A stretch of DNA of 64,000 bases. Origin: Roseomonas sp. OT10. Lineage in GTDB: Bacteria; Pseudomonadota; Alphaproteobacteria; Acetobacterales; Acetobacteraceae. Numbering within the stretch: position 1 is the first letter of the stretch; each line of letters starts with the position of its first letter. Under the pieces are notes generated by a model. It was given only the letters and a program-made list of their open reading frames with translations. It was not told where the DNA came from and ran no database searches. Location: contig NZ_CP087719.1 in NCBI RefSeq assembly GCF_020991085.1, positions 1,384,001 to 1,448,000 of the forward strand, read 5' to 3'. Below are positions 1-64,000 of the stretch, in pieces. The translations under genes and the position numbers were made by a program.

Positions 1-142
1 CGCGGGTGGGCCACGGTCCAACCGCGCTTCCGCTTGCAGAGGCCCGGACCGACTCCAGCCGGACGGGTCAAGATCACCTCGCCGGCCCAGGCTGCCCGCC
101 CGCCGGCCCCACAGGAGCGGCAGAGCTCCAGGAGACCGAGAC
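1..142. other. non-coding leader before rpsM
   Basis: No reading frame here looks like a protein. The stretch separates rpsM from whatever lies upstream (adk or secY in most alphaproteobacteria, not visible). It ends in an AGGAG ribosome binding site at about 130-134, which sets the GTG start of rpsM. I see no clear promoter or attenuator hairpin. Confidence 0.5.
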
Positions 143-520
143 GTGGCGCGCATCGCCGGCGTGAACATCCCGACCAACAAGCGTGTGCAGATCTCCCTGC
201 GCTACATCTATGGCATCGGCCCGAAGAACGCGGTCGAGATCTGCGAGAAGCTCGGCATCCCGGCCGAGCGTCGCGTGAACCAGCTGACCGACGACGAGAT
301 CCTCCGCATCCGCGAGATGATCGACCGCGACTACCGGGTCGAGGGCGACCTGCGTCGCGAGGTCGCGATGAACATCAAGCGGCTGATGGACATGGCCTGC
401 TACCGCGGCCTGCGCCACCGCCGCGGCCTGCCGGTCCGCGGCCAGCGCACGCACACCAATGCGCGCACGCGCAAGGGCAAGGCGGTCGCGATCGCCGGCA
501 AGAAGAAGGTGACGAAGTAA
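143..520 (+). CDS. rpsM: 30S ribosomal protein S13
   Basis: Small-subunit head protein that contacts the 50S subunit and P-site tRNA. The 125-residue product starts ARIAGVNIP after a GTG initiator and carries the family signature [19 protein letters not shown] near the C-terminus, ending in a lysine-rich tail. Length is normal for the family. An AGGAG Shine-Dalgarno lies about 9 nt before the GTG. It is followed after a single base by rpsK, the usual alpha-operon order, so the two are surely co-transcribed and probably translationally coupled. Confidence 0.98.
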
Positions 521-521
521 G

Positions 522-920
522 ATGGCGCGTCAGCCGCAGGCGGGGTCCCGCCCCCGCAAGAAGGAGCGCAAGAACATCGCCACCGGCGTGGCGCATGTGC
601 TCGCGACCTTCAACAACACCATCGTGACGATCACCGACAGCCAGGGCAATGCCATCGCCTGGTCGTCCTCCGGGTCGCAGGGCTTCAAGGGCAGCCGGAA
701 GTCCACCCCCTACGCCGCGCAGGTCGCGGCCGAGGATGCCGGCAAGAAGGCCCGCGAGCACGGTATGGAGACGCTGGAGATCATGGTCTCCGGTCCCGGC
801 TCGGGCCGCGAGAGCGCGCTGCGCGCCCTGCAGGCCGTCGGCTTCTACGTCACGGCGATCAAGGACGTGACCCCCATCCCGCACAACGGCTGCCGTCCGC
901 GCAAGCGGCGCCGGGTCTGA
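522..920 (+). CDS. rpsK: 30S ribosomal protein S11
   Basis: Platform protein of the 30S subunit that binds 16S rRNA near the Shine-Dalgarno helix. The 132-residue product has the conserved core ([15 protein letters not shown], the [14 protein letters not shown] segment, and the C-terminal [14 protein letters not shown] end), full length for the family. ATG start one base after the rpsM stop. Second gene of the rpsM-rpsK-rpoA-rplQ cluster. Confidence 0.98.
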
Positions 921-946
921 GCGGAGCGGCAGCAGGAGAGACAGAC

Positions 947-1963
947 GTGCTGGACCGCAACTGGCGTTCCCTGATCAAGCCCGAGCGCCTGGATGTCGAT
1001 CCGGGTGCCGATCCCACGCGTACCGCCACCCTGGTCGCGGAGCCGCTGGAGCGCGGCTTCGGCCAGACGCTCGGCAATGCGCTTCGCCGTATCCTGCTCT
1101 CCTCGCTGCAGGGCGCGGCCGTCACGGCCGTGAAGATCGAGGGCGCGCTGCACGAGTTCTCCTCGCTGCAGGGCGTGCAGGAGGATGTCACGGACATCGT
1201 CCTCAACATCAAGCGCCTCGCCATCCGGATGCCGGGGGAGGGGACCAAGCGCCTCGCCCTCGAGGCGACCGGCCCGGGCGAGGTGACCGCCGGCCAGATC
1301 CAGGTCACCGGCGACATCGAGATCGCCAACCCCGACCTTGTGATCTGCACGCTCGACGACGGCGCCAAGCTGTCGATGGAGCTGACGGTCGCCACCGGCA
1401 AGGGCTACGTGCCCGCGTCGGAGAACCGGACCGAGGACCAGGAGATCGGCGTGATCCCGGTGGACGCGATCTACTCGCCCGTCCGCCGTGTCGCCTTCCA
1501 GGTGCAGCCGACCCGCGTCGGCCAGCGCACGGACTACGACAAGCTGGTGCTGACGGTGGAGACGGACGGCACGGTCACGCCGGATGACGCCGTGGCGCTC
1601 GCCGCCCGCATCCTGCAGGACCAGCTGCAGCTCTTCATCAACTTCGACGAGCCGCGCGAGGCCAAGGTGGCGGAGGTCGAGGACGACCTGCCGTTCAACC
1701 GCAACCTGCTGCGCAAGGTCGACGAGCTGGAGCTGTCCGTCCGTTCGGCGAACTGCCTGAAGAACGACAACATCGTCTATATCGGCGACCTCGTGCAGAA
1801 GTCTGAGCAGGAGATGCTCCGGACCCCGAATTTCGGGCGCAAGTCGCTGAACGAGATCAAGGAGGTCCTCGCCTCCATGGGTCTCTCCCTGGGCATGACC
1901 GTGACCGGCTGGCCGCCCGAGAACATCGAGGACCTGGCCCGCAAGGTCGAAGAGCCCTTCTGA
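947..1963 (+). CDS. rpoA: DNA-directed RNA polymerase alpha subunit
   Basis: Scaffold subunit of RNA polymerase, dimerising through the N-terminal domain and contacting regulators and UP elements through the C-terminal domain. The 338-residue protein shows the N-terminal dimerisation/beta-binding part ([19 protein letters not shown] near residues 36-54) and the C-terminal HhH domain ([18 protein letters not shown] near residues 290-307). Length is normal. It starts with GTG, preceded by AGGAGAG at 934-940. Lies 26 nt after rpsK in the same operon. Confidence 0.98.
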
Positions 1964-1990
1964 GGCCGAGCAGGAAGAGAGTAGAAGACA

Positions 1991-2416
1991 ATGCGTCACG
2001 GGATGGCCGGCCGGAAGCTCGGCGTCACCTCCAGCCACCGGATCGCCATGTTCCGGAACATGGCGACCTCGCTGCTCAAGCATGAGCAGATCACCACCAC
2101 CCTGCCCAAGGCGAAGGAGCTGCGCCCCTACGTCGAGCGCATCATCACGCTGGGCAAGCGCGGCAGCCTGCACGACCGCCGCCAGGCGCTCGCGCAGATC
2201 CGCGACGACAAGGTGGTGGCCAAGCTGTTCGGCCCGATCGCCGAGCGCTACGCGACCCGCCAGGGCGGCTACACCCGCGTGCTGCGCGCCGGCGTCCGCT
2301 ACGGCGATGCCGCCGAGATGGCGATCATCGAGCTGGTCGACCGCGACCCGGCCGCCAAGGGCCAGGACAGCGGTCCGAAGCCGGAGCGCGACGAGGAGCA
2401 GCAGGAGGCGGCGTGA
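1991..2416 (+). CDS. rplQ: 50S ribosomal protein L17
   Basis: Large-subunit protein near the exit-tunnel region. The 141-residue product begins [17 protein letters not shown] and keeps the family core ([19 protein letters not shown], and [18 protein letters not shown]), with an acidic, glutamine/glutamate-rich tail typical of alphaproteobacteria. It is the last ribosomal gene of the cluster. Its stop codon overlaps the GTG start of the next gene (GTGA, 2413-2416). Confidence 0.98.
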
Positions 2417-2883
2417 TCGCCTCTCTGCGAAGGGCTCTGCGAGGGGCGGGTGGGAGACCACCCGCCCTTCTGCTTTCGGGCCTCCTGCTGGTGGCGACGC
2501 CGGCATGGGCGGCGGGGCTGGAGAGCCTGTCCGGCCGGCCGATGCAGGACCTGGCCGCCTGGGAAGACGTGGCGCCCACCTTGCGCAGCGTGGTCCGCGG
2601 CCGGCAGCAGATGATCTTCGAGCATCTCCGCGCCCCCGGCAGCGCGGTCACGGTGGAGGACGGACTCGCCTGGGCCTGGGGCTGCGAGGGCGGCGACTGC
2701 CGCAGGGACGGGCTGTTCCTGGGCCACGATCCGGCGACCGGCGTGCTCTACATGCTTCTGGTGACGGATGGCGCGCTGGACCGCCAGGTGCCACCGCGCG
2801 GCACCGCTTGGCCGGCGACCTTCGTCCGCGCCGTGGGTACGATCCGGCCGGACCTCGCCGAACGGGTGTCCAAGGGCCGGTAG
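2413..2883 (+). CDS. secreted protein of unknown function coupled to rplQ
   Basis: The 156-residue product has an N-terminal signal peptide: basic start, hydrophobic core around residues 18-30 and an AWA-AG type cleavage site near residue 34. The mature part is short and soluble, with a CEGGDC cysteine pair (likely a disulfide in the periplasm). I do not recognise the family. The GTG start overlaps the rplQ stop and is preceded by AGGAGG inside rplQ, so it is translated together with the ribosomal operon. In many relatives a periplasmic protease gene follows rplQ; this small protein is not one. Confidence 0.8.
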
Positions 2884-3025
2884 CCGCGAAGGCCGGGAAG
2901 GCGAAATGCGTCCGACCCAACCCAGCCGGCAACGATACCGGAACGAAACAGTAGCCCGATCTGTCAGGCTGTCCCGGTTCGACGAGGGCAACTCCACTGG
3001 CCGATACGGATGGCGGGATGCGCTG

Positions 3026-3415
3026 ATCCGTGCCGGCGCGGGGTGCGCCCGTGGCCCGGGGGCAAGGCTCCGCCTCGCCCCCGATACCCCCACTCCGCCA
3101 GGACCCTGCGGGCCCTGGACCCGAAGGGCGCTGCCGCGGGACAGCCTGACACGGGGTCACAGCGCCGAGGAGCCATGCTCCTCGGCGGGACCGGCCGCCG
3201 CCCTCGCTGAAGCTTTTTCAGGGTCCCGCCTGTCCACGTTCCGTCAGGGTTCAGCCCGTAGGCTGATGCCTACCGGAAGCACCAGACTCCCAGCGGGGAC
3301 CGGGGCCCGCTTGTGGCCCCGGCAGGGGAGGGTCTGGGAGGGGACGGCGTCCCCTCCCGGTGCCGACGCCCGAACACCACAGCACGACGGGTCAGGTCAT
3401 CCCGCCAGCGGTATG
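3026..3415 (+). repeat. dispersed hairpin-rich repeat, copy 1
   Basis: About 390 bp clearly related, with scattered mismatches and short indels, to 13892-14295 in the same orientation. Inside are conserved inverted repeats: an 11-bp perfect stem with 3-nt loop at 3163-3187 (arm CGCCGAGGAGC), an 8-bp stem at 3300-3322 (arm CCGGGGCC, 7-nt loop) and a 10-bp stem with 3-nt loop at 3336-3358 (arm GGGAGGGGAC). No reading frame is conserved well enough to be a protein. It fills most of the 621-bp gap 2884-3504, whose remainder holds nothing I recognise, and lies between two convergent genes. It may act as a bidirectional terminator or be a small non-autonomous mobile element. Confidence 0.85.
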
Positions 3416-3504
3416 ATTATCGATTCGGCCCAGGCCGGATCGCGGCTGACCGGTTGCACTTGCTCCAGTGCGGCTTCGTACCCGCGCGTGCCCTCCGCCT
3501 TCGC

Positions 3505-4131
3505 TCATGTCCCTCCGGACAGCTTGGCGTAGGAGGTCATGAGGTTGCGGTAGTCGGGGATGTGCTGGGAGAACAGCGCGCCCAGCCCCTCGACGTCGTT
3601 GCGCCAGTCACGGTGCAGCTCGCCGGCGAGCCCGAACCAGGTCATCAGTTGCGCCCCAGCCGCGGACATGCGGTCCCAGGCGGAATGACGCGTCAGCTCG
3701 TTGAAGGTGCCCGAGGCATCGGTCACCACGAAGACATCGAAGCCCTCCGCCAGGGCGGACAGCGCCGGGAAGGCGACGCAGACCTCGGTGACGACGCCCG
3801 CGATGATGAGCTGCTTCCGCCCGGTGGCCTTCACCGCGCGCGTGAAGTCCTCGTTGTCCCAGGCGTTGATCTGCCCGGGGCGCGCGATGAAGGGCGCATC
3901 GGGGAAGGCCTCGCGCAGCTCCGGGACGATGGGGCCGTTCGGGCCGTCCTCGAAGCTGGTCGTCAGGATGGTCGGAAGCTTGAAGTACCTCGCCAGATCC
4001 GCCACCGCCAGGACGTTGTTCTTGAAGCGGTCCGGGTCGATGTCGCGGACCAGGGAGAGCAGCCCGGTCTGATGGTCGACCAGCAGCATCGCGGCCTGGT
4101 CCTTGTCGAGCCTCACATAGGGCTTCGCCAT
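3505..4131 (-). CDS. isochorismatase-family cysteine hydrolase (YcaC-like)
   Basis: The 208-residue protein is a cysteine hydrolase of the isochorismatase superfamily, closest by eye to E. coli YcaC, an octameric hydrolase of unknown substrate. Asp19 (in LLVDHQTG), Cys118 (in VVTEVCVAF) and the intervening lysine form the expected catalytic triad, and the GTFNELTRHSAWDRM segment is the YcaC-type signature. Length is normal. Start is supported by a GGAAGG box upstream. It follows the pirin gene by 70 nt on the same strand, a spacer containing a run of nine G. Co-expression with pirin suggests a stress or detoxification role, which is inference. Confidence 0.92.
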   Translation of the reverse strand: MAKPYVRLDKDQAAMLLVDHQTGLLSLVRDIDPDRFKNNVLAVADLARYFKLPTILTTSFEDGPNGPIVPELREAFPDAPFIARPGQINAWDNEDFTRAVKATGRKQLIIAGVVTEVCVAFPALSALAEGFDVFVVTDASGTFNELTRHSAWDRMSAAGAQLMTWFGLAGELHRDWRNDVEGLGALFSQHIPDYRNLMTSYAKLSGGT

Positions 4132-4201
4132 GGTGTTTCCTTCCGGCGGGCGGGGGGGGGAAGCCTGCCCCGGTGCCCGCCAGGGCCGGGGCAGGGAAAC
4201 G

Positions 4202-5080
4202 TCAGGCGGCGTCGGCAGGAGGGAGGCGGCCGAAGCGCCCGGCCTGGAAATCTCCCATCGCCTGCCGGATCTCCTCCTGTGTGTTCATCACGAAGGGACC
4301 ATAGGCGGCCACCGGCTCGTCGATCGGCTCGCCCGAAAGGACGAGCAACTTCGCCGCCCCGCTCGCCGCGACCGTCACGGGGCCACCCTCGGGCCCGAAC
4401 AGCAGCGTCTGCCCGGCATGCACGGGGTGGCGGCCATCGGCCTCCGCGCTGCCGTCCAGCACGACGATGGCGAGGGTGCGGCCTTCCGGCACGTCGATCC
4501 TGACGGAGCCGGCGGCTTCCAGGCGCACGTCCAAGATGTCGACGGGCGTGAAGCTGCGCGCGGGACCACGGGTCCCGCCGAAGGCGCCCGCGATCACCCG
4601 GACGCGCCCCGCGCCGTCCGGCAGCGCGACCGAGGGGATCGCGGCATCGGCCAGCGTCTGGTAGCCGGGCTCCGCACCCTTGTCGCGCGCCGGCAGGTTC
4701 ACCCAGAGCTGGACCATCTCGAAGCGCCCGCCGCGCGCGGCGAAGGCGGGGGAGTGGAACTCCGCATGCACGATGCCGGCGGCCGCGGTCATCCACTGCA
4801 CGTCGCCCGGGCCGATCACCCCGCCGGCGCCGGTGGAATCCCGGTGCTCCACCTCGCCGTCATAGACGATGGTGACCGTCTCGAAGCCCTTGTGCGGATG
4901 CGCCCCCACCCCGCGCCGCGCGGTCGTCGGCTCGAAGCGGTGGGGGCCGGCATGGTCGAGCATGAGGAAGGGGCTGACGTGGCGGCCCTGGTCGTGATGG
5001 GAGAGCATGGTGCGGACGGGAAAGCCGTCCCCGACCCAGTGCGGACGAGGCGCGCTGTAGACCCCGAGTAGCTTGCGCAT
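4202..5080 (-). CDS. pirin family protein
   Basis: Bicupin of 292 residues. The N-terminal cupin has the metal-binding histidines in HPHKGFETVTI and the HRDSTGAGGVIGPGDVQWM segment, with a later HAEFHS histidine pair, all diagnostic of pirins. Bacterial pirins are iron enzymes, some with quercetin 2,3-dioxygenase activity; the substrate cannot be read from sequence. It is divergent from the LysR gene at 5195, and the 114-bp space between them probably holds the control sites, so the LysR protein is its likely regulator. It is probably transcribed with the downstream hydrolase gene. Confidence 0.92.
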   Translation of the reverse strand: MRKLLGVYSAPRPHWVGDGFPVRTMLSHHDQGRHVSPFLMLDHAGPHRFEPTTARRGVGAHPHKGFETVTIVYDGEVEHRDSTGAGGVIGPGDVQWMTAAAGIVHAEFHSPAFAARGGRFEMVQLWVNLPARDKGAEPGYQTLADAAIPSVALPDGAGRVRVIAGAFGGTRGPARSFTPVDILDVRLEAAGSVRIDVPEGRTLAIVVLDGSAEADGRHPVHAGQTLLFGPEGGPVTVAASGAAKLLVLSGEPIDEPVAAYGPFVMNTQEEIRQAMGDFQAGRFGRLPPADAA

Positions 5081-5171
5081 GACTTGGACTCCCCAGATGG
5101 CGTTTGGCCACCTGCCGCAGCCAAGCTATGCATCCGCCAATCCGTCCGCAGGGCCCGGTATCCGGTCACTC

Positions 5172-5189
5172 TGTCCCAGGGATAGGACA
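5172..5189. promoter_or_regulatory. candidate LysR operator, TGTCC-N8-GGACA
   Basis: An interrupted inverted repeat (TGTCC at 5172-5176, GGACA at 5185-5189) lies a few bases before the LysR start, in the region shared with the divergent pirin gene. The spacing and position fit LysR-type autoregulation. Only the palindrome is seen; binding is inferred. Confidence 0.35.
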
Positions 5190-5194
5190 ATCGG

Positions 5195-6169
5195 ATGCAG
5201 GACCTGAACGACCTCTACTACTTCGTGCAGGTGGTCGAGGCTGGCGGCTTCGCTGCGGCGGCCCGCCGCCTGGGGATGCCGCGCTCCCGCCTCAGCCGGC
5301 GGATCGGGCTGCTGGAGGATCGGCTGGGCGTCCGGCTGATCCAGCGCTCCACGCGCCGCTTCCAGGTGACCGAGATCGGCCGCGAGTATCACCGGCACTG
5401 CGTGGCCATGCTGGTGGAGGCGGAGGCGGCACAGGACGCGATCGACCGGCGCCACGCCCGGCCGCGGGGCATCGTGCGGGTCACCTGCCCCACCACGCTG
5501 CTGCATTTCCAGGTCGGCGCGATGATCGCCCGCTTCATGGCCGCCTGCCCGGAGGTGGAGCTGCACCTGGAGGGCACGAACCGCCGCGTGGACCTGATCG
5601 GCGAGGGCGTGGACCTGGCCTTCCGCGTGCGCTTCCCCCCGCTGGAGGATAGCGGGCTGGTCATGCGCGAGCTGGGCCCGAGCCCGCAGCGCATCGTCGC
5701 GGCGCCCTCGCTCCTCGCCGGCTCCGGCAGGCCCGCCACGCCCGCGGAGCTGGCCGGCCTGCCCAGCCTCGGCTGGCATGCCGGGCGGGAGGAGTATGCC
5801 TGGCACCTCCGGCGCGCGGACGGCGCGCAGGCGGCGATCCACCATCGCCCCCGCTTCCTGTCGGAGGATATGGAGAGCCTGCGCCAGGCGGCGCTGGCCG
5901 GAATCGGCGTGGTCCAGCTTCCCTCGATGGTCGTGGACGACGACCTGGGACGCGGCGCGCTGGTCGAGCTGGTGCCGGGCTGGGCGCCGCGGGAGGGGCT
6001 GATCCACCTCGTCTTCCCGACGCGGCGCGGCCTGCTGCCCGCGACCCGCGCCTTCATCGACCACGTCGCGCGGGAGTACGAGGCGCTGGCAGATCCTGCC
6101 CCGGCACCTGGACGGCCCCCCGCTCCGCCGCCCGGCGGCAGAACCGGCCGAAGCCGTAGCCGAGATTGA
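5195..6169 (+). CDS. LysR-family transcriptional regulator
   Basis: 324 residues. Winged helix-turn-helix at residues 1-60 (DLNDLYYFVQVVEAGGFAAA, then PRSRLSRRIGLLEDRLGVRL), followed by the two-lobed LysR substrate-binding domain. The HTH and the linker resemble the AaeR/DsdC-like branch that often controls a divergently transcribed enzyme gene; here pirin/YcaC-like hydrolase. The last 30 or so residues after REYEALA are a Pro/Gly/Arg-rich tail. On the opposite strand these bases encode the remnant of a methyltransferase, so the tail looks acquired by read-through after a deletion. Confidence 0.93.
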   Translation: MQDLNDLYYFVQVVEAGGFAAAARRLGMPRSRLSRRIGLLEDRLGVRLIQRSTRRFQVTEIGREYHRHCVAMLVEAEAAQDAIDRRHARPRGIVRVTCPTTLLHFQVGAMIARFMAACPEVELHLEGTNRRVDLIGEGVDLAFRVRFPPLEDSGLVMRELGPSPQRIVAAPSLLAGSGRPATPAELAGLPSLGWHAGREEYAWHLRRADGAQAAIHHRPRFLSEDMESLRQAALAGIGVVQLPSMVVDDDLGRGALVELVPGWAPREGLIHLVFPTRRGLLPATRAFIDHVAREYEALADPAPAPGRPPAPPPGGRTGRSRSRD

Positions 6170-6314
6170 TGACGTGCGCCCCCGCCAGCGGCGGCAGCAG
6201 GGCGCGCAGCGCCGGCCATTCCGGCGCCCCGTCCAGCCCTGCCACCGAGCGCGGCAGGCGGCTGTAGCCGGCGAAGAAGCCGGGCTCGCCGTCGGTGTTC
6301 TGCGCGAAGGCTAC
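6090..6314 (-). pseudogene. 5' fragment of a class I SAM methyltransferase gene
   Basis: On the minus strand, downstream of the ABC receptor gene, the frame reads AFAQNTDGEPGFFAGYSRL, then LDGAPEWPALRALLPPLAG and HVINLGYGFGRFCRRAAERGA. This matches the N-terminus of BioC/UbiE-like class I methyltransferases, whose motif I is normally V-L-D-L-G-C-G-x-G; here the Asp and Cys are replaced (INLGYGFG). There is no start codon at the expected place (a GTA stands there, overlapping the TAG stop of the receptor gene) and the homology stops after about 75 residues, inside the LysR 3' end. I read it as the stump of a deleted gene. Confidence is limited because it rests on recognition by eye. Confidence 0.6.
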
Positions 6315-7909
6315 CCCCGCCTCACCCCGAAGAAGAGGGGCGCCCCGGGCGGCATGCCGGTCAGGTCGTTCTTGTAGGCGGTCAGGGTCCGGTACTCCCC
6401 CAACGGGACATAGGGCACGTCCTGCATGGCCTGGATCTGCATCGCCTCGCAGATCCGCTTCTGCGCCGCCGTGTCCGGGGCGGCGATCCAGTCCTGGCGC
6501 AGCGATTCCAGGGCCGGGCTGTCCGGCCAGCCGAACCAGGCCCGCGCCCCGTTGGCGCGCAGGCCGAGATGCCCGCCCGGGTCGATGGTGTTGCTCAGGC
6601 TGGTGACGAAGACGCTCCACCCGCCCTTGTCGAGCGGGCCCTTGTTGCCACGCCGCTGGCTGACCGTGCCCCAGTCCCCCGACTGCACCTCCACGTTCAT
6701 GCCCACCTCGCGCAGCGTGTGCCCCGCGACCTCGGCCAGCCCCTTCAGCGTGGCGTAGTCATCCGCTTGCAGCACCACCACCTTCTCCCCCGCATAGCCG
6801 GCGGCGGCGAGGTCGCGCCTTACCTTGGCGAGGTCGCGCTTGCCGGTCAGCGGCTCCAGCGCCGCCTTGCTGGCCATGGGCGAGTCGGAGGTGAAGAACC
6901 CGACCCCGATCTCCCAGGCCGCCGGGTCCGTGCCGTAGGCGGCGGACATGAAGTCCTCCTGGCTGATCGCGCCCAGCAGCGCCCGCCGGATGGCCGGCTT
7001 GTCGAAGGGCGGCTGGAGCCAGTTGAAGCGCAGGATGCAGCCGAACAGATCCTCGCACAGCCGCACGGTCAGGGCGCGGTGGCGCTTCAGCATGGGCTGG
7101 AGGTCGTTGCTGGTCGTCTCCAGCCAGTCCACCTCGCCCGCCATCAGCGCGGCGGCGGCGGTCGCCTGGTCGGGGATGATGGACCATTCCACCCGGTCGA
7201 AATGCGCGACCTTCGGCCCGGCCAGCCGGTCCGGGGCGCCGCCGGGACGGGGAAGATAGCCCTCGAATCGGGCATAGGCGGCGCGGGCGCCGGCCATCCG
7301 CTCCTCGGCCAGGAAGCGGTAGGGGCCGCTGCCCACCATCTCCGTCACCTGCTTCGTCGGCTCCGTCGCCGCCAGCCGCTCCGGCATCACGACGCAGATC
7401 GAGGCGCCGTTCTTCCCCAGCGCCGCCGGCAGGTTCGGGAAGGGCTGCCTCAGCCGGAAGCGCAGCCGGCGGTCGTCCAGCGCCGCGATCTCGTGCGAGC
7501 GGGCGATCACCTCCTGCCCGTACATGTCGCGCGCCCCCCAGCGCCTCACGCTCGCCACCGCATCCTTTGCCCGCACCGGCTCGCCATCGTGGAAGCGCAG
7601 CCCCTCGCGCAGCGTCATGGTCCAGGTCAGGCCGTCATCCTCGACCGTATGCCCCTCGACCATCTGGGGCTGCGGCCGGAAGGCGGTGTCGAGCCCGTAG
7701 AGCGAGTCGAAGACCATGTTGGCGTGGCAGGTCGTCACCGCCGCCGTGGTGAAGACCGGGTCCAGCACGGCGAGATCCGCCTGCGGCACGAAGCGCAGCA
7801 CCCGCGGCCCCTGGGATGCCGCCAGGCGCGGTGCCGCCAGGGCGGGGGCGGCCAGTACCGCGCCGAGGAGCATCCGGCGCGAAGGGCCGAGGCAAACCGG
7901 GGTGGTCAT
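6311..7909 (-). CDS. ABC transporter substrate-binding protein (SBP_bac_5, dipeptide/oligopeptide type)
   Basis: 532 residues. A Tat-type signal (PSRRMLLGAVLAAPALA) is followed by a family 5 solute-binding protein: TLREGLRFHDGEPVRAKDAV, GSGPYRF and a C-terminal WSVFVTSLSNTIDPGG segment. Such proteins bring peptides, nickel, glutathione or opine-like ligands to a Dpp/Opp-type permease in the periplasm. No permease or ATPase genes are adjacent, so it is an orphan receptor. The frame stays open far upstream, but the signal peptide fixes the start at 7909. The stop codon overlaps the methyltransferase remnant. Confidence 0.9.
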   Translation of the reverse strand: MTTPVCLGPSRRMLLGAVLAAPALAAPRLAASQGPRVLRFVPQADLAVLDPVFTTAAVTTCHANMVFDSLYGLDTAFRPQPQMVEGHTVEDDGLTWTMTLREGLRFHDGEPVRAKDAVASVRRWGARDMYGQEVIARSHEIAALDDRRLRFRLRQPFPNLPAALGKNGASICVVMPERLAATEPTKQVTEMVGSGPYRFLAEERMAGARAAYARFEGYLPRPGGAPDRLAGPKVAHFDRVEWSIIPDQATAAAALMAGEVDWLETTSNDLQPMLKRHRALTVRLCEDLFGCILRFNWLQPPFDKPAIRRALLGAISQEDFMSAAYGTDPAAWEIGVGFFTSDSPMASKAALEPLTGKRDLAKVRRDLAAAGYAGEKVVVLQADDYATLKGLAEVAGHTLREVGMNVEVQSGDWGTVSQRRGNKGPLDKGGWSVFVTSLSNTIDPGGHLGLRANGARAWFGWPDSPALESLRQDWIAAPDTAAQKRICEAMQIQAMQDVPYVPLGEYRTLTAYKNDLTGMPPGAPLFFGVRRG

Positions 7910-8066
7910 GCGGATTCTCCCAGGCCGGGCCGGTGTCCCGCGGCCGGAGGCGGACACCTCCGGTGCGGACTCTCGCGCGGCGGTCCCGGCGTCGACGCCA
8001 CGGCCAAGGTTCCCGGCGCGGCCGTCCCGCGTCAACCGGCGGCGGCCCCGCATGCCCCGTCCGGCG

Positions 8067-8386
8067 TCATGCCGCCTCGCAGGCCAGCGCCCGCGGCGAA
8101 TCCCCGGGATACGGCGCCCGGCCGTCGGGGAAGGCGGCCGCACGCGCGGCGACGCCAGATGCGAGGCCACGGCCTCCGGGCCGCGCCAGCGCTCGACCAC
8201 GACGACGTCCAGCGGAGCGTCGAAGCCCGTATGGGTCTCGATGCCGAGGCAGCCCGGCTCCCTCTGCTGCGCCCCAAGACAGGTGGGGAGCAGCCGCGCC
8301 AAGTGGGGCCGGCCCGCCGGGCGCAGCCGGATGGTGGAGAGGATCGGCAGCCCGCGCTCCGGGCGGATCGGTGCCCGGACGGTCAT
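8067..8386 (-). pseudogene. frameshifted antibiotic-biosynthesis-monooxygenase (ABM) domain protein
   Basis: From ATG 8386 the protein reads as a small ABM-family ferredoxin-like monooxygenase: LPILSTIRLRPAG, QQREPGCLGIETH, VVVVERWRGPEAVASHLASP. After about 80 residues (near 8141) the frame turns into implausible Arg/Pro-rich sequence and runs on into the next gene. Adding one base near 8141 restores AAAFPDGRAPYPGDSPRALA followed by CEAA and a TGA at 8067-8069, giving 106 residues, the usual ABM length. Either a true one-base deletion or a sequencing error. Intact relatives are dimeric quinol or heme-type monooxygenases or simple detoxification proteins. Confidence 0.7.
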
Positions 8387-8494
8387 GCCCCCCTACGGGC
8401 GGCGAGGCCGTCCGGATGCAACCACGGCCGGGACCGGCGCGAAAGGATGCGGAGCAGATGCGCCGCGCCGCGCCGCATGCCAGGATCGGCGGCG

Positions 8495-9169
8495 ATGAGC
8501 CGCCGCAGCGTCGCGATCACCCCGGACCTGGTCCTGCGCGCCTATGCCGCCGGACTCTTCCCGATGGCGGAGGGGCGACGTTCCACGCGCCTGTTCTGGC
8601 TGGACCCGGAACGGCGCGGGGTGATGCCGCTCGACCGCTTCCACCTCTCCCGCAGCCTGGCCAGGACGCTGCTGTCAGGCCGCTTCACCGTGACCGCGGA
8701 CCGGGACTTCGCCGCCGTGGTCGCCGGCTGTGCCGCCCCCGCCCCGGGGCGGCTGGATTCCTGGATCAACCCGGAGGTGGAGGCGCTGTTCAACGCCCTG
8801 CACGGCATGGGCCACGCGCACTCCATCGAGACCTGGCGGGATGGGCAGCTGGTCGGGGGCCTCTACGGCGTGCGCCTGGGGGCGGCCTTCTTCGGCGAGA
8901 GCATGTTCTCGCGCGAGACGGACGCGTCGAAGGTCGCGCTGGCGCATCTGGCTGTCCGGCTGCGCCGTGGCGGCTTCGCCCTGCTGGACGCCCAGTTCCT
9001 GACGGACCATCTCGCCCGCTTCGGGGCGGTGGAGATCCCCCAGGCGGAGTACAAGGCTCAGCTCGCGACGGCCTTGCGGCTCCCCGCGCGATGGGAGACG
9101 GAACTGCCCCCCGGCGCGCTGGAGGAGGAGGTGCGGGCCCTGCGCTCGGCCGCCTCCGGCGATGGCTGA
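8495..9169 (+). CDS. aat: leucyl/phenylalanyl-tRNA--protein transferase
   Basis: Adds Leu or Phe from aminoacyl-tRNA to N-terminal Lys/Arg of proteins, marking them for ClpAP by the N-end rule. 224 residues, normal length. Signatures: LVLRAYAAGLFPMAE at the N-terminus, LFWLDPERRGVMPLD, SWINPEVEALFNALH, and GGLYGVRLGAAFFGESMFSR in the catalytic GNAT-like core. ATG 8495 is preferred; an in-frame ATG at 8477 would add six residues. Its 3' end overlaps the 3' end of otsA on the other strand by 112 bp. Confidence 0.95.
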   Translation: MSRRSVAITPDLVLRAYAAGLFPMAEGRRSTRLFWLDPERRGVMPLDRFHLSRSLARTLLSGRFTVTADRDFAAVVAGCAAPAPGRLDSWINPEVEALFNALHGMGHAHSIETWRDGQLVGGLYGVRLGAAFFGESMFSRETDASKVALAHLAVRLRRGGFALLDAQFLTDHLARFGAVEIPQAEYKAQLATALRLPARWETELPPGALEEEVRALRSAASGDG

Positions 9170-10551
9170 GAGGGCGGCTCCCCCTCCTCCAGCACCTGGA
9201 GGAAGTTCCGGGCCCACTGCCCGACATTGGCCGCGGCCAGCCGGCGGTACATCGCGCCATGCCGGTCCCGCCGCTCGTCCCGTGGCATGCGCAGCCCCTC
9301 GTGCATCGCCTGGGCCACGCCCTCCGCATCCAACGGGTTGACCAGCAGCGCCTCCGGCATGCCTTCCGCGGCCCCGGCGAAGCGGGACAGGACCAGCACG
9401 CCGGGATCCTCCGGGTCCTGCGCCGCGACGTATTCCTTGGCGACCAGGTTCATGCCGTCGCGCAGCGGCGTCACCAGGCCCAGCTTCGAGACGCGGTAGA
9501 AGCCGGCCAGGTGCTCGCGCGCCACGGTGCGGGCGACGTAGCGCACGGGCGTCCAGTCCGGCTCGGCGTAGTCGCCGTTGATGGTCCCCGCCAGCCGGTC
9601 GAGGTCGCGGCGCAGGTCGCGGTAGCTCTCGATGTCGTTGCGGGACCGTGCGGCGACCTGCAGGTAGGTCACCCGGTTCAGGTGCTCCGGATAGTCCTTC
9701 AGCAGCGCCCGGAAGGCGAGCAGCCGCTCGGGCAGCCCCTTGGTGTAGTCCAGCCGTTCGGCGCCGATGGCCAGCGAACGGCCGCCGAGGCTGCTCACCA
9801 GCCGCCGGGTGGCCGGCTCCCGCACCGCCCGCGCCGCGGTCTCGGCGAAGTCCTGGGTGGCGATGCCGATGGGGTGGGCCTGCAGGCGCGTCGTGCGGCC
9901 GCGGAGGCGCACCTCCCCCTCCCAGGCCATCTGCATTCCCGTGCCGTGGTTCATGCAGTCGATCAGCCCCTGCAGGTCGCGGTGCGACTGCACGCCGACC
10001 AGGTCGTAGGCGAGGAGGTCCGTCAGCAGCGCGTCCGCCCCCGGCAGGGCGGAGAAGACGGCGTAGGGCGGGAAGGGGATGTGGTGGAAGTAGCCGATGC
10101 GATGCGTCGACCCCAGCTCGCGCAGCGCCGCGCCGAGCGGGGTGAGCTGGTAGTCGTGCACCCAGATCGTGTCGTCCGGGCGCAGCAGCGGCATCAGCCG
10201 GCGGGCGAAGTCGCGGTTGACCTCGCGATAGGCCTCCGCCTGCCAGCGGTCATAGGAGAGCAGACCGAGGCGGAAGTGGAAGAGCGGCCAGAGCACGCCA
10301 TTGGCATGGCCGACGTAGAAGCCGCGATAGGCATCCTCCGACAGGTCGAAGACGGCGTAGTCCACGTTGCCGCGCCGGGCGGTCTTCACCCCCTCGGCGA
10401 CCTCCGGCACCACCTGCCCGCTCCAGCCGAACCAGAGGCCGCTGCGGTCCTCGAAGACGTCCTTCAGGGCCACCGCCAGGCCGCCCGCCGCGGGCGCCTC
10501 CTGGCGCTTCGGCACCGCGACGCGGTTCGAGACGATGACCAGCCGTCCCAT
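9058..10551 (-). CDS. otsA: trehalose-6-phosphate synthase (GT20)
   Basis: Joins UDP-glucose and glucose-6-phosphate to trehalose-6-phosphate. 497 residues with GT20 landmarks: VIVSNRVAVP at the N-terminus, WVHDYQLTPLGAALR, RIGYFHHIPFPP, AERLDYTKGLPERL and the C-terminal TPLRDGMNLVAKEYVAAQ segment. The final 50 residues are a low-complexity Ser/Pro/Arg tail that overlaps aat antisense, possibly an extension past an older stop. It lies 3 nt downstream of otsB, so the phosphatase gene is first in this operon. Trehalose protects against osmotic and desiccation stress. Confidence 0.96.
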   Translation of the reverse strand: MGRLVIVSNRVAVPKRQEAPAAGGLAVALKDVFEDRSGLWFGWSGQVVPEVAEGVKTARRGNVDYAVFDLSEDAYRGFYVGHANGVLWPLFHFRLGLLSYDRWQAEAYREVNRDFARRLMPLLRPDDTIWVHDYQLTPLGAALRELGSTHRIGYFHHIPFPPYAVFSALPGADALLTDLLAYDLVGVQSHRDLQGLIDCMNHGTGMQMAWEGEVRLRGRTTRLQAHPIGIATQDFAETAARAVREPATRRLVSSLGGRSLAIGAERLDYTKGLPERLLAFRALLKDYPEHLNRVTYLQVAARSRNDIESYRDLRRDLDRLAGTINGDYAEPDWTPVRYVARTVAREHLAGFYRVSKLGLVTPLRDGMNLVAKEYVAAQDPEDPGVLVLSRFAGAAEGMPEALLVNPLDAEGVAQAMHEGLRMPRDERRDRHGAMYRRLAAANVGQWARNFLQVLEEGEPPSQPSPEAAERRARTSSSSAPGGSSVSHRAGSRKAVAS

Positions 10552-10554
10552 GGC

Positions 10555-11358
10555 TCAGCGCTCCTGCCCGGCCGCGGTGCGTCCGCCGGGCAGCGACTCG
10601 GGGCTGCCCGCCTCGCCGGCAGGGGCGGCATGCAGCGCATCGGCGGCGCGCGCCAGCCAGGCGCGCAGGCGGGACGGCTGCCCGGCGAAGTCGTCGGGCA
10701 TGCGGTAGCCCAGCCCGCCCAGCGCATAGGCGGCGGTGATGCCGTCCTCGTCGGTCACGTCGTCGCCGATGAAGATCGGCTTGCGCCCGGCGAAGGCGGG
10801 CCGCTGCATCAGCCGGTGCACGGCGCGGCCCTTGTCGGCGAAGCGCGGCCGCAGCTCCACGGCGGCATGGGCCGGCACCACGCGGAAATCATCCGGCGCC
10901 TCCGCCGCCAGGGCCTCCAGCAGGGCAAGCGCGGCGCCCTCGGCCTCCGGGGCCAGGCGGAAGTGCAGCACCAGACCGTGCCGCTTCTGCTCCCGCACCA
11001 CCCCTTCGTGGGTGGCGGCGAAATCGTCCACCGCCTGGCGCCAGGCCGGGTGCGGCGAGGGCAGGGGGGGCGAGGCCGGGTCAGGCGGATCGAGCAGCGC
11101 GCCATGCTCCGCCGCCATCACCAGTTCCGGCACGGGCAGGAAGCCCCTCGCCACATCCAGGCCGCGGCCGGTCACGATCGCGACCGCGCCCCCGAGGGCG
11201 GCCTGCAGCCGCTCCAGCGTCACCGGCAGTTCCCGCGGCACGGCGACGAGGTCGGGCCTCGGCGCCAGCTCCGCCAGCGTTCCGTCGAAGTCCAGGAACA
11301 GGGCCGCGTCCGCAGCGGGCAGGGGCGGGGCGGAAGGCTGGGGGGTGGGGCTCACCAT
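10555..11358 (-). CDS. otsB: trehalose-6-phosphate phosphatase
   Basis: HAD-superfamily phosphatase that removes the phosphate from trehalose-6-phosphate. 267 residues. HAD motif I is FLDFDGTLAEL with nucleophile Asp23 and acid Asp25; IVTGRGLDVA and a late IFIGDDVTDEDGI supply motifs II and IV. A clear AGGAAGG box precedes the start at 11358. Co-transcribed with otsA (3-nt gap). Short Pro-rich N-terminal extension before the HAD core. Confidence 0.95.
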   Translation of the reverse strand: MVSPTPQPSAPPLPAADAALFLDFDGTLAELAPRPDLVAVPRELPVTLERLQAALGGAVAIVTGRGLDVARGFLPVPELVMAAEHGALLDPPDPASPPLPSPHPAWRQAVDDFAATHEGVVREQKRHGLVLHFRLAPEAEGAALALLEALAAEAPDDFRVVPAHAAVELRPRFADKGRAVHRLMQRPAFAGRKPIFIGDDVTDEDGITAAYALGGLGYRMPDDFAGQPSRLRAWLARAADALHAAPAGEAGSPESLPGGRTAAGQER

Positions 11359-11425
11359 GCCCTTCCTATCTCAGCCACGGGGGTGGTCCTGCAACCCCAT
11401 GGCCGGGACGGCACGGCGCCGCCGT

Positions 11426-11554
11426 CTACTTGTGCAGGAGGATCAGCGCGTACCACGCATTCCGCCGGATCGCCGGCACGCGGAAGAGTGGCTCGTCCAG
11501 CCGGCCGCAGGCCTGCCGGACCATCCGGCCGCCGGGACGCCCGCGCAGGTGCAT
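11426..11554 (-). CDS. possible 42-residue small protein
   Basis: In the 226-bp gap between nadK and otsB, the minus strand has a short frame from ATG 11554 ending in RRNAWYALILLHK before a TAG. The end is rich in aromatic and aliphatic residues, unlike the Arg/Pro noise of non-coding frames here, which is why I list it. No strong ribosome binding site is seen and I do not recognise a family. It could be chance or the remnant of a larger gene. Confidence 0.35.
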   Translation of the reverse strand: MHLRGRPGGRMVRQACGRLDEPLFRVPAIRRNAWYALILLHK

Positions 11555-11584
11555 CGCGGCGGGTGCTGGCACGTTCCCGCGGCA

Positions 11585-12412
11585 TCACACGGTGAACTGC
11601 TCCGCGATGATCCGCTCGCTCAGCCCGTGATCCGGATCGAACAGCATGGTCAGGCGCAGGTCGCGGTCCTCCCGCACCCCGACCTCCAGCACCTCCCGCA
11701 CCTCCGTGTAGTCGGCGACCGCCGCCACGGGCCGCTTGTCGGGCTCCAGGATGCTGAAGGCCACCTGCACCTCGCTCGGCAGCAGGGCGCCGCGCCAGCG
11801 CCGGGGGCGGAAGGCGCTGATCGGCGTCAGCGCCAGCAGGTTCGCGCCCAGCGGCACGATCGGCCCATGGGCGGACAGGTTGTAGGCCGTGCTGCCCGCG
11901 GGCGTGCTGACCAGCGCGCCGTCGCAGATCAGCTCGTCCAGCCGCACCTTGCCATCCACGGTGATGCGGAGCTTCGCGGCCTGGCGCGTCTCGCGCAGCA
12001 GCGACACCTCGTTGATCGCCAGCGCCTCCGTGGTCGTCCCGTCGGCGCAGCGCGCCGTCATCCGCAGCGGGTGCAGCATCGCGGCCTGGGAGGCGGAGAG
12101 CCGCTGCGGCAGCTCCTCCTCGCGGAACTCATTCATCAGGAAGCCGACGCTCCCGCAGTTCATGCCATAGACCGGCAGGTTGCGGCCCAGCAGCCGGTGC
12201 TGGGTCTCCAGCATGCAGCCATCCCCGCCCAGGGCGACCACCACGGCCGCCTCCTCCGGGGTGGCGTCGCCGTAGAGCGCGACCAGCCGTGCGCGGGCGG
12301 CCGCGGCCTTGTCCGTGCCGGCGCAGAGGAAGGCGATGCGCCCGGTCAGGTCGGTGGGCAGGTCGGCCGGCAGAGGCGCGCTGACCATGGGCCCGGGCAG
12401 GGAGGCGCTCAT
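11585..12412 (-). CDS. nadK: NAD kinase
   Basis: ATP-dependent phosphorylation of NAD to NADP. 275 residues. The GGDG motif ([11 protein letters not shown]) and the NE motif ([12 protein letters not shown]) that bind nucleotide are both present, followed by the glycine-rich [20 protein letters not shown] loop of the family. Length normal. A 26-residue N-terminal extension precedes the core. Monocistronic by appearance, 226 bp upstream of otsB. Confidence 0.96.
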
Positions 12413-12534
12413 GCCGTCCGGAGTCCGGCCTTCACGGCGGCTGCATGGGCGGGCATGGCGGGCTCTCCTTCGTCACGCCCGCCCATAGGGCGGCGCTGTG
12501 GCCGCCGCCGCAAGGGGAGGGGCGGGCGGACGGC

Positions 12535-12729
12535 TCACGGCGCCGGGGGGCCGGCCGGGTCCTTCGGGCCGCTGCGCCGGGACAGGAGGATAAGGCCCAG
12601 CACCAGGGCGACCGCCCCGGCGATCGCCGCCACGGCCAGCAGCGCCAGCGAGGCCCCGAGCTGCAACACGCGGGCGGCCAGCGAGATCACCAGCGCCAGC
12701 ACGGCGAGAAGGAAGATGGTGCGCAGCAT
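12535..12729 (-). CDS. small two-helix membrane protein
   Basis: 64 residues. Two hydrophobic segments (about 4-20 and 24-49) with a short turn between them and a basic/Pro-rich C-terminal tail (SRRSGPKDPAGPPAP). Starts at ATG 12729. Function unknown. It lies between nadK and a TctC-type receptor gene transcribed the other way. The hydrophobic pattern and clear stop make it more likely a real gene than a chance frame. Confidence 0.6.
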   Translation of the reverse strand: MLRTIFLLAVLALVISLAARVLQLGASLALLAVAAIAGAVALVLGLILLSRRSGPKDPAGPPAP

Positions 12730-12883
12730 CGTCAGGTCCCCAGGGCCGCCATGGCCCCCTGCGCAGCGCAACGGCGCTGCCCGCGGGAGGTTGAGGCTGG
12801 CCCGCCCGGCGCCGCCCTGCCATCGGGCTTGACGCTCCGGGCCGCGGGCAGCATGGCGGCCGGCCGGAGGAGGAACGCCTGCC

Positions 12884-13870
12884 ATGACCACACGCCGCCA
12901 CGCCCTGCTAGCCGCCCTGGCGGCCCCGCTGGCCCCGTCCCTGCGGCCAGGCCCCGCCCTGGCACAGGGCGGGGCTTGGCCGCAGCGGCCGATCCGGCTG
13001 ATCGTGCCCTTCGCCGCCGGCGGCGCGGCCGACAGCGCCGCCCGGCTGATCGCGCCGCGGCTGGGCGAGGCGCTGGGCCAGACGGTGGTGGTGGAGAACC
13101 GCACCGGCGGCAGCGGCGCCAATGGCGGCGCGGTCGTCGCCCAGGCGCAGCCGGACGGCTACACCGTGATGCTGGATGCCTCCTCCCACATCGTGAATCC
13201 CTCGCTGCTGCGTGGCTTGGCCTTCGACTACGCCACCGCCTTCGCCCCCATCTCGCTGGTGACCACCTTCCCGCAGGTGATCGCCGTGAAGCGCGACCTG
13301 CCGGCGCAGGATCTGGCCGCCTTCATCGCCCTGGCGAAGCAGCGGCCCGGCGCGCTCAGCGTCGGCACCCAGGGGAATGCGACGGCGGGCCACATGGCGC
13401 TGGCGCGCTTCCAGGCCCTGGCCGGGGTGGAGCTGACGCATGTTCCCTATCGCGGCGGCGCCGATGCGGCGCGCGACCTCGCCGCCGGGACGGTCGACGC
13501 GGCCTGCATCACCATGCTCTCGGCCGGGCCTGTGGTGGACAGCGGCCGCGCCCGCTTCCTGGGCGTGGCCACGGCGAAGCGCGTCGAGGTCCGCCCGGAC
13601 GTGCCGACCTTCGCCGAACTGGGCCTGCGCGGCTTCGAGGTGTCCGAATGGGTCGGCCTCTTCGCCCCGGCGGGCACGCCGCAGGCGGTGCAGGAGAGGC
13701 TGCATGCCGGCGTGGTCGCCGCCCTGGCCAATGCGGAGGTCCGGGCCCGGCTGGATCAGATCGTGGCGGTGCCGGTCGGCTCCTCGCCGGCCGACTTCGC
13801 CCGCTTCGTGACCGAGGGACGGGAAAGCATGGCGGTGCTGATCCGCGAGGCGGGCATCCGCGTGGACTGA
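12884..13870 (+). CDS. tripartite tricarboxylate transporter receptor, TctC/Bug family (1)
   Basis: 328 residues. Tat-like signal (TTRRHALLAALAAPLAPS), then the Bug fold: RPIRLIVPFAAGGAADSAAR, VVVENRTGGSGANGGA, ELTHVPYRGGADAARDL, PTFAELGLRGFEVSEW. Bug receptors bind carboxylates such as citrate, nicotinate, phthalate or amino acids in the periplasm. No TctA/TctB membrane genes are near, so this is an orphan receptor, as is usual in Acetobacteraceae and Bordetella. Ligand unknown. The hairpin repeat begins 22 nt after its stop. Confidence 0.93.
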   Translation: MTTRRHALLAALAAPLAPSLRPGPALAQGGAWPQRPIRLIVPFAAGGAADSAARLIAPRLGEALGQTVVVENRTGGSGANGGAVVAQAQPDGYTVMLDASSHIVNPSLLRGLAFDYATAFAPISLVTTFPQVIAVKRDLPAQDLAAFIALAKQRPGALSVGTQGNATAGHMALARFQALAGVELTHVPYRGGADAARDLAAGTVDAACITMLSAGPVVDSGRARFLGVATAKRVEVRPDVPTFAELGLRGFEVSEWVGLFAPAGTPQAVQERLHAGVVAALANAEVRARLDQIVAVPVGSSPADFARFVTEGRESMAVLIREAGIRVD

Positions 13871-13891
13871 TGCGGTCGGTGCGATGTCCTT

Positions 13892-14295
13892 ATCCGTGCT
13901 GGCGTAGGGTGAGCCCGTGGCCCGGGGGCAAGGCTCTGCCTCGCCCCCGATACCCCCACTCCGCCAGGACCCTGCGGGCCCTGGACCCGATCAGCGCTGC
14001 CGCGAGGCTGTCTGTAACGGGGTCACGGCGCCGAGGAGCCATGCTCCTCGGCGGGTACGGCCGCAGGACTCGCTGACGCCCTCTGAAAGCTTTTTTCAGA
14101 GTCCCACCTGTCCATGTTCCGTCAGGGCTGAGCCCGGAGACTGACGCTCACCACGGAGAGCCAGACTCCCAGCGGGGACCGGGGCCCGCTTGTGGCCCCG
14201 GCAGGGGAGGGTCTGGGAGGGGACGGCGTCCCCTCCCGGTCCACCGCCGGAACACCACGGCACGACGGGCCAGGTCATTCCGCCATCGGCATGAG
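13892..14295 (+). repeat. dispersed hairpin-rich repeat, copy 2
   Basis: Homologous to 3026-3415 over its whole length and in the same orientation. All the hairpins are kept: 14029-14053 (11-bp stem), 14215-14237 (10-bp stem) and the CCGGGGCC stem between them, plus CTCTGAAA/TTTCAGAG around 14085-14101, stronger than in copy 1. It sits exactly between two convergent genes, 22 nt after the TctC stop and 22 nt before the accC stop. Short frames inside (for example one reading PGGKALPRPRYPHSARTL) are by-products of the repeat. Confidence 0.85.
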
Positions 14296-14316
14296 CGGCC
14301 CAGGGGGCGGCAGGCC

Positions 14317-15735
14317 TCAGCCGCGCGGCCGCATCCGCTCCGCCTGCTGGGCGACGAATTTCTCCAGCCAGTGGATGGTGTAATCGCCGGCCTGGAACTC
14401 CGGGTCTGCCATGATCGCCTGGTGCAGCGGGATGGTGGTCTCGATGCCTGCCACCACCATCTCGTCCAGGGCACGACGGGCGCGGGCGATCGCCTGGGCC
14501 CGGGTGGCGCCGTGGACGATCAGCTTGCCCACCAGGCTGTCGTAGTGCGGCGGCACCGCGTAGCCGGCGTAGAGGGCGCTGTCGACCCGCACGCCCAGCC
14601 CACCCGGCGCGTGGTAGGTCGTGACCCGGCCCGGCGAGGGGGCGAAAGTCAGCGGGTCTTCCGCCGTGATGCGGCACTCGATGGCATGGCCGATGAAGCG
14701 CACGTCCTGCTGGCTGTAGCCGAGCGGCTCGCCGGCGGCGACGCGGATCTGCTCGCGCACCAGGTCCACGCCGCAGACCATCTCCGTCACCGGGTGCTCC
14801 ACCTGCAGGCGGGTGTTCATCTCGATGAAGGCGAACTGCCCGTCCTGCCAGAGGAACTCCAGCGTCCCGGCATTGCGGTAGCCGAGCTGCCGGAGCGCGC
14901 CCGTCACGGTCGCGCCCAGCGCCTCGCGGTCGGCCGCGGTCAGGACGGGGCTGCCCGCCTCCTCCACCAGCTTCTGGTGGCGGCGCTGGAGGGAGCAGTC
15001 GCGCTCGCCGAAATGCACGACGTTGCCGTGGTTGTCCGCCAGAACCTGCAGCTCGATGTGCCGCGGCCGGTCGAGGTACTTCTCCAGATAGACCGCGTCG
15101 TCGCCGAAGGCGGCCTTGGCTTCGGTGCGGGCGACGCGCCAGGCCTCCTCGATCTCCGACTCGTCGTGGGCGACCTTCATGCCGCGCCCGCCACCGCCCG
15201 CCGCCGCCTTGATCAGCACGGGGTACTTCACCTGCGCCGCGACCTCGCGCGCTTCCTCCAGCGAGGCGAGCGCGCCGGGCGAGCCGGGCACCAGCGGCAC
15301 GCCCAGGCGGCGCATCGCGTCCTTGGCCGCGATCTTGTCGCCCATCATGCGGATGTGGTCGGGCGAGGGGCCGATGAAGGTCAGGCCGTGCGCCTCCACC
15401 ATCTCGGCGAAGCGGGCATTCTCCGACAGGAAGCCGTAGCCGGGGTGGATCGCCTCCGCCCCCGTGATGGTCGCGGCGGAGAGGATGGCGGCGACGTTCA
15501 GGTAGCTGTCGCGCGCCGGGGGCGGGCCGATGCAGACGCTCTCATCGGCCAGCCGCACGTGCATCGCCGTGGCGTCGGCGGTGGAATGCACCGCCACCGT
15601 GCGGATGCCCATCTCCTGGCAGGCGCGGTGGACGCGCAGCGCGATCTCGCCGCGGTTGGCGATCAGGATCTTGCCGAAGGGCGGGCCGCCGGGGGCGCGG
15701 GGGAAGGGCGGGCGGGCGAGCACCGTGCTCGACAT
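14317..15735 (-). CDS. accC: acetyl-CoA carboxylase, biotin carboxylase subunit
   Basis: ATP- and bicarbonate-dependent carboxylation of biotin on AccB, the first half-reaction of malonyl-CoA synthesis. 472 residues. KILIANRGEIALRV begins the biotin carboxylase N-domain, the glycine-rich ATP loop KAAAGGGGRGMKV and the catalytic EMNTRLQVEHPVTEM segment are intact. It carries about 20 extra Pro-rich residues before the usual start; no alternative in-frame start brings it closer. It follows accB by 13 nt in the usual accBC operon. Confidence 0.97.
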   Translation of the reverse strand: MSSTVLARPPFPRAPGGPPFGKILIANRGEIALRVHRACQEMGIRTVAVHSTADATAMHVRLADESVCIGPPPARDSYLNVAAILSAATITGAEAIHPGYGFLSENARFAEMVEAHGLTFIGPSPDHIRMMGDKIAAKDAMRRLGVPLVPGSPGALASLEEAREVAAQVKYPVLIKAAAGGGGRGMKVAHDESEIEEAWRVARTEAKAAFGDDAVYLEKYLDRPRHIELQVLADNHGNVVHFGERDCSLQRRHQKLVEEAGSPVLTAADREALGATVTGALRQLGYRNAGTLEFLWQDGQFAFIEMNTRLQVEHPVTEMVCGVDLVREQIRVAAGEPLGYSQQDVRFIGHAIECRITAEDPLTFAPSPGRVTTYHAPGGLGVRVDSALYAGYAVPPHYDSLVGKLIVHGATRAQAIARARRALDEMVVAGIETTIPLHQAIMADPEFQAGDYTIHWLEKFVAQQAERMRPRG

Positions 15736-15748
15736 GCGCGGCCGCCCC

Positions 15749-16213
15749 TTACTCGATCACCAGCAGCGGCTCGCCGTATTCCACCGGCATGCCCGTCTCG
15801 ACCAGGATGCGGGTGACGGTGCCGGACTTGGGCGCCTTGATCTGGTTGAAGGTCTTCATCGCCTCGATCAGCAGCAGCGTCTGGCCCTGGCTGACCTGCT
15901 GGCCCTGGGTGACGAAGGGGGCGGCGCCCGGCTCCGGCGCCAGATAGGCCACGCCCACCATCGGCGAGGTCACGGCGCCCGGATGCGGCTTGTCGGCGGC
16001 CGGGGCCTGGGGCGCGGCGGAGGCCGGGGCAGCCGGCGCCGCCGCGGGGGCGGCGGGGGCCATGGCCGCGACCGGGGCGGCGGTGACGGTGATCTCGCGC
16101 GCCACGCGGATGCGGGCGTCCTTCTCCACCAGCTCGATCTCGGTCAGGTCGGTTTCGCGCAGGATCTGCGCCAGGGCCTTGATGGCCTCGGGGTCGAAGG
16201 AAAGGCCGCTCAT
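15749..16213 (-). CDS. accB: acetyl-CoA carboxylase biotin carboxyl carrier protein
   Basis: 154 residues. An N-terminal helix region (FDPEAIKALAQILRETDLTEIELVEKD) is followed by an Ala/Pro-rich swinging linker (about 55-80) and the biotinyl domain with EAMKTFN; Lys120 is the biotinylation site. Length is normal. The frame is open further upstream, but the start at 16213 begins the family N-terminus. The ribosome binding site is weak. Supplies malonyl-CoA for fatty acid synthesis and, in this window, presumably also for the megasynthase at 33776. Confidence 0.95.
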   Translation of the reverse strand: MSGLSFDPEAIKALAQILRETDLTEIELVEKDARIRVAREITVTAAPVAAMAPAAPAAAPAAPASAAPQAPAADKPHPGAVTSPMVGVAYLAPEPGAAPFVTQGQQVSQGQTLLLIEAMKTFNQIKAPKSGTVTRILVETGMPVEYGEPLLVIE

Positions 16214-16617
16214 GCGTGCTGGTCCATGTCGTGCGGGACCGTGGCGCGGGGGAGCGCCAGGGTGCCGGCCGCCCGTCGGAAGGAGCCGCCGGCGGGCGTC
16301 GCCGGGCCCTTCCGGGGCCGTGGGGAAAGGGAGGAGGGGTGGGCCGTGGCGCGGCGGCTGCCGCCCCGGCCGTGCCGCCCCGGGACAGGGGCCGTGCCCC
16401 GGGCCGCCGCATGCCGGGCGCGGACGGGCGGCACCGGCCGCGGCGGGCATCCGGCGTTCTGTCCGTACGGCAGGGTGAAGGCGGGCGGGGACACGGTCGG
16501 TTCTCGGGGGAAACCGGGCCGGGCTAGCAGGGTGCGCGGGAGGGGGCAAGCGCCGAGGCGGGCGGCCGCCCGCGGGTACGGGCGGCGGGGCGGCGCCGGC
16601 GGGAACGGGCGCGCGGC
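16214..16617. other. GC-rich non-coding gap upstream of accB
   Basis: About 400 bp with no convincing gene on either strand. It should contain the accBC promoter and leader. Composition is extreme GC with many short G or C runs; I see no AT-rich -10 box and no family-specific riboswitch. Confidence 0.4.
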
Positions 16618-16911
16618 CTAAGGGGTGGGGTGCGGGCCGGCCCCGGCGGCGGAACAGCCGGTGCCCGCCAGGCGCAGGCTGGCGCCGAGGCAGAAGCCCT
16701 CGGCCCCGGGCGCCATGCCTCCGGGCCGGCTGGCCATCCAGGCCCAGGCGAGGATGCAGAGCATCACGACCAGGAGCGGGCCCAGGCGGCTCGCCTGCCG
16801 GGTGGCCCTGGCAGGAGGGCGGGGGTATGGCGCGGCGGCCGGGCGCCAGGGGCGGGCGGCAGCCCGGCTGGCCGGGTGGGGAAGGAAGTGGGCGGTCCGG
16901 GCGGCGGACAT
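16618..16911 (-). CDS. small single-pass membrane protein, unknown
   Basis: 97 residues from ATG 16911, preceded by an AGGAG box 9 nt upstream. Basic, proline-rich N-terminal half, one hydrophobic helix (SRLGPLLVVMLCILAWAWM, about residues 44-62), then a Gly/Ala-rich C-terminus with two cysteines. Topology prediction is N-in. Function unknown. It is divergent from the response regulator gene at 17088. Confidence 0.5.
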   Translation of the reverse strand: MSAARTAHFLPHPASRAAARPWRPAAAPYPRPPARATRQASRLGPLLVVMLCILAWAWMASRPGGMAPGAEGFCLGASLRLAGTGCSAAGAGPHPTP

Positions 16912-17087
16912 CGCGTCTGGCTCCTGGGGGCCGGCCCGTGGAGGAGGGCGGCCTCCGCAGGCTCTACCGCCCCGCGCCGTGATGACGGGTGCAGAGCCTT
17001 GGAAACGTGTCGGTTCCCGCCCGGGCCCGTGGCAAGATGCCAAGCAACTCCACACAACTCGACGTGGTCCGGGGGCAGGAAGCCGCG

Positions 17088-17777
17088 ATGCAACGAATCC
17101 TCGTGGTGGATGACGATGTCGAGCTGGCGGGCATGGTCGCCGATCACCTGCGCCCGGAAGGCTTCTCGGTGGACGTGGTCCATGATCCCGGCGCCCCGAT
17201 GGTGGCTTCGCCCGAGGGCTACGACCTGATGCTGCTGGACGTGATGCTGCCCGGGCGCACCGGCTTCGAGGTGCTGAAGACGCTGCGCCGGCATTCCACC
17301 ATCCCCGTGATCCTGCTGACCGCGCGGGACGAGGAGACGGACCGGGTCCTGGGGCTCGAGATCGGCGCCGACGACTACGTCGCCAAGCCCTTCCGCCTCC
17401 GCGAGCTGGCCGCCCGGGTGCGCGCCGTGCTGCGCCGGACGGAGCGGGTCACCGCGGCGCCGGCTGCCGAGCTGCAGGTGGGGGAGGTGCGGCTGAACCC
17501 GGCCTCGCGCCGCGCCACCTGCCGGGGGCGGGACCTGAACCTCACCACCGCCGAGTTCGACCTGCTGGAGCGCTTCCTGCGGCGGGCCGGCACGACGGTC
17601 AGCCGCGACGAGCTGGCGCAGGCCGCGCTCGGCCGGCATGTCGGCGCCGATTCCGGGCGGAACGTGGACACGCTGGTCAGCAAGCTGCGGCGCAAGCTGG
17701 GCGACGAGGATCTGATCCGCACCGTCCGCCACGTCGGCTACCTCTTCGCCTTGCCGGAGCCCGCGGCGCAGGGCTGA
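17088..17777 (+). CDS. OmpR-family response regulator, orphan
   Basis: 229 residues. Receiver domain 1-115 with the acidic pair at Asp8/Asp9, phospho-acceptor Asp51 in [10 protein letters not shown], and Lys100 in YVAKPF; winged-helix DNA-binding domain in the C-terminal 100 residues ([17 protein letters not shown] and [23 protein letters not shown]). Resembles the CpxR/RstA branch. Start at ATG 17088 is set by the receiver domain and an AGGA box. No histidine kinase gene is next to it; thiS follows. Its partner must be elsewhere. Confidence 0.94.
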
Positions 17778-17831
17778 CCGCTGCCGCGCCACGGCTTGTG
17801 TCCGGGCGCGGGCCGGGCCACATCCCGGGGC

Positions 17832-18059
17832 ATGTCGGACACCCTCGCCAGCGGCACGATCGCGATCACGGTCAATGGGCAGGGGCGGGACGTCCCGGCG
17901 GGCACCAGCGTCGCCGGGCTGCTGGCCCTGACCGGCCTGGACCGCCGCAAGGTCGCGGTCGAGCGGAACGAGGAGATCGTCCCGCGCTCCGCCTACGAAT
18001 CGACCCTGCTCGCCCCGGGCGATGCGCTGGAGGTCGTCCACTTCATCGGCGGAGGCTGA
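17832..18059 (+). CDS. thiS: sulfur carrier protein ThiS
   Basis: 75 residues, ubiquitin-like. Ends in the required Gly-Gly (HFIGGG), whose C-terminal carboxylate is thiolated to carry sulfur to ThiG. The [22 protein letters not shown] start and [15 protein letters not shown] core are typical. Five bases separate it from thiG. Start at ATG 17832 matches family length. Confidence 0.93.
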
Positions 18060-18064
18060 ACCGC

Positions 18065-18877
18065 ATGGATACCGTTCCCGCCCTGGATCCGCTTCAGGCT
18101 GAGGATGCCTGGGAGGTCGCGGGCCGCCGCTTCCGCTCCCGCCTGATCGTCGGCACGGGGCGCTACAAGTCCCTGGAGGAGACGGCGGCCGCCATCGCCG
18201 CCTCGGGCGCGGAGATCGTCACCGTCGCGGTGCGGCGGGTGAACCTCTCCGATCCCGGCGCGCCGATGCTGCAGGATTTCGTCCCCCCCGACCGCTACAC
18301 CTACCTGCCCAACACCGCCGGCTGCCACACGGCGAAGGATGCCGTCCGCACCCTGCGCCTGGCGCGCGAGGCGGGGGGGTGGAACCTGGTCAAGCTGGAG
18401 GTGCTGGGCCCGCCGCCCTTCCTCTACCCGGACATGCGCGCGACCTTCGAGGCCGCCGAAGCGCTGATCGCCGACGGCTTCGAGGTGATGGTCTACTGCG
18501 CCGACGACCCGGTGGCGGCGAAGCGGCTGGAGGAGATGGGCTGCGTCGCCATCATGCCGCTGGGCGCCCCGATCGGCTCCGGCATGGGGGTGGTGAATCC
18601 CTACATGATCGGCGCCATCAAGCGGGAGGCGAAGGTCCCCGTGCTGGTCGATGCCGGGATCGGCACGGCCAGCGAGGCGGCGCTGGCCATGGAGCTGGGC
18701 TGCGACGCCGTGCTGCTGAACAGCGCCATCGCCCATGCGAAGGACCCGGTCCGCATGGCCCGCGCCATGAAGGCCGCCGTGGAGGCCGGCCGCCACGCCT
18801 TCCTCGCCGGCCGGATGCCGCGCAACTACAGCGCCGATCCCTCCTCCCCCACCGGCGGGCTGATCCGCGGGGGCTGA
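18065..18877 (+). CDS. thiG: thiazole synthase
   Basis: Builds the thiazole phosphate of thiamine from deoxyxylulose-5-phosphate, ThiS-thiocarboxylate and dehydroglycine. 270 residues, TIM barrel. Lys110 in LVKLEVLG is the Schiff-base lysine; [31 protein letters not shown] and [20 protein letters not shown] are family signatures. Works in the cytoplasm with ThiS. Other thi genes (thiC, thiO, thiE, thiF) are not in the window and I see no TPP riboswitch upstream. Confidence 0.96.
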
Positions 18878-18922
18878 CCCGCCGCCCGCGTCCCGGGGCG
18901 TCGGGCCCCCGGACGCGGGACC

Positions 18923-19912
18923 TCAGCGCGCGGCGCCGAGCACCGCCGCGCGCATGTCGTCGATGAAGCCGACCATCCAGCGCGTGTACTCCGCGGCCTG
19001 CTCCTGCGAGCCGCCCACCGTCTCCATCGACAGGTCCGCCAGCCGCGCGCGCACCGCCGGGGCGTGCGCGGCCGCGTCATAGGCCTCGTTCACCCGCGCC
19101 ACGACCTCCGGCGGCGTGCCGCCCGGGGCGAAGAGGATCACCCCCATGTTGAAGCCGAGATCGGGATAGCCCGCCTCGGCGATGGTCGGCACCTCGGGCA
19201 GCGCCGGCAGGCGCTGCGGCGAGAGCACGGCCAGGGCCTTCAGCCGGCCCGCCGTGACGTGCGGCAGCAGCAGGGCGGTGGGCTGCACCAGGAAGGAGAC
19301 GCGCCCCGCCAGCAGGTCGGGCGTGTAGTCGCCGCGATAGGGGACGTGCACGCCCTCGAAGCCCAGCCGCTGGCAGAAGCGCGCGCCGAGCAGGTGGAAC
19401 AGCGTGCCGACACCGAAGGAGGCATAGGTCAGCTCGCCCGGACGGCGCCGTCCCAGCTCGCCCAGCTCCGCCAGGCTGTTCACCCCGAGCGAGGGCGGGG
19501 CCACCACCATCCAGTGGTCCCGCGTCGCCCGGGAGATCGGCGTGAAGTCCGTGAACGGGTCCATGGGCGGCCGGCCCGCGAGGATGAAGGCATGGACGAT
19601 GGTGTCCGCCCCGCCCAGGAACAGCGTGTGCCCGTCCGCGGCCGAGCGCGCGACGTATTCCGCCGCCAGGATGCCCGCGGCGCCCGCCCGGTTCTCGACC
19701 ACCACCGGCTGGCCGAGCAGCGCCGACATCGGGTCGGCCACGGCGCGGGCGGTCAGGTCGATGGTGCCGACGCCCGGGGCGACGCCGACGACGATGCGCA
19801 CCGGCCGGTTGGGGAAGGGCGGCGGCGGGCGTGCCGGGCCCTGGGCCAGGGCCGGCAGCCCCGGCATGGCGGAGAGGGCGAGCGTGCCCCCGATCAGGCG
19901 CCGTCGCAGCAT
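18923..19912 (-). CDS. TctC/Bug family periplasmic receptor (2)
   Basis: 329 residues with a signal peptide (MLRRRLIGGTLALSAMPGLPALA). Bug-fold signatures: RPVRIVVGVAPGVGTIDLTAR, VVVENRAGAAGILAAEYVAR, GVHVPYRGDYTPDLLAGR and PTIAEAGYPDLGFNMGV. It lies 68 nt downstream of a flavin monooxygenase, last in the aromatic cluster, so it may bind the aromatic acid or a carboxylate breakdown product. No TctA/TctB partner here. Ligand is inference from position. Confidence 0.92.
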   Translation of the reverse strand: MLRRRLIGGTLALSAMPGLPALAQGPARPPPPFPNRPVRIVVGVAPGVGTIDLTARAVADPMSALLGQPVVVENRAGAAGILAAEYVARSAADGHTLFLGGADTIVHAFILAGRPPMDPFTDFTPISRATRDHWMVVAPPSLGVNSLAELGELGRRRPGELTYASFGVGTLFHLLGARFCQRLGFEGVHVPYRGDYTPDLLAGRVSFLVQPTALLLPHVTAGRLKALAVLSPQRLPALPEVPTIAEAGYPDLGFNMGVILFAPGGTPPEVVARVNEAYDAAAHAPAVRARLADLSMETVGGSQEQAAEYTRWMVGFIDDMRAAVLGAAR

Positions 19913-19980
19913 CGTCTTCCTCCCTGTGGCCGGGCTTGCGCCGGTCCATCGTCGCCGCCGTCCCGGTGCGGAGGGCGGCC

Positions 19981-21612
19981 CTATCCGTCCAGGCCGGCGG
20001 ACCGGCGCAGGATCGACGCCGCCTCCGCCTCCGCCAAGTCCCCCTCCGGCAGGCTTTCGTGGGCCGACCAGGCCACGAACTGGTCGGGGCGGACCAGCAC
20101 CAGATCGGCCGCATAGCGTTCCCGTGCCTCGGTGCCCGCGTCGCGCAGGATGGCCAGCGGGATGCCCAGCCGGGCCGCCGCGGCCGCGAAGCGGTCGGGC
20201 AGGGCCGGGTCGCCGCCCAGGGCCAGCAGGGTGAAGCCCTCGCCCAGCGCGTCGTAGACGTTGCCGCCCGCGGCCAGCGGCTGCGGCGCCAGATGGTGCC
20301 CTGCCCGCGCCTCGAAGCGATGCGCGCCGAGGGCGCCGGAGCGGCCGCCGGGCGGGCCGAAGACGATGGGCGAGCCCTCGTAGTGCGGCTCGAAGGCGCC
20401 GACCTCGGAGCGGGCGCCGGAGCCGCGGGCGCGCCATTCCGCCTCGAAGGCCACGGGGTCGCGTGCCGGGTCGAAGCGGCGCAGGAAGTCGCGGTCGGCC
20501 TGGATCGACCGCTCGATGAAGTCGCGGGCGGTGGAGGCGAAGACCGGCCGCCGCTCCGCATCGTAGGAGTCCAGCAGACCGGCCCCGCCCCAGCCCTGCA
20601 GCGTCGCGGCGAGCTTCCAGCCGAGGTTCGCCGCGTCCTCCAGCCCGGTGTTGATGCCGTAGCCGCCATAGGGCGGGTGGCTGTGCGCGGCATCGCCGGC
20701 GATGAAGACCCGGCCCGCGCGGTAGCCGTCGGCGATGGCGACGCGCAGGTCCCAGAAGCCGATATGCTCGAACTCCACGTCGAACTCGGCGCCCACGGCA
20801 CGGTGCAGGTACGCGGCGAAGTCCATGCTGTCCTTCGTCGTGCCGGGCGGGACGGGGGCATGGAAGAACCAGGTGGTGCCCAGGTCCACGCGGCCGAAGA
20901 ATTGCCAGTAGCCGTCCAGGTCCGGGTGCAGCACGTTGTAGAAGGACTTGCCCGGGAAGCGCGACAGCAGCTCGTGCAGCCCGCGCGAGCGGAAGACCAG
21001 CAGCACCATCAGCCGGTCGTGGTCGGAGCGCGTCTGGGTGATGCCCGCCTGCTCCCGCACCAGGGAGCGGCTGCCGTCGCAGCCCACGAGGTAGTCCGCG
21101 CGCAGCTGGCGCCGTCCCGTCCCGTCGCGCTCCGCCATGGTGAGGGTAACGCCCTCCCCGTCCTGGGCGATCTCCGTCGCGCTCCAGCCGTAATGCGTCG
21201 CCACCGCCGGGATCTCCGCGGCGCGGGCGCGCAGCACCGCCTCCGTCGCGTATTGCGGCAGGCGCTCGTTGTCCGTGAAGTAGAAGGGCCGCACCAGCTC
21301 GCGTTGCAGCCAGTCGTAGGCATGGCCGCCGAGCAGCGTGCCATAGGCGGTCAGCCCGCCGATGCCGTACTCCCGCGGGATGGTGCGGGCCGCGCGCAGC
21401 GCCGCCTCGGCGTGCCAGAAGTGGAAGTGCTCCAGCGTGCGCTGGGTCAGGTTCTGGCCCTTGGGGATGGGCTGCGGCTGGCGGTAGCGCTCGACCACCG
21501 CGCAACGGATGCCGCGCTGCCCCAGCTCGATGGCGAGCCCCATGCCCACCGGCCCGCCGCCGACGATGGCGACCTGCGCGTCCGTGCCGGCCGCCCCCTG
21601 CATCATGCCCAT
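19981..21612 (-). CDS. FAD-dependent aromatic monooxygenase (PheA/TfdB type)
   Basis: 543 residues. N-terminal Rossmann fold VAIVGGGPVGMGLAIELGQRG, the GD motif FIAGDAAHSHPPYGGYGINTG, and a middle CDGSR motif, so a group A flavoprotein hydroxylase using NAD(P)H. The extra C-terminal 150 residues are the thioredoxin-like domain seen in TfdB/PheA and MhpA-like enzymes. A clean GGGAGGAG box supports ATG 21612. Fifth gene of the gentisate-type operon. Probably ring-hydroxylates a phenolic acid feeding the dioxygenase; the exact substrate is unknown. Confidence 0.92.
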   Translation of the reverse strand: MGMMQGAAGTDAQVAIVGGGPVGMGLAIELGQRGIRCAVVERYRQPQPIPKGQNLTQRTLEHFHFWHAEAALRAARTIPREYGIGGLTAYGTLLGGHAYDWLQRELVRPFYFTDNERLPQYATEAVLRARAAEIPAVATHYGWSATEIAQDGEGVTLTMAERDGTGRRQLRADYLVGCDGSRSLVREQAGITQTRSDHDRLMVLLVFRSRGLHELLSRFPGKSFYNVLHPDLDGYWQFFGRVDLGTTWFFHAPVPPGTTKDSMDFAAYLHRAVGAEFDVEFEHIGFWDLRVAIADGYRAGRVFIAGDAAHSHPPYGGYGINTGLEDAANLGWKLAATLQGWGGAGLLDSYDAERRPVFASTARDFIERSIQADRDFLRRFDPARDPVAFEAEWRARGSGARSEVGAFEPHYEGSPIVFGPPGGRSGALGAHRFEARAGHHLAPQPLAAGGNVYDALGEGFTLLALGGDPALPDRFAAAAARLGIPLAILRDAGTEARERYAADLVLVRPDQFVAWSAHESLPEGDLAEAEAASILRRSAGLDG

Positions 21613-21665
21613 CCTGGCTCCTCCCTTGCCGGGCGGCGGTCCCGGCCGCCTCCCGCCTTGCCGGC

Positions 21666-22523
21666 TCAGGCCGCGCGGATGGCCACGTCGAGGCTGCCGA
21701 TCCGCTCGATCGTCGCGGTCAGCCGGTCGCCCGGCCGCACCGGTCCGACGCCTTCCGGCGTGCCCGTCATCAGCACGTCGCCAGGCTGCAGCGTGTAGAA
21801 GGAGGAGGCGAAGGCGATCAGCGCCCGCACGGAGAGGATCAGGTCCTTCGTGCGCGCCTTCTGCCGTGGCTCGCCGTTGATCTCCAGCGAGAGGCCGACA
21901 TCGCCCGGATCGCCGAACTCGTCCGCCGTCACCATCCAGGGGCCGAGCAGCGTGTAGCTGTCGATCGACTTGCGCAGGCTGCGTTCCTCCGGCCCGCGCA
22001 CCGTCATGTCCAGCCCCAGCGTGTAGCCGGCGATGTGGTCCAGCGCGTCGGCCTCGGTGATGTTGGTGCCGGCCTTGCCGATGATCGCCGCCAGCTCGAT
22101 CTCGTGGTCGTTGCGGCGGTCCGGGAAGCGCAGTGCCACGCCCTCCGACATGCCGACGACGGAGCTGGTGGCCTTCAGGAACAGCCCCGTCTCCTGGATC
22201 TTGCGGACATGCGCGGCGGAGAAGGTCTCCGGCTCGGCGATCGCCTCGTCCAGATGCGCCTTGTAGTTCACCGGCGCGGCGACGACCTTGCCCGGGTTGG
22301 CGACGGGCGCGAGGAAGCGGACGGCGGCGACGGGCTTCGCCGGGGCCGTGGCGGCGGCGTCGCGCAGCGCGGGCCGCAGCTCCGGCAGGGCGGCGACCAG
22401 CGGGTCGAAGCGCGGCAGCGGCACGCGATAGGCGGGCAGGCGTTCGAGCACGGGCGTCACGTCCCGCACGCTGTCGCCCTCCACCACACCCAGGCGGTTG
22501 TCGTCGAAGAAGCAGAGCTTCAC
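21666..22523 (-). CDS. fumarylacetoacetate hydrolase family protein
   Basis: 285 residues with the FAH fold: VAAPVNYKAHLDE, the metal-binding NDHEIELAAIIGK acidic residues, the GYTLGLDMTVRG segment and TGTPEGVGPVRPGD. Family members hydrolyse fumarylpyruvate or maleylpyruvate (gentisate pathway), fumarylacetoacetate, or decarboxylate hydroxy-muconates. Next to gentisate dioxygenase the natural reading is fumaryl- or maleylpyruvate hydrolysis to pyruvate plus fumarate or maleate. GTG start overlaps the MarR stop (GTGA), with an AAGGAAG box in the MarR gene. Confidence 0.92.
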   Translation of the reverse strand: MKLCFFDDNRLGVVEGDSVRDVTPVLERLPAYRVPLPRFDPLVAALPELRPALRDAAATAPAKPVAAVRFLAPVANPGKVVAAPVNYKAHLDEAIAEPETFSAAHVRKIQETGLFLKATSSVVGMSEGVALRFPDRRNDHEIELAAIIGKAGTNITEADALDHIAGYTLGLDMTVRGPEERSLRKSIDSYTLLGPWMVTADEFGDPGDVGLSLEINGEPRQKARTKDLILSVRALIAFASSFYTLQPGDVLMTGTPEGVGPVRPGDRLTATIERIGSLDVAIRAA

Positions 22524-23083
22524 GGCTGGTCTTCCTTCCTGTTCCGGACCGCGGCAGCCCCGGGCTGGGATGCGAGGTCGGCAATCACCTCATGGCTGCG
22601 GCGCACCACGCGCTGCAGCAGGTCGAGCAGGAGCGTCCGCTCCCCTGCCGAGAGGTCGGCGAGCAGCGCATCCTCGCGCTCCGGCACGAAGCGGCGGGCG
22701 GCGCCGGCGGCGGCTTCGCCCTGCGGCGTCAGGTGCAGGGCGTAGGCGCGCCGGTCGTCCGGCCGCCGCTCCCGCCGCACCAGCCCGTTGCGCTCCAGCT
22801 TGTCCAGCGCCTGCAGCAGCGTCGGCCCCTCCACGTCCATCAGCCGCGCCAGCGCCGCCTGGGTCAGGCCGGGGCTGCCGGACAGGGTCATCAGCATCCC
22901 CGCCTGCATCGGCGTGACATGCGGACCCTCGCCGCGGAACGCCTGCTGCCAGTGCAGCGCGAACAGGGTGTGCGCCCGCCGCAGCTGGTAGCCCACCAGG
23001 TCGCGCACCGGCAGCGGCGGCTCCGTCTCCGCCGCCGCGTCCGGTGGAAGGGGGCGCCGTCGGGCGCCGGCGGCGGGCGGCAT
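22520..23083 (-). CDS. MarR-family transcriptional regulator
   Basis: 187 residues. A winged helix-turn-helix (residues about 60-125: TPMQAGMLMTLSGSPGLTQA, LARLMDVEGPTLLQALDKLE, RPDDRRAYALHLTPQG) is flanked by helical dimerisation ends. MarR proteins of aromatic clusters usually repress the operon until a phenolic ligand binds. It is encoded inside the operon: its start shares one base with the dioxygenase stop, its end overlaps the hydrolase gene by 4 nt. Candidate operators lie at 25439-25466, before the first gene. Confidence 0.92.
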   Translation of the reverse strand: MPPAAGARRRPLPPDAAAETEPPLPVRDLVGYQLRRAHTLFALHWQQAFRGEGPHVTPMQAGMLMTLSGSPGLTQAALARLMDVEGPTLLQALDKLERNGLVRRERRPDDRRAYALHLTPQGEAAAGAARRFVPEREDALLADLSAGERTLLLDLLQRVVRRSHEVIADLASQPGAAAVRNRKEDQP

Positions 23084-24153
23084 CAGGCCTGGCCGCGCTC
23101 CTCGCGCCACAGGCCCAGCTTCTCCTGCGCCACGCGGTCGGAGGAGCAGAAGAGGAAGCAGTCCTCCTCCGCCTCGAAGGCGCGCCAGGTCCAGTTCGGC
23201 ACCACGAAGATGTCCTGCGGCCCGAAGGGGATCCGCTGGTCGCCGATCCGCGCCACGCCGCGGCCCTCCGCCACCGCGACGACGATGCCGTCCGTGCTGC
23301 GCAGCGCGGCGGTGCCGGTGCCCGCGGGGACATGCGTCATCCAGGAGGCGATGGTGGGCATCGCCCAGCCGCCGTCCATGGGGTTGGCGTAGCGCAGCGT
23401 GGCGGACCAGTGCGGGTCCAGGGAGCCCGCGGCCGCGACGGAGGCGAGCGCGGCGCGGGTGCGCTCGAAGGGGTAGTTGAAGATCGGCGAGGTGCGGCCG
23501 AACGGGCTGCCCCCTTCCACCGGCAGCAGCCCGGCGCCGTAGCGGGCCAGCGCATCGCCCTCCGGCCGGCCGATCGACTGGGCCTTGTCGTTGTGGTGCT
23601 CGGAGAAGCCGCTCTCGAAGAAGTTCACCATCGGCAGGTCGAGGATGTCCATCCACAGGATGGGCTCGCCGCTCTCGTTGCCGTGGTCGTGCCAGGCCCA
23701 GGAGGGGGTGATGACGAAGTCCCCCGCGCGCATGGTGGTGCGCTCGCCCCCCACCGCGGTATGGCCGCCCGCGCTCTCCAGCACGAAGCGCAGGGCGGAG
23801 GCGGTGTGGCGGTGCGCCGGCGCTACCTCGCCCGGCATCACCAGCTGGATGCCCGCATAGAGCGTGGCGGTGGCGCGGGACTTGCCCGGGAAGGCCGGGT
23901 TCTCCAGCACCAGCACGCGCCGCTCCGCCTCCTCGGCGGTCAGCAGGCGGCCGGCCTCCATCAGGTAGGGGCGCACCGTCTCGTAGCGCCAGAGATAGGG
24001 GCGGGGGGTCGGGCGCGGCTCGGGCGGCACCAGGCCCTTCAGCACCTCCCAGAGCGGGGCGAGGGATTCCCCGGCGATGCGGCCGTAGAACTCCTCGCGC
24101 TTCGCCCGGGTCGCCGCATCGGGCCCGGGGGCCGTGGCGTGGTCGTCTGGCAT
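23083..24153 (-). CDS. gentisate 1,2-dioxygenase (bicupin)
   Basis: 356 residues. Two cupin domains; the N-terminal one carries the iron-binding histidines in PAHRHTASALRFVLE and the later HDHGNESG segment. GDO-type signatures include YVxxPSWAWHDH-like spacing and WATLRYANPMDGGWAMPT-like C-domain text. Cleaves gentisate (2,5-dihydroxybenzoate) to maleylpyruvate with Fe(II) and O2. 1-hydroxy-2-naphthoate or salicylate dioxygenases of the same family cannot be excluded. Lies 37 nt after the first monooxygenase gene. Confidence 0.9.
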   Translation of the reverse strand: MPDDHATAPGPDAATRAKREEFYGRIAGESLAPLWEVLKGLVPPEPRPTPRPYLWRYETVRPYLMEAGRLLTAEEAERRVLVLENPAFPGKSRATATLYAGIQLVMPGEVAPAHRHTASALRFVLESAGGHTAVGGERTTMRAGDFVITPSWAWHDHGNESGEPILWMDILDLPMVNFFESGFSEHHNDKAQSIGRPEGDALARYGAGLLPVEGGSPFGRTSPIFNYPFERTRAALASVAAAGSLDPHWSATLRYANPMDGGWAMPTIASWMTHVPAGTGTAALRSTDGIVVAVAEGRGVARIGDQRIPFGPQDIFVVPNWTWRAFEAEEDCFLFCSSDRVAQEKLGLWREERGQA

Positions 24154-24190
24154 CCTGCTCCTCCCTGTTTCGCGGCCCGCCTGCGTCTCG

Positions 24191-25438
24191 TCAGGTGATC
24201 GCCGCCGCCTCGCGCACCGAGTTGATCATGGAGGTGTTCATCAGGTGCGCCTTGGCGCGCACCGGATCGGCCGCCAATGCGCGCTGCTCCTCCAGGCGTT
24301 GCCGCCGCACCGCCGGGTCCTTCTCCTCCAGCAGCGCCTTGTTGCGGATGCTCATCGCCTGCACCGCCCGGATGTTGATGGGGCGGCGCTGGCGGTCATA
24401 GAGGTCGAGCAGCGTGTCGCGGTCCGCGCCATCGTGCCAGATGCGGGCGAGCTTGGCGGCGAGGTTCACCGCATCGTGCACGCTGCCGTTCAGGCCCAGC
24501 CCGCCGAGCGGGTTGTTCACATGCGCCGCATCGCCGGCAAGGATCAGCCGCCGGTCGGCGAAGCGCTGCGCCACGCGCTGGTGCACGCGGTAGACGGAGG
24601 CGTATTTCAGCGTGAAGCGGCCGCCGGGCGGCTCGGGGCGCGCGCTCTCCAGCAGGTGGAAGAGGTGGCGCTGGATGTTCTCCGGCCGCAGCTCCACCTC
24701 CTCCTCCGCCTCGGGCGGGATCGGGTAGGCGATGCGCCAGAGGCCTGGCGGGCCGGTGTCCGGCACGTGGAAGACCGCCGCCCAGGCCTCCGGGTCGGCG
24801 ATGTAGCCGGCGCCGGAGAAGCCCAGCGCGCCGAGGTCGAAGGTGGTGCTGGCGACCAGGAAGCGGTCGGGCCAGGTGAAGCCCTCGAACTCCACCCCCA
24901 TGGCCTTGCGCACGACGCTACGCGACCCGTCCGCGCCTATGACGCAGGAGGCCCGGATCGCCTCCCCCTCGCGCAGGGTGACGGTGGCGCCCGAGCCGTC
25001 CTGCGCCACCGTCTCCACCGGCGCGGCGAAGCGCACGGCGACGGAGGGCGCGGCCTCCCGGATGCGGTCGAGCAGCAGCGGCGTCAGCCGGTGCTGCTCC
25101 AGGTGCAGGCGGTAGGGATAGGGCGTCTCGTCCTGCAGCAGCGAGAGGTCGAACTCCGCCACCACCCCGGCCAGGCGGTCGCGGATCTGCCAGGTGGGCA
25201 CCTTGATCCCCGTCTCGTGCATGCGGCCGGCCACGCCGAGCGCGTCCAGCATCTCGATCGTGGGCGGGTGGTAGGAGCCCGCGCGCAGGTCGTGGGTCAG
25301 TGCCGGCTCCGCCTCGAGCAGCAGCACGGGGATCCCGGCCAGCCCCAGGGACAGGGCGGCTGTCAGCCCGGTAGGACCGGCGCCGACGATGACGATCGGA
25401 TCGGGCAAGGGACGGTCTCGCTCCCGCTTGGCATTCAT
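24191..25438 (-). CDS. FAD-dependent monooxygenase, 3-hydroxybenzoate/salicylate hydroxylase-like
   Basis: 415 residues, group A flavoprotein hydroxylase. IVIVGAGPTGLTAALSLGLAG at the N-terminus (GxGxxG), GADGSRSVVRKAMG, and LILAGDAAHVNNPLGGLGLNG (GD motif). First gene of the operon, so the likely gentisate-forming hydroxylase. Substrate inferred from the neighbouring dioxygenase. The start at 25438 has AGGA six bases upstream, inside the palindrome discussed separately, so an operator-bound repressor could also block translation initiation of the transcript's first bases. Confidence 0.9.
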   Translation of the reverse strand: MNAKRERDRPLPDPIVIVGAGPTGLTAALSLGLAGIPVLLLEAEPALTHDLRAGSYHPPTIEMLDALGVAGRMHETGIKVPTWQIRDRLAGVVAEFDLSLLQDETPYPYRLHLEQHRLTPLLLDRIREAAPSVAVRFAAPVETVAQDGSGATVTLREGEAIRASCVIGADGSRSVVRKAMGVEFEGFTWPDRFLVASTTFDLGALGFSGAGYIADPEAWAAVFHVPDTGPPGLWRIAYPIPPEAEEEVELRPENIQRHLFHLLESARPEPPGGRFTLKYASVYRVHQRVAQRFADRRLILAGDAAHVNNPLGGLGLNGSVHDAVNLAAKLARIWHDGADRDTLLDLYDRQRRPINIRAVQAMSIRNKALLEEKDPAVRRQRLEEQRALAADPVRAKAHLMNTSMINSVREAAAIT

Positions 25439-25466
25439 TAGGTATCCTATCTATAAGGTTCCCTTA
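25439..25466. promoter_or_regulatory. two adjacent palindromes, candidate MarR operators
   Basis: TAGG-TAT-CCTA at 25439-25449 and TAAGG-TTC-CCTTA at 25454-25466 stand end to end in a short AT-rich patch between the divergent hydroxylase and TctC genes. Their size and placement fit MarR dimers repressing the aromatic operon. Only the symmetry is observed. Confidence 0.4.
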
Positions 25467-25622
25467 CGAACGGCGCAAGCCTCCCGCCGCGACGGTGATC
25501 GCGGCGGGGCAGGGGAGGCGGCGGCCTGCCGGGGCGGATGCCCCGTCGACAGAGGCGCCCCCGCCCCGGCAGGGTGTCGCGCAGGGTGCCTGCCAAGGGC
25601 CGAGACGAAGGAGGAGACGACC

Positions 25623-26594
25623 ATGCTGACCCGCAGGCGACTGGCGGCCACGGCCGCGCTGCTGCCCCTTGCCGCCACCTGTCCCGCCCTGGCCCAGCCG
25701 GCCATCGACGGGCCGGTGACTCTGGTGGTGCCCTATACGCCCGGGACCGGGCACGACATCCTGGCCCGGCTGCTCTCGCCCTTCCTGACCGCGCGGCTGG
25801 GCCATCCGGTGGTGGTGGACAACCGCGCCGGCGCCAGCGGCAACATCGGCAGCCAGGCGGTGGCCCGCGCGGCCCCGGACGGGCGGACGCTGATGCTCCA
25901 GGGCAATGCCTTCGTCATCAACCCGGGGCTGGTCGCCCAGCTCCCCTACGACCCGGTGGCGAGCTTCACGCCGATCATCGAGCTCACCACCGCCGAGCTG
26001 GCCCTGGTCGTGCAGCCCGACCTGCCCGTGCGCGACCTGCGGGAGCTGATCGCGCATGCGCGCGCCAATCCGGGCAAGCTGGACTACGCGTCGCCCGGCA
26101 ACGGCACGCCGCAGCACCTGTCCATGGCGCTCTTCGGCCTCACCGCCGGGGTGGAGCTGAACCACGTGCCCTATCGCGGCTCCGCCCCGGCGGTGCAGGA
26201 CCTGATCGGCCGGCGCATCGCCCTGATGTTCCTGCCGGTCCACACCGCGCTGCCCCTGGCCCAGGCCGGGCAGATCCGCCTGCTGGCGGTGGGCGGCGAG
26301 CACCGGGCGGCGGCGGCGCCGGACCTGCCGACCATCGCCGAGGCGGGGCTGCCCATGCCGCCGGTGAACCTGTGGTACGGGCTGCTGGCGCCGGCGGGAA
26401 TGCCGGCCGAGCTGGTCGCGCGGCTGAACGCGGAATGCAACGCCTGGCTCCGGGAGCCTTCCACCAGGGCGGCCCTGCAGGCGCAGGGCATGGTCGCCGC
26501 GGGGGGCACGCCGCAGGCCTTCGCGACGCTGATCTCGGGCGACCTGCAGCGATGGGCCAAGGTCATCCGGGAGGCGAAGGTCAGCGCCGACTGA
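25623..26594 (+). CDS. TctC/Bug family periplasmic receptor (3)
   Basis: 323 residues. Signal peptide MLTRRRLAATAALLPLAATC, then PVTLVVPYTPGTGHDILAR, VVVDNRAGASGNIGSQAVAR, ELNHVPYRGSAPAVQDLIGR, PTIAEAGLPMPP. AAGGAGGAG box upstream of ATG 25623. Divergent from the gentisate operon and followed by a hydroxyacid dehydrogenase 61 nt downstream, so it may respond to the same regulator. Orphan receptor without a TctAB permease. Confidence 0.92.
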   Translation: MLTRRRLAATAALLPLAATCPALAQPAIDGPVTLVVPYTPGTGHDILARLLSPFLTARLGHPVVVDNRAGASGNIGSQAVARAAPDGRTLMLQGNAFVINPGLVAQLPYDPVASFTPIIELTTAELALVVQPDLPVRDLRELIAHARANPGKLDYASPGNGTPQHLSMALFGLTAGVELNHVPYRGSAPAVQDLIGRRIALMFLPVHTALPLAQAGQIRLLAVGGEHRAAAAPDLPTIAEAGLPMPPVNLWYGLLAPAGMPAELVARLNAECNAWLREPSTRAALQAQGMVAAGGTPQAFATLISGDLQRWAKVIREAKVSAD

Positions 26595-26655
26595 TCGCGG
26601 CAGGGATGCGGGCCCGGCGGTTGCGCGCGGTGGGGCTGGGCCGCATCCTCACGGA

Positions 26656-27690
26656 ATGGAGAGGGGGATTCCGCCCGACATGACGCTGACCGTGCTCGAG
26701 CCGGAGGGCATGTATCCGGACACGGCGCTGGAGCGGAAGGTGCTCGGCCCGGAGGTGCGGCTGCTGCAGGGCGGCGGGGCGGCCTCCCTCGCCGATCTGC
26801 CGGACGAGCTCTGCGCCCAGGTGGACGGCCTTTTCATCTTCCGCCACTGGCTGCGCGCCGCCGACATCGCGCGCTTCCCCCGGCTGAAGGCCGTGGTCCG
26901 CATGGGGGTGGGCTATGACCGGCTGGACCGCGACACGCTCGACGCGCGGGGTGTGAAGGTCTGCAACGTGCCCGACTACGGCACGATGGAGGTCGCGGAC
27001 CACGCCGTCGCACTGGCCCTGTCCCTGCGCCGCGGCATCATCCTGCACCACGAGATGCAGCGGGCAGAGCCGCCGGCGCCCTGGGCCTATCTGGACCATC
27101 CGCTGATCCAGCGGCCGCAGACCCGGACCTTCGGCGTGCTGGGCCTCGGGCGGATCGGCACGGCCGCCGCCCTGCGGGCGAAGGCCTTCGGCTGGCGGGT
27201 GGTCTTCTTCGACCCCTACCTGCCCAACGGGGTGGACCGGGCCCTGGGCATCGAGCGGGTCCGCACCATCGAGGAGCTGTTCTCCACCGCCGACACCCTG
27301 TCCATCCATACCCCCCTGACCCGGACGACCAGGGGCATGGTGACGGAGCGGCTGCTGCGCCTGATGCCGGCCGGCGGCGTCGTGGTGAACACGGCCCGCG
27401 GCCCGGTCCTGGACATCGACGGCCTGTACGCCGTGCTGAAGGACGGGCACCTGGCCGGCGCCGGGCTGGATGTCCTGCCGCAGGAGCCGCCGGTCGAGCC
27501 GCTCCCCGCCCTCCTCTCCGCCTACCGGGCCCGGGAGCCCTGGCTGGCGGGACGGCTGGTGATCACCCCGCACAGCGCCTTCCATACCCGCGAGGCGTGG
27601 GAGGACATCCGGGTCAAGAGCGCCGAAACCATGCGCGATGTGCTGGTGGACGGCTTGCAGACCAACGTCATCCCGCCGGGCAGCGACTGA
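26656..27690 (+). CDS. D-isomer-specific 2-hydroxyacid dehydrogenase family protein
   Basis: 344 residues, NAD-dependent, related to CtBP-like dehydrogenases. VGYDRLDRDTLDARGVKVCN, the Rossmann motif GVLGLGRIGTAAALRAKAFG, the NTARGPVLD segment with the catalytic Arg, and the late HSAFHT with the catalytic His are present. Reduces 2-ketoacids such as hydroxypyruvate or phosphoglycerate-type substrates; exact one unknown. ATG 26680 (MTLTVLEPEG) is an equally possible start, since neither has a strong ribosome binding site. Confidence 0.9.
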   Translation: MERGIPPDMTLTVLEPEGMYPDTALERKVLGPEVRLLQGGGAASLADLPDELCAQVDGLFIFRHWLRAADIARFPRLKAVVRMGVGYDRLDRDTLDARGVKVCNVPDYGTMEVADHAVALALSLRRGIILHHEMQRAEPPAPWAYLDHPLIQRPQTRTFGVLGLGRIGTAAALRAKAFGWRVVFFDPYLPNGVDRALGIERVRTIEELFSTADTLSIHTPLTRTTRGMVTERLLRLMPAGGVVVNTARGPVLDIDGLYAVLKDGHLAGAGLDVLPQEPPVEPLPALLSAYRAREPWLAGRLVITPHSAFHTREAWEDIRVKSAETMRDVLVDGLQTNVIPPGSD

Positions 27691-28231
27691 GGCGGCCCCT
27701 GACGGCCCTACCGGAGGTGACAAGGTGCCGCCCGCGCGGTGCCCGTCGCCGGGGCGGCTCCGACCACCCCGGCGACTCCGGCCGCGCCGCAGGCAGGGCC
27801 TTTCCCCGGTGCCTGGGCGGGGGCCGCGTCCACGGGATTGCAGAGGTTCCGGGCAACGGCTGGCAGGGGCGCGTCACGCCGACTCGCCAAGCGGAGGTGG
27901 CGCCCATCCCAGGGCCTGGGTTGGAGCCATCGCCGGCGTGCAAGCCGATGCGGAGTGCCTGACAGAACAGTAACGGATGACGGGTGGCCATCATCTGAGA
28001 AAGACACAACGAACGGTAGAAGGAGTTGCTGAAAGCATATTTGATTAAGAATAGTCTCGCTCGGTAATACGTATCGACTGAAAAAAGACTGTAACCACAT
28101 CCGTAACGAGCGTTTAGTATTTGAATACCCGCATAGATTGATTGTCGCAGAATTCCTTACGTCTGGTGCAGATTGAGCCGGCTGGCCTAACTGCCAGCCA
28201 TCCGGACGACCAACGGGAAAAGGAACCTGCC
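27691..28231. other. intergenic gap with AT-rich island at about 27960-28231
   Basis: The first 270 bp are GC-rich without a credible gene. From about 27960 the composition changes sharply to AT-rich (runs such as GAAAAAAGACTG), unlike anything else in the window apart from 49410-49520. It probably is the promoter/leader of the desaturase gene. A TTG at 28142 opens the same frame, but the residues encoded before 28232 look non-coding. Confidence 0.5.
28041..28070 (+). promoter_or_regulatory. candidate sigma70-type promoter for the desaturase
   Basis: TTGATT at 28041-28046 and TAATAC at 28065-28070 with an 18-bp spacer, inside the AT-rich island. If used, it leaves a leader of about 155 nt before the GTG at 28232. 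Match by eye only. Confidence 0.35.
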
Positions 28232-29419
28232 GTGCACTATCAATCTCATGCCCCGGCCCCCGCCCTCGACACGCTGTCGAGCCTGCCGCTCCGCAACGAC
28301 CCCAGGGCCCGCATGGCCGCCGCGCTGCCCGGCTGGATGCAGCCTTTCCTGACCTGGGTCACCGCCAAGCCCGCCCCGGGGGAGGAGGCGCCGGAGCGCC
28401 ACCCCGCCAGCTTCGTCGCCAGCGGCCTGGCCGCCATCCTCGGCGGCGCCGCCCTGACCCTGGCTGCGCTGATGCTCGCCCTGCCCTGGTGGCTGGCGGC
28501 ACTGCTGGTGACGGCGGGCCTCACCACGACCTGCTCCGGGCTGGGTCTGTACCAGGTGGTCATCTTCCACCACTGCTCGCACGGTACCGTCTTCGCGACA
28601 CGGGAGCGCAACCGGCAGGTCGGACGCATCGTCTCGGCCCTGCTGCTGTTCACACGCTTCGAGGACTACCAGCGCGACCACATGCTGCATCACAGCGCCA
28701 ACAAGCTGCTGACCGAGGAAGACGAATTCACCGGCTTCGTCTTCGGGGTCTGCGGCCTGGAACCCGGCGTGCCGCTGCGGACGCTGTGGCGCCGGGTGAT
28801 CGTCAACCTGGTCTCGCCCGCCTTCCATATCCGCTTCCTGCGACGGCGCCTGAAGGCGGCGATGTTCAGCGGCGACCGGGCACATGACTGGATGGCCCGG
28901 GCGGGCGTCGCCGTGCCGCTGGCGGCCGCGGCCGTGACGGGGGCCTGGGTGCCCGTGCTGGTCGCCTGGTTCCTGCCGCTGACCGTGCTGCTGCAGGTCG
29001 CGACCGTCTTCCGCATCCTGTGCGAGCACCGCTTCCCGGACGTCGATCTGATCCGCGCCCGCGGGAAGGCCTTCGTCTGCGCCTCCACCACGGGCGTGTT
29101 CCCCGGCGCCATGCCGCCGGACCGTTCCCCCGCCAGCCTGGGTGGCCTGACCGCCTGGGGCTGGTGGTGGGCCCGGATGCTGGTCGGCGCCGTCTTCGCG
29201 CGGGTCTTCGTGCTGGTGGGCGACGCCCCCTGCCACGACTTCCACCATCGCCGCCCGGCCACCAAGAAGTGGACCCAGTACAGCCACGCCCGGCAACAGG
29301 ACCTGGATGCCGGCTCGCCCGGCTTCCCCGCCAACTACAGCGAGAACTGGGGCCTCATCCGGGCCGTGGACCGCAACCTTGCCACCCTGGCCGCGACGCC
29401 GCCCGGCGTGGTCGCCTGA
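28232..29419 (+). CDS. membrane fatty acid desaturase family protein
   Basis: 395 residues. Three histidine boxes typical of di-iron membrane desaturases and hydroxylases: HHCSH at 113-117, HMLHH at 150-154 and HDFHH at 335-339, with several hydrophobic segments (about 70-105, 225-270, 305-330). Introduces a double bond or hydroxyl into a lipid acyl chain in the inner membrane, drawing electrons from an unseen redox partner. GTG 28232 is chosen because AAAAGGAA precedes it. Upstream of the FIST/kinase and lipid megasynthase loci; it might act on the same lipid, which is only positional inference. Confidence 0.9.
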   Translation: MHYQSHAPAPALDTLSSLPLRNDPRARMAAALPGWMQPFLTWVTAKPAPGEEAPERHPASFVASGLAAILGGAALTLAALMLALPWWLAALLVTAGLTTTCSGLGLYQVVIFHHCSHGTVFATRERNRQVGRIVSALLLFTRFEDYQRDHMLHHSANKLLTEEDEFTGFVFGVCGLEPGVPLRTLWRRVIVNLVSPAFHIRFLRRRLKAAMFSGDRAHDWMARAGVAVPLAAAAVTGAWVPVLVAWFLPLTVLLQVATVFRILCEHRFPDVDLIRARGKAFVCASTTGVFPGAMPPDRSPASLGGLTAWGWWWARMLVGAVFARVFVLVGDAPCHDFHHRRPATKKWTQYSHARQQDLDAGSPGFPANYSENWGLIRAVDRNLATLAATPPGVVA

Positions 29420-29445
29420 CCAGTGAGGCGCCGACGCGGGGGAGA

Positions 29446-29474
29446 CGAGGATCGCCACACCCGTGGCATCCTCG
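29446..29474. terminator. strong hairpin between convergent genes
   Basis: CGAGGAT pairs with ATCCTCG and the inner GCCAC with GTGGC around a 4-nt loop, with one unpaired C. It sits between the convergent desaturase and histidine kinase genes. There is no T run, as is common in such GC-rich genomes, so a bidirectional terminator or mRNA-end stabiliser is likely but not proven. Confidence 0.5.
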
Positions 29475-29542
29475 CGGGGCGGGTGGCCACGGAAGGTCCG
29501 CCCCGGAGGCGGCCGCCGCGCGGAGCCACGCGAGGGCGGGTG

Positions 29543-30919
29543 CTAGTCGGCCGCGGCGGGCGCGTCGGTGCCGCGATGCACGCGCTGCGGCGGCAGATGG
29601 ACCATGACCGTGGTGCCCACGTCCGGCGCGCTGCGGATCACCAGGCTGCCGCCATGCGCCTCCGCCAGGCCCTTCGCGATGGGCAGGCCGAGCCCCGTTC
29701 CCGGCGAGGCGCGGGTCAGGGGGTTGTCGATCTGCTGGAACGGCTCCAGCGCTCGCGGGATGTCCTCGGCGCGCATGCCGACGCCGCTGTCGCGCACCTC
29801 CAGCGAGAGGCCGTTGTCCGGGGTATCGGCGACCGCCAGCACCACGGTTCCGCCCGGCCTGGTGAAGCGCATGGCGTTGCTCAGCAGGTTGTCGAGGATC
29901 TGGCGCATCCGGGTGCGGTCCACCCGGATCCACACCGGCTCCTGCGGCGTCAGCGCGGAGACGCGGATGCCGCGATCGGCCGCGACCGCCAGCGAGGCGC
30001 CGACCGTCTCCTCCACCAGCTCGGCGGCCGGGATCCAGCGCGCCGCCAGCGAGGCCCGGCCGCGCGAGAGGGCGGAGTAGTCCAGGATCTCGTTGATCAG
30101 CACGAGCAGGTGCTGCGCCGAGGTGAGGATATGCCCGTTGTACTGCCGCGCCTGGTCCGTGGTGACCGCATAGGGGGAGGAGGGCGCCATCATCTCGGAG
30201 AAGCCGATGATGGCGTTGAGCGGTGTGCGCAGCTCGTGGGTCAGCGTCGCGAGGAAGCGGGAGCGGGCGGTGCTCGCCTCCTCGGCCACCTGCTTCGCCT
30301 CGCGCATGGCGACCTCCGCCCGCTTGCGCATCAGCACGTCGACGTAGACGGAGAGGGCGCCCTCCACGAGCTCCTGGTCCCCCTCCTCGAAGGGGCGGCT
30401 CACGTTGCTCTCGCTCTGGTTCCCCAGGATCAGGGCGAGGCCCGAGGCCGCGTCGTAGGCCCACAGGATATAGGGCAGGCGGAGGATCCCGGTCAGCTCG
30501 TAGGCCGGCGGCTCGATGCGCGTCTTGGACGTCGTGTAGAAGAAGGCCGGCCGGGTGGAGAGCAGGACCGGCGGCGAGGCGTCGCCCGTCAGGCCGAGCC
30601 GGTGCGTGACCACGAACTGCCCGCTGCCGTGCGGCACCTCCTGCAGCAGCGCGGCGCGGTCGCACATGGCGTTCTCCAGCACCACGCCCAGCATCGGCCC
30701 GCCCAGCTCCTCCGGCGAATCGATGCCGTCCGCCAGCCGGTAGGCCTCGCGGATCAGCTTCGCCACCGTGCGGCTGCGCCGCGCCTCGCGGAAGGCCTGG
30801 CTCTGCTCCTCCTGCAGGCGGAGCAGCCGGGCGCCCAGGGCGTTGCACTCCCGGCGGTAATAGGCGAGCTCGCGCTCCAGCGGTCCGGAATCGGGCAATG
30901 GCAATGGCAGTGGCTTCAT
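29543..30919 (-). CDS. soluble sensor histidine kinase
   Basis: 458 residues, no transmembrane segment. N-terminal coiled coil (about 14-50), a GAF-like sensing region (60-190), then HisKA with phospho-acceptor His228 in LTHELRTPLNAIIGF and an HATPase_c domain (NLLSNAMRF N box, DSGVGM G1 and GTGLGLP G2). No receiver domain. Start overlaps the stop of the FIST gene (ATGA), so the kinase is probably driven by the FIST protein. No response regulator lies alongside; the orphan regulator at 17088 is one possible partner but nothing shows it. Confidence 0.93.
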   Translation of the reverse strand: MKPLPLPLPDSGPLERELAYYRRECNALGARLLRLQEEQSQAFREARRSRTVAKLIREAYRLADGIDSPEELGGPMLGVVLENAMCDRAALLQEVPHGSGQFVVTHRLGLTGDASPPVLLSTRPAFFYTTSKTRIEPPAYELTGILRLPYILWAYDAASGLALILGNQSESNVSRPFEEGDQELVEGALSVYVDVLMRKRAEVAMREAKQVAEEASTARSRFLATLTHELRTPLNAIIGFSEMMAPSSPYAVTTDQARQYNGHILTSAQHLLVLINEILDYSALSRGRASLAARWIPAAELVEETVGASLAVAADRGIRVSALTPQEPVWIRVDRTRMRQILDNLLSNAMRFTRPGGTVVLAVADTPDNGLSLEVRDSGVGMRAEDIPRALEPFQQIDNPLTRASPGTGLGLPIAKGLAEAHGGSLVIRSAPDVGTTVMVHLPPQRVHRGTDAPAAAD

Positions 30920-32109
30920 GCCCGTCGTCGCAGCACCGACAGTACCCCGGTCCAGTCGAGTGGCCGAGAATAGCCCTGGAAGGGAGCGATCTCCACGCCC
31001 GAGTAGAAGCCCGCGAAGGGGATGCGCGGGGCGAAGTCGCGCAGCACCAGCTCCGCCTCCTCGACCGGGGCGCCGCTGCGGGCGCTCGCCCGCCCGGCGC
31101 AGTCGATGTAGAGGGCCAGGAGGTTGTCGCCGTCCCGCACCGCCTCGTTGAGCGCCGCGATCCCCTCCGTGACGGATTCCAGCATCAGTGAGTTGTCGCG
31201 CCCCATGATCTGCACCTTGGCGCCCAGCTCGAAATCCGGCTCGAACAGGGTGACGGAGCCGGTTTCCGGATTGGCGCGCAGGATCAGCCGGTTGACATAG
31301 GCGTTCTCGTCATAGGGCGCGAAGGGGTCGCCCTGCTTCTGGCCCAGAGTCGCGAGCAGGGAGAGTTCCTGCCCCTGCGCCTCGCCCAGCGGCAGGCCGA
31401 GCATGCGCTCGATCACGCCGAGCGCCGGCATGCCGTCCAGCTCGTAGACCTCCGCCCCGTCGATCCGGGTGATCTCCATGAAGGTGCTGACCGGCCGGCA
31501 GCCGTGCAGGATCACCGTCTCCGCCTCGATCCCGGGCGGGAAGACCAGGGCGAGGGCGAGGTGGTGCCGGCAGCGCTCGCCATCGAAGACCCAGCCATCC
31601 GACAGGTTCATGTCCGTCAGCAGCCCGCCGCCCAGCAGGCAGACGCGGTGGCCGCCCAGCCCCTCGTGGAAGCCGCGCACGATCCGGCTGGCGGGGTGGA
31701 GCCGCAGGGGCGGGCGGCTGGCCACGCTGTCGTAGAGCACCACCACCACCGCATCCTCGGCGGCGACCTCCCGCACGGCGGCACCCAGGGTCCGGCCGGC
31801 GGCCTCCTCGTCCTGCCCCAGCTCCTGGGTCACGGTGCGGGGCGTGACCTCCGCGCCCTGGAAGCCGACGAGGAGCAGCTCCAGCCCGCTGTAGCCATAG
31901 GCCTCCCGGGTGATCGCGCCCGCGGCGGCCCCGCCGTAGACGGGCGCGCCGCCCAGCCGGTCCCGCAGGGTGGGCAGGACCACGTCCGGATCCAGCTTCC
32001 CGCCGCAAAAGGCCAGGACGAGATCCGGCCGCGCCATGCCGAGGGATGCGACGCATCGTTCGACACAGACCCGCGGGTCGATGTGCCGGTGATAGGCGAC
32101 GCGGATCAC
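30916..32109 (-). CDS. FIST domain sensor protein
   Basis: 397 residues. FIST_N then FIST_C: DLVLAFCGGKLDPDVVLP, VYGGAAAGAITREAYGYSG, VCLLGGGLLTDMNLSDGW, VSTFMEITRIDGAEVYELDG and a C-terminal RIPFAGFYSGVEIAPF. FIST proteins are predicted small-ligand sensors that often sit beside histidine kinases or chemoreceptors. The GTG at 32109 (IRVAYHRHIDP) is preferred because it starts the conserved domain; an ATG at 32217 would add 36 residues that do not look like the family. First gene of a two-gene operon. Confidence 0.9.
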   Translation of the reverse strand: MIRVAYHRHIDPRVCVERCVASLGMARPDLVLAFCGGKLDPDVVLPTLRDRLGGAPVYGGAAAGAITREAYGYSGLELLLVGFQGAEVTPRTVTQELGQDEEAAGRTLGAAVREVAAEDAVVVVLYDSVASRPPLRLHPASRIVRGFHEGLGGHRVCLLGGGLLTDMNLSDGWVFDGERCRHHLALALVFPPGIEAETVILHGCRPVSTFMEITRIDGAEVYELDGMPALGVIERMLGLPLGEAQGQELSLLATLGQKQGDPFAPYDENAYVNRLILRANPETGSVTLFEPDFELGAKVQIMGRDNSLMLESVTEGIAALNEAVRDGDNLLALYIDCAGRASARSGAPVEEAELVLRDFAPRIPFAGFYSGVEIAPFQGYSRPLDWTGVLSVLRRRA

Positions 32110-32283
32110 AGCGGGCTGGCCCTTTTCATCCTCGGCTTGTCTGAGTTTGTGACTGCCTTTCGAGCACAACCTGCCTTGCGTGGCAAAGAGTTCATGACTA
32201 CCACCGGTTAGGTGCACGTTTCGTTACAGGCCTTGATGGTGCCCAGGATGCCGCAATGGTTCCACGTGCTCATTGACCTGTGA

Positions 32284-32328
32284 TGAAACACCTTTCACGT
32301 TGCATCGCACAGCCCCGTTCTTCGGGGC
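32284..32328. promoter_or_regulatory. inverted repeats before the glycosyltransferase
   Basis: TGAAA-CACC-TTTCA at 32284-32297 and the hairpin GCCCCG-TTCTT-CGGGGC at 32312-32328 lie in the 242 bp between the divergent FIST and glycosyltransferase genes. The first may be an operator; the second is a stem-loop 23 nt before the start codon, able to affect translation of the first gene of the capsule-lipid operon. Roles are inferred. Confidence 0.35.
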
Positions 32329-32351
32329 CCGCAACGGCGGGGAAGGAGCGG

Positions 32352-33752
32352 ATGAGAAGCTCTGAGATCATTCCCGGCCTGCTTTGCGGTGCAGACCAGG
32401 ACCCGATGCTACCCTACGTGGTGCTGGACGTCTCCCGCCTGCTGGCCTGCGGCGGCAAGGCGGCGCCGTCGGGCATCGACCGCGTGGAGCTGGCCTACGC
32501 CCGCCACTGGGCCATGCGGCCACAGGCGGATTGCAGCTTCGTCACCATGTCGCCCTCCGGCGCCTGGTGCGTGGTGCCCTCCGGCGCGGTGCGCGATCTG
32601 GTCCGCTGCCTATGCGAGGCCTGGTCGCGGGGTGGGGACCTCGCCTCGGCGGAGGCGGGGGCGGCCCGCCGCCTCGCCCGGCGGCTGCAACTGCGCGCGG
32701 CGCTGGGCTTCGGCCGTCGCGAGATGACGGCCGTGCTGGCGCGCCCCGGCGCTAAGGCTTTCCTGCTGGTCTCCCATCGCGCGCTGGAGCGCCAGGAATC
32801 CATCCGCGCCCTGCGCAGCCGGGGATGCGCCTTCGTCCCCCTGATCCACGACCTGATCCCGGCGACGCACCCCGAATATGCCCGCCCCGGCCAGTCGGGG
32901 CGGCACCTCCGCCGCATCGGCACCACGGTCTCCCTGGCGGACGGGGTCATCGTCAACTCCCGGCATACCGCGGCCGTGCTGGCCGGGCACATGCGGCCGC
33001 GGGCCCTGCCGCCTCCGGTGCTCGTCGCGCCGCTGGGGATCGAGGCGCCCCGCCCGCCGCTTCCCGCCCTGGCCACGGGGCCTGCGTCGAACCCCTATTT
33101 CCTGATCCTGGGCACCATCGAGCCGCGCAAGAACCATCTCCTGCTCCTGCATATCTGGCGCGACCTCGTCGACCGCCTCGGCCCGGAGACGCCGCGCCTG
33201 CTGGTCCTGGGACGGCGTGGCTGGGAGAACGAGAATGTCGTGGACCTCCTGGAGCGCAGCACCACCCTGCGCGGCGTGGTGCAGGAGATGGGGTCCCTGC
33301 CGGACCGTCAGGTGTGGGAACTGATGCGGGGCGCGCGGGCCCTCCTCTTCCCCTCCTTCGCCGAGGGCTTCGGCCTCCCGCTGGGCGAGGCGCTGGCGCT
33401 CGGCGTGCCGGTGATCGCATCGGATCTGGCGTCGTTGCGCGAAGTGGGCGGAGACGTCCCGGAGTACCTCGATCCCCTCGACGGTCCGCGCTGGCGGGAA
33501 CGGATCCTGGCCTATGCGGCGCCGGGCAGCGCCGCGCGTGCCTCGCAGCTCGACCGTCTCGGCGGCTGGCAGCCACCCGGTTGGGACGAGCATTTCCGAC
33601 GCGTGGAGGTGCTGCTCGCCCACATCACCGCCACGGAGGTGCGCCCGGCGACGACAATGCCTTTTCCCGCCCGCGATGCCGCCGAGCCCTGGGAGGCCGG
33701 GCTGGTCCTGGCGGACAGGGTACCGGCCCTTGCGGCATTGCAACGCACGTAA
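32352..33752 (+). CDS. glycosyltransferase family 4
   Basis: 466 residues. C-terminal GT-B nucleotide-sugar domain with GTIEPRKNHLLLLHIW and the EGFGLPLGEALALGVPVIASD acceptor/donor loop (E-x7-E type retaining motif); an N-terminal half with PLIHDLIPATHPEYARP and VNSRHTAAVLAGHM. Retaining GT4 enzymes act at the cytoplasmic face of the membrane in polysaccharide assembly. ATG 32352 follows a strong GGAAGGAG box; a GTG/ATG pair at 32280/32283 lies upstream without one. First gene of the putative lipid/capsule operon, 23 nt before the megasynthase start. Confidence 0.92.
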   Translation: MRSSEIIPGLLCGADQDPMLPYVVLDVSRLLACGGKAAPSGIDRVELAYARHWAMRPQADCSFVTMSPSGAWCVVPSGAVRDLVRCLCEAWSRGGDLASAEAGAARRLARRLQLRAALGFGRREMTAVLARPGAKAFLLVSHRALERQESIRALRSRGCAFVPLIHDLIPATHPEYARPGQSGRHLRRIGTTVSLADGVIVNSRHTAAVLAGHMRPRALPPPVLVAPLGIEAPRPPLPALATGPASNPYFLILGTIEPRKNHLLLLHIWRDLVDRLGPETPRLLVLGRRGWENENVVDLLERSTTLRGVVQEMGSLPDRQVWELMRGARALLFPSFAEGFGLPLGEALALGVPVIASDLASLREVGGDVPEYLDPLDGPRWRERILAYAAPGSAARASQLDRLGGWQPPGWDEHFRRVEVLLAHITATEVRPATTMPFPARDAAEPWEAGLVLADRVPALAALQRT

Positions 33753-33765
33753 GATTCATTATAAA
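33738..33765 (+). promoter_or_regulatory. candidate internal promoter before the megasynthase
   Basis: TTGCAA at 33738-33743 and TATAAA at 33760-33765 with a 16-bp spacer lie over the end of the glycosyltransferase gene. A start site 6-8 nt beyond would give an almost leaderless mRNA for the gene at 33776, which fits the absence of a Shine-Dalgarno sequence there. Confidence 0.4.
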
Positions 33766-33775
33766 ATCGTAATTA

Positions 33776-36700
33776 GTGAGCCGGATGAATCAAGATTCTG
33801 GGCGGGGCGGCGGGCGGGCCCGACGAGCTCCCGTGGCCATCATCGGAGCCGCCTGCCGCTTCCCCGGCGCGCCCGACCTGGCGGCCTACTGGGATCTGTT
33901 GCTGGCCGGGCGCGACGTGGTGTCCACCCTCCCGCAGGACCGCTTCTCCCAGCGCCTGTTCCACCACCCCCGGCGGGGTGAGCCGGGCCGCTCCTACACC
34001 TTCGCGGCGGGGCATCTGGGCGACGTGGCGGGCTTCGACGCCACGGCCTTCGGACTCAGCCCGCGCGAGGCCGCCGAGGCCGATCCGCAGCAGCGCCTCC
34101 TGCTGGAGGTGACGGCGGAGGCGATCGAGGATTCAGGCTGCCGCCCCTCCGCTCTGGCGGGGCGGGAGATCGGCGTCTGGATCGGCGGCTCCTCGACCGA
34201 TTACGGCGAGCTGCGGCTCTCCGACCCTGCCGGGGCGGACCGGTACTTCATGACGGGGAACACCCTGTCGATCCTGGCCAACCGGCTGACCAACGTCTTC
34301 GACCTGCGCGGCCCCGGGCAGACCGTGGACACCGCCTGCTCCTCCTCGCTGGTCGCGCTGCACCATGCCATGGAGTCGCTGGAGCGTGGCGAGGTGGAGG
34401 CGGCGGTGGTGGGCGGCGTGCAGCTGCTGCTCTCGCCCTATGCCTTCGCCGGCTTCTCCAGGGCATCGATGCTCTCGCCCACCGGCCGCTGCCGCTTCCT
34501 CGACGCCGGCGCGGATGGCTATGTCCGGGCGGAAGGGGCGGGGGTCGTCCTGCTCAAGCCGCTCGCGGCGGCGCTGGCGGATGGCGATCCGGTGCGCGCC
34601 GTGCTGATCGGCAGCGGCGTGAACAGCGCGGGCCGCACCATCGGCCTCTCCCTGCCGAACCTGGAGGCGCAGGCCGCACTGATGGCCCGGGTGCTGGAGC
34701 GAAGCGGCATCCCGGCGCGCCGCGTCGCCTATTTCGAGGCGCATGGCACGGGCACCCAGGTGGGCGACCCCGTCGAGGTCAGCGCGATCGGGCAGGTCCT
34801 GGGCCGGGGCCGGCGCAAGCCGCTGCCGGTCGGCTCGGCCAAGACCAATATCGGGCATACCGAGCCCGCCTCGGGGATGGCGGGGCTGCTGAAGGCGATG
34901 CTGGTGCTGCAGCACGGGACCATCCCGCCCAGCCTGCATTTCGAGACGCCCAACCCGCATGTCGACCTGGCGGCGCTGAACCTGCGCGTGCCGCTCCGGC
35001 CCGAGCCGCTCTCCCAGGGCGGCGCCGCGTCGCCGGCCCCGGTGGTGGGGGTCAACTCCTTCGGCTTCGGCGGCACCAACGCCACGGCCCTGCTGACGGC
35101 CGCCCCTGCGGCCGCCATCCCCGCCCGTGCGCCGGCGCACGAGCCGGCAGCCGCGCTACCGCCGCTGCTGCTTTCCACCCGTTCCCCCGCCGCCCTGCCG
35201 CTGCTCGCCGCCCGCTGGCGCGAGCGGCTGGAGGGCACGACGCAGGCCCGGTTGCCGGCGCTGCTGCGCGGCGCCGCGCGCCATCGCGACCTGGGCCCGC
35301 ACCGTCTGGTCGTGCGCGGGAACGAGGCGCCGGTCCTGGCGGCGGCGCTGGCCGACTGGGCCGCCGGGCGCAAGCCGGGCGGGGTCACGGAGGGCCAGGC
35401 CGGGCCGGCGGGCGGGATCGCCTTCGTCTTCTCGGGCAATGGCGCGCAGTACCCGGGCATGGCCCAGGCGGCGCTCGCAAGCCATGCCGGCTTCCGCGCC
35501 GGGGTGGAGGAGGCGGATGCCGCGCTGGCGCCGCTGCTGGGCTGGTCCCCCGCTGCGCGCCTCGCCGACGGGGTGGAGGAGGAAGCGCTGGCGGCGACGG
35601 ACGTCGCCCAGCCGCTTCTCTTCGCGGTGCAGGCCGGGCTGCTGCGCGGGCTGGCGGCCGAGGGGCTGGTGCCGGACCTCGTGCTCGGCCACTCGGTGGG
35701 CGAGGTGGCGGCGGCGCTGGCGGCCGGGCTGCTGGACATGGCGCAGGCGGCACGCCTGGTCGTGGCGCGCTCCGCCGCCCAGCACGCCACCCGGGGCCGG
35801 GGCCGCATGGCGGCGCTCGCCTGCTCGGCCGAGGCGATGGAACCGCTGCTGGCCGCCTGCGGCCCCGGGCTGGAGATCGCCGCCCGCAACGCCCCGCGCG
35901 CCGTCACCATCGCCGGCCCGGCCGAGGCGATCGCGCGGCTTGCCGCGCAGGCGAAGGCGCAGCGGCTGCACTGCGTCGAGCTCGATCTCGACTACGCCTT
36001 CCACTCCGCCGCCATGGACCCGGTGCGGGCCGCCCTGCTGCGCTCGCTGGAGGGGCTGGCGCCCCGCCGCGGCCGGATCCCCTTCCTCTCGACCGTGCAC
36101 GGTGCGCCGGTGGGGGAGCCGGACGCGGAATACTGGTGGCGCAACCTGCGCGACCCGGTGCGCTTCGCCGACGGGGTCGCGCTGGCGCTGGAACGGGGGG
36201 CGCGGCTTTTCGTCGAGATCGGCCCGAACCCCGTCCTGCAATCCTACCTGCGGGAGACGACGCGCGAGGCCCGTGCGGTCGTCCTGCCGGGCCTGTCGAA
36301 GCGCGACCGACCCGAGGCGGGCGATCCGGTGGCCGCCATCGCCGACCGTGCCGCGGCGCGCGGCGCCGACCCCCGCAACGGCCCGGCCTATGCGGGGCCG
36401 GCGGCACGGGACCTGCCGCTGACCCCCTTCGCCCGGGAGCGGCACTGGCTGGCCCGCAGCTCGGAGGACAACCGGCTCCACGACCCGCATCACGACCACC
36501 CGCTGCTGGGGATGCGCCGCTCCGCCGAGGCCGGCCCCTGGACGCGCGACCTGGACACGGTGCTGGAGCCCTGGCTGGCCGACCACCGGCTGGGCGGGGA
36601 GGCGGTGCTGCCGGCCGCCGCCATGCTGGAGATGGCGCTGGCCGCCGCCGCCTGGCGCTTCCCGGAGGCGCCGGTCCTGGAGGTCGCCGCCTTCCAGATC

Positions 36701-39700
36701 CTGCGGCCCATGCCGCTGTCGGAGGCGGAGACGCGGCAGGTTCGCGTGCGCCTGTCGGATGAGGGCGCCCTGACCCTGGAGAGCCGGCGCCGCCTCGCCG
36801 AGGAGGGCTGGACCCTGCACGCCCGGGGGCGGGTGGGGGAGGCGAGCCTCTCCGCCCTGTCGGCAGGGCCGGCCGCGCCGCTGGCCGAGCCGCGCCGGAT
36901 GGAGGGCGCGGCGGTGACCGCGCTGGCGGCGCGGCTGGGGCTGGACTACGGCCCCGCCTTCCGGCCGCTGCGGGAGGTGCAGGCGGATTTCGGCCGGGCC
37001 CGTGCCAGCCTGGTGCTGCCTGAGGCCGCGCCGCCGGATGCCGCCTTCCTGCTGCACCCGGTCCGCCTGGACGGGGCGTTGCAGGCCCTGATCGCGCTGC
37101 TGGCCCCCGCCATGCCGGACCTGTCGGGGCGGGGGGCGGCGGTTCCGGAGGCGCTGCTCCCGGTCCGGGTGGAGCGGCTGGTCTGGCGCCGCGGCGCCGC
37201 GCCGGCGGCCATCGCGGAGCTGGCGCTGCTGCGCGCCGGGGAGCGTTCGGCCGCGGCCCGGCTGCTGCTCCGCGACGCGCAGGGCCAGGCCGTCGCGCTG
37301 ATCGAGGAGGCGGCGCTGCAGCGGGTGCGGCTCGGCCTGGGGACCGCGGCCGAGCCCATGGTCTTCCGCATGGAGGATCTGCCCACCACCGATCCCGCGC
37401 TGCCGCCGCCCGCCCCGGCGCTCGACGCCGCGCTGACCGCCGCGCGGCAGGCGGAGGAGGCGCTGGACCTGTCCGAGACGGCGCTGCTGCTGGAGGGCTG
37501 GGCCGGCGCCGTGGCCCATGCGGCGCTTGCCACCGGGGTGTCGCGCCGCGCCCTGCCGCAGCCATCCCCGCAGCCATCCCCGCGGCCATCCCCCCTGGCG
37601 GACGCCCTGCTGCGGGCGCTGGAGGAGGATGGGCTGGCGGCGAACGACCCGGAGGACGGGCTGCGCCCCCTGCCGGAATCGGTCCTGCCGCCGGCCGAGG
37701 ACATCTGGCGCTCCGTCCTGGCCGAGCAGCCCTCCATGGCGCATGACCTCGCCTGGCTCGCCCTGGCGGCGGAACGCCTGCCGCTCGCCCTGGCGGGCGA
37801 GGGCGCCGCGCTGCCCATGCCGGAGGAGGCCGCCGGCCCCGACCGGCTGGCGGAGGTGGTGGTGGCCGCCGCCGGGGCCCTGGCCGCCGCCTGGCCGGCG
37901 GGCCGGCCGCTGCGCGTGCTGGATCTGGGCAGCGCGGCACTGAGCCGCCGCCTGGCCGAGGCGCTGGGCGCCACCGGCCGCAGGGTGTTGCACCACGTGG
38001 CCGGGGAGGGGCGGGTGCTGCCCGGCGCCCGCGGGCTGGTGGAGCGGCTGCCCCTGGCCTGGGATCCGGAATCCGGGACACCTTGCCCGGTTGCGGCCGA
38101 TCTGGTGGTGGGCGTCGGCGCCGCCGCGCGCGGCCGGCTGGGCACGGCCCTGCTGCCCGGCCTCGCCGCGGCGCTGGCGGAAGGCGGCACGCTGCTGCTG
38201 GCGGAGCCGCTGCCGGGCCGCGTGCTGGATCTCGCGCTCGGCCAGGACCCATCCTGGTGGAGCGGCCGCCCGCTGCCGGGGGCCGCGGCCTGGCGCGATG
38301 CCCTGGCCGCCGACGGCTGGCTGCAGGGGCTGGCCGAGCCGCTGCGGGCGGCACCCTGGCCGGCCCTGTTGCTCTCCGCCCGGCGGCCGGTGGAACCCGC
38401 CCGCCTGGCCGCGACGGCACCGGCTCCCGCCGGACCCTTGCCGCCCATGCTGCTGGTCGCCGACAGCGCGGCCCGCCCGCTGGCGGAGGCCCTGGCCCAG
38501 GCGCTGGCCGCTCTGCCGCAGCCCGCCCAGCTCGGCCTCACGCGGCTGGAGGATGCCGCGAACCTGCCGCCGCGCCGGCTGCGCGGGGCGCTAGTGGTGG
38601 CGCTGGCGGGATCGGCTGCGGAGGCGTTGCCGACCGCCCTCGCCGGGCTGGTCGCGCTGGCGCAGGTGGCCCAGGGCGCCGCCGCCCGCTTCGCCGTCGT
38701 CACCCAGGGCGACGACACCCACCCGCCGGCCGAGGCGGTGCGGGCGCTCTGCCGCGTGCTGGCCAACGAGATGCCGGATCTGGCGCCGCGCCGGCTGCTG
38801 GTGGATGCCGCCCTGGCCCCGGCCGCCGCCGCCGCGCGGCTGCTGCCGGAACTGCTGTCGCCCGGCGCGGAGCCGGAGGCGCTGCTGGCGCAGGCGACGC
38901 GACGCGCCCCGCGCCTGCGCCCCGGCGCTGCCGAGCCCGACCGCCCGCGGGGGCCGGCGCGGCTGGTCGTGCGGCAGCCGGGCCAGCTCGGCAGCCTGGG
39001 CTGGGAGACGCTGCCCACCGCGCCCGACCTCGCCACCGGCGAGGTGCTGGTGCGGGTGGAGGCCGCGGGGCTGAACTTCCGCGACCTGATGTGGGCGCAG
39101 GGCCTGTTGCCGGAGGAGATCCTGCAGGGCGGCTTCGCCGGCGCCGGGCTGGGCATGGAGTTCGCCGGCACGGTCGAGGCGGTGGGGCCCGGCGTGGGGC
39201 TTCGGCAGGGGCTGCGGGTCTTCGGCTTTGCCCCCCGCGCGCTCGCCAGCCGGGCGGTGACCCGGGTGGAGGCGATCGCGCCGATCCCGGAGGGGATGGG
39301 CTTCGCCGCCGCCGCGACGGTGCCGGTGGCGTTCCTCACCGCCGCCCATGCGCTGGAAGGCTGCGCCCGCCTCGCCCCGGGCGAGCGCGTGCTGGTGCAT
39401 GGCGGCGCCGGGGCGGTCGGACTGGCCGCGCTGCAGATCGCGCAGGAAGCGGGGGCGCGGGTGGCGATGACCGCCGGCACACCGGCCAAGCGCGCCTTCC
39501 TGCGTGCCGCCGGGGCGGAGCTGGTGCTGGACAGCCGCGATCCCGGCTTCGCCGATGCGCTGCGCCTGCACTGGCCCGACGGCGTGGACGTGGTGGTGAA
39601 CAGCCTGGCCGGCGACGCGATGGAGCGCTCCCTCGCGCTGCTGCGTCCCTGGGGCCGGTTCATCGAGCTGGGCAAGCGCGACTATGCCGAGGATCGCCGC

Positions 39701-41098
39701 ATCGCGCTGCGGCCGATGCGCCGCAACATCAGCTATTTCGGCGTGGACGTGGACCAGCTTCCCGCCGCCCGCCCGGCGGAGGCGGCGCGGCTGCTGGACG
39801 GGCTGCGCGCCCGGCTGGCGGTCGGCACGCTGCGCCCGCTGCCGCGCAGCGTCGTCCCCGCGGCCCGGGTGGAGGACGCCTTCCGCACGCTCCAGGCCAG
39901 CGCGCATATCGGCAAGCTGGTGATCCGCCCGCCGCATCAGGCGGCGCCTGCCGCGCCGTCCTGGGTCCCCCCCGCCGGCACGGTGCTGGTCACCGGCGGC
40001 ACGGCGGGCTTCGGGCTGGAATGCGCGAAGTGGCTGGCGGCGCGCGGCGTGCGGCGGCTGGCGCTGCTCTCCCGCCGCGGCCCGGCCACGCCGGAGGCCG
40101 CGGCCGCGCTGCGGGCGCTGGCGGCGCTGGGGGCACGGGCCACGGCCCATGCGTGCGACGCCGCGGATGCGGAGGCGCTGGGCGCGGTGCTGACGGCGCT
40201 GCGGGCGGAGGGGCCGATCGGCGGCGTGGTGCATGCGGCCGCGGTCTTCGACGATGGCGGGGTGGCGACGCTGGACGCCTCCCGCTTCGCGCGGGTGCTG
40301 GCGCCGAAGCTGCTGGCGGCGGAGCACCTGGACCGGCTGACGCGGGCGGACCAGCCGGCGCTGTTCCTCCTCTTCTCCTCGGCCACCACGCCGCTCGGCA
40401 ATCCGGGGCAGGGGAACTACGTCGCGGCCAATGCCGCGCTGGAGGCGCTGGCGCGGCGGCGGCGGGCGGGCGGGCTGCCGGCCCTGGCCGTGGGCTGGGG
40501 CCCGATCGCCGATGCGGGCGTCCTGGCGCGCGAGACGGGGGTGGCGGAGACCCTCTCCCGCCGCCTGGGCGTGGAGCCGATGGCGGCGGGCGAGGCGCTC
40601 GACGCCCTCCCGGCGCTGCTCGGCTCCGGGGCGCCGGTGGCGTACCTGGCGCGGCTGGGCTGGGGCCGGCTCGGCGCCGCCCTGCCGGTGCTGCGCGAGC
40701 CCGCCTTCGCCACGGTGCGGGAGGCGGCCGGGACGGCCGGGGACGTGGACGACATGCGCGCGCACCTGCTGGAGCTGCCGCCCGAGGAGGGCAAGGCGCT
40801 GCTGCTGCGCATCGCGGCCGAGGAGCTGGCCCGCATCCTGCGCCTGCCCGCCGATGCGATCCCCGCCGATGCCCCCGTGGCGCGGCTGGGGCTGGACAGC
40901 CTGGGCGGGCTGGAGCTGCGCGGCGCGCTGGAGCAGCGGCTCGGCCTCTCCGTGCCGCTCGCCGCCGTGACGGAGGATCTGACCCTGGCCGGGCTCGCGG
41001 CGCGGGTGGTGGAGGGGCTGCACGGCGAGCGCGGCGAGGAGGCGCAGGTCGCGGTGCTGCTGCAGCACTTCGAGCCGACGCGGGAGGCGGCGGAGTGA
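33776..41098 (+). CDS. fully reducing type I PKS/FAS-like megasynthase (RkpA-like)
   Basis: 2440 residues if the GTG at 33776 is used (ATG 33785 is the alternative; no clear ribosome binding site for either). Domains in order: KS 15-440 with Cys188 (TACSSS), His323 and His361; AT about 540-830 with Ser640 in GHSVGE and a YAFHS motif pointing to malonyl; DH about 905-1190 with His937 (HxxxGxxxxP) and Asp1099 (DxxxQ); a degenerate methyltransferase-like region about 1350-1540; ER about 1728-2055 with NADPH loop HGGAGAVG; KR about 2065-2270 with Ser2202/Tyr2215; ACP with Ser2375 in GLDSLG. No thioesterase. All six catalytic domains look active, so it should build a saturated chain from malonyl units, like an animal fatty acid synthase, and leave it on the ACP for the next enzyme. 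Confidence 0.93.
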   Translation: MSRMNQDSGRGGGRARRAPVAIIGAACRFPGAPDLAAYWDLLLAGRDVVSTLPQDRFSQRLFHHPRRGEPGRSYTFAAGHLGDVAGFDATAFGLSPREAAEADPQQRLLLEVTAEAIEDSGCRPSALAGREIGVWIGGSSTDYGELRLSDPAGADRYFMTGNTLSILANRLTNVFDLRGPGQTVDTACSSSLVALHHAMESLERGEVEAAVVGGVQLLLSPYAFAGFSRASMLSPTGRCRFLDAGADGYVRAEGAGVVLLKPLAAALADGDPVRAVLIGSGVNSAGRTIGLSLPNLEAQAALMARVLERSGIPARRVAYFEAHGTGTQVGDPVEVSAIGQVLGRGRRKPLPVGSAKTNIGHTEPASGMAGLLKAMLVLQHGTIPPSLHFETPNPHVDLAALNLRVPLRPEPLSQGGAASPAPVVGVNSFGFGGTNATALLTAAPAAAIPARAPAHEPAAALPPLLLSTRSPAALPLLAARWRERLEGTTQARLPALLRGAARHRDLGPHRLVVRGNEAPVLAAALADWAAGRKPGGVTEGQAGPAGGIAFVFSGNGAQYPGMAQAALASHAGFRAGVEEADAALAPLLGWSPAARLADGVEEEALAATDVAQPLLFAVQAGLLRGLAAEGLVPDLVLGHSVGEVAAALAAGLLDMAQAARLVVARSAAQHATRGRGRMAALACSAEAMEPLLAACGPGLEIAARNAPRAVTIAGPAEAIARLAAQAKAQRLHCVELDLDYAFHSAAMDPVRAALLRSLEGLAPRRGRIPFLSTVHGAPVGEPDAEYWWRNLRDPVRFADGVALALERGARLFVEIGPNPVLQSYLRETTREARAVVLPGLSKRDRPEAGDPVAAIADRAAARGADPRNGPAYAGPAARDLPLTPFARERHWLARSSEDNRLHDPHHDHPLLGMRRSAEAGPWTRDLDTVLEPWLADHRLGGEAVLPAAAMLEMALAAAAWRFPEAPVLEVAAFQILRPMPLSEAETRQVRVRLSDEGALTLESRRRLAEEGWTLHARGRVGEASLSALSAGPAAPLAEPRRMEGAAVTALAARLGLDYGPAFRPLREVQADFGRARASLVLPEAAPPDAAFLLHPVRLDGALQALIALLAPAMPDLSGRGAAVPEALLPVRVERLVWRRGAAPAAIAELALLRAGERSAAARLLLRDAQGQAVALIEEAALQRVRLGLGTAAEPMVFRMEDLPTTDPALPPPAPALDAALTAARQAEEALDLSETALLLEGWAGAVAHAALATGVSRRALPQPSPQPSPRPSPLADALLRALEEDGLAANDPEDGLRPLPESVLPPAEDIWRSVLAEQPSMAHDLAWLALAAERLPLALAGEGAALPMPEEAAGPDRLAEVVVAAAGALAAAWPAGRPLRVLDLGSAALSRRLAEALGATGRRVLHHVAGEGRVLPGARGLVERLPLAWDPESGTPCPVAADLVVGVGAAARGRLGTALLPGLAAALAEGGTLLLAEPLPGRVLDLALGQDPSWWSGRPLPGAAAWRDALAADGWLQGLAEPLRAAPWPALLLSARRPVEPARLAATAPAPAGPLPPMLLVADSAARPLAEALAQALAALPQPAQLGLTRLEDAANLPPRRLRGALVVALAGSAAEALPTALAGLVALAQVAQGAAARFAVVTQGDDTHPPAEAVRALCRVLANEMPDLAPRRLLVDAALAPAAAAARLLPELLSPGAEPEALLAQATRRAPRLRPGAAEPDRPRGPARLVVRQPGQLGSLGWETLPTAPDLATGEVLVRVEAAGLNFRDLMWAQGLLPEEILQGGFAGAGLGMEFAGTVEAVGPGVGLRQGLRVFGFAPRALASRAVTRVEAIAPIPEGMGFAAAATVPVAFLTAAHALEGCARLAPGERVLVHGGAGAVGLAALQIAQEAGARVAMTAGTPAKRAFLRAAGAELVLDSRDPGFADALRLHWPDGVDVVVNSLAGDAMERSLALLRPWGRFIELGKRDYAEDRRIALRPMRRNISYFGVDVDQLPAARPAEAARLLDGLRARLAVGTLRPLPRSVVPAARVEDAFRTLQASAHIGKLVIRPPHQAAPAAPSWVPPAGTVLVTGGTAGFGLECAKWLAARGVRRLALLSRRGPATPEAAAALRALAALGARATAHACDAADAEALGAVLTALRAEGPIGGVVHAAAVFDDGGVATLDASRFARVLAPKLLAAEHLDRLTRADQPALFLLFSSATTPLGNPGQGNYVAANAALEALARRRRAGGLPALAVGWGPIADAGVLARETGVAETLSRRLGVEPMAAGEALDALPALLGSGAPVAYLARLGWGRLGAALPVLREPAFATVREAAGTAGDVDDMRAHLLELPPEEGKALLLRIAAEELARILRLPADAIPADAPVARLGLDSLGGLELRGALEQRLGLSVPLAAVTEDLTLAGLAARVVEGLHGERGEEAQVAVLLQHFEPTREAAE
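37556..37591 (+). repeat. 12-bp tandem repeat, three units, inside the megasynthase
   Basis: Two identical units and one with a single change (unit CCGCAGCCATCC). They encode a PQPSPQPSPRPSP linker between the dehydratase and the pseudo-methyltransferase region. A multiple of three, so copy number changes would only change linker length. Confidence 0.8.
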
Positions 41099-42414
41099 CC
41101 GGCGGCTTCGGCCTTTCCGCGGGCGCCCGGCTGGCGCTGCTGCAGCGCCTCGCCAAGCGGCGGGCCCGGCAGGATGACGGGCCGGAGGCGGCGGGGCGGC
41201 GCGGCTTCTCCGACCTGCCGGGCATGCGCGACTTCGCGCTGCTGCAGACGGCGGTGGAGACGCTGTCGCTGGAGAACCCCTTCTTCCGGCCGCACGACGC
41301 CGTGGCGGGCGGCACCACGGAGATCGGCGGGCGGCGCTACGTCAACTTCTCCTCCTACAACTACCTCGGCCTGAACGGCGATCCGCGCGTGGCGGCGGCG
41401 GCCAAGGCGGCGATCGACCGGTACGGCGTCTCCGCCTCCGCCAGCCGCTTGGTCTCCGGCGAGCGGCCGGTGCATGCGACGCTGGAGCGCGCCCTGGCGG
41501 AGAACTACGGCACCGAGGACGCGCTCTGCATGGTCTCGGGCCATGCCACCAACGTCACGCTGATCGGCCACCTGATGGGGTCGCGCGACGTGATCGTGCA
41601 CGACGCCGCCATCCACAATTCCTGCACGGAGGGCGCGCGCCTCTCCGGCGCGCGGCGCATCCCCTTCGCCCACAACGACGCGGCGGCGGCGGAGCGCGAG
41701 CTGGCGGCGGCGCGGCGCGGCGCGCGGCGGGCGCTGCTGGTGATCGAGGGCCACTATTCCATGGACGGCGACCTGCCCGACCTCGCCCGCTTCGTGGCGA
41801 TGGCGCGGCAGCACGACGCCTGGCTGATGGTCGACGAGGCGCATTCGCTCGGCGTGCTCGGTCCCACCGGACGCGGCATCTTCGAGGAGCAGGGCGTCGA
41901 TCCGGCGGGGGTCGACATCTGGATGGGCACGCTGTCCAAGACGCTCTCGGCCTGCGGCGGCTTCATCGCGGCGCAGCGCGACCTGATCGAGTGGCTGCGC
42001 CACACCGCGCCGGGCTTCGTCTACTCCGTTGGGCTGCCGCCGGCCCTGGCCGCCGCCGCGCTGGAATCCCTGGCCGTCATGCAGGCCGAACCCTGGCGGG
42101 TGGCGCGGCTGCGGCACAATGCCCGCCACTTCCGGGACCGGCTGCGCGACCTCGGCCTCGACACCGGGACCTCCGCCGGCTGCGCCATCGTGCCGGTGAT
42201 CACCGGCTCCTCGGTCCGGGCGGCACGCCTCTCGGCGGCGCTCTTCGCGCGCGGGGTGAACGTCCAGCCGATCGTCTTCCCCGCCGTGCCGGAACAGGCG
42301 GCGCGGCTACGCTTCTTCCTGAGCGCCGAGCATGAGGAGCCGCAGCTCGACGCGGCGGCCGAGGCGGTGGCCGAGGCCCTCGCGGGGCTGGCGCCGCTGG
42401 ACCTGGGGCGGTGA
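41095..42414 (+). CDS. alpha-oxoamine synthase (AONS/KBL/SPT family, RkpG-like)
   Basis: 439 residues, PLP fold type I. NFSSYNYLGLNGDPRVAAAA, SASRLVSGERPVHATLE, VDEAHSLGVLGPTGRG and GTLSKTLSACGGFIA with Schiff-base Lys282. Family members condense an amino acid with an acyl thioester, losing CO2, to give an aminoketone: glycine in KBL, alanine in BioF, serine in serine palmitoyltransferase. About 80 residues precede the core, more than in BioF, perhaps for docking to the megasynthase. GTG start overlaps the megasynthase stop (GTGA), so the two are translated together. I infer off-loading of the ACP-bound chain as its job; no biotin genes are near. Confidence 0.93.
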   Translation: MTGGFGLSAGARLALLQRLAKRRARQDDGPEAAGRRGFSDLPGMRDFALLQTAVETLSLENPFFRPHDAVAGGTTEIGGRRYVNFSSYNYLGLNGDPRVAAAAKAAIDRYGVSASASRLVSGERPVHATLERALAENYGTEDALCMVSGHATNVTLIGHLMGSRDVIVHDAAIHNSCTEGARLSGARRIPFAHNDAAAAERELAAARRGARRALLVIEGHYSMDGDLPDLARFVAMARQHDAWLMVDEAHSLGVLGPTGRGIFEEQGVDPAGVDIWMGTLSKTLSACGGFIAAQRDLIEWLRHTAPGFVYSVGLPPALAAAALESLAVMQAEPWRVARLRHNARHFRDRLRDLGLDTGTSAGCAIVPVITGSSVRAARLSAALFARGVNVQPIVFPAVPEQAARLRFFLSAEHEEPQLDAAAEAVAEALAGLAPLDLGR

Positions 42415-43553
42415 GCACGATCGCCGCCGCCCCGACCGTGGCCGAGGTCGCCGACGAGGCGGCGGCGGACGCCTGGCTCCGCCTGCCGGCCCTGCTGGGC
42501 GGGGAGGCGGCGGGCTGGTCGGTGCCGCTGCTGGCCGAGCAGCGACGCACCTTCGATCCCGGCTTCAACCCCGCCCTGGCGGAATGGCGGATCGCGCGGT
42601 TCCTGGCCCTGCGCGACGGGCGGCCGGTCGGGCGGATCGCCGCTGCGCTGCCGCGCGACGGCTCCACCGGCGGGGTCGGGCATTGCGGCTTCCTGGCGCT
42701 GGAGCACGATCCGGCCGTGCTGGCGGCGCTGCTGGATGCGGCCTCGGCCCGGTTGCGCGGCTGGGGGGCGTCGCGGCTCCGCGGGCCGCTCTCCTGGTCG
42801 ATCAACCACGAGGTCGGCGCCCAGGTGGCGGGCTTCGGGGCGCCGCCCATGCTGCGCATGCCGCGCAACCCGGGCTGGCTGCCGCCGATGCTGGAAGCGG
42901 CCGGGCTGCGGCCGGAGAAGGACGTGCTGGCCTGCACCCTGGATCTCGCCGGGGAGCGCCATTCCGCCCGCTTCGCGCCGCTGCTGGCCCGCTGGCCGGG
43001 GCGGGACGGGCTGCGCGTGCGGCCCCTGCGCCGGAGGCGCCTGGCGACGGAGGTGGCGCTGCTGCGCGACCTCTACAACGATGCCTGGGCCGGGAACTGG
43101 GGCGCGCAGCCGGTCAGCGCCGCGGAGGCGGGGGTGATGCGCCGCCTCCTCGCGCCCCTGCTGCTGGCGGGGCGGGTGCTCTTCGCCGAATGGCGGGGCG
43201 AGGCGATCGGCCTCTGCGCCGTGGTGCCGAACATCGAGGAGGCGACGGCGCGGCTGGACGGGCGGCTCGCTCCCTTCGGCTGGGCGCGGATGCTGCCGGC
43301 GCTGGCCGGGCGCACCACCTCGGGGCGGCTGCCGCTGCTGGGCGTGCGCCGCGCCTTCCGGGGCGGGGCGGTCTCGGCCATGGCGGTGGGCGCGATGCTC
43401 TCGGGCGCCATCGCGCTGGCGCGGCGGCGCGGCTGGGCGCGGCTGGAGGTGTCCTGGATCCTGGAAGACAACGCCGCCATGCTGGCCGCCATGGCGCGGC
43501 TTCCCGCGCCGGAGACGGGGCGCTGGCGGATCTACGGGGCGGCGCTGGCATGA
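42411..43553 (+). CDS. GNAT-superfamily N-acyltransferase-like protein
   Basis: 380 residues. A GNAT fold is suggested by the C-terminal half (EVALLRDLYNDAWAGNWG, LFAEWRGEAIGLCAVVPNIEEA, VSAMAVGAMLSGAIALARRRG, LEVSWILEDNAAM) and an N-terminal FNPALAEWRIARFLALRDG with GRIAAA. It resembles the large YghO-like GNAT proteins that accompany oxoamine synthases in lipid loci, but the match is by eye. Could acylate or acetylate the amino group made by the preceding enzyme, which is inference. GTG start overlaps the previous stop (GTGA). Confidence 0.75.
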   Translation: MSTIAAAPTVAEVADEAAADAWLRLPALLGGEAAGWSVPLLAEQRRTFDPGFNPALAEWRIARFLALRDGRPVGRIAAALPRDGSTGGVGHCGFLALEHDPAVLAALLDAASARLRGWGASRLRGPLSWSINHEVGAQVAGFGAPPMLRMPRNPGWLPPMLEAAGLRPEKDVLACTLDLAGERHSARFAPLLARWPGRDGLRVRPLRRRRLATEVALLRDLYNDAWAGNWGAQPVSAAEAGVMRRLLAPLLLAGRVLFAEWRGEAIGLCAVVPNIEEATARLDGRLAPFGWARMLPALAGRTTSGRLPLLGVRRAFRGGAVSAMAVGAMLSGAIALARRRGWARLEVSWILEDNAAMLAAMARLPAPETGRWRIYGAALA

Positions 43554-44842
43554 ACGCGATCCCGCCCGGCCGCAGCGGCCCGCGTTCCTTCGTCTTCCTC
43601 CAGGGGCCGATCAGCCCCTTCTTCCGCGAGGTGGGCGAGGGGCTGCGCGCGCTCGGGCACCAGGTCGCGCGGGTGAACCTGAACCTGGGCGACAGGCTGC
43701 TGTGGTGGGGGCGGGGCGCGGTGGACTACCGCGGCCGGGCGGAGGACTGGCCCGGCTGGATCGACCGCTTCCTGGAGGAGCGCGGGGCGACCGACCTCGT
43801 CCTGCTGGGCGAGCAGCGGCCGCAGCACAAGCCCGCCATCGACGCTGCGCGGCGCCGCGGCGTGCAGGTGGTGGCGACCGACTTCGGCTACATCCGGCCC
43901 GACTGGATCGTGCTGGAGCGCGACGGCATGAACGCCGAGAGCCGCTTTCCCCGCGATCCGGACACCATCATCGCGCTGGGGCGCGCGCTGCCGCCGCCGG
44001 ACCTGGTGGTGCACCATCGCGACTGCTTCCGCACCCAGGCGATCTGGGACATCGCCTATCACATGGCGATGCTGCTGCCCTGGCCCTTTCCCCACTATCG
44101 CACGCACCAGCTCTACCATCCGATCCCCGTCTATGCCGGCACGGCGATGCGGCTGCTGCTGCGCGGGCGGGAGAACCGGCGCGCGGCCCGAATCCTGGAG
44201 GGGCTGAAGGGCGTGGCGGGGCCGAAGGGGCCGCTCTTCCTCTTCGCCATGCAGATGGAGACGGACTTCTCCCTGCGCGCCTACTCGCCCTATCCGGACA
44301 TGGATTCGGCGATCACCGATGTCGTCGCCTCCTTCGCCGCGCATGCGCCGCCGGAGGCGCAGCTTCTGGTGAAGGTGCATCCGCTCGATCCGGGCCTGAA
44401 GATGTGGCACCGCCGGGTGCGGCAGATCGCGCGCCGCTTCGGTGCCTCGGAGCGCGTCCACTACCTGGGCGGCGGCAACCTGGGCGACATCACCGAGAGC
44501 GTGCAGGGCGTGGTCACGGTGAACAGCACCGTCGGCCTGCGCGCCATCATCGACGGCCTGCCGACCCATGCGCTGGGCGAGGCGATCTACAGGATCCCCG
44601 GCCTGGTCCACCCCGGCGGGCTGGACGGCTTCTGGCGCGCCGCGGCGCCGCCGGAGCCGCTGCTGCGCGAATGCTTCCTGCGCGCGATCGCCCACTGCCT
44701 GCACATCCGTGGCGTCTTCTACGCGCGCGCGGGGCTGGACGCGGCGGTCCGCAACGCCGTGCACCGCCTGCACCACGGCCTGCTCAACGTCCCGGTGGAA
44801 TGGGGCTGGCAGGCCGTGGCGGAGATGGCGCAACGGCGCTGA
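43550..44842 (+). CDS. capsular polysaccharide biosynthesis protein (KpsS/LipB, RkpJ-like)
   Basis: 430 residues of the Capsule_synth family. FVFLQGPISPFFREVGEGLRAL at the N-terminus, DLVLLGEQRPQHKPAIDAARR, FGYIRPDWIVLERDGMN, LLVKVHPLDPGLKMWHRRV and VVTVNSTVGLRAIIDGLPTHALG are diagnostic. KpsS and KpsC are the Kdo transferases that start group 2 capsules on a lipid in the cytoplasmic leaflet. ATG overlaps the preceding stop (ATGA). Export genes kpsMTED and kpsC are absent from the window, so the rest of the pathway must be elsewhere. Ends the operon. Confidence 0.92.
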   Translation: MNAIPPGRSGPRSFVFLQGPISPFFREVGEGLRALGHQVARVNLNLGDRLLWWGRGAVDYRGRAEDWPGWIDRFLEERGATDLVLLGEQRPQHKPAIDAARRRGVQVVATDFGYIRPDWIVLERDGMNAESRFPRDPDTIIALGRALPPPDLVVHHRDCFRTQAIWDIAYHMAMLLPWPFPHYRTHQLYHPIPVYAGTAMRLLLRGRENRRAARILEGLKGVAGPKGPLFLFAMQMETDFSLRAYSPYPDMDSAITDVVASFAAHAPPEAQLLVKVHPLDPGLKMWHRRVRQIARRFGASERVHYLGGGNLGDITESVQGVVTVNSTVGLRAIIDGLPTHALGEAIYRIPGLVHPGGLDGFWRAAAPPEPLLRECFLRAIAHCLHIRGVFYARAGLDAAVRNAVHRLHHGLLNVPVEWGWQAVAEMAQRR

Positions 44843-44856
44843 GGGGGCGTTCCCCC
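44843..44856. terminator. short GC hairpin after the capsule operon
   Basis: GGGGG-CGTT-CCCCC directly after the KpsS-like stop and before the convergent PhnD-like gene. No T run. Possible terminator only. Confidence 0.3.
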
Positions 44857-44906
44857 GCCTTGGCCCCCTTACCGGGACCCCCTGGCCGGGAAGCCCTAGC
44901 CGGGCC

Positions 44907-45881
44907 TCAGCGGCGCCGGCGCTCCGCCGCCTCGGCGCGGCGCATGTCGACGAAGACCTGATAGTCGGCGTGGCTGGTGCGGGCCCAGCCGATCGCGCTG
45001 CCACGCTCCACCGCGCGGTGGATATCCGGATGCGCCTTGGGCAGGGCGAGGTGGAAGGCGATCATGTCCTCCTTGAACGCCGCCGGCAGGTCGGAGCGCA
45101 CGACGATCGGCCCGTTCTGGATGGGCCGGGAGGTCCAGATGATGCGGAGGTCGGCCATGTTCAGCATGCCCTTCTCCACCGCCGCGCGCAGCACGCCGCG
45201 GGTATAGGGCGGTTCGCCCTGGCCGGAGACCCAGGTGACACCCGCGTCGTACTGGCGTTGCAGCACCGCCACCAGCGCCTGGTCGTGCCCGCCGGCGAAG
45301 CCGGTGCGGGCGAAGAACTGCCCCGGCTCGGGGTTGATGCCCGCCGCGCGCAGTTCGGCACGCGGGATGAGGTAGCCGGAGGCGCTGTTGGGGTCGGCCC
45401 AGGCAATGGACTTCCCGCGCAGGTCTTCGATCTTCGTGATGCCGCTGTCGCTGCGGACATACATGACGGCGACGTAGGAGGTGCTGCCGTCGGACTCCCG
45501 CGTCACCAGGATCGGCTCCACCCCGCCATTGGTGTCCATCCAGACGCCCGCATAGGCGGCGGGGGCCATGTTGGCGATCTCCAGCTGCTTCGCCGCGAAG
45601 GCCTGCTGCACGCCCGCGTAGTCGGAGGCGAAGAACATCCGCGTGGGCACCTGGAAGATGTCCTCGAACAGCTTGCGGTAGCCCTCGTAGCGGCCCAGCC
45701 GGTCCGTCTCCGTCTCGCCGCCCAGCACGCCGAGGCGGATCTGCGGCACCTGCTCCGCCCAGGCGCGGCGGCCCGGGGCAGGCATGGCGACCGCATCGGG
45801 GGTGGCCTGGGACCGCGCCGCCAGGGGCGCGAGGAGCGGCGCGGAACCGGTGGCGGCCAGCAGCTGGCGGCGGGAGAGCAT
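44907..45881 (-). CDS. PhnD-like phosphate/phosphonate ABC receptor
   Basis: 324 residues. Tat-type signal (LSRRQLLAATGSAPLLAP), then a periplasmic phosphonate-binding family protein: RLGVLGGETETDRLGRYEGY, FFASDYAGVQQAFAAKQLEI, YLIPRAELRAAGINPE, ALVAVLQRQYDAGVTWV. Binds phosphonate, phosphite or phosphate esters in the periplasm. No phnC or phnE beside it. It neighbours glpD, which may hint at a phosphate-ester ligand, but this is weak. Confidence 0.9.
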   Translation of the reverse strand: MLSRRQLLAATGSAPLLAPLAARSQATPDAVAMPAPGRRAWAEQVPQIRLGVLGGETETDRLGRYEGYRKLFEDIFQVPTRMFFASDYAGVQQAFAAKQLEIANMAPAAYAGVWMDTNGGVEPILVTRESDGSTSYVAVMYVRSDSGITKIEDLRGKSIAWADPNSASGYLIPRAELRAAGINPEPGQFFARTGFAGGHDQALVAVLQRQYDAGVTWVSGQGEPPYTRGVLRAAVEKGMLNMADLRIIWTSRPIQNGPIVVRSDLPAAFKEDMIAFHLALPKAHPDIHRAVERGSAIGWARTSHADYQVFVDMRRAEAAERRRR

Positions 45882-46004
45882 GGGGGCTTGCTCCGGCAGG
45901 GGAGGGGCGTTGGTCCGGGGCGCATCGTCACACGGTTGCCACGCGGGGCCAAGCGCATCCGCCCCCGGCTTGCGCCCGGCCGTGCGCGTGTCAGGCTGGG
46001 AGGC

Positions 46005-47555
46005 ATGGATGGGGAAGCGGCAGGGCACGGTTCGGATCCGGTGGACCTGCTCGTCATCGGCGGCGGCGCCAATGGCGCGGGGATCGCGCGCGATGCGTCG
46101 GGGCGGGGACTCTCCGTGCTGCTGGCCGAGCGCGGCGACCTGGCGGGGGCGACCTCCTCCTCCTCGTCGAAGCTGATCCATGGCGGGCTGCGCTACCTGG
46201 AGCAGTACGAGTTCCGCCTGGTGCGGGAGGCGCTGGCGGAGCGCGAGGTGCTGCTGCGCCTCGCCCCGCACATCGCCTGGCCGATGCGCTTCGTGCTGCC
46301 GCGCGTGCCGGGGATGCGGCCGGCCTGGATGCTGCGGGCGGGGCTGTTCCTCTACGACCACCTCGCGCGGCGGGTGACGCTGCCGGGCAGCGAATCCCTG
46401 GACCTGCGGCGGCATCCCTGGGGGGCGCCGCTGAAGCCGGAGCTGTCGCGCGGCTTCGCCTATTCGGATGCCTGGGTCGAGGATGCGCGCCTCGTCGTGC
46501 TGAACGCCCGCGACGCGGCGGCGCGGGGGGCCACGGTGCTGGTGCGGACCGAGTTCGTCTCCGCCCGGCGCGGCGCGGACGGGTGGGACTGCGTCCTGCG
46601 CGACGTGTCGGGGCGCGGCGCCGCGGGCGGCGCGGAGCGCCGCGTGCGGGCCCGGGCCATCGCCAATGCCGCCGGCCCCTGGGTGATGCAGGCGCTGGCG
46701 GAGACGGGGGTGGCGGCGCCGGACCGGGTACGCCTGGTGCGCGGCAGCCATATCGTCGTGCCGAGGCTGTATGAGGGGCAACAGGCCTACATCCTGCAGA
46801 ACGACGACCGGCGGGTGGTCTTCGTCATTCCCTACGAGCAGGACTTCACCCTGATCGGCACGACGGACGTGCCGCACGACCCCGCCTCCGGCCCGCCGCG
46901 CTGCACGCCGGAGGAGGCGGCCTATCTCTGCCGCGCCGTCTCGCGCCAGTTCCGGCGGGAGGTGACGCCGGGCGACATCGTCTGGACCTATTCCGGCGTG
47001 CGGCCGCTGCATGATTCCGGCGAGGCCAACCCCTCCGAGGTGACGCGCGACTACGTGCTGAAGCTGGACCGGGCGGGCGCGCCGCTGCTCTCCGTCTTCG
47101 GCGGCAAGATCACCACCTTCCGCCGGCTGGCCGAGGATGCGGTCGGGCAGCTTTGCCACGCGCTGGGCGAGACGCGCCCCGCCTGGACGGCGACGGCACC
47201 GCTGCCCGGCGGCGACCTCGGCGGGCGGACGCCGCAGGGCTTCGTGGCCGAGGCCGCTCGCCGCTACCCCTTCCTGGAGGAGGCGCGGCTCTGGCGGCTG
47301 TTCCGGTGCTATGGCGGCGAGCTGGATGCGGTGCTGGGCGGCGCGCGCGACGCGGCGGCGCTGGGCCGCGAGCTGGGCGGCGGCATCACCGAGCGCGAGC
47401 TGGAATGGATGGTGGCCCGGGAATGGGTGCGGGTCCCGGACGACGCGCTCTGGCGACGGACCAAGCGCGGCCTGCACATGAGCGAGGGCGAGCGGGAGGC
47501 CTTCGCCGAGGCCTTCGCCGCGCGGGTGGGGACGGGCGCGGCCCTGCCGGACTGA
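46005..47555 (+). CDS. glpD: aerobic glycerol-3-phosphate dehydrogenase
   Basis: Membrane-associated FAD enzyme oxidising glycerol-3-phosphate to dihydroxyacetone phosphate and passing electrons to quinone. 516 residues. LLVIGGGANGAGIARDASGRG binds FAD; SSSSSKLIHGGLRYLEQYEF is the substrate-loop signature, with ANAAGPWVMQAL and FGGKITTFRRLAEDA later. GGGAGG box before ATG 46005. Stands alone between the PhnD-like and RTX genes, not in a glpFK operon. Confidence 0.95.
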   Translation: MDGEAAGHGSDPVDLLVIGGGANGAGIARDASGRGLSVLLAERGDLAGATSSSSSKLIHGGLRYLEQYEFRLVREALAEREVLLRLAPHIAWPMRFVLPRVPGMRPAWMLRAGLFLYDHLARRVTLPGSESLDLRRHPWGAPLKPELSRGFAYSDAWVEDARLVVLNARDAAARGATVLVRTEFVSARRGADGWDCVLRDVSGRGAAGGAERRVRARAIANAAGPWVMQALAETGVAAPDRVRLVRGSHIVVPRLYEGQQAYILQNDDRRVVFVIPYEQDFTLIGTTDVPHDPASGPPRCTPEEAAYLCRAVSRQFRREVTPGDIVWTYSGVRPLHDSGEANPSEVTRDYVLKLDRAGAPLLSVFGGKITTFRRLAEDAVGQLCHALGETRPAWTATAPLPGGDLGGRTPQGFVAEAARRYPFLEEARLWRLFRCYGGELDAVLGGARDAAALGRELGGGITERELEWMVAREWVRVPDDALWRRTKRGLHMSEGEREAFAEAFAARVGTGAALPD

Positions 47556-47562
47556 GCCGGGT

Positions 47563-47583
47563 GCGCCGGCGCGTGGCCGGCGC
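47563..47583. terminator. GC hairpin after glpD
   Basis: GCGCCGGC-GCGTG-GCCGGCGC, a perfect 8-bp stem, directly after glpD and before the convergent RTX gene. No T run, so a terminator role is tentative. Confidence 0.35.
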
Positions 47584-47685
47584 GCCCGGCCCGGCGGCGG
47601 TGCCGGACCGGGGCGGCCCAGCTTCCGCCCCGGCGGCCGGATCCGGGGAAGGCAGGGCCTCCCCCGGGACGGCATGGCGGGGCCG

Positions 47686-49308
47686 CTAGGCCAGCAGGTA
47701 GTCGTGCGAGGCGGTGAGGAAGGCCGCGCCCGTCGCGATGGGCGTGCCGTCCTCGACGACGTTGAGCAGCATCTGCACCAGGCGGGCGTCGCCGATCTCC
47801 GCGCCGGCGGTGGTGCCGACCGTCTCGGCGTAGTTGTTCCAGAAGAAGTAGCGCAGCGTCAGGACGGAGGGAGCGTCGCTGTCGTTGAAGCGCAGCACCA
47901 GGTCACCGCCATCGGCCGAACGGCTGGCGGTGATGAAGTCGCTGCTGACCAGGCCGTTCAGCGACCCCGTGTCGTCCCAGAAGCCCGCGGTCGGGTTGAA
48001 GGCCACCAGCCGGTCGCCCTCGGCCAGCCGGAAGTCGGTGATGACGTCGTTGCCCCAGCCCGCCGAGTTGCCGTCGCGGTCGTCGAGGAACAGGAAGTAG
48101 CGGTCCGCCTGGTTGCCGCCGGTCATGGTGTCGTTGCCGTCGGACAGGGCACCGGCGACGCCGCCGACCTGGAACAGGTTGTTCCCGCCATTGGCGATGA
48201 GCAGGTCGTTGCCCGCGCCGCCCAGCATCGTGTCGTTGCCGTTGCCGCCATAGGCGGTGTCGTTGCCGCTGCCGGCATCGACGAAGTTGTTGCCGTCGTT
48301 GACGTAGATGAGGTCGTTGCCGCTGCCGCCCCAGGCGCGGTCGTTGCCGTTGCCGCCGGTGATGGTGTCGTTGCCGGCGCCGCCATAGAGGCGGTTGTTG
48401 CCGTCATTGCCATGCACCGTGTCGTTGCCGCCGCCGCCGACCAGCGTATCGGCGTCGTTGCCGCCCGTCAGCGTGTCGTTGCCGTCGCCGCTGCCCGCCG
48501 CCGCGTCGGCCAGGGCGTTCATGCGGACGTTGTCGATGCTGACGCCCACGTTGTCGCCGTTGCCGACGTTGCGGAAGGACAGGGTGCCGCCCGTGGCCGC
48601 GGCGGTGACGGCGAAGCTGTAGTGGTGCCCGGCATCGGACAGGTTGCCGCTGGCGGGCGTGATGGTGCCCAGCACCGTGCCGCCGAAGCTGACCTCGACC
48701 GACTCCGTCTGGTACGGGTTCGCGGCGAGGTCGAAGCTGAGGACGTAGATCCCGTCCCGCGTCAGCCCGCCGATCTCCTGGGTCACCGTCACGTCGCCCG
48801 GGGAGGAGGCGAGGTCGAGCCAGAAGGGGCCGTCGGACGGGGCGCCGCGGCCATGGCCCGCGGAGACCAGCTCGGCGACCGGATCGGCGGGGTTGGTCAG
48901 CGTCCAGTCGTACAGCCCGCCCGCCGAGACGCGCAGGAAATCGGCCGGGCTGCCGGAGGCCTTGGTGGGATCATAGGAGTCGAAGGAGCCGTTGCGGACG
49001 AAGTTCGCGGCCGAGCCGTCGAAGACCGGCCCGCCATCGCCATAGAGCAGGTTGCGGCCGCCATTGCCGTGCAGCTGGTCGTCGCCGGCGCCGCCATGGA
49101 AGGTGTCGTTGCCGTTGCCGCCGGTGATGACGTCGTTGCCACCGAGGTTCCGGGTCAGGGCGGTGGCCCGCGTGCCGGCGTTGAGCCAGGGCAGGAAGGT
49201 CGGGTCGTTCAGGACGAGCGGCAGGGTGGCGAAGTCCACCAGGGTGCCGGTGTCGTTGGTGTTGATGACGACGCCGGTTCCGGTGAGCCCGATATTCGTG
49301 ATGGCCAT
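47686..49308 (-). CDS. secreted calcium-binding RTX (hemolysin-type repeat) protein
   Basis: 540 residues, no N-terminal signal. Glycine/aspartate nonapeptides of the GGxGNDx type occur in two blocks, about 57-95 and 270-400 (for example GGNGNDTFHGGAGDDQLHG). Between them is a beta-sandwich-like domain of about 170 residues (VTVTQEIGGLTRDGIYVLSF region), resembling carbohydrate-binding/DUF642-type modules. The C-terminal 130 residues look like the secretion-signal region of type I substrates. Such proteins fold outside the cell on binding calcium and act as surface or matrix proteins. No type I exporter is adjacent. A GTGAGGA box precedes the start. Confidence 0.9.
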   Translation of the reverse strand: MAITNIGLTGTGVVINTNDTGTLVDFATLPLVLNDPTFLPWLNAGTRATALTRNLGGNDVITGGNGNDTFHGGAGDDQLHGNGGRNLLYGDGGPVFDGSAANFVRNGSFDSYDPTKASGSPADFLRVSAGGLYDWTLTNPADPVAELVSAGHGRGAPSDGPFWLDLASSPGDVTVTQEIGGLTRDGIYVLSFDLAANPYQTESVEVSFGGTVLGTITPASGNLSDAGHHYSFAVTAAATGGTLSFRNVGNGDNVGVSIDNVRMNALADAAAGSGDGNDTLTGGNDADTLVGGGGNDTVHGNDGNNRLYGGAGNDTITGGNGNDRAWGGSGNDLIYVNDGNNFVDAGSGNDTAYGGNGNDTMLGGAGNDLLIANGGNNLFQVGGVAGALSDGNDTMTGGNQADRYFLFLDDRDGNSAGWGNDVITDFRLAEGDRLVAFNPTAGFWDDTGSLNGLVSSDFITASRSADGGDLVLRFNDSDAPSVLTLRYFFWNNYAETVGTTAGAEIGDARLVQMLLNVVEDGTPIATGAAFLTASHDYLLA

Positions 49309-49424
49309 GGGGATTCCTCACATTTCTTGTTTTCCGGCCCTCGTGATCGGAGCCGGGCAGATCTGGCGCTTCCCGGGGCGCATAGAGCGCAACAAAGGCC
49401 GCGCCAGATCGAAAATTGTGAGGA

Positions 49425-49447
49425 CAATATCAATATTGAGCAATATT
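49425..49447. promoter_or_regulatory. AT-rich control region with CAATAT repeats and a palindrome
   Basis: In the 341-bp gap 49309-49649 before the RTX gene, about 110 bp are AT-rich. CAATAT occurs three times (49425, 49431, 49441) and AATATTG-AG-CAATATT at 49432-49447 is a perfect 16-bp palindrome. Likely promoter/operator for the RTX gene. The rest of the gap shows nothing recognisable. Confidence 0.45.
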
Positions 49448-49649
49448 TTATTTCGATTGCATTACATCTTATGTACTGAACTTGTTGGGTTTATCCAGAA
49501 GAATCCGCAACTCCAGATGGAATGTCTTGTCGCCTGCCGCGGGTATCCGCTCCTTGCTCGCGCGATAGGGCAGCAACGATCGGGCGATGCACACCGGGCA
49601 GGCGCCCGGCCTTCAGCCGGACCCCCATCCCGCTGCGCGGCGGACCGCC

Positions 49650-50882
49650 TTAGCCGGGCGTCTGCAGTCGCTGCCGCATCTGCCGGGCTTGGTCAGGGGT
49701 GACCGCGGGCGCGGCATTGCCCCAGGCGGAGCGGAGATAGGTGACGAGATCCGCGACCTGGGCATCGTTGAGTCGCCAGCCGAACGCCGGCATGGCCGGC
49801 GCGGTCGGCGCGGCCTTGGTCGCCACGCCGCGCACCCCCTGGAGCACCACGCGCAACAGCGTCTCGGGGCCGCCCTGCTGCACGACCGCGCTGCCGGCCA
49901 GGCGAGGTATCATCTGCTCCACCCCGGTTCCATCGCGACGGTGGCACGCGATGCAGTTGTCGACGTAGAGCGCCTCGCCGACGCGCATCCGCGCGGGGTC
50001 CGGGGCGGGCGGCGGCGCCGCCGCGGGCTGGTCCGGCCGCTCCTTCAGGTAGACGGCCATGGCGCGCAGGTCGTCCTCCCGCATCAGGCTGGTGGAGAAG
50101 CCCACCACCTCCGCCATCGGGCCGCTGGCCGTGCTGTGGGCGTTCCGGCCGTCGCGCAGATAGGCGACGATGTCGTCGATGCTCCACCGCCCCAGCCCCG
50201 TGCGCGCGTCGTTCGTGAGGGCGGGCGCGTACCAGCCCTGCAGCTCGCCGCCCGCCAGGGCCTGGCCGCCGCTGTCGGCGCCGAGGAAATTCTTCGGCGT
50301 GTGGCAGGCGCCGCAATGGCCCAGCCCCTCCACCAGATAGGCGCCGCGGTTGTATTCGGCCGATCGCTGTGGGTCGGGGCGGAACTCCTCCGGGGTGAAG
50401 AACAGCGTGTTCCAGCCCAGCATGGCGAGGCGGATGTCGAGCGGGAAGGGCAGGGCGCTGCGGTCCACCGGGTTGCGCACCGGCTCCAGGGTGCGGAGGA
50501 AGGCGTAGATCGCATCCGTGTCCTCCCGCGTCACCCGCGTGTAGTATGGGTAGGGGAAGGCCGGGTAGAGCCGCGTGCCGTGGCGCCCGCGCCCCTCATG
50601 CATGGCGCGGCGGAAGTCCTCGGCGCTCCACAGCCCGATGCCCGTGTCGTTGTCGGGCGTCAGGTTGGCGGCGTAGATGTCGCCGAAGGGCGTCTCGATC
50701 GCCCGCCCACCGGCATATTGCCCCGCCGGGCCGGTGTGGCAGGCGATGCAGTCGCCCACCGTCGCCAGGTAGCGGCCGCGCTCGACCTGCACGTAGTCGT
50801 CCGGCGCCGCCCGCCCCTGGTCGGCGGACAGCGCGAGGCCCAGCGCCGCGACGGCGCCGGCCAGCAGCAGCCGCGCCCTCAT
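49650..50882 (-). CDS. tri-heme cytochrome c, membrane dehydrogenase subunit
   Basis: 410 residues with a signal peptide (MRARLLLAGAVAALGLALSA). Three CxxCH heme c sites: CIACH early, CGACH in the middle, CIACH in the last third, matching the cytochrome subunits of alcohol, gluconate, sorbitol and fructose dehydrogenases of acetic acid bacteria. Passes electrons from the flavoprotein to ubiquinone or an oxidase in the periplasm. ATGA overlap with the GMC gene upstream. The C-terminal end lacks an obvious membrane helix. Confidence 0.93.
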   Translation of the reverse strand: MRARLLLAGAVAALGLALSADQGRAAPDDYVQVERGRYLATVGDCIACHTGPAGQYAGGRAIETPFGDIYAANLTPDNDTGIGLWSAEDFRRAMHEGRGRHGTRLYPAFPYPYYTRVTREDTDAIYAFLRTLEPVRNPVDRSALPFPLDIRLAMLGWNTLFFTPEEFRPDPQRSAEYNRGAYLVEGLGHCGACHTPKNFLGADSGGQALAGGELQGWYAPALTNDARTGLGRWSIDDIVAYLRDGRNAHSTASGPMAEVVGFSTSLMREDDLRAMAVYLKERPDQPAAAPPPAPDPARMRVGEALYVDNCIACHRRDGTGVEQMIPRLAGSAVVQQGGPETLLRVVLQGVRGVATKAAPTAPAMPAFGWRLNDAQVADLVTYLRSAWGNAAPAVTPDQARQMRQRLQTPG

Positions 50883-52645
50883 GCCGGCACCAGCGGCTGG
50901 TTGGGGGATTTCAGGTAGCGGTCGCGGATCGCGTCCACCAGCCAGTAGGCCAGCGCGCCGACCGTGCCGGTGGGGTTGTAGCCGGCGTTCTGCGGGAAGT
51001 TGCAGGCGCCGACGACGAAGAGGTTCGGCACGTCCCAGTGCTGGAGGTAGCGGTTGACCACGCTGGTCTTCGGGTCGTTGCCCATCACCGCGCCGCCCGT
51101 GTTGTGCGTCGTCTGGTAGGGCACCACCGACCAGGGGGCGGAGCGGTCGTTGCGGATGACGTGCTGCGGGTTCATCGCCTTCGCGATCTCGGCCAGCCGG
51201 TCCACGATGAAGCGCGACATCTTCAGCTCGTTCGGCTTGTAGTCGAAGGTCATGCGCAGCAGCGGCCGGCCGAGCGGGTCCTTGTAGGTTGGGTCGAGGT
51301 CCAGGAAGCAGTCGCGATAGGCATAGGAGCTGCCCTGCGAGCCGACGTTGAGCACCCGGTTGTAGGTCTCGGCCGTCGCCTTCTTCCAGGCGCTGCCCCA
51401 GCGCGGCGTTCCGGGCGGGGTGGGGCGGTTGGTGATGGGGCGGCCGTTGGTGGTGGTGCAGTTCAGGTTGGCGCCGCCGATGAAGCCGTGAGGCCCGTGG
51501 TCGAAGACGTCGCCATTGTAGTCGTCCGCCATCATCCCCAGCGAGCCGGCGCCGGCGAAGGGGTTCATCCGCTCGTTCTCGAAGATGACGTTGCAGCCGG
51601 CATTGGTCTGGTAGCAGTAGTTGCGCCCGACCACGCCCTCGCCGCTGGCGGGATCGTAGGGCTGGCCGATCTTCGACAGCAGCAGCAGCCGCACGTTGAA
51701 CAGGGCATAGGCGCAGAGCAGGACGATCTCCGCCGGCTGCTCCCACTCCACCCCCTGCTGGTCCACATAGGTCACGCCCGTCGCCGTCCTGCCGTCCGGG
51801 GTGCGGTTCACCATCGTGACCTCGCAGTTGGTGCGCGCCTCGAAGCCGGGCTGGCGCATCAGCACCGGCAGGACGCAGGTCTGCGGGCTGGACTTGGAGT
51901 AGTTGGCGCAGCCGAAGCGCTCGCAGAAGCCGCAATAGGTGCAGGGCGCCATCCGCACGCCATAGGGGTTGGTATAGGGCACGGAGATGTTCGCCGCGGG
52001 CAGCGGGAAGGGGTGCAGCCCGAGCGACTTCGCCGCCCCCTCGAAGAGCTGCTGCGCCCGGTTCATCTTCAGCGGCGGCGTCGGGTATTCGCGCGAGCGC
52101 CAGCCCTCGAAGGGGTTGCCCCCCTCCTGGATCACCCCCTTGATGTTGCCCGCCTTGCCCGAGATTCCGCAGATATGCTCGAAGCGGTCGTAGTAGGGCT
52201 CCATCTCGTCATAGGTGACGGGCCAGTCCTGGATGGTGCTGTTCTCCGGCAGGAAGCCCTCGCCGTAGCGCTCGACATTGTGGCTGCGGCAGTTGAAGTC
52301 CGTCGGCAGGAAGCGCCAGGTGTGCCCGTTCCAGTGCACCCCCGCGCCGCCGACGCCGTTGCCCGGCAGGAAGCTGCCCCAGGTGCGGATCGGCAGCGCC
52401 CGCTGGCTGGGCAGGTTGCGCGCGGTGATGGATTCCTGCGCCGGGCGCAGGAACAGCTCGTGCCGGATGCCGTAGCGCAGCTCGTCCGCCGCGGTCGCGG
52501 GATGGAAGTCCGAGGCGGTGTCGCGCCATGGCCCGCGCTCGATCGCCACCACGTCGAGCCCGGCGCGCGCCAGCTCGTAGGAGAGGATCGAGCCGGTCCA
52601 GCCCAGCCCGACCACCACCACGTCGCGTTTCGGAAGGCGCGGCAT
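50879..52645 (-). CDS. GMC-family flavoprotein dehydrogenase subunit
   Basis: 588 residues. FAD-binding VVVGLGWTGSILSYELARAG at the N-terminus and GMC C-terminal motifs YQTTHNTGGAVMG and FPQNAGYNPTGTVGAL. A Cys cluster CTYCGFCERFGC at 235-246 resembles the iron-sulfur site of FAD-dependent glucose and gluconate dehydrogenases. Oxidises an alcohol, polyol or sugar in the periplasm; substrate not readable. No own signal peptide: it is presumably carried through Tat with the small subunit. Overlaps neighbours by 1 and 4 nt. Confidence 0.94.
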   Translation of the reverse strand: MPRLPKRDVVVVGLGWTGSILSYELARAGLDVVAIERGPWRDTASDFHPATAADELRYGIRHELFLRPAQESITARNLPSQRALPIRTWGSFLPGNGVGGAGVHWNGHTWRFLPTDFNCRSHNVERYGEGFLPENSTIQDWPVTYDEMEPYYDRFEHICGISGKAGNIKGVIQEGGNPFEGWRSREYPTPPLKMNRAQQLFEGAAKSLGLHPFPLPAANISVPYTNPYGVRMAPCTYCGFCERFGCANYSKSSPQTCVLPVLMRQPGFEARTNCEVTMVNRTPDGRTATGVTYVDQQGVEWEQPAEIVLLCAYALFNVRLLLLSKIGQPYDPASGEGVVGRNYCYQTNAGCNVIFENERMNPFAGAGSLGMMADDYNGDVFDHGPHGFIGGANLNCTTTNGRPITNRPTPPGTPRWGSAWKKATAETYNRVLNVGSQGSSYAYRDCFLDLDPTYKDPLGRPLLRMTFDYKPNELKMSRFIVDRLAEIAKAMNPQHVIRNDRSAPWSVVPYQTTHNTGGAVMGNDPKTSVVNRYLQHWDVPNLFVVGACNFPQNAGYNPTGTVGALAYWLVDAIRDRYLKSPNQPLVPA

Positions 52646-53394
52646 CAGCCCTGCCCCCCGTTCCAGGCGGGCCGTCCCATGATGCCGACCGGCGGCAGCG
52701 TATAGGGCTGGCCCGGCTTCTCCAGCACGTCGCGGTAGTCGTAGCGCGTGCCCGGGAAGCCGACGAGCTTCCAGCCCGCCATGTCTCGGTTGCCGCCGTA
52801 GATCGGGTCGGCGAAGTAGCCCTCCATGGTGTTCGACAGCATCTGCTCGAAGAAGGGCCTGGCCGGTACGCCGGGCAACTGCGCCTCGCCCTTCTCCAGC
52901 GCCGTCAGCACCTTGTCCTGGTCGGCCCGCGGAAGCTGCGCGAAGCCCCGGTTGCCGAAGGTGGCGCGGCAGTACTGGGCCAGCGCGGCCAGCCCCTTGC
53001 GCCAGTGCACGGCCGGCGGATCGGGGCTCTGGAAGCCCTGGGTGGGCAGCGGGTCGCTGGGGAAGGGGCCCTGCATGTACCACCAGGCGGCGCTGCCATA
53101 GGGGCCGGCGAGCTGGCGGTCGATGAAGACGGCGCAGCCCGCCGCCTTGCCGCCCGGGCCGAGATCGTCCGCCGGGATCAGCCGGTCCACCACCGCCTCG
53201 ACCGTTGCGGCCTCCTCGGGCGTGAAGAACACCCAGTTGCCGTCCGGGCGCACGGCGATGGGGGGATAGGCCTCCCCCGGGCGCCAGGGAAGGGCCCCGC
53301 GTACCACCTCCGCCGCCGCCGGCAGCGCCACGCCCGCCAGGGCCGTGGCGGCGAGCAGACGTCGGCGCGTGATCCGGGGCGGGGGAGGAGGCAT
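52645..53394 (-). CDS. gluconate 2-dehydrogenase subunit 3 family protein
   Basis: 249 residues. Tat signal TRRRLLAATALAGVALPAAA, then the subunit-3 fold with FFTPEEAATVEAVVDRLIPADD and GCAVFIDRQLAGPYG. In the gluconate dehydrogenase complex this chain chaperones the flavoprotein through the Tat system and stabilises it. First gene of the three-gene operon; its stop shares bases with the GMC start (TGATG). AAGGGA box upstream. Confidence 0.92.
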   Translation of the reverse strand: MPPPPPRITRRRLLAATALAGVALPAAAEVVRGALPWRPGEAYPPIAVRPDGNWVFFTPEEAATVEAVVDRLIPADDLGPGGKAAGCAVFIDRQLAGPYGSAAWWYMQGPFPSDPLPTQGFQSPDPPAVHWRKGLAALAQYCRATFGNRGFAQLPRADQDKVLTALEKGEAQLPGVPARPFFEQMLSNTMEGYFADPIYGGNRDMAGWKLVGFPGTRYDYRDVLEKPGQPYTLPPVGIMGRPAWNGGQG

Positions 53395-53405
53395 GAACGA
53401 TCCCT

Positions 53406-53423
53406 TCGGTAACCGGTCACCGA
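53406..53423. promoter_or_regulatory. 18-bp imperfect palindrome before the dehydrogenase operon
   Basis: TCGGTAACCGGTCACCGA, eight of nine base pairs symmetric, just upstream of the operon's start and 128 bp from the divergent SDR gene. Possible operator; no regulator gene is adjacent. Confidence 0.35.
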
Positions 53424-53550
53424 GGGGACGCCCAGCCCGGCGGAGGGTCCAGACACGGCTCCGCGATGATCATGTCTTCACCGTCATCCGGCGCGCTTGC
53501 CGGGCCGCCGCGGGAGCGGCATCCAGCGGAGGCAGCGGGGAGAGCGGGGC

Positions 53551-54327
53551 ATGGAGAGCGGACTGACGGCGCGGCCGAGGAGCATCCTGGTCACCGGCTC
53601 GGGCAGCGGCATCGGCGCGGCGATCTGCCGGGCGCTCGCGGCGCCGGGCACGGGCTTCGTGGTCCATGCGCGCAGCAACGCGGCGGGCGCGGCGCGCGTG
53701 GCCGAGTCGCTCGTCGCGAAGGGGGCGGAGGCGGTCGTGGTCCTGGGCGACCTGACGGTCCCGGGCACCGCCGCCGCGCTGGTGGAAGCCGCGCGGGCCC
53801 GCTACGGCGGTCTGGACGTGCTGGTCAGCAACGCGGGCTTCGCCGACCGCACGCCTTTCGCGGAGCTGACGCCGGAGGCCTATGCACGCTCCGTCGCCAC
53901 CATCCAGACCGCCTTCTTCGACCTGGCCCGCGCCGCGCTGCCCCTGCTGAAGCACGGGCGCGATCCGCGCATCGTCGCCATCGGCTCCTTCGTCTCGCAC
54001 GCCTTCCGGCCGGAGCTGACGCTCTTCCCCGCCAGCGCCGCGGCCAAGGCGGCGGTGGAGGCGATGGTCAAGGCGCTGGCCATCGAGCTGGCGCCGGAAC
54101 GGGTCACGGTGAACGCGGTGGCGCCGGGCTTCACCCGCAAGGATGCTGACCGGCACGCGGCGATGGACCCGGCACGCTTCCAGGCGATGGCGCAGACGAT
54201 CCCGCTGGGGCGCCTGGGCGAGCCGGAGGACGTCGCCGCCGCCGTGGCCTACCTCGCCTCGCCGGCGGCTGGCTACGTCACCGGGCAGGTGCTGCACGTG
54301 AACGGGGGCGTGCACATCGCCGGCTGA
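53551..54327 (+). CDS. SDR-family oxidoreductase lacking the catalytic Tyr
   Basis: 258 residues. SILVTGSGSGIGAAICRALA binds NAD(P), DVLVSNAGFADR is the NAG motif, Ser149 stands where the catalytic serine should be, and Lys166 is present. The YxxxK tyrosine position is Ser162 (ASAAAKAA), so normal SDR catalysis is doubtful. C-terminal GYVTGQVLHVNGGVHIAG is FabG-like. Start at ATG 53551 fits the family and has GGGGAGAG upstream; an ATG at 53497 is open in frame. Divergent from the dehydrogenase operon. Confidence 0.9.
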   Translation: MESGLTARPRSILVTGSGSGIGAAICRALAAPGTGFVVHARSNAAGAARVAESLVAKGAEAVVVLGDLTVPGTAAALVEAARARYGGLDVLVSNAGFADRTPFAELTPEAYARSVATIQTAFFDLARAALPLLKHGRDPRIVAIGSFVSHAFRPELTLFPASAAAKAAVEAMVKALAIELAPERVTVNAVAPGFTRKDADRHAAMDPARFQAMAQTIPLGRLGEPEDVAAAVAYLASPAAGYVTGQVLHVNGGVHIAG

Positions 54328-54435
54328 GCCGCAGCGCCGGGGAAGGCGGCCTTCGCCCGTGCCGGCCATCGCGCGCGGCCTGCGGCGGGATGGAACCGGC
54401 TGCCGCGCGGTGCCGGGCGTCCCGGCCCGGAGGGG

Positions 54436-55074
54436 CTATCCGGCCCCCTCGCGCCGCCGGGCGGGCGGGGGCGGCGCCGGCTCGCGGGTCGCGGCGACGC
54501 GGCGGGGGGCCGGCTCGCCGGGCCTGTGCGCCTGGGTGGCGCAGCCCTGCCACAGCCGGCAGAGCCCCTCCGCCCGGCGCACGCTGTTCCAGGCGGCACG
54601 GGGATCGGGCGTGCCGAAGGTGCCGCAGCCGGCCCAGGCGAGGATCAGCGCGACCACCAGCGGCTCGAAGGGAGAGCCGGTGCGGCAGAGCGGCAGCGCA
54701 TAGGTCCCGCGCAGGGGCCAGGCGAGGCGTAGCCCGCCGGGCGTCAGCAGGTCGGCGGCGAGGTGCGACAGGTAGCCCACGACCACCGGCGCGACGACGG
54801 CATGCGGCAGCCCGTCGCGCGCCAGCAGCACGGCGCAGGCGACGACGGCGAGCAGCGAGTGGGTGATGCCGCGGTGGCCGAACACCGCGCCGATGATGGT
54901 CGAGACGGGCTTCACCCGCTTGCCGACCCAGGATTTCGGATGGTCGATGTCCGGCAGCAGGGCGCCGAGCACCGCGAGGCCCAGCGGCGTGGCCTCGACC
55001 GCCGGCAGGCCCAGGCGGGGGGCGGCGGCCAGCCAGGCCGCGGCGCCCAGCGCCACATGGGAACCCGCCATCAT
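54436..55074 (-). CDS. YdjM-like inner membrane metal-dependent hydrolase (DUF457)
   Basis: 212 residues. LLPDIDHPKSWVG and HRGITHSLL carry the Asp and His metal ligands of the family, SHLAADLLTPGGLRLAWPL follows, with four hydrophobic segments (about 5-45, 75-100, 105-125, 140-155). E. coli YdjM is an SOS-regulated membrane protein of uncertain activity. The C-terminal 60 residues are a Pro/Arg-rich tail. Start at 55074 or the adjacent Met. Confidence 0.88.
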   Translation of the reverse strand: MMAGSHVALGAAAWLAAAPRLGLPAVEATPLGLAVLGALLPDIDHPKSWVGKRVKPVSTIIGAVFGHRGITHSLLAVVACAVLLARDGLPHAVVAPVVVGYLSHLAADLLTPGGLRLAWPLRGTYALPLCRTGSPFEPLVVALILAWAGCGTFGTPDPRAAWNSVRRAEGLCRLWQGCATQAHRPGEPAPRRVAATREPAPPPPARRREGAG

Positions 55075-55124
55075 GCCGTCGCCGGTCCTGGCCGTTGCAT
55101 CGCTTGCATAGAGTGTGAAGAGAA

Positions 55125-55139
55125 CAACCTACAAGGTTG
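55125..55139. promoter_or_regulatory. CAACCT-ACA-AGGTTG palindrome in a divergent promoter region
   Basis: Perfect 6-bp arms with a 3-nt spacer between the divergent YdjM-like and deaminase-like genes. A direct repeat TTGCAT-CGC-TTGCAT lies at 55095-55109. Both could be protein-binding sites. Confidence 0.35.
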
Positions 55140-55222
55140 AAGCGGCATGAAAAACGCCGCGAGCGCCCGGAATTCGACTCGAGACCTCGCCGTCGGTCGG
55201 GCGGCATGGCAGAATCCGCCGC

Positions 55223-56542
55223 ATGGACCGGCCCACCACCCCGGCGACGGCGCTTCCCGCCGCGCTGCTGCCCCGCGACCCGCTGCTGGCCGACCTCCCG
55301 CTGGATGCGCTGGTGAAGGGCATCCCGCCCGGCGCGCGGCTGACCCTGCGCGAGGTGGGCGAGCAGGGCTGGAACCTGCTGCGCGGCGACCTGCCCATGC
55401 CGGCGGCGGCGATCCGCGTGGAGGTCCTGCGCCGCAACGCCGCCTGGATGCAGGAGTTCGCGCGGCGCAACGGGCTCGACCTCTGCCCGCACGGCAAGAC
55501 CACCATGGCGCCGCAGCTCTGGGAGCTGCAGCTCGAACAGGGCGCCTGGGGCATCACCGTCGCGACGATGCAGCAGTTGCAGGTCGCGCGCCGCTTCGCC
55601 GTGCCGCGCGTGATCTGGGCCAACCAGCCGGTCGGGCGGCTGGCGGTGGATGCCTGCTTCGAGGCGCTCCAGGGCGGGATGGAGCTCTACGTCCTGGCCG
55701 ACAGCCTGGCCGTCGTCGCCGCGCTGGCCGAGGGCGCGGCCTGTCACCGCCCCGACCGGCCGCTGCGCGTGCTGCTGGAGGTCGGCATCCCCGGCGGCCG
55801 CACCGGCGCGCGCGACAAGGCGACGGCGCTGGCCGTCGCCCGCGCCGTCGCCGCCGCGCCGGGCCTGGCGCTCGCCGGGGTGGAGGCCTTCGAGGGGCTG
55901 CTGCCCGACCCGGCGGCGGTGGACGCCTTCCTCGACGGGCTGACCGGCATCGCCCGCGCCGTGGCGGCGGCGGGGCTGTTCGGGCTGGAGGAGGTGCTGC
56001 TGACCGCCGGCGGCACCGCCTTCTTCGACCGCATCGGCCCGCGTCTGGCCGCGGCCTCCGGGGACATGGGCCGGCCGGTGCGGCAGGTGCTGCGCTCCGG
56101 CTGCTACCTGACGCATGACAGCCTGGGCTACGCGGCCAACTACCGCCGCATGCGGGACGAGGCGGCGCTGGACTTCCCGCCCGGCGACCTGGAGGCGGCG
56201 ATGGAGGTCTGGGCCATGGTCCAGTCCGTGCCGGAGCCGGGGCGGGCCATCCTCACCTGCGGCAAGCGCGACATCTCCACCGATGCGGGCAATCCCGTGC
56301 CGCTGCGCATCTTCCGCCCGGGCGAGGATGTGGCGCCGCGCGCCATCGGGCCCTTCTGGAAGATCGGGGGGACGAACGACCAGCATGGCTACCTGCTGGG
56401 CCCCGATGACGGGCGGGTGGCGGTGGGCGACCTCGTCTCGCTGGGGCTCGGCCACCCCTGCACCACCTTCGACAAGTGGCAGGTGGTGATGCTGGTGGAC
56501 GAGCACTGGAACGTGGTCGGCGCGATCCGCACCTTCTTCTGA
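55223..56542 (+). CDS. D-serine deaminase-like PLP enzyme (fold type III, DSD1/D-threonine aldolase family)
   Basis: 439 residues. The Schiff-base lysine is Lys92 in CPHGKTTMAP; GCYLTHDSLGY, the ILTCGKRDISTDAG strand and the metal-binding GHPCTTFDKW near the C-terminus are typical of D-amino-acid deaminases and D-threonine aldolases, which need PLP and a divalent metal. Family members act on D-serine, D-threonine, or 3-hydroxy-D-aspartate. Weak ribosome binding site. Followed within a few bases by the YgiB-like gene, without functional connection that I can see. Confidence 0.9.
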   Translation: MDRPTTPATALPAALLPRDPLLADLPLDALVKGIPPGARLTLREVGEQGWNLLRGDLPMPAAAIRVEVLRRNAAWMQEFARRNGLDLCPHGKTTMAPQLWELQLEQGAWGITVATMQQLQVARRFAVPRVIWANQPVGRLAVDACFEALQGGMELYVLADSLAVVAALAEGAACHRPDRPLRVLLEVGIPGGRTGARDKATALAVARAVAAAPGLALAGVEAFEGLLPDPAAVDAFLDGLTGIARAVAAAGLFGLEEVLLTAGGTAFFDRIGPRLAAASGDMGRPVRQVLRSGCYLTHDSLGYAANYRRMRDEAALDFPPGDLEAAMEVWAMVQSVPEPGRAILTCGKRDISTDAGNPVPLRIFRPGEDVAPRAIGPFWKIGGTNDQHGYLLGPDDGRVAVGDLVSLGLGHPCTTFDKWQVVMLVDEHWNVVGAIRTFF

Positions 56543-56597
56543 TCCCGTGCGCCCGACGCCGGACCCCGCGCCGCGCCGTCCCGTCGGCCCGGCTCCC

Positions 56598-56867
56598 ATG
56601 CGCCGGGCGCGGCAACTGCGGCTGGTGCTGGTCGGCGGCGGGATACTCCTCGCCGCCAGCGCCTGCGACGACCAGAAGGCGCGGTGCGAGGCGGCGCGGG
56701 CGGAGAACGCGAAGGACGCCGATCGCATCTGCGCGGGGGAGGACGCCTCAGGCAGCGGCGGCTCGGGTGCCTCCGCCTATCACGCCAGCGGTTCCTCCAG
56801 CCACTGGAGCGGCAGCGAGCGCGGTGGCTTCGGCGCCAGCGCGGCGCATTTCTCCTCCGGCGGCTGA
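56598..56867 (+). CDS. small YgiB-like (DUF1190) exported protein
   Basis: 89 residues. A hydrophobic N-terminal segment ends in LLAASACDDQ, a lipobox-like site with Cys; the mature part is Ser/Gly-rich and finishes RGGFGASAAHFSSGG, matching the RGGFG end of YgiB. Much shorter than E. coli YgiB. The next gene is the YgiC homologue, the usual partner. A GTG at 56547 is also open in frame; ATG 56598 gives the better signal sequence. Confidence 0.65.
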   Translation: MRRARQLRLVLVGGGILLAASACDDQKARCEAARAENAKDADRICAGEDASGSGGSGASAYHASGSSSHWSGSERGGFGASAAHFSSGG

Positions 56868-56873
56868 GCGCCG

Positions 56874-58019
56874 ATGCGGCGCGTCGCAGAGACCCCCCGG
56901 CCGGACCGGCGCGAGCGCGCGGCGGCGCTGGGCTTCGCCTTCGCCGAGATCGAGGGCGAGCCCTACTGGGACGAGACCGCTTCCTACCGCTTCACCGCGG
57001 CGGAGGTGGACGCGCTGGACGACGCGACGGCGGAGCTGGAGCGGATCAGCCGCCTTGCCGTGGACCACGCGGTGCGGTGGAACCGCCGCGAGATCCTGGG
57101 CATCGGCGAGGCGGACTGGGCCTTGGCCAAGGCGTCGTGGCGAGCCGGCGAGCCCAGCCTCTACGGCCGCATGGACCTGCGCTGGGACGGCAGCGGCCCC
57201 CCGAAGCTGCTGGAGTACAATGCCGACACCCCGACCGCGCTGTTCGAGGCCTCGGTGGTGCAGTGGGAATGGCTGCGCTGCACCGATCCCGGGCTGGACC
57301 AGTTCAACGGAATCCACGAGGCGCTGATCGCCGCCTGGCCCGCCATGGACCTGCCGGGGCGCGTGCACTTCGCCTGCGTCGCGGCTTCGGCGGAGGATCG
57401 CGGCACGGTGGACTACCTGCGCGACACCGCCCTGCAGGCTGGGCTGGAGGCGCCCTTCCTGGCCGTGGGGGAGATCGGCTGGGGCAGGGGCCGCTTCCGC
57501 GACCGGGAGGAGCGTCCGATCGACGCCGTCTTCAAGCTCTACCCCTGGGACTGGCTGCTGCGCGAGCGCTTCGCCCGGATGCTGCGCCAGGACGCGACGG
57601 CCGCGGAGCGGACCCGCTGGATCGAGCCGCCCTGGCGCATGATCCCGGCCGGCAAGGGCTTCCTCGCCCTGCTCTGGGAGATGTTCCCGGGCCATCCCAA
57701 CCTCCTCCCCGCCTTCCGCGAGCCCGGCCGCACGGGCCGCCCCGAAATCGGCAAGCCCTTCTGGGGCCGGGAGGGCGCCAACCTCCTCGCCCCGGGCGGG
57801 CAGCGGACGCCCGGGCCCTATGGCGACCAGCCTGTGCTCTGGCAGGAATGGGCGGAGCTGCCCCGCTTCGGTGGGCGCTACCCGGTCCTGGGAAGCTGGG
57901 TCGTCGCGGGGCGCCCCTGCGGTCTGGGAATCCGCGAGGACGCCACGCCCTTGACGCGCGACACCAGCCGCTTCGTGCCGCACGCCTTCACCCCGCATGA
58001 GGAGCCGCGCCCCGCATGA
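56874..58019 (+). CDS. YgiC-like glutathionylspermidine-synthase family ATP-grasp protein
   Basis: 381 residues. GSGPPKLLEYNADTPTALFEAS, FKLYPWDWLLRERF, PFWGREGANLLAP and VLGSWVVAGRPCGLGIRED are characteristic of the C-terminal synthetase domain of glutathionylspermidine synthase and of YgiC/YjfC. YgiC is thought to act as a peptide-amine ligase; its substrate is unknown. Starts 7 nt after the YgiB-like gene and overlaps the DUF350 gene by 4 nt (ATGA). Confidence 0.92.
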   Translation: MRRVAETPRPDRRERAAALGFAFAEIEGEPYWDETASYRFTAAEVDALDDATAELERISRLAVDHAVRWNRREILGIGEADWALAKASWRAGEPSLYGRMDLRWDGSGPPKLLEYNADTPTALFEASVVQWEWLRCTDPGLDQFNGIHEALIAAWPAMDLPGRVHFACVAASAEDRGTVDYLRDTALQAGLEAPFLAVGEIGWGRGRFRDREERPIDAVFKLYPWDWLLRERFARMLRQDATAAERTRWIEPPWRMIPAGKGFLALLWEMFPGHPNLLPAFREPGRTGRPEIGKPFWGREGANLLAPGGQRTPGPYGDQPVLWQEWAELPRFGGRYPVLGSWVVAGRPCGLGIREDATPLTRDTSRFVPHAFTPHEEPRPA

Positions 58020-58417
58020 CCAGCCTCGCCGCGCTGCCCGCCTTCCTGGCGCATTTCGTCACCGGCCTGGCGCTGCTGGCGTCGGCGGTCGCGCTCTACA
58101 TGCGCATCACGCCGCATGAGGAGCTGGCGCTGATCCGTGCCGGCAACACGGGGGCGGCCATCAAGCTGGGCGGGGCGGTGCTGGGCTTCGCGCTGCCGAT
58201 CGGCTCGGCCATCTCCCATTCCGCCGGGCTGCTGGACGCCCTGGTCTGGAGCATCGTCGCCCTGCTGGCCCAGCTCGCCGTCTTCTTCCTCGCGACCCGG
58301 CTGCTGCCGGACTGGCGCGCGGCGATGGAGCAGCGCGGCGAGGTGGCGGGCGCCATCCTGAAGGCGGCGATCGCCATCGGCGCGGGGCTGCTGAACGCGG
58401 CCTGCCTGACGACCTGA
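58016..58417 (+). CDS. DUF350 membrane protein (YjfL-like)
   Basis: 133 residues with four predicted membrane helices (about 5-24, 45-70, 75-100, 112-130) and Gly/Ala-rich packing. DUF350 proteins are usual companions of YgiB/YgiC homologues and may form a membrane complex with them. ATG overlaps the YgiC-like stop. Function unknown. Confidence 0.88.
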   Translation: MTSLAALPAFLAHFVTGLALLASAVALYMRITPHEELALIRAGNTGAAIKLGGAVLGFALPIGSAISHSAGLLDALVWSIVALLAQLAVFFLATRLLPDWRAAMEQRGEVAGAILKAAIAIGAGLLNAACLTT

Positions 58418-58502
58418 CCCGGGCGGCCAGGCGCCGGCGCGCCACCCAGCCATGCCCGGGGCGGCCTTGCCGGGAGCGGGGCCTGCCCCGGACAATCGCG
58501 CC

Positions 58503-59720
58503 ATGCCTTCCGCACCCGGCGACGCCCCACCCCCAGACGCCGCGCCGATCGGGGCGCCCGGGCTCGATGCCGCGACCGTGGCGATCTTCGCCGTCTCCTG
58601 CGGCGCGATGGTCGCCAACATCTACTACGCCCAGTCGCTGATCGGGCTGATCGCCCCCGATCTGCACCTCCACGAGAGCGCGGCCGGGCTGGTCGTCACC
58701 CTGACGCAGGTCGGCTACGGCGCCGGGCTGTTCCTGCTGGTCTCGCTCGCCGACCTGGTCGAGAACCGCCGGCTGATCCTGCTGACCACCGCCGGGGTGG
58801 TCGCCGGGCTGCTGCTGGTCGCCACCAGCACCTCCGCCGCGACCTTCCTGCTCGGCTCCTTCCTGGCCGGCTTCTGCTCCGTCGGCGCGCAGATCCTCGT
58901 GCCGCTGGCGGCGCACCTGACGCCCGAGTCCCGGCGCGGCCGCGTCATCGGCAACGTCATGGGCGGGCTGATCGCCGGCATCATGCTGGCGCGGCCAGCC
59001 GCCAGCTTCCTGGCCTCGCAGTTCGGCTGGCGCGCGATCTTCTGGGTCTCCGCCGTGCTGATGCTGGGGATCATGCTGCTGCTGTGGCGCCGGCTGGCGC
59101 AGCGGCGGCCGCAGTCGACGCGGCACTATGGCGGCATCCTGACCTCCACCCTGGCGCTGGTGGTGGAGGAGCCGTTGCTGCGCCGGCGCGCCGCCTACCA
59201 GGGCGCGCTCTTCGCGGTGTTCAACCTGTTCTGGACCGCGGCGCCGCTGATGCTGCACGACCGCTTCGGGCTGACGCAGAAGGGCATCGCCCTCTTCGCC
59301 CTGGCCGGGGCGGGGGGTGCGCTCGCCGCCCCGCTGATCGGCCGGCTGGCCGATCGCGGCCTGACGCGGGCCCTGACGGGCCTGGCCATGCTGACGGCGA
59401 TCCTGTCGCTGCTGGCGGCGGGGTGGTCGGCTGCGGCCGGGGCGATGGCGGTGCTCGCGGTCACGGCCATCCTGCTGGATGCGGCGACGCAGGCGAACCA
59501 CATCGTCTCCCAGCGGGCGATCTACGGCCTCTCGGCGGAGGCCCGGGGGCGGCTGAACGCCGCCTACATGACGCTGCTCTTCCTCTGCGGCGCGGCCGGC
59601 TCGGCGCTGGCGCCGCTGGCCTACCATCACGGCGGCTGGCGGCTGGCCATGGGGGGCAGCGCCCTGCTGGTCCTCGCCGCCCTCGCCCTCTTCGCGACGG
59701 AGCGCCGCCCGGCGCGTTGA
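58503..59720 (+). CDS. MFS transporter
   Basis: 405 residues, twelve hydrophobic segments. NIYYAQSLIGLIAPDLHL at the N-terminus, the loop-2 like FLLVSLADLVENRRL, LTPESRRGRVIGNVMGG and QANHIVSQRAIYGLSAEARGRLNA fit the YnfM/ drug-H+ antiporter-like branch. Substrate unknown. ATG 58503 removes a poor N-terminal extension. Ends 12 nt before the convergent cytidylyltransferase. Confidence 0.9.
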   Translation: MPSAPGDAPPPDAAPIGAPGLDAATVAIFAVSCGAMVANIYYAQSLIGLIAPDLHLHESAAGLVVTLTQVGYGAGLFLLVSLADLVENRRLILLTTAGVVAGLLLVATSTSAATFLLGSFLAGFCSVGAQILVPLAAHLTPESRRGRVIGNVMGGLIAGIMLARPAASFLASQFGWRAIFWVSAVLMLGIMLLLWRRLAQRRPQSTRHYGGILTSTLALVVEEPLLRRRAAYQGALFAVFNLFWTAAPLMLHDRFGLTQKGIALFALAGAGGALAAPLIGRLADRGLTRALTGLAMLTAILSLLAAGWSAAAGAMAVLAVTAILLDAATQANHIVSQRAIYGLSAEARGRLNAAYMTLLFLCGAAGSALAPLAYHHGGWRLAMGGSALLVLAALALFATERRPAR

Positions 59721-59732
59721 CGGGGCGCGCCC

Positions 59733-60413
59733 TCAGCCGGGCTTCGCCCAGCCATGCGCCACCTCCCACAGCGCCTCGGCCATGGCGAGGTCCTCGGCCG
59801 TCTTGATGACGTGCCCCGCCAGCCGCCCCACCGGCCAGGTGGCGATCCGCCCGGCATAGGTGGCGCAGCGGCCGTTGCGGCACGCCTCGAGGTAGGTGTC
59901 GCGCCGCCAGCCGGTGACGGACCAGGCGATGCGCTCCACCGGCTCCAGATCCTGGCTGTTGGTCTTCTCGGCGAAGGTGAAGTTCACCGGCTGGCCGCGA
60001 TACAGGTGCTCGAGCGGGTCGCGGGTGACGCTGAGCAGCACGTCGCACTCCGCCGCATGCAGCCGGGCGACGAAGCCGCGAAGCTCGGCCACCGTCAGCA
60101 GCGGCGCGATCGAATGCACCTGCACCACCGCATCGCATTCGTGCCGCTCCAGGAACTCGGCGACGAACTGCTCCGACGTCGCGGCATCGTCTGCCAGCGG
60201 GAGCGGGCGCCGGTGGAAGCGGGCCCCCTCCGCCTCGGCGACGGTCCCGATCTCGGGCGCCTCCGAATTCACCCAGACCTCGTCGAAGACGCCGGCCGCC
60301 AGGCACTTGCGCACGGCATGCGCGATCAGCGGCGCCCCGCGCAGCGTCTGCAGGTTCTTCTGCCGCAGGCGCTGGCTGCCCAGGCGGGCGGGAATCATGG
60401 CGAGGACGCGCAT
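59733..60413 (-). CDS. CMP-sugar cytidylyltransferase (NeuA/KdsB-like)
   Basis: 226 residues. MIPARLGSQRLRQKNLQTLRG is the CTP-binding loop, followed by DEVWVNSEAPEIGTVAEAEG and VQVHSIAPLLTVAEL. Activates a nonulosonic acid (sialic, pseudaminic or Kdo-type) as CMP-sugar. CMP-Kdo is the donor for KpsS-type enzymes, so this may supply the capsule operon at 33776-44842, but a sialic-type acid for another glycan is as likely. Tandem GTG codons directly upstream could extend it by two residues. Divergent from the next gene. Confidence 0.88.
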   Translation of the reverse strand: MRVLAMIPARLGSQRLRQKNLQTLRGAPLIAHAVRKCLAAGVFDEVWVNSEAPEIGTVAEAEGARFHRRPLPLADDAATSEQFVAEFLERHECDAVVQVHSIAPLLTVAELRGFVARLHAAECDVLLSVTRDPLEHLYRGQPVNFTFAEKTNSQDLEPVERIAWSVTGWRRDTYLEACRNGRCATYAGRIATWPVGRLAGHVIKTAEDLAMAEALWEVAHGWAKPG

Positions 60414-60529
60414 CACCACACACTGCCGATCCTTCTGCCGGACAGGATGCGCGCGGCGGCGGAGGGCCGGCAAGCCGGGGGCCGGTTGCCATCCGCCCGG
60501 CACCGGGGGGAAGCTGCGGCGGACCCGCC

Positions 60530-61963
60530 GTGACCCAGACCCAGGCCGTATCCCCCGCCGCCGGCTCCCCGGTGGCCCCGTCCCCCGGTGCCGTGCCGTC
60601 GGACGAGGGCGTGGAGGCGGTGGTGGCGCGCGACGCCCGGACGACGGAGCGGCTGCGCGAGGCGCCGGAACGCGGCGTGCTCTTCGCCGCCACGGCCACG
60701 GCGGGCCCGGCCTGGGAGATCCTGCGGGACCTGGCCGGGCTGGTGCGGCGCGCCGGCGCGATACCGTGGCTGCTGCTCTGCCCCGCCCCCGGTTCGCCGG
60801 AAGCCCTTCGCCTGGGCCGGGCCGTGGAGCCGCCGGCTCCCTTCGACCTGCTCGCCTGGCTGCGTCCCGCCCGGGAGCCGATGGGGGATGCCGCCGACTG
60901 GGACCAGCCCGGCCCGGACCCCGCGCTGGAAGCGGCCCTGGCCAGGCTGCTCGCGGAGCTCGGCCGGCCGGTGCGGCTGGTGGCGGAGACGCCGCGCCTG
61001 CTCTCCCGCCTGGGCGCGCCGCCGGGCCTCCCCCGGGCCGTGGTGCTGGCCCGCGCCGTGGCGAACGCGCCACGCCGGGTCTTCCCCGGCCCGCCGCGCC
61101 ACCGGCTGCTCGCCCGGATGCGCGCGGTGCTGGACGACGCGGTGGCGGTGCTGCCGGATGAGGCGGCGCGGCTCGCCCTGCGGCAGCTCTGCCCCGGCGC
61201 GGCGACCGTCGTAGCGGGGCCCGGCGCCCCGGCGGGGTGCGTGGCGACCGCGCTCGGCCTCTCCCCTGCGCTGCGCCCGGAGGCGGGCTCGCTGGACCAC
61301 GCGCTGTTCCGGTGCCTGCTGACCGCCCGGCTGGCGGATGGCCGGCCGACCGGGCTGCTGCTCGACGGGCTGGAGGGAACGGCGCCCGCCATCGCCTTCG
61401 CCGGGCTTTGCGGCCCCGGCCGGATGTTCCGGCTGGGCGAGGGGCTGGGCCGGCCCGCGGCGCTGGGGATCGGCCGGCTGCTCGTCGGCGGCGCGGGCGA
61501 GGAGGCGCGCGCGCTGGCCGTGGCGGTGGAGGGCTGGGGGCTGGAGGCGCTGCCGCTGCTGCCATCGGCCAGCGCCGAGGATGCCCGGCGTCTCGCGGCG
61601 CTGCGCGGCGCCTGGGCCGGCCGCGCGGCGGTGCTGCGCGCCGAAGGGCTGTTCCTGGCGGGGGACGCGCAGCCCCGGGCGGTGGTGCTGGCCACGCCGT
61701 ACGACCCGCGCCGGGGCGAGGCGGCGACGCTGTTCGACGCGGCCGATCCGCGCTTCTGGACGCGCCCCGCCGCGCCCGCGCTGGGCTTCGACGCGGGGGT
61801 GCTGCCCCTCCTGTCGCCCGGCCCGCCGCGCCCGGCCGCGGCGGCGCTGCTGGCCCTGGCGCTGCACGCCGGCTGCGCCGCGCTGTCGCTGCCCGGCGGG
61901 GCGCCGCCGGGATGCGCGGCCCTGCTGGGGCGGCTGGCCGGCGCCGGGATGGCGATCGGCTGA
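60530..61963 (+). CDS. protein of unknown function beside glycosyltransferase
   Basis: 477 residues from a GTG. Ala/Leu/Arg-rich, no signal peptide, no obvious membrane segment. Regular alternation of strands and helices (VLFAATATAGPAWEIL, IPWLLLCPAP, AVVLARAVANAP, GLLLDGLEGTAPAIAFAG, ALGIGRLLVGGAGEEARAL) suggests a Rossmann-like or GT-B-like fold, but no motif is diagnostic. Its stop shares a base with the start of the following glycosyltransferase (TGATG), which implies a shared task in glycan assembly. Confidence 0.75.
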   Translation: MTQTQAVSPAAGSPVAPSPGAVPSDEGVEAVVARDARTTERLREAPERGVLFAATATAGPAWEILRDLAGLVRRAGAIPWLLLCPAPGSPEALRLGRAVEPPAPFDLLAWLRPAREPMGDAADWDQPGPDPALEAALARLLAELGRPVRLVAETPRLLSRLGAPPGLPRAVVLARAVANAPRRVFPGPPRHRLLARMRAVLDDAVAVLPDEAARLALRQLCPGAATVVAGPGAPAGCVATALGLSPALRPEAGSLDHALFRCLLTARLADGRPTGLLLDGLEGTAPAIAFAGLCGPGRMFRLGEGLGRPAALGIGRLLVGGAGEEARALAVAVEGWGLEALPLLPSASAEDARRLAALRGAWAGRAAVLRAEGLFLAGDAQPRAVVLATPYDPRRGEAATLFDAADPRFWTRPAAPALGFDAGVLPLLSPGPPRPAAAALLALALHAGCAALSLPGGAPPGCAALLGRLAGAGMAIG

Positions 61964-64000
61964 TGCGGGTCGCCGTGTTCGTCACCAACGCGCCCGGGAA
62001 CTACGGCGGCGGCCGGCTCGCCGCCACCGTGCTCGCGCAATGCCTGGCGCGGGCCGGGGCCTCGGTCTGCTTCGTCACGAACCACCTGCCGGTGTTCCAC
62101 GCCGCGCTGCGGCGCTTCGGCCGGCCGGGGCGGGTGGAGACCTACCTGACCCCCGACTTCCACCAGGGCCTGCCGCCCGGACGCTTCGACCTGGTGCTGC
62201 TGATCCCGACCAGCTCTCGCGATCGCGCCGTCTATGTCGGGGCGCGTGGCTTCGCGCGGCGGCGCGGGGCGCGGCTGGCCCTGTTCAACTTCGAGACGCC
62301 GAACTGGTTCAACGCGCTCTCGCCCGTGCGGCGGGACGAGGCGGGCTGGGCCGAGTGGCGCCTGCTGGCGGAGGAGGCGGCGGCGACCGGGCTGCTGGTC
62401 CTCAGCAACTCCCGCGAGTCGGAGCGGCATGCGCGCGACTGGTTCGGCGACCCGCGCATCCTGCACGACCACTGGCACCAGCCGATCAACCTCGACGCCC
62501 TGGCGCGTGTGGCGCCGCAGTACCGCGAGCGGCGCATCCTCGCCTTCGTGCGGCCGCGCGACCCGCACAAGGGCGCCGCCGACATCCCGGCCGTGCTGTG
62601 CGAGGCGCTGCGCGGCTGGACGCTCTCGCTGATCGTCGGCAGCCCGGAGCTGGACCCGGCCTGGCGCGACACGCTGGTGCCGGTGGCGCGTCGTCACGGC
62701 ATCGAGGTGGAGGTGCATCCGCTGGCGGGCGAGACGCGGAAGTTCGTCGAGCTGAAGCGGGCGCGGCTGCTGCTCTATCCCTCGCGCTTCGAGGGCTACG
62801 GCCTTCCCCCGATCGAGGCGCTGGCCGCCGGCACGCCCTGCGTCTGCTACGACCTGCCGGTGCTGCGCGAGGTCTGCGGCGATGCGCTGGTGGCCGTGCC
62901 GCCGGGTGACGTCGCGGCGCTGCGCGAGGCGGTGCTGCGCGTGGCGGCGAGCCCGCCGGAGGACTGGGCGCATCTGCCGGCGGCGGTCGAATCGGTCGGC
63001 TCGGTGGAACGTTGCGGCCGGGCGGCGCTGGCCAGCCTGGAGCGCTTCCTCGCCGCGCCGCCACCCGGGGCGTTGCCGCCGCTGCCCCGGCCGGAGCGGG
63101 CGGCGGACGCCCGGGCCGGTCTCCGGCTGCTGCCGCCACGGCTGCATCCCGGCGCGATGCTGGAGCTGCGCGGCCGCGCCGTGCTGCCGCCGGGCGGGCG
63201 GGTCCAGCTGTGGGCGGATGGCCGCCCCCTCGGCGAGGCACGGCCCGGGCCGGATGCGCCGTCCGGCTTCGCGCTGGTCCGCCACCATCTGCCCGAGGGC
63301 GACAGCCTGCTGGTCGAGGCGCTGGCGCTGGACGGCGCGGGACAGGCGCTCGGCCGCGCCGCGACCCGGTGTTCCGTGCAGGCCGCGCTGGTCGGGGGCG
63401 ACGAGCCGCCCGCCGGCTGGCAGTCCGGCGGCGTGCAGGGGCGGCGCGAACCCGAGGGGGCGGTGGTCACCGGCTGGGCGATGGCGAACCCGCCGCTGCT
63501 GGCGCTCGAAGCCCTGGCCGGCCCGCGGGTGCTCTGGTGCCAGCACGGCCTGTCGCGCCCCTCGACCCCTGCGGCGCCATGCGCGGGCTTCGCCATCCAT
63601 GCGGAACGCGACGCCGCCTGGCTGCTGGAGGCGGCGGGGGCCGTGACGCTGGTCGGCTATGGCCGCGATGGGGTGGCGGTGCGGCGCGTGCCGCTCGACC
63701 TGCCGCCCGCCCCGCCGGGCCTGCCGACCCCCGGGCCGGAGCCCGGCGGGGAGGATGCGGATGCCGGCGAGGACCCGGCGGCGCTTCCGCTGCGCGCCGG
63801 GATCGAGCGCGCCGAGCGCGACGCCTACGGCGTGGTCGAGCTGGAAGGCTGGGTGCTGTCCCGTCCGCGCGTGACCGCGGTGCGGGTGCTGCTGGGCGAC
63901 CGGCTGCTGGGCGAGACCCTGCCCGACCGCCTGCAGGGCGGGCTGCACGCGCGCCATCGCGAATACGGCGATGCCTATGGCGGCTTCGTGTTGCAGGCGC
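61963..64000 (+). CDS. glycosyltransferase family 4 with C-terminal repeat modules (partial, runs off the end)
   Basis: At least 679 residues, open at the window edge. N-terminal VFVTNAPGNYGGGRLAATVL, donor-site text ILAFVRPRDPHKGAADIP and the RFEGYGLPPIEALAAGTPCV loop identify a retaining GT4 (residues 1-365). After it come about three beta-rich modules of 80-95 residues (about 375-470, 490-580, 600-679 onward), e.g. VELEGWVLSRPRVTAVRVLL and HREYGDAYGGFVLQ. Such modules occur at the end of large bacterial glycosyltransferases and may bind glycan. Overlaps the unknown gene by one base. Confidence 0.88.
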   Translation, partial: MRVAVFVTNAPGNYGGGRLAATVLAQCLARAGASVCFVTNHLPVFHAALRRFGRPGRVETYLTPDFHQGLPPGRFDLVLLIPTSSRDRAVYVGARGFARRRGARLALFNFETPNWFNALSPVRRDEAGWAEWRLLAEEAAATGLLVLSNSRESERHARDWFGDPRILHDHWHQPINLDALARVAPQYRERRILAFVRPRDPHKGAADIPAVLCEALRGWTLSLIVGSPELDPAWRDTLVPVARRHGIEVEVHPLAGETRKFVELKRARLLLYPSRFEGYGLPPIEALAAGTPCVCYDLPVLREVCGDALVAVPPGDVAALREAVLRVAASPPEDWAHLPAAVESVGSVERCGRAALASLERFLAAPPPGALPPLPRPERAADARAGLRLLPPRLHPGAMLELRGRAVLPPGGRVQLWADGRPLGEARPGPDAPSGFALVRHHLPEGDSLLVEALALDGAGQALGRAATRCSVQAALVGGDEPPAGWQSGGVQGRREPEGAVVTGWAMANPPLLALEALAGPRVLWCQHGLSRPSTPAAPCAGFAIHAERDAAWLLEAAGAVTLVGYGRDGVAVRRVPLDLPPAPPGLPTPGPEPGGEDADAGEDPAALPLRAGIERAERDAYGVVELEGWVLSRPRVTAVRVLLGDRLLGETLPDRLQGGLHARHREYGDAYGGFVLQA

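Follow-up and report, generated by a model that had tools for sequence, protein, structure and literature searches.

The five-gene operon described here, from Roseomonas sp. OT10, probably synthesises a sphingolipid-like lipid and primes it as the anchor of a capsule exported by an ABC system. The best reading of its product is an N-acylated 3-oxo-sphinganine (a keto-ceramide), which a KpsS-type protein would glycosylate so that it serves as the capsule anchor. The genome (G000 in our survey) comprises 5.69 Mb in 3 contigs, and the window, by which we mean the whole stretch of 64,000 nucleotides analysed, corresponds to C1:1384001-1448000. The genes form a single run (Table 1), with the order and domains that a first-pass annotation of this DNA had described, and the junctions PKS/AOS, AOS/GNAT-like and GNAT-like/KpsS-type overlap by GTGA, GTGA and ATGA, respectively, also as it had reported. 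No Rfam family matched the window when gathering scores were applied.

Table 1. Genes of the putative capsule-anchor operon (positions within the window)
Feature	Position	Strand	Basis
GT4-family glycosyltransferase	32352..33752	+	first gene of the run; Pfam Glycos_transf_1, 66.3 bits
Fully reducing type I PKS (KS-AT-DH-ER-KR-ACP), no thioesterase	33776..41098	+	Pfam, motifs
Alpha-oxoamine synthase (AOS), RkpG clade	41095..42414	+	tree, identity, motif alignment
Predicted tandem-GNAT acyltransferase, bCerS/YghO family	42411..43553	+	identity, tree, predicted fold
KpsS/RkpJ-type capsule initiation protein, probable glycosyltransferase	43550..44842	+	Capsule_synth, identity

Two sets of related loci were used for comparison. 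The named loci are the best 80 of 337 matches to the GNAT-like protein and its bCerS family, and among these the nearest relative by operon was Roseomonas mucosa ATCC BAA-692, with a GNAT-like protein 70% identical to that of the window. The 18 named window-type loci overlap with the 11 unnamed ones (nine of ten compared pairs were identical), so the two counts are not to be summed and together represent at most 20 genomes, window included. With tblastn, 15 of the 18 named window-type loci showed a match to the GT4 upstream of the PKS; L161, L162 and L209, which make up the rest, have no sequence at that place.

The PKS carries the motifs DTACSSS, HGTGT, NIGH, GHSVGE, YAFH, HRLGGEAVLP, HGGAGAVG, TGGTAGFG and GLDSL; the search pattern for the KR tyrosine region was unmatched as written, and Pfam detected no thioesterase domain in the protein, suggesting that the AOS would take the chain. 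Two stretches of the PKS were 38.7% and 41.4% identical to the PKS of the S. meliloti locus L067, which we took as rkp-1 by its gene content and order, its record carrying no rkp names. The coupling of PKS and AOS was kept among relatives; in L032 and L033 the PKS match covered the C-terminal half only, the ORF of L032 being nonetheless full length and including a KS. In Planktothrix the two are fused, with the AOS occupying residues 2160-2530 of a 2532-residue protein, and this position at the C-terminus of the PKS is in keeping with the ACP passing its chain straight to the AOS. We also considered a likeness to the Swf sponge PKS and rejected it, since the KS of Swf is altered in DPQQR and HGTGT, according to the accessible part of its description (PMC3908369), and the window PKS keeps both.

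The AOS contains the PLP lysine (in GTLSKT) and the histidine (in IHNS) of its superfamily, as seen in a motif alignment, and was 49% identical to the RkpG-position protein of S. meliloti and 35% identical to the SPT of E. coli BL21. In a maximum-likelihood tree of 39 rows, whose deep outer-group branch is weak (52/16), the 11 window-type AOS rows, window included, formed one clade (100/99) nested in a clade of 20 rows (100/99). The larger clade holds the S. meliloti RkpG-position protein together with relatives from Shinella, Paraburkholderia, Caballeronia and Pseudomonas plasmids, two further Acetobacteraceae, and the forms fused to a PKS that occur in Planktothrix and Streptomyces. All SPT, BioF and Kbl rows, and the ALAS-like row of the genome itself, fell outside it, the three BioF rows forming a separate clade (98/94). 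Two rows first labelled as belonging to the rkpG group, G021 and G100, were placed with SPT, and both are near a bCerS-family gene.

This tree bears on a rival reading, namely a stray enzyme of BioF or Kbl type beside a PKS whose polyketide is unrelated to it. The best NCBIfam score of the AOS was indeed with the BioF model (352 bits, cut-off 426); however, clustering with BioF, raised in the first-pass annotation as the outcome that would count against its proposal, is not what the tree returned, and both the placement in the RkpG clade and the conserved, in Planktothrix fused, PKS-AOS coupling make that reading highly improbable, the tree ruling out BioF or Kbl as the identity of the enzyme. 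A canonical ceramide locus was rejected as well: the window AOS is not a member of the canonical Proteobacterial SPT clade, a genome search with the bCerS of a ceramide locus matched only the GNAT-like gene of the operon, and among the 16 PF00155 places in the genome only the operon AOS and one other, which reads by sequence as ALAS-like, matched the AOS at 1e-3.

A biochemical precedent for such a PKS and AOS pair is PfSgaAB of P. fluorescens MYb115 which, according to the accessible part of the paper describing it, yields sphinganines of three lengths (C24, C26 and C28) and, in all likelihood, phosphoglycerol sphingolipids as well, these lipids acting on a host animal; its AOS has SPT activity and uses L-serine almost to the exclusion of alanine and glycine (PMC12134224). 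Nowhere in its main text does that paper use the stem 'capsul'. On a plasmid of Pseudomonas sp. TMW 2.1634 we found the gene order KpsS, SDR, LTA synthase-like, GNAT, KpsC-like, phytanoyl-CoA dioxygenase-like, AOS, PKS; here four genes separate the SDR from the AOS, as the locus tags of MYb115 also suggest, and we infer that the two loci are of the same cluster kind.

Sequence identity, conserved motifs and tree position assign the GNAT-like protein to the bCerS (CC_1154/YghO) family. A pairwise comparison with E. coli YghO gave 32% identity across 379 aa (E 8e-54), and the protein was 37% identical to a ceramide-locus protein of Caulobacter segnis, which stood in for CC_1154 as the reference of the family. 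Modelling predicts a tandem GNAT fold, and a sequence search of the PDB gave two matches, with E values of 0.37 and 0.89. Among the best 80 of the 337 matches, the 18 named window-type loci (at least 54% identity) and the divergent L202 had an RkpG-type AOS just upstream of the bCerS-family gene. Of the other 61 loci in this set, 57 carried at least one of the SPT, CerR, AasR and LptF-like genes, and an RkpG-type AOS or KpsS was seen in none of the 61 within the stretch examined. The operon thus lacks the canonical partners SPT and CerR, its bCerS-family gene being partnered instead by an RkpG-type AOS.

By its family, the GNAT-like protein would N-acylate (3-oxo)sphinganine with a long chain. 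In one model bCerS acylates 3-ketosphinganine prior to its reduction, and another group proposes the reverse order, as outlined in the accessible part of PMC11087976. An alternative nested within the anchor reading, and not exclusive of it, is that the group transferred is short, for instance acetyl, giving a single-chain capped sphingoid anchor and not a ceramide with two chains; we regard this as rather unlikely. Amino-acid choice and N-acyl chain length are not features that can be read from sequence.

We then asked which genes adjoin the AOS in 150 Acetobacteraceae genomes (our own included), 42 of which had an AOS match at 1e-100, defining the slot as the region within 500 bp of the AOS. 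The slot held a window-type GNAT-like gene in 11 of the 42 and a Formyl_trans_N-family gene in 20; none had both and 11 had neither. Pfam confirmed the Formyl_trans_N family in all four slot members scanned, and a reading frame with the HPSLLP motif of the formyl family lay in the gap of all 12 genomes examined. Counted anywhere in the genome, the formyl gene occurred in 24 of the 42 AOS genomes and in none of the 11 whose slot is taken by the GNAT-like gene. Some formyl genomes hold a bCerS-family gene elsewhere (G021, G063, G121 and G138, for example), meaning that the exclusion is true of the slot and not of the family, and in G056, whose slot has neither cap, a bCerS-family gene of another class lies about 1 kb off. 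The swap was also seen inside genera, with the window genome and G102 carrying the GNAT-like gene and G003 the formyl gene in one case, and G016 and G107 carrying them, respectively, in another. Since two unrelated types of enzyme, each able to modify amines, occupy the same position between AOS and KpsS, their exchange is best explained by, and points to, capping of the amine made by the AOS. As 11 genomes have neither gene adjoining the AOS, the wider system can do without a cap. In Paraburkholderia and Pseudomonas, small GNATs are encoded close to the AOS, which also fits amine capping.

The last gene of the operon encodes a protein with a full-length Capsule_synth domain (PF05159, 226.5 bits, positions 2-310) and was 44% identical to the KpsS-type protein of the S. 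meliloti rkp-1-like locus, its score with the NCBIfam KpsS model being well under the cut-off (172.5 vs 600 bits). A single-sequence search of the PDB found no solved relative at E 1. Capsule_synth matches were present in 36 of the 42 AOS genomes (that in G076 being weak, 21 bits) and in 22 of the 108 without AOS. The two test values of the genome survey (Fisher 1.4e-13, hypergeometric 7.4e-6) ignore the relatedness of the genomes. In 28 of the 42 a full-length KpsS lay no more than 5 kb from the AOS; the remaining 14 had none at that distance, and six of the 42 had no Capsule_synth match at all, suggesting that the AOS can serve other ends in genomes without KpsS.

The first-pass annotation had noted a lack of kps export genes, a statement that does not hold for the genome: an exporter locus lies on the same contig as the operon, 3.45 Mb away (C1, approximately 4.877-4.884 Mb). 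It comprises a KpsC-like gene with a partial Capsule_synth match, an ABC ATPase, a Poly_export protein, a Wzz-type protein scoring just below the cut-off, and a permease-like ORF that has no Pfam match and was named by its position. Relatives of this permease were found in 13 of the 14 genomes searched, the missing one being a genome that is 77% complete, and in the stretch examined of six of the 18 named window-type loci. A short distance, about 1-7 kb, separates KpsS from the start of the downstream KpsC-like and exporter genes in G102, G106, G015, G003 and R. mucosa ATCC BAA-692; the operon and the exporter locus are apart in the window genome, G016, G088 and G095.

In a rival reading, the product is a secondary metabolite or a sphingolipid-like membrane lipid, either free or carrying a single sugar added by KpsS, with no capsule polymer being built on it. 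The lipids of PfSgaAB, sphinganines and probable phosphoglycerol sphingolipids acting on a host animal (PMC12134224, accessible part), speak for such a product, as do the six AOS genomes devoid of a Capsule_synth match and the GT4 that the operon has of its own. It is set against these points that KpsS sits in the operon, that KpsC-like and kps exporter genes are in the genome, near the operon in several relatives, and that rkp-1 contributes to capsule export, its products making and modifying a specific lipid carrier whose structure the accessible part of that paper does not give (PMC4881576). We consider a lipid of this kind improbable.

Two further gene types bear on the structure of the anchor. 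An SDR was found beside KpsC or KpsS in nine of the 11 genomes searched, the exceptions being the window genome and G102; in the window genome the probe for the capsule-linked SDR gave only a 42% match, elsewhere in the genome, and eight of the nine genomes with a linked SDR also gave an unlinked match of the same sort. The lack of a capsule-linked SDR in these two genomes suggests that the ketone may persist, or that an unlinked reductase acts. The other type is the LTA synthase-like gene represented by RkpI, which we take to be part of the rkp-1 locus: none is present in the operon, and an Acidisoma probe (a single probe, not RkpI) had no match in the window genome at 1e-5.

Homology and gene context suggest the following course for each reaction and its product. 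The PKS would assemble a long, saturated acyl chain bound to its ACP, and the AOS would condense this chain with an amino acid, most likely L-serine, to give 3-oxo-sphinganine. The bCerS-family acyltransferase would then N-acylate the amine, producing an oxidised (3-keto) ceramide, to whose C1 hydroxyl KpsS, perhaps with the GT4, would add the first sugar, which may be Kdo if the protein is like other KpsS. If a reductase is absent, the 3-position would be a ketone and the hydroxyl used by KpsS would have to be the one at C1 of the lipid, supplied by serine, in agreement with the serine preference of PfSgaB. Finally, the KpsC-like, KpsM/T/E-like and Poly_export proteins of the distant locus would extend and export the polymer. 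The core of this scheme, a PKS chain released by an AOS as a 2-amino-3-oxo lipid whose amine is modified and on which a glycan is started, in kinship with rkp-1, had been put forward in the first-pass annotation. It agrees with the comparative tests, namely the RkpG-clade AOS, the bCerS-family acyltransferase, the adjoining KpsS, the exporter genes and the PfSgaAB precedent, the AOS genomes without KpsS and those without a cap speaking against it; the reactions themselves stay putative.

The combination of an RkpG-clade AOS, the PfSgaAB precedent and a slot filled by a ceramide synthase homologue or a formyltransferase gives a concrete capsule-anchor structure that can be sought by mass spectrometry. 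If the proposal is true, sphingolipid chemistry serves as a bacterial capsule anchor, and ceramide loci are not the only setting in which the bCerS family works. A wider and more tentative version, to which we give slightly less than an even chance, is that Acetobacteraceae build capsules on a polyketide-derived very-long-chain keto-ceramide, having recruited a ceramide synthase homologue, with KpsS starting the glycan at C1, and that sister genomes use a formyltransferase to make N-formyl single-chain anchors, lineages swapping between the two.

Several known systems resemble parts of this operon. In canonical ceramide loci, such as those of Caulobacter and E. coli BL21 (acpR, spt, aasR, cerR/epi and bcerS/aca, as given in the accessible part of PMC9386255), AOS-family and bCerS-family enzymes also occur together, but the acyl chain there comes from AcpR/AasR and in the window from a PKS, the AOS belongs to another clade, and LptF/G-like genes are found where the window has KpsS. 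PfSgaAB shares the two-gene core of an iterative PKS and an AOS that in its case prefers serine; it differs in that its sphinganine is reduced and probably bears phosphoglycerol, and the accessible part of its description names no bCerS-family gene and draws no link to capsules (PMC12134224). Our literature search, covering mostly openly available papers other than the original rkp-1 ones, found no link of ceramide with capsule and KpsS.

A phosphoglycerol sphinganine would resemble lysophosphatidylglycerol, the acceptor of other KpsS proteins, and the presence of an LTA synthase-like gene in rkp-type loci could have its explanation here. Counting against the proposed anchor, the title of a 2005 paper by Fraysse attributes a phospholipid anchor to the poly-Kdo capsule of S. 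meliloti. With group 2/3 capsule initiation the window genome shares KpsS-type and KpsC-like proteins and kps exporter genes; the difference is that the acceptor described for those capsules, in the accessible parts of the papers, is a phosphatidylglycerol-type lipid (PMC12220298, PMC13410964), whereas in the window a dedicated lipid pathway precedes KpsS. There is also a likeness to rkp-1 (rkpA, rkpG, rkpH, rkpI and rkpJ), where a fully reducing PKS is likewise followed by an AOS, of the clade to which the window AOS belongs, and where a protein of KpsS type is encoded among the grouped genes. The S. meliloti locus L067 has an SDR after the AOS, at the RkpH position, whereas the window has its bCerS-family acyltransferase there, preceding KpsS, and its run opens with a GT4. 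The GNAT in place of rkpH/rkpI, pointed out at first pass, is a real difference from rkp-1. We class the operon as a variant within the rkp-1/wcb kind and not as a new kind of locus.

Only the alpha-oxoamine synthase (AOS) itself and an ALAS-like enzyme were found as matches to the window AOS among the 16 places in the Roseomonas sp. OT10 genome that carry PF00155. Since no BioF was seen among these 16 places, biotin may be obtained in this strain through another route of synthesis, or by uptake.

Immediately downstream of the operon, on the opposite strand, lies a 922-aa ORF whose phosphonate-binding periplasmic domain is confined to the C-terminal part (residues 671-905), the long N-terminal part having no match in the Pfam scan. 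On the other side, two genes of the opposite strand, for a FIST protein and a histidine kinase, separate the operon from a desaturase-family gene; the desaturase could act on lipids, and its gene is at most a candidate member of the conserved run.

Genes of the operon's types were also found in other arrangements, as listed below.

Features flanking the operon and in the compared loci
Feature	Locus	Position	Strand	Remark
Phosphonate-binding periplasmic domain ORF, 922 aa	window	44907-47675	-	Pfam
Fatty acid desaturase-family gene	window	28142-29419	+	~3 kb upstream of operon
RkpG-type AOS, SDR, bCerS-family gene, two Capsule_synth genes	L070, Acidisoma plasmid	1999-16151		grouped
RkpG-type AOS, SDR, bCerS-family gene, two Capsule_synth genes	L045, genome G010			grouped
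Window-type GNAT-like gene (51%)	L029, genome G011	12464-13612		C1:967206
bCerS-family gene (38%)	L202, Hyphomicrobiales MAG	8577-11044		directly 3' of RkpG-type AOS (54%)
PKS with C-terminal RkpG-type AOS	L075, Planktothrix agardhii plasmid	10531-18129		
PKS with C-terminal RkpG-type AOS	L076, Streptomyces anthocyanicus plasmid	10566-15389		
LpxC-type deacetylase gene	L069, Paraburkholderia capsule locus	13772-14686		between PKS and AOS; Pfam LpxC
LpxC-type deacetylase gene	L072, Caballeronia capsule locus	19736-20662		between PKS and AOS

The Acidisoma group is accompanied by KpsM/T/E-like capsule exporter genes, and no PKS match was present within the stretches examined of this locus and of that from G010. 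In G011 the GNAT-like gene is distant from the AOS of the same genome (C1:45305). The bCerS-family genes of several Roseomonas plasmid records (L077 and others) are annotated as "dATP pyrophosphohydrolase" or "hypothetical protein", labels that are likely misnamings. The Hyphomicrobiales pair lies outside the Acetobacteraceae. Fusion of the AOS to a PKS was seen on the Planktothrix and Streptomyces plasmids, and in the Paraburkholderia and Caballeronia capsule loci an LpxC-type gene stands between the two.
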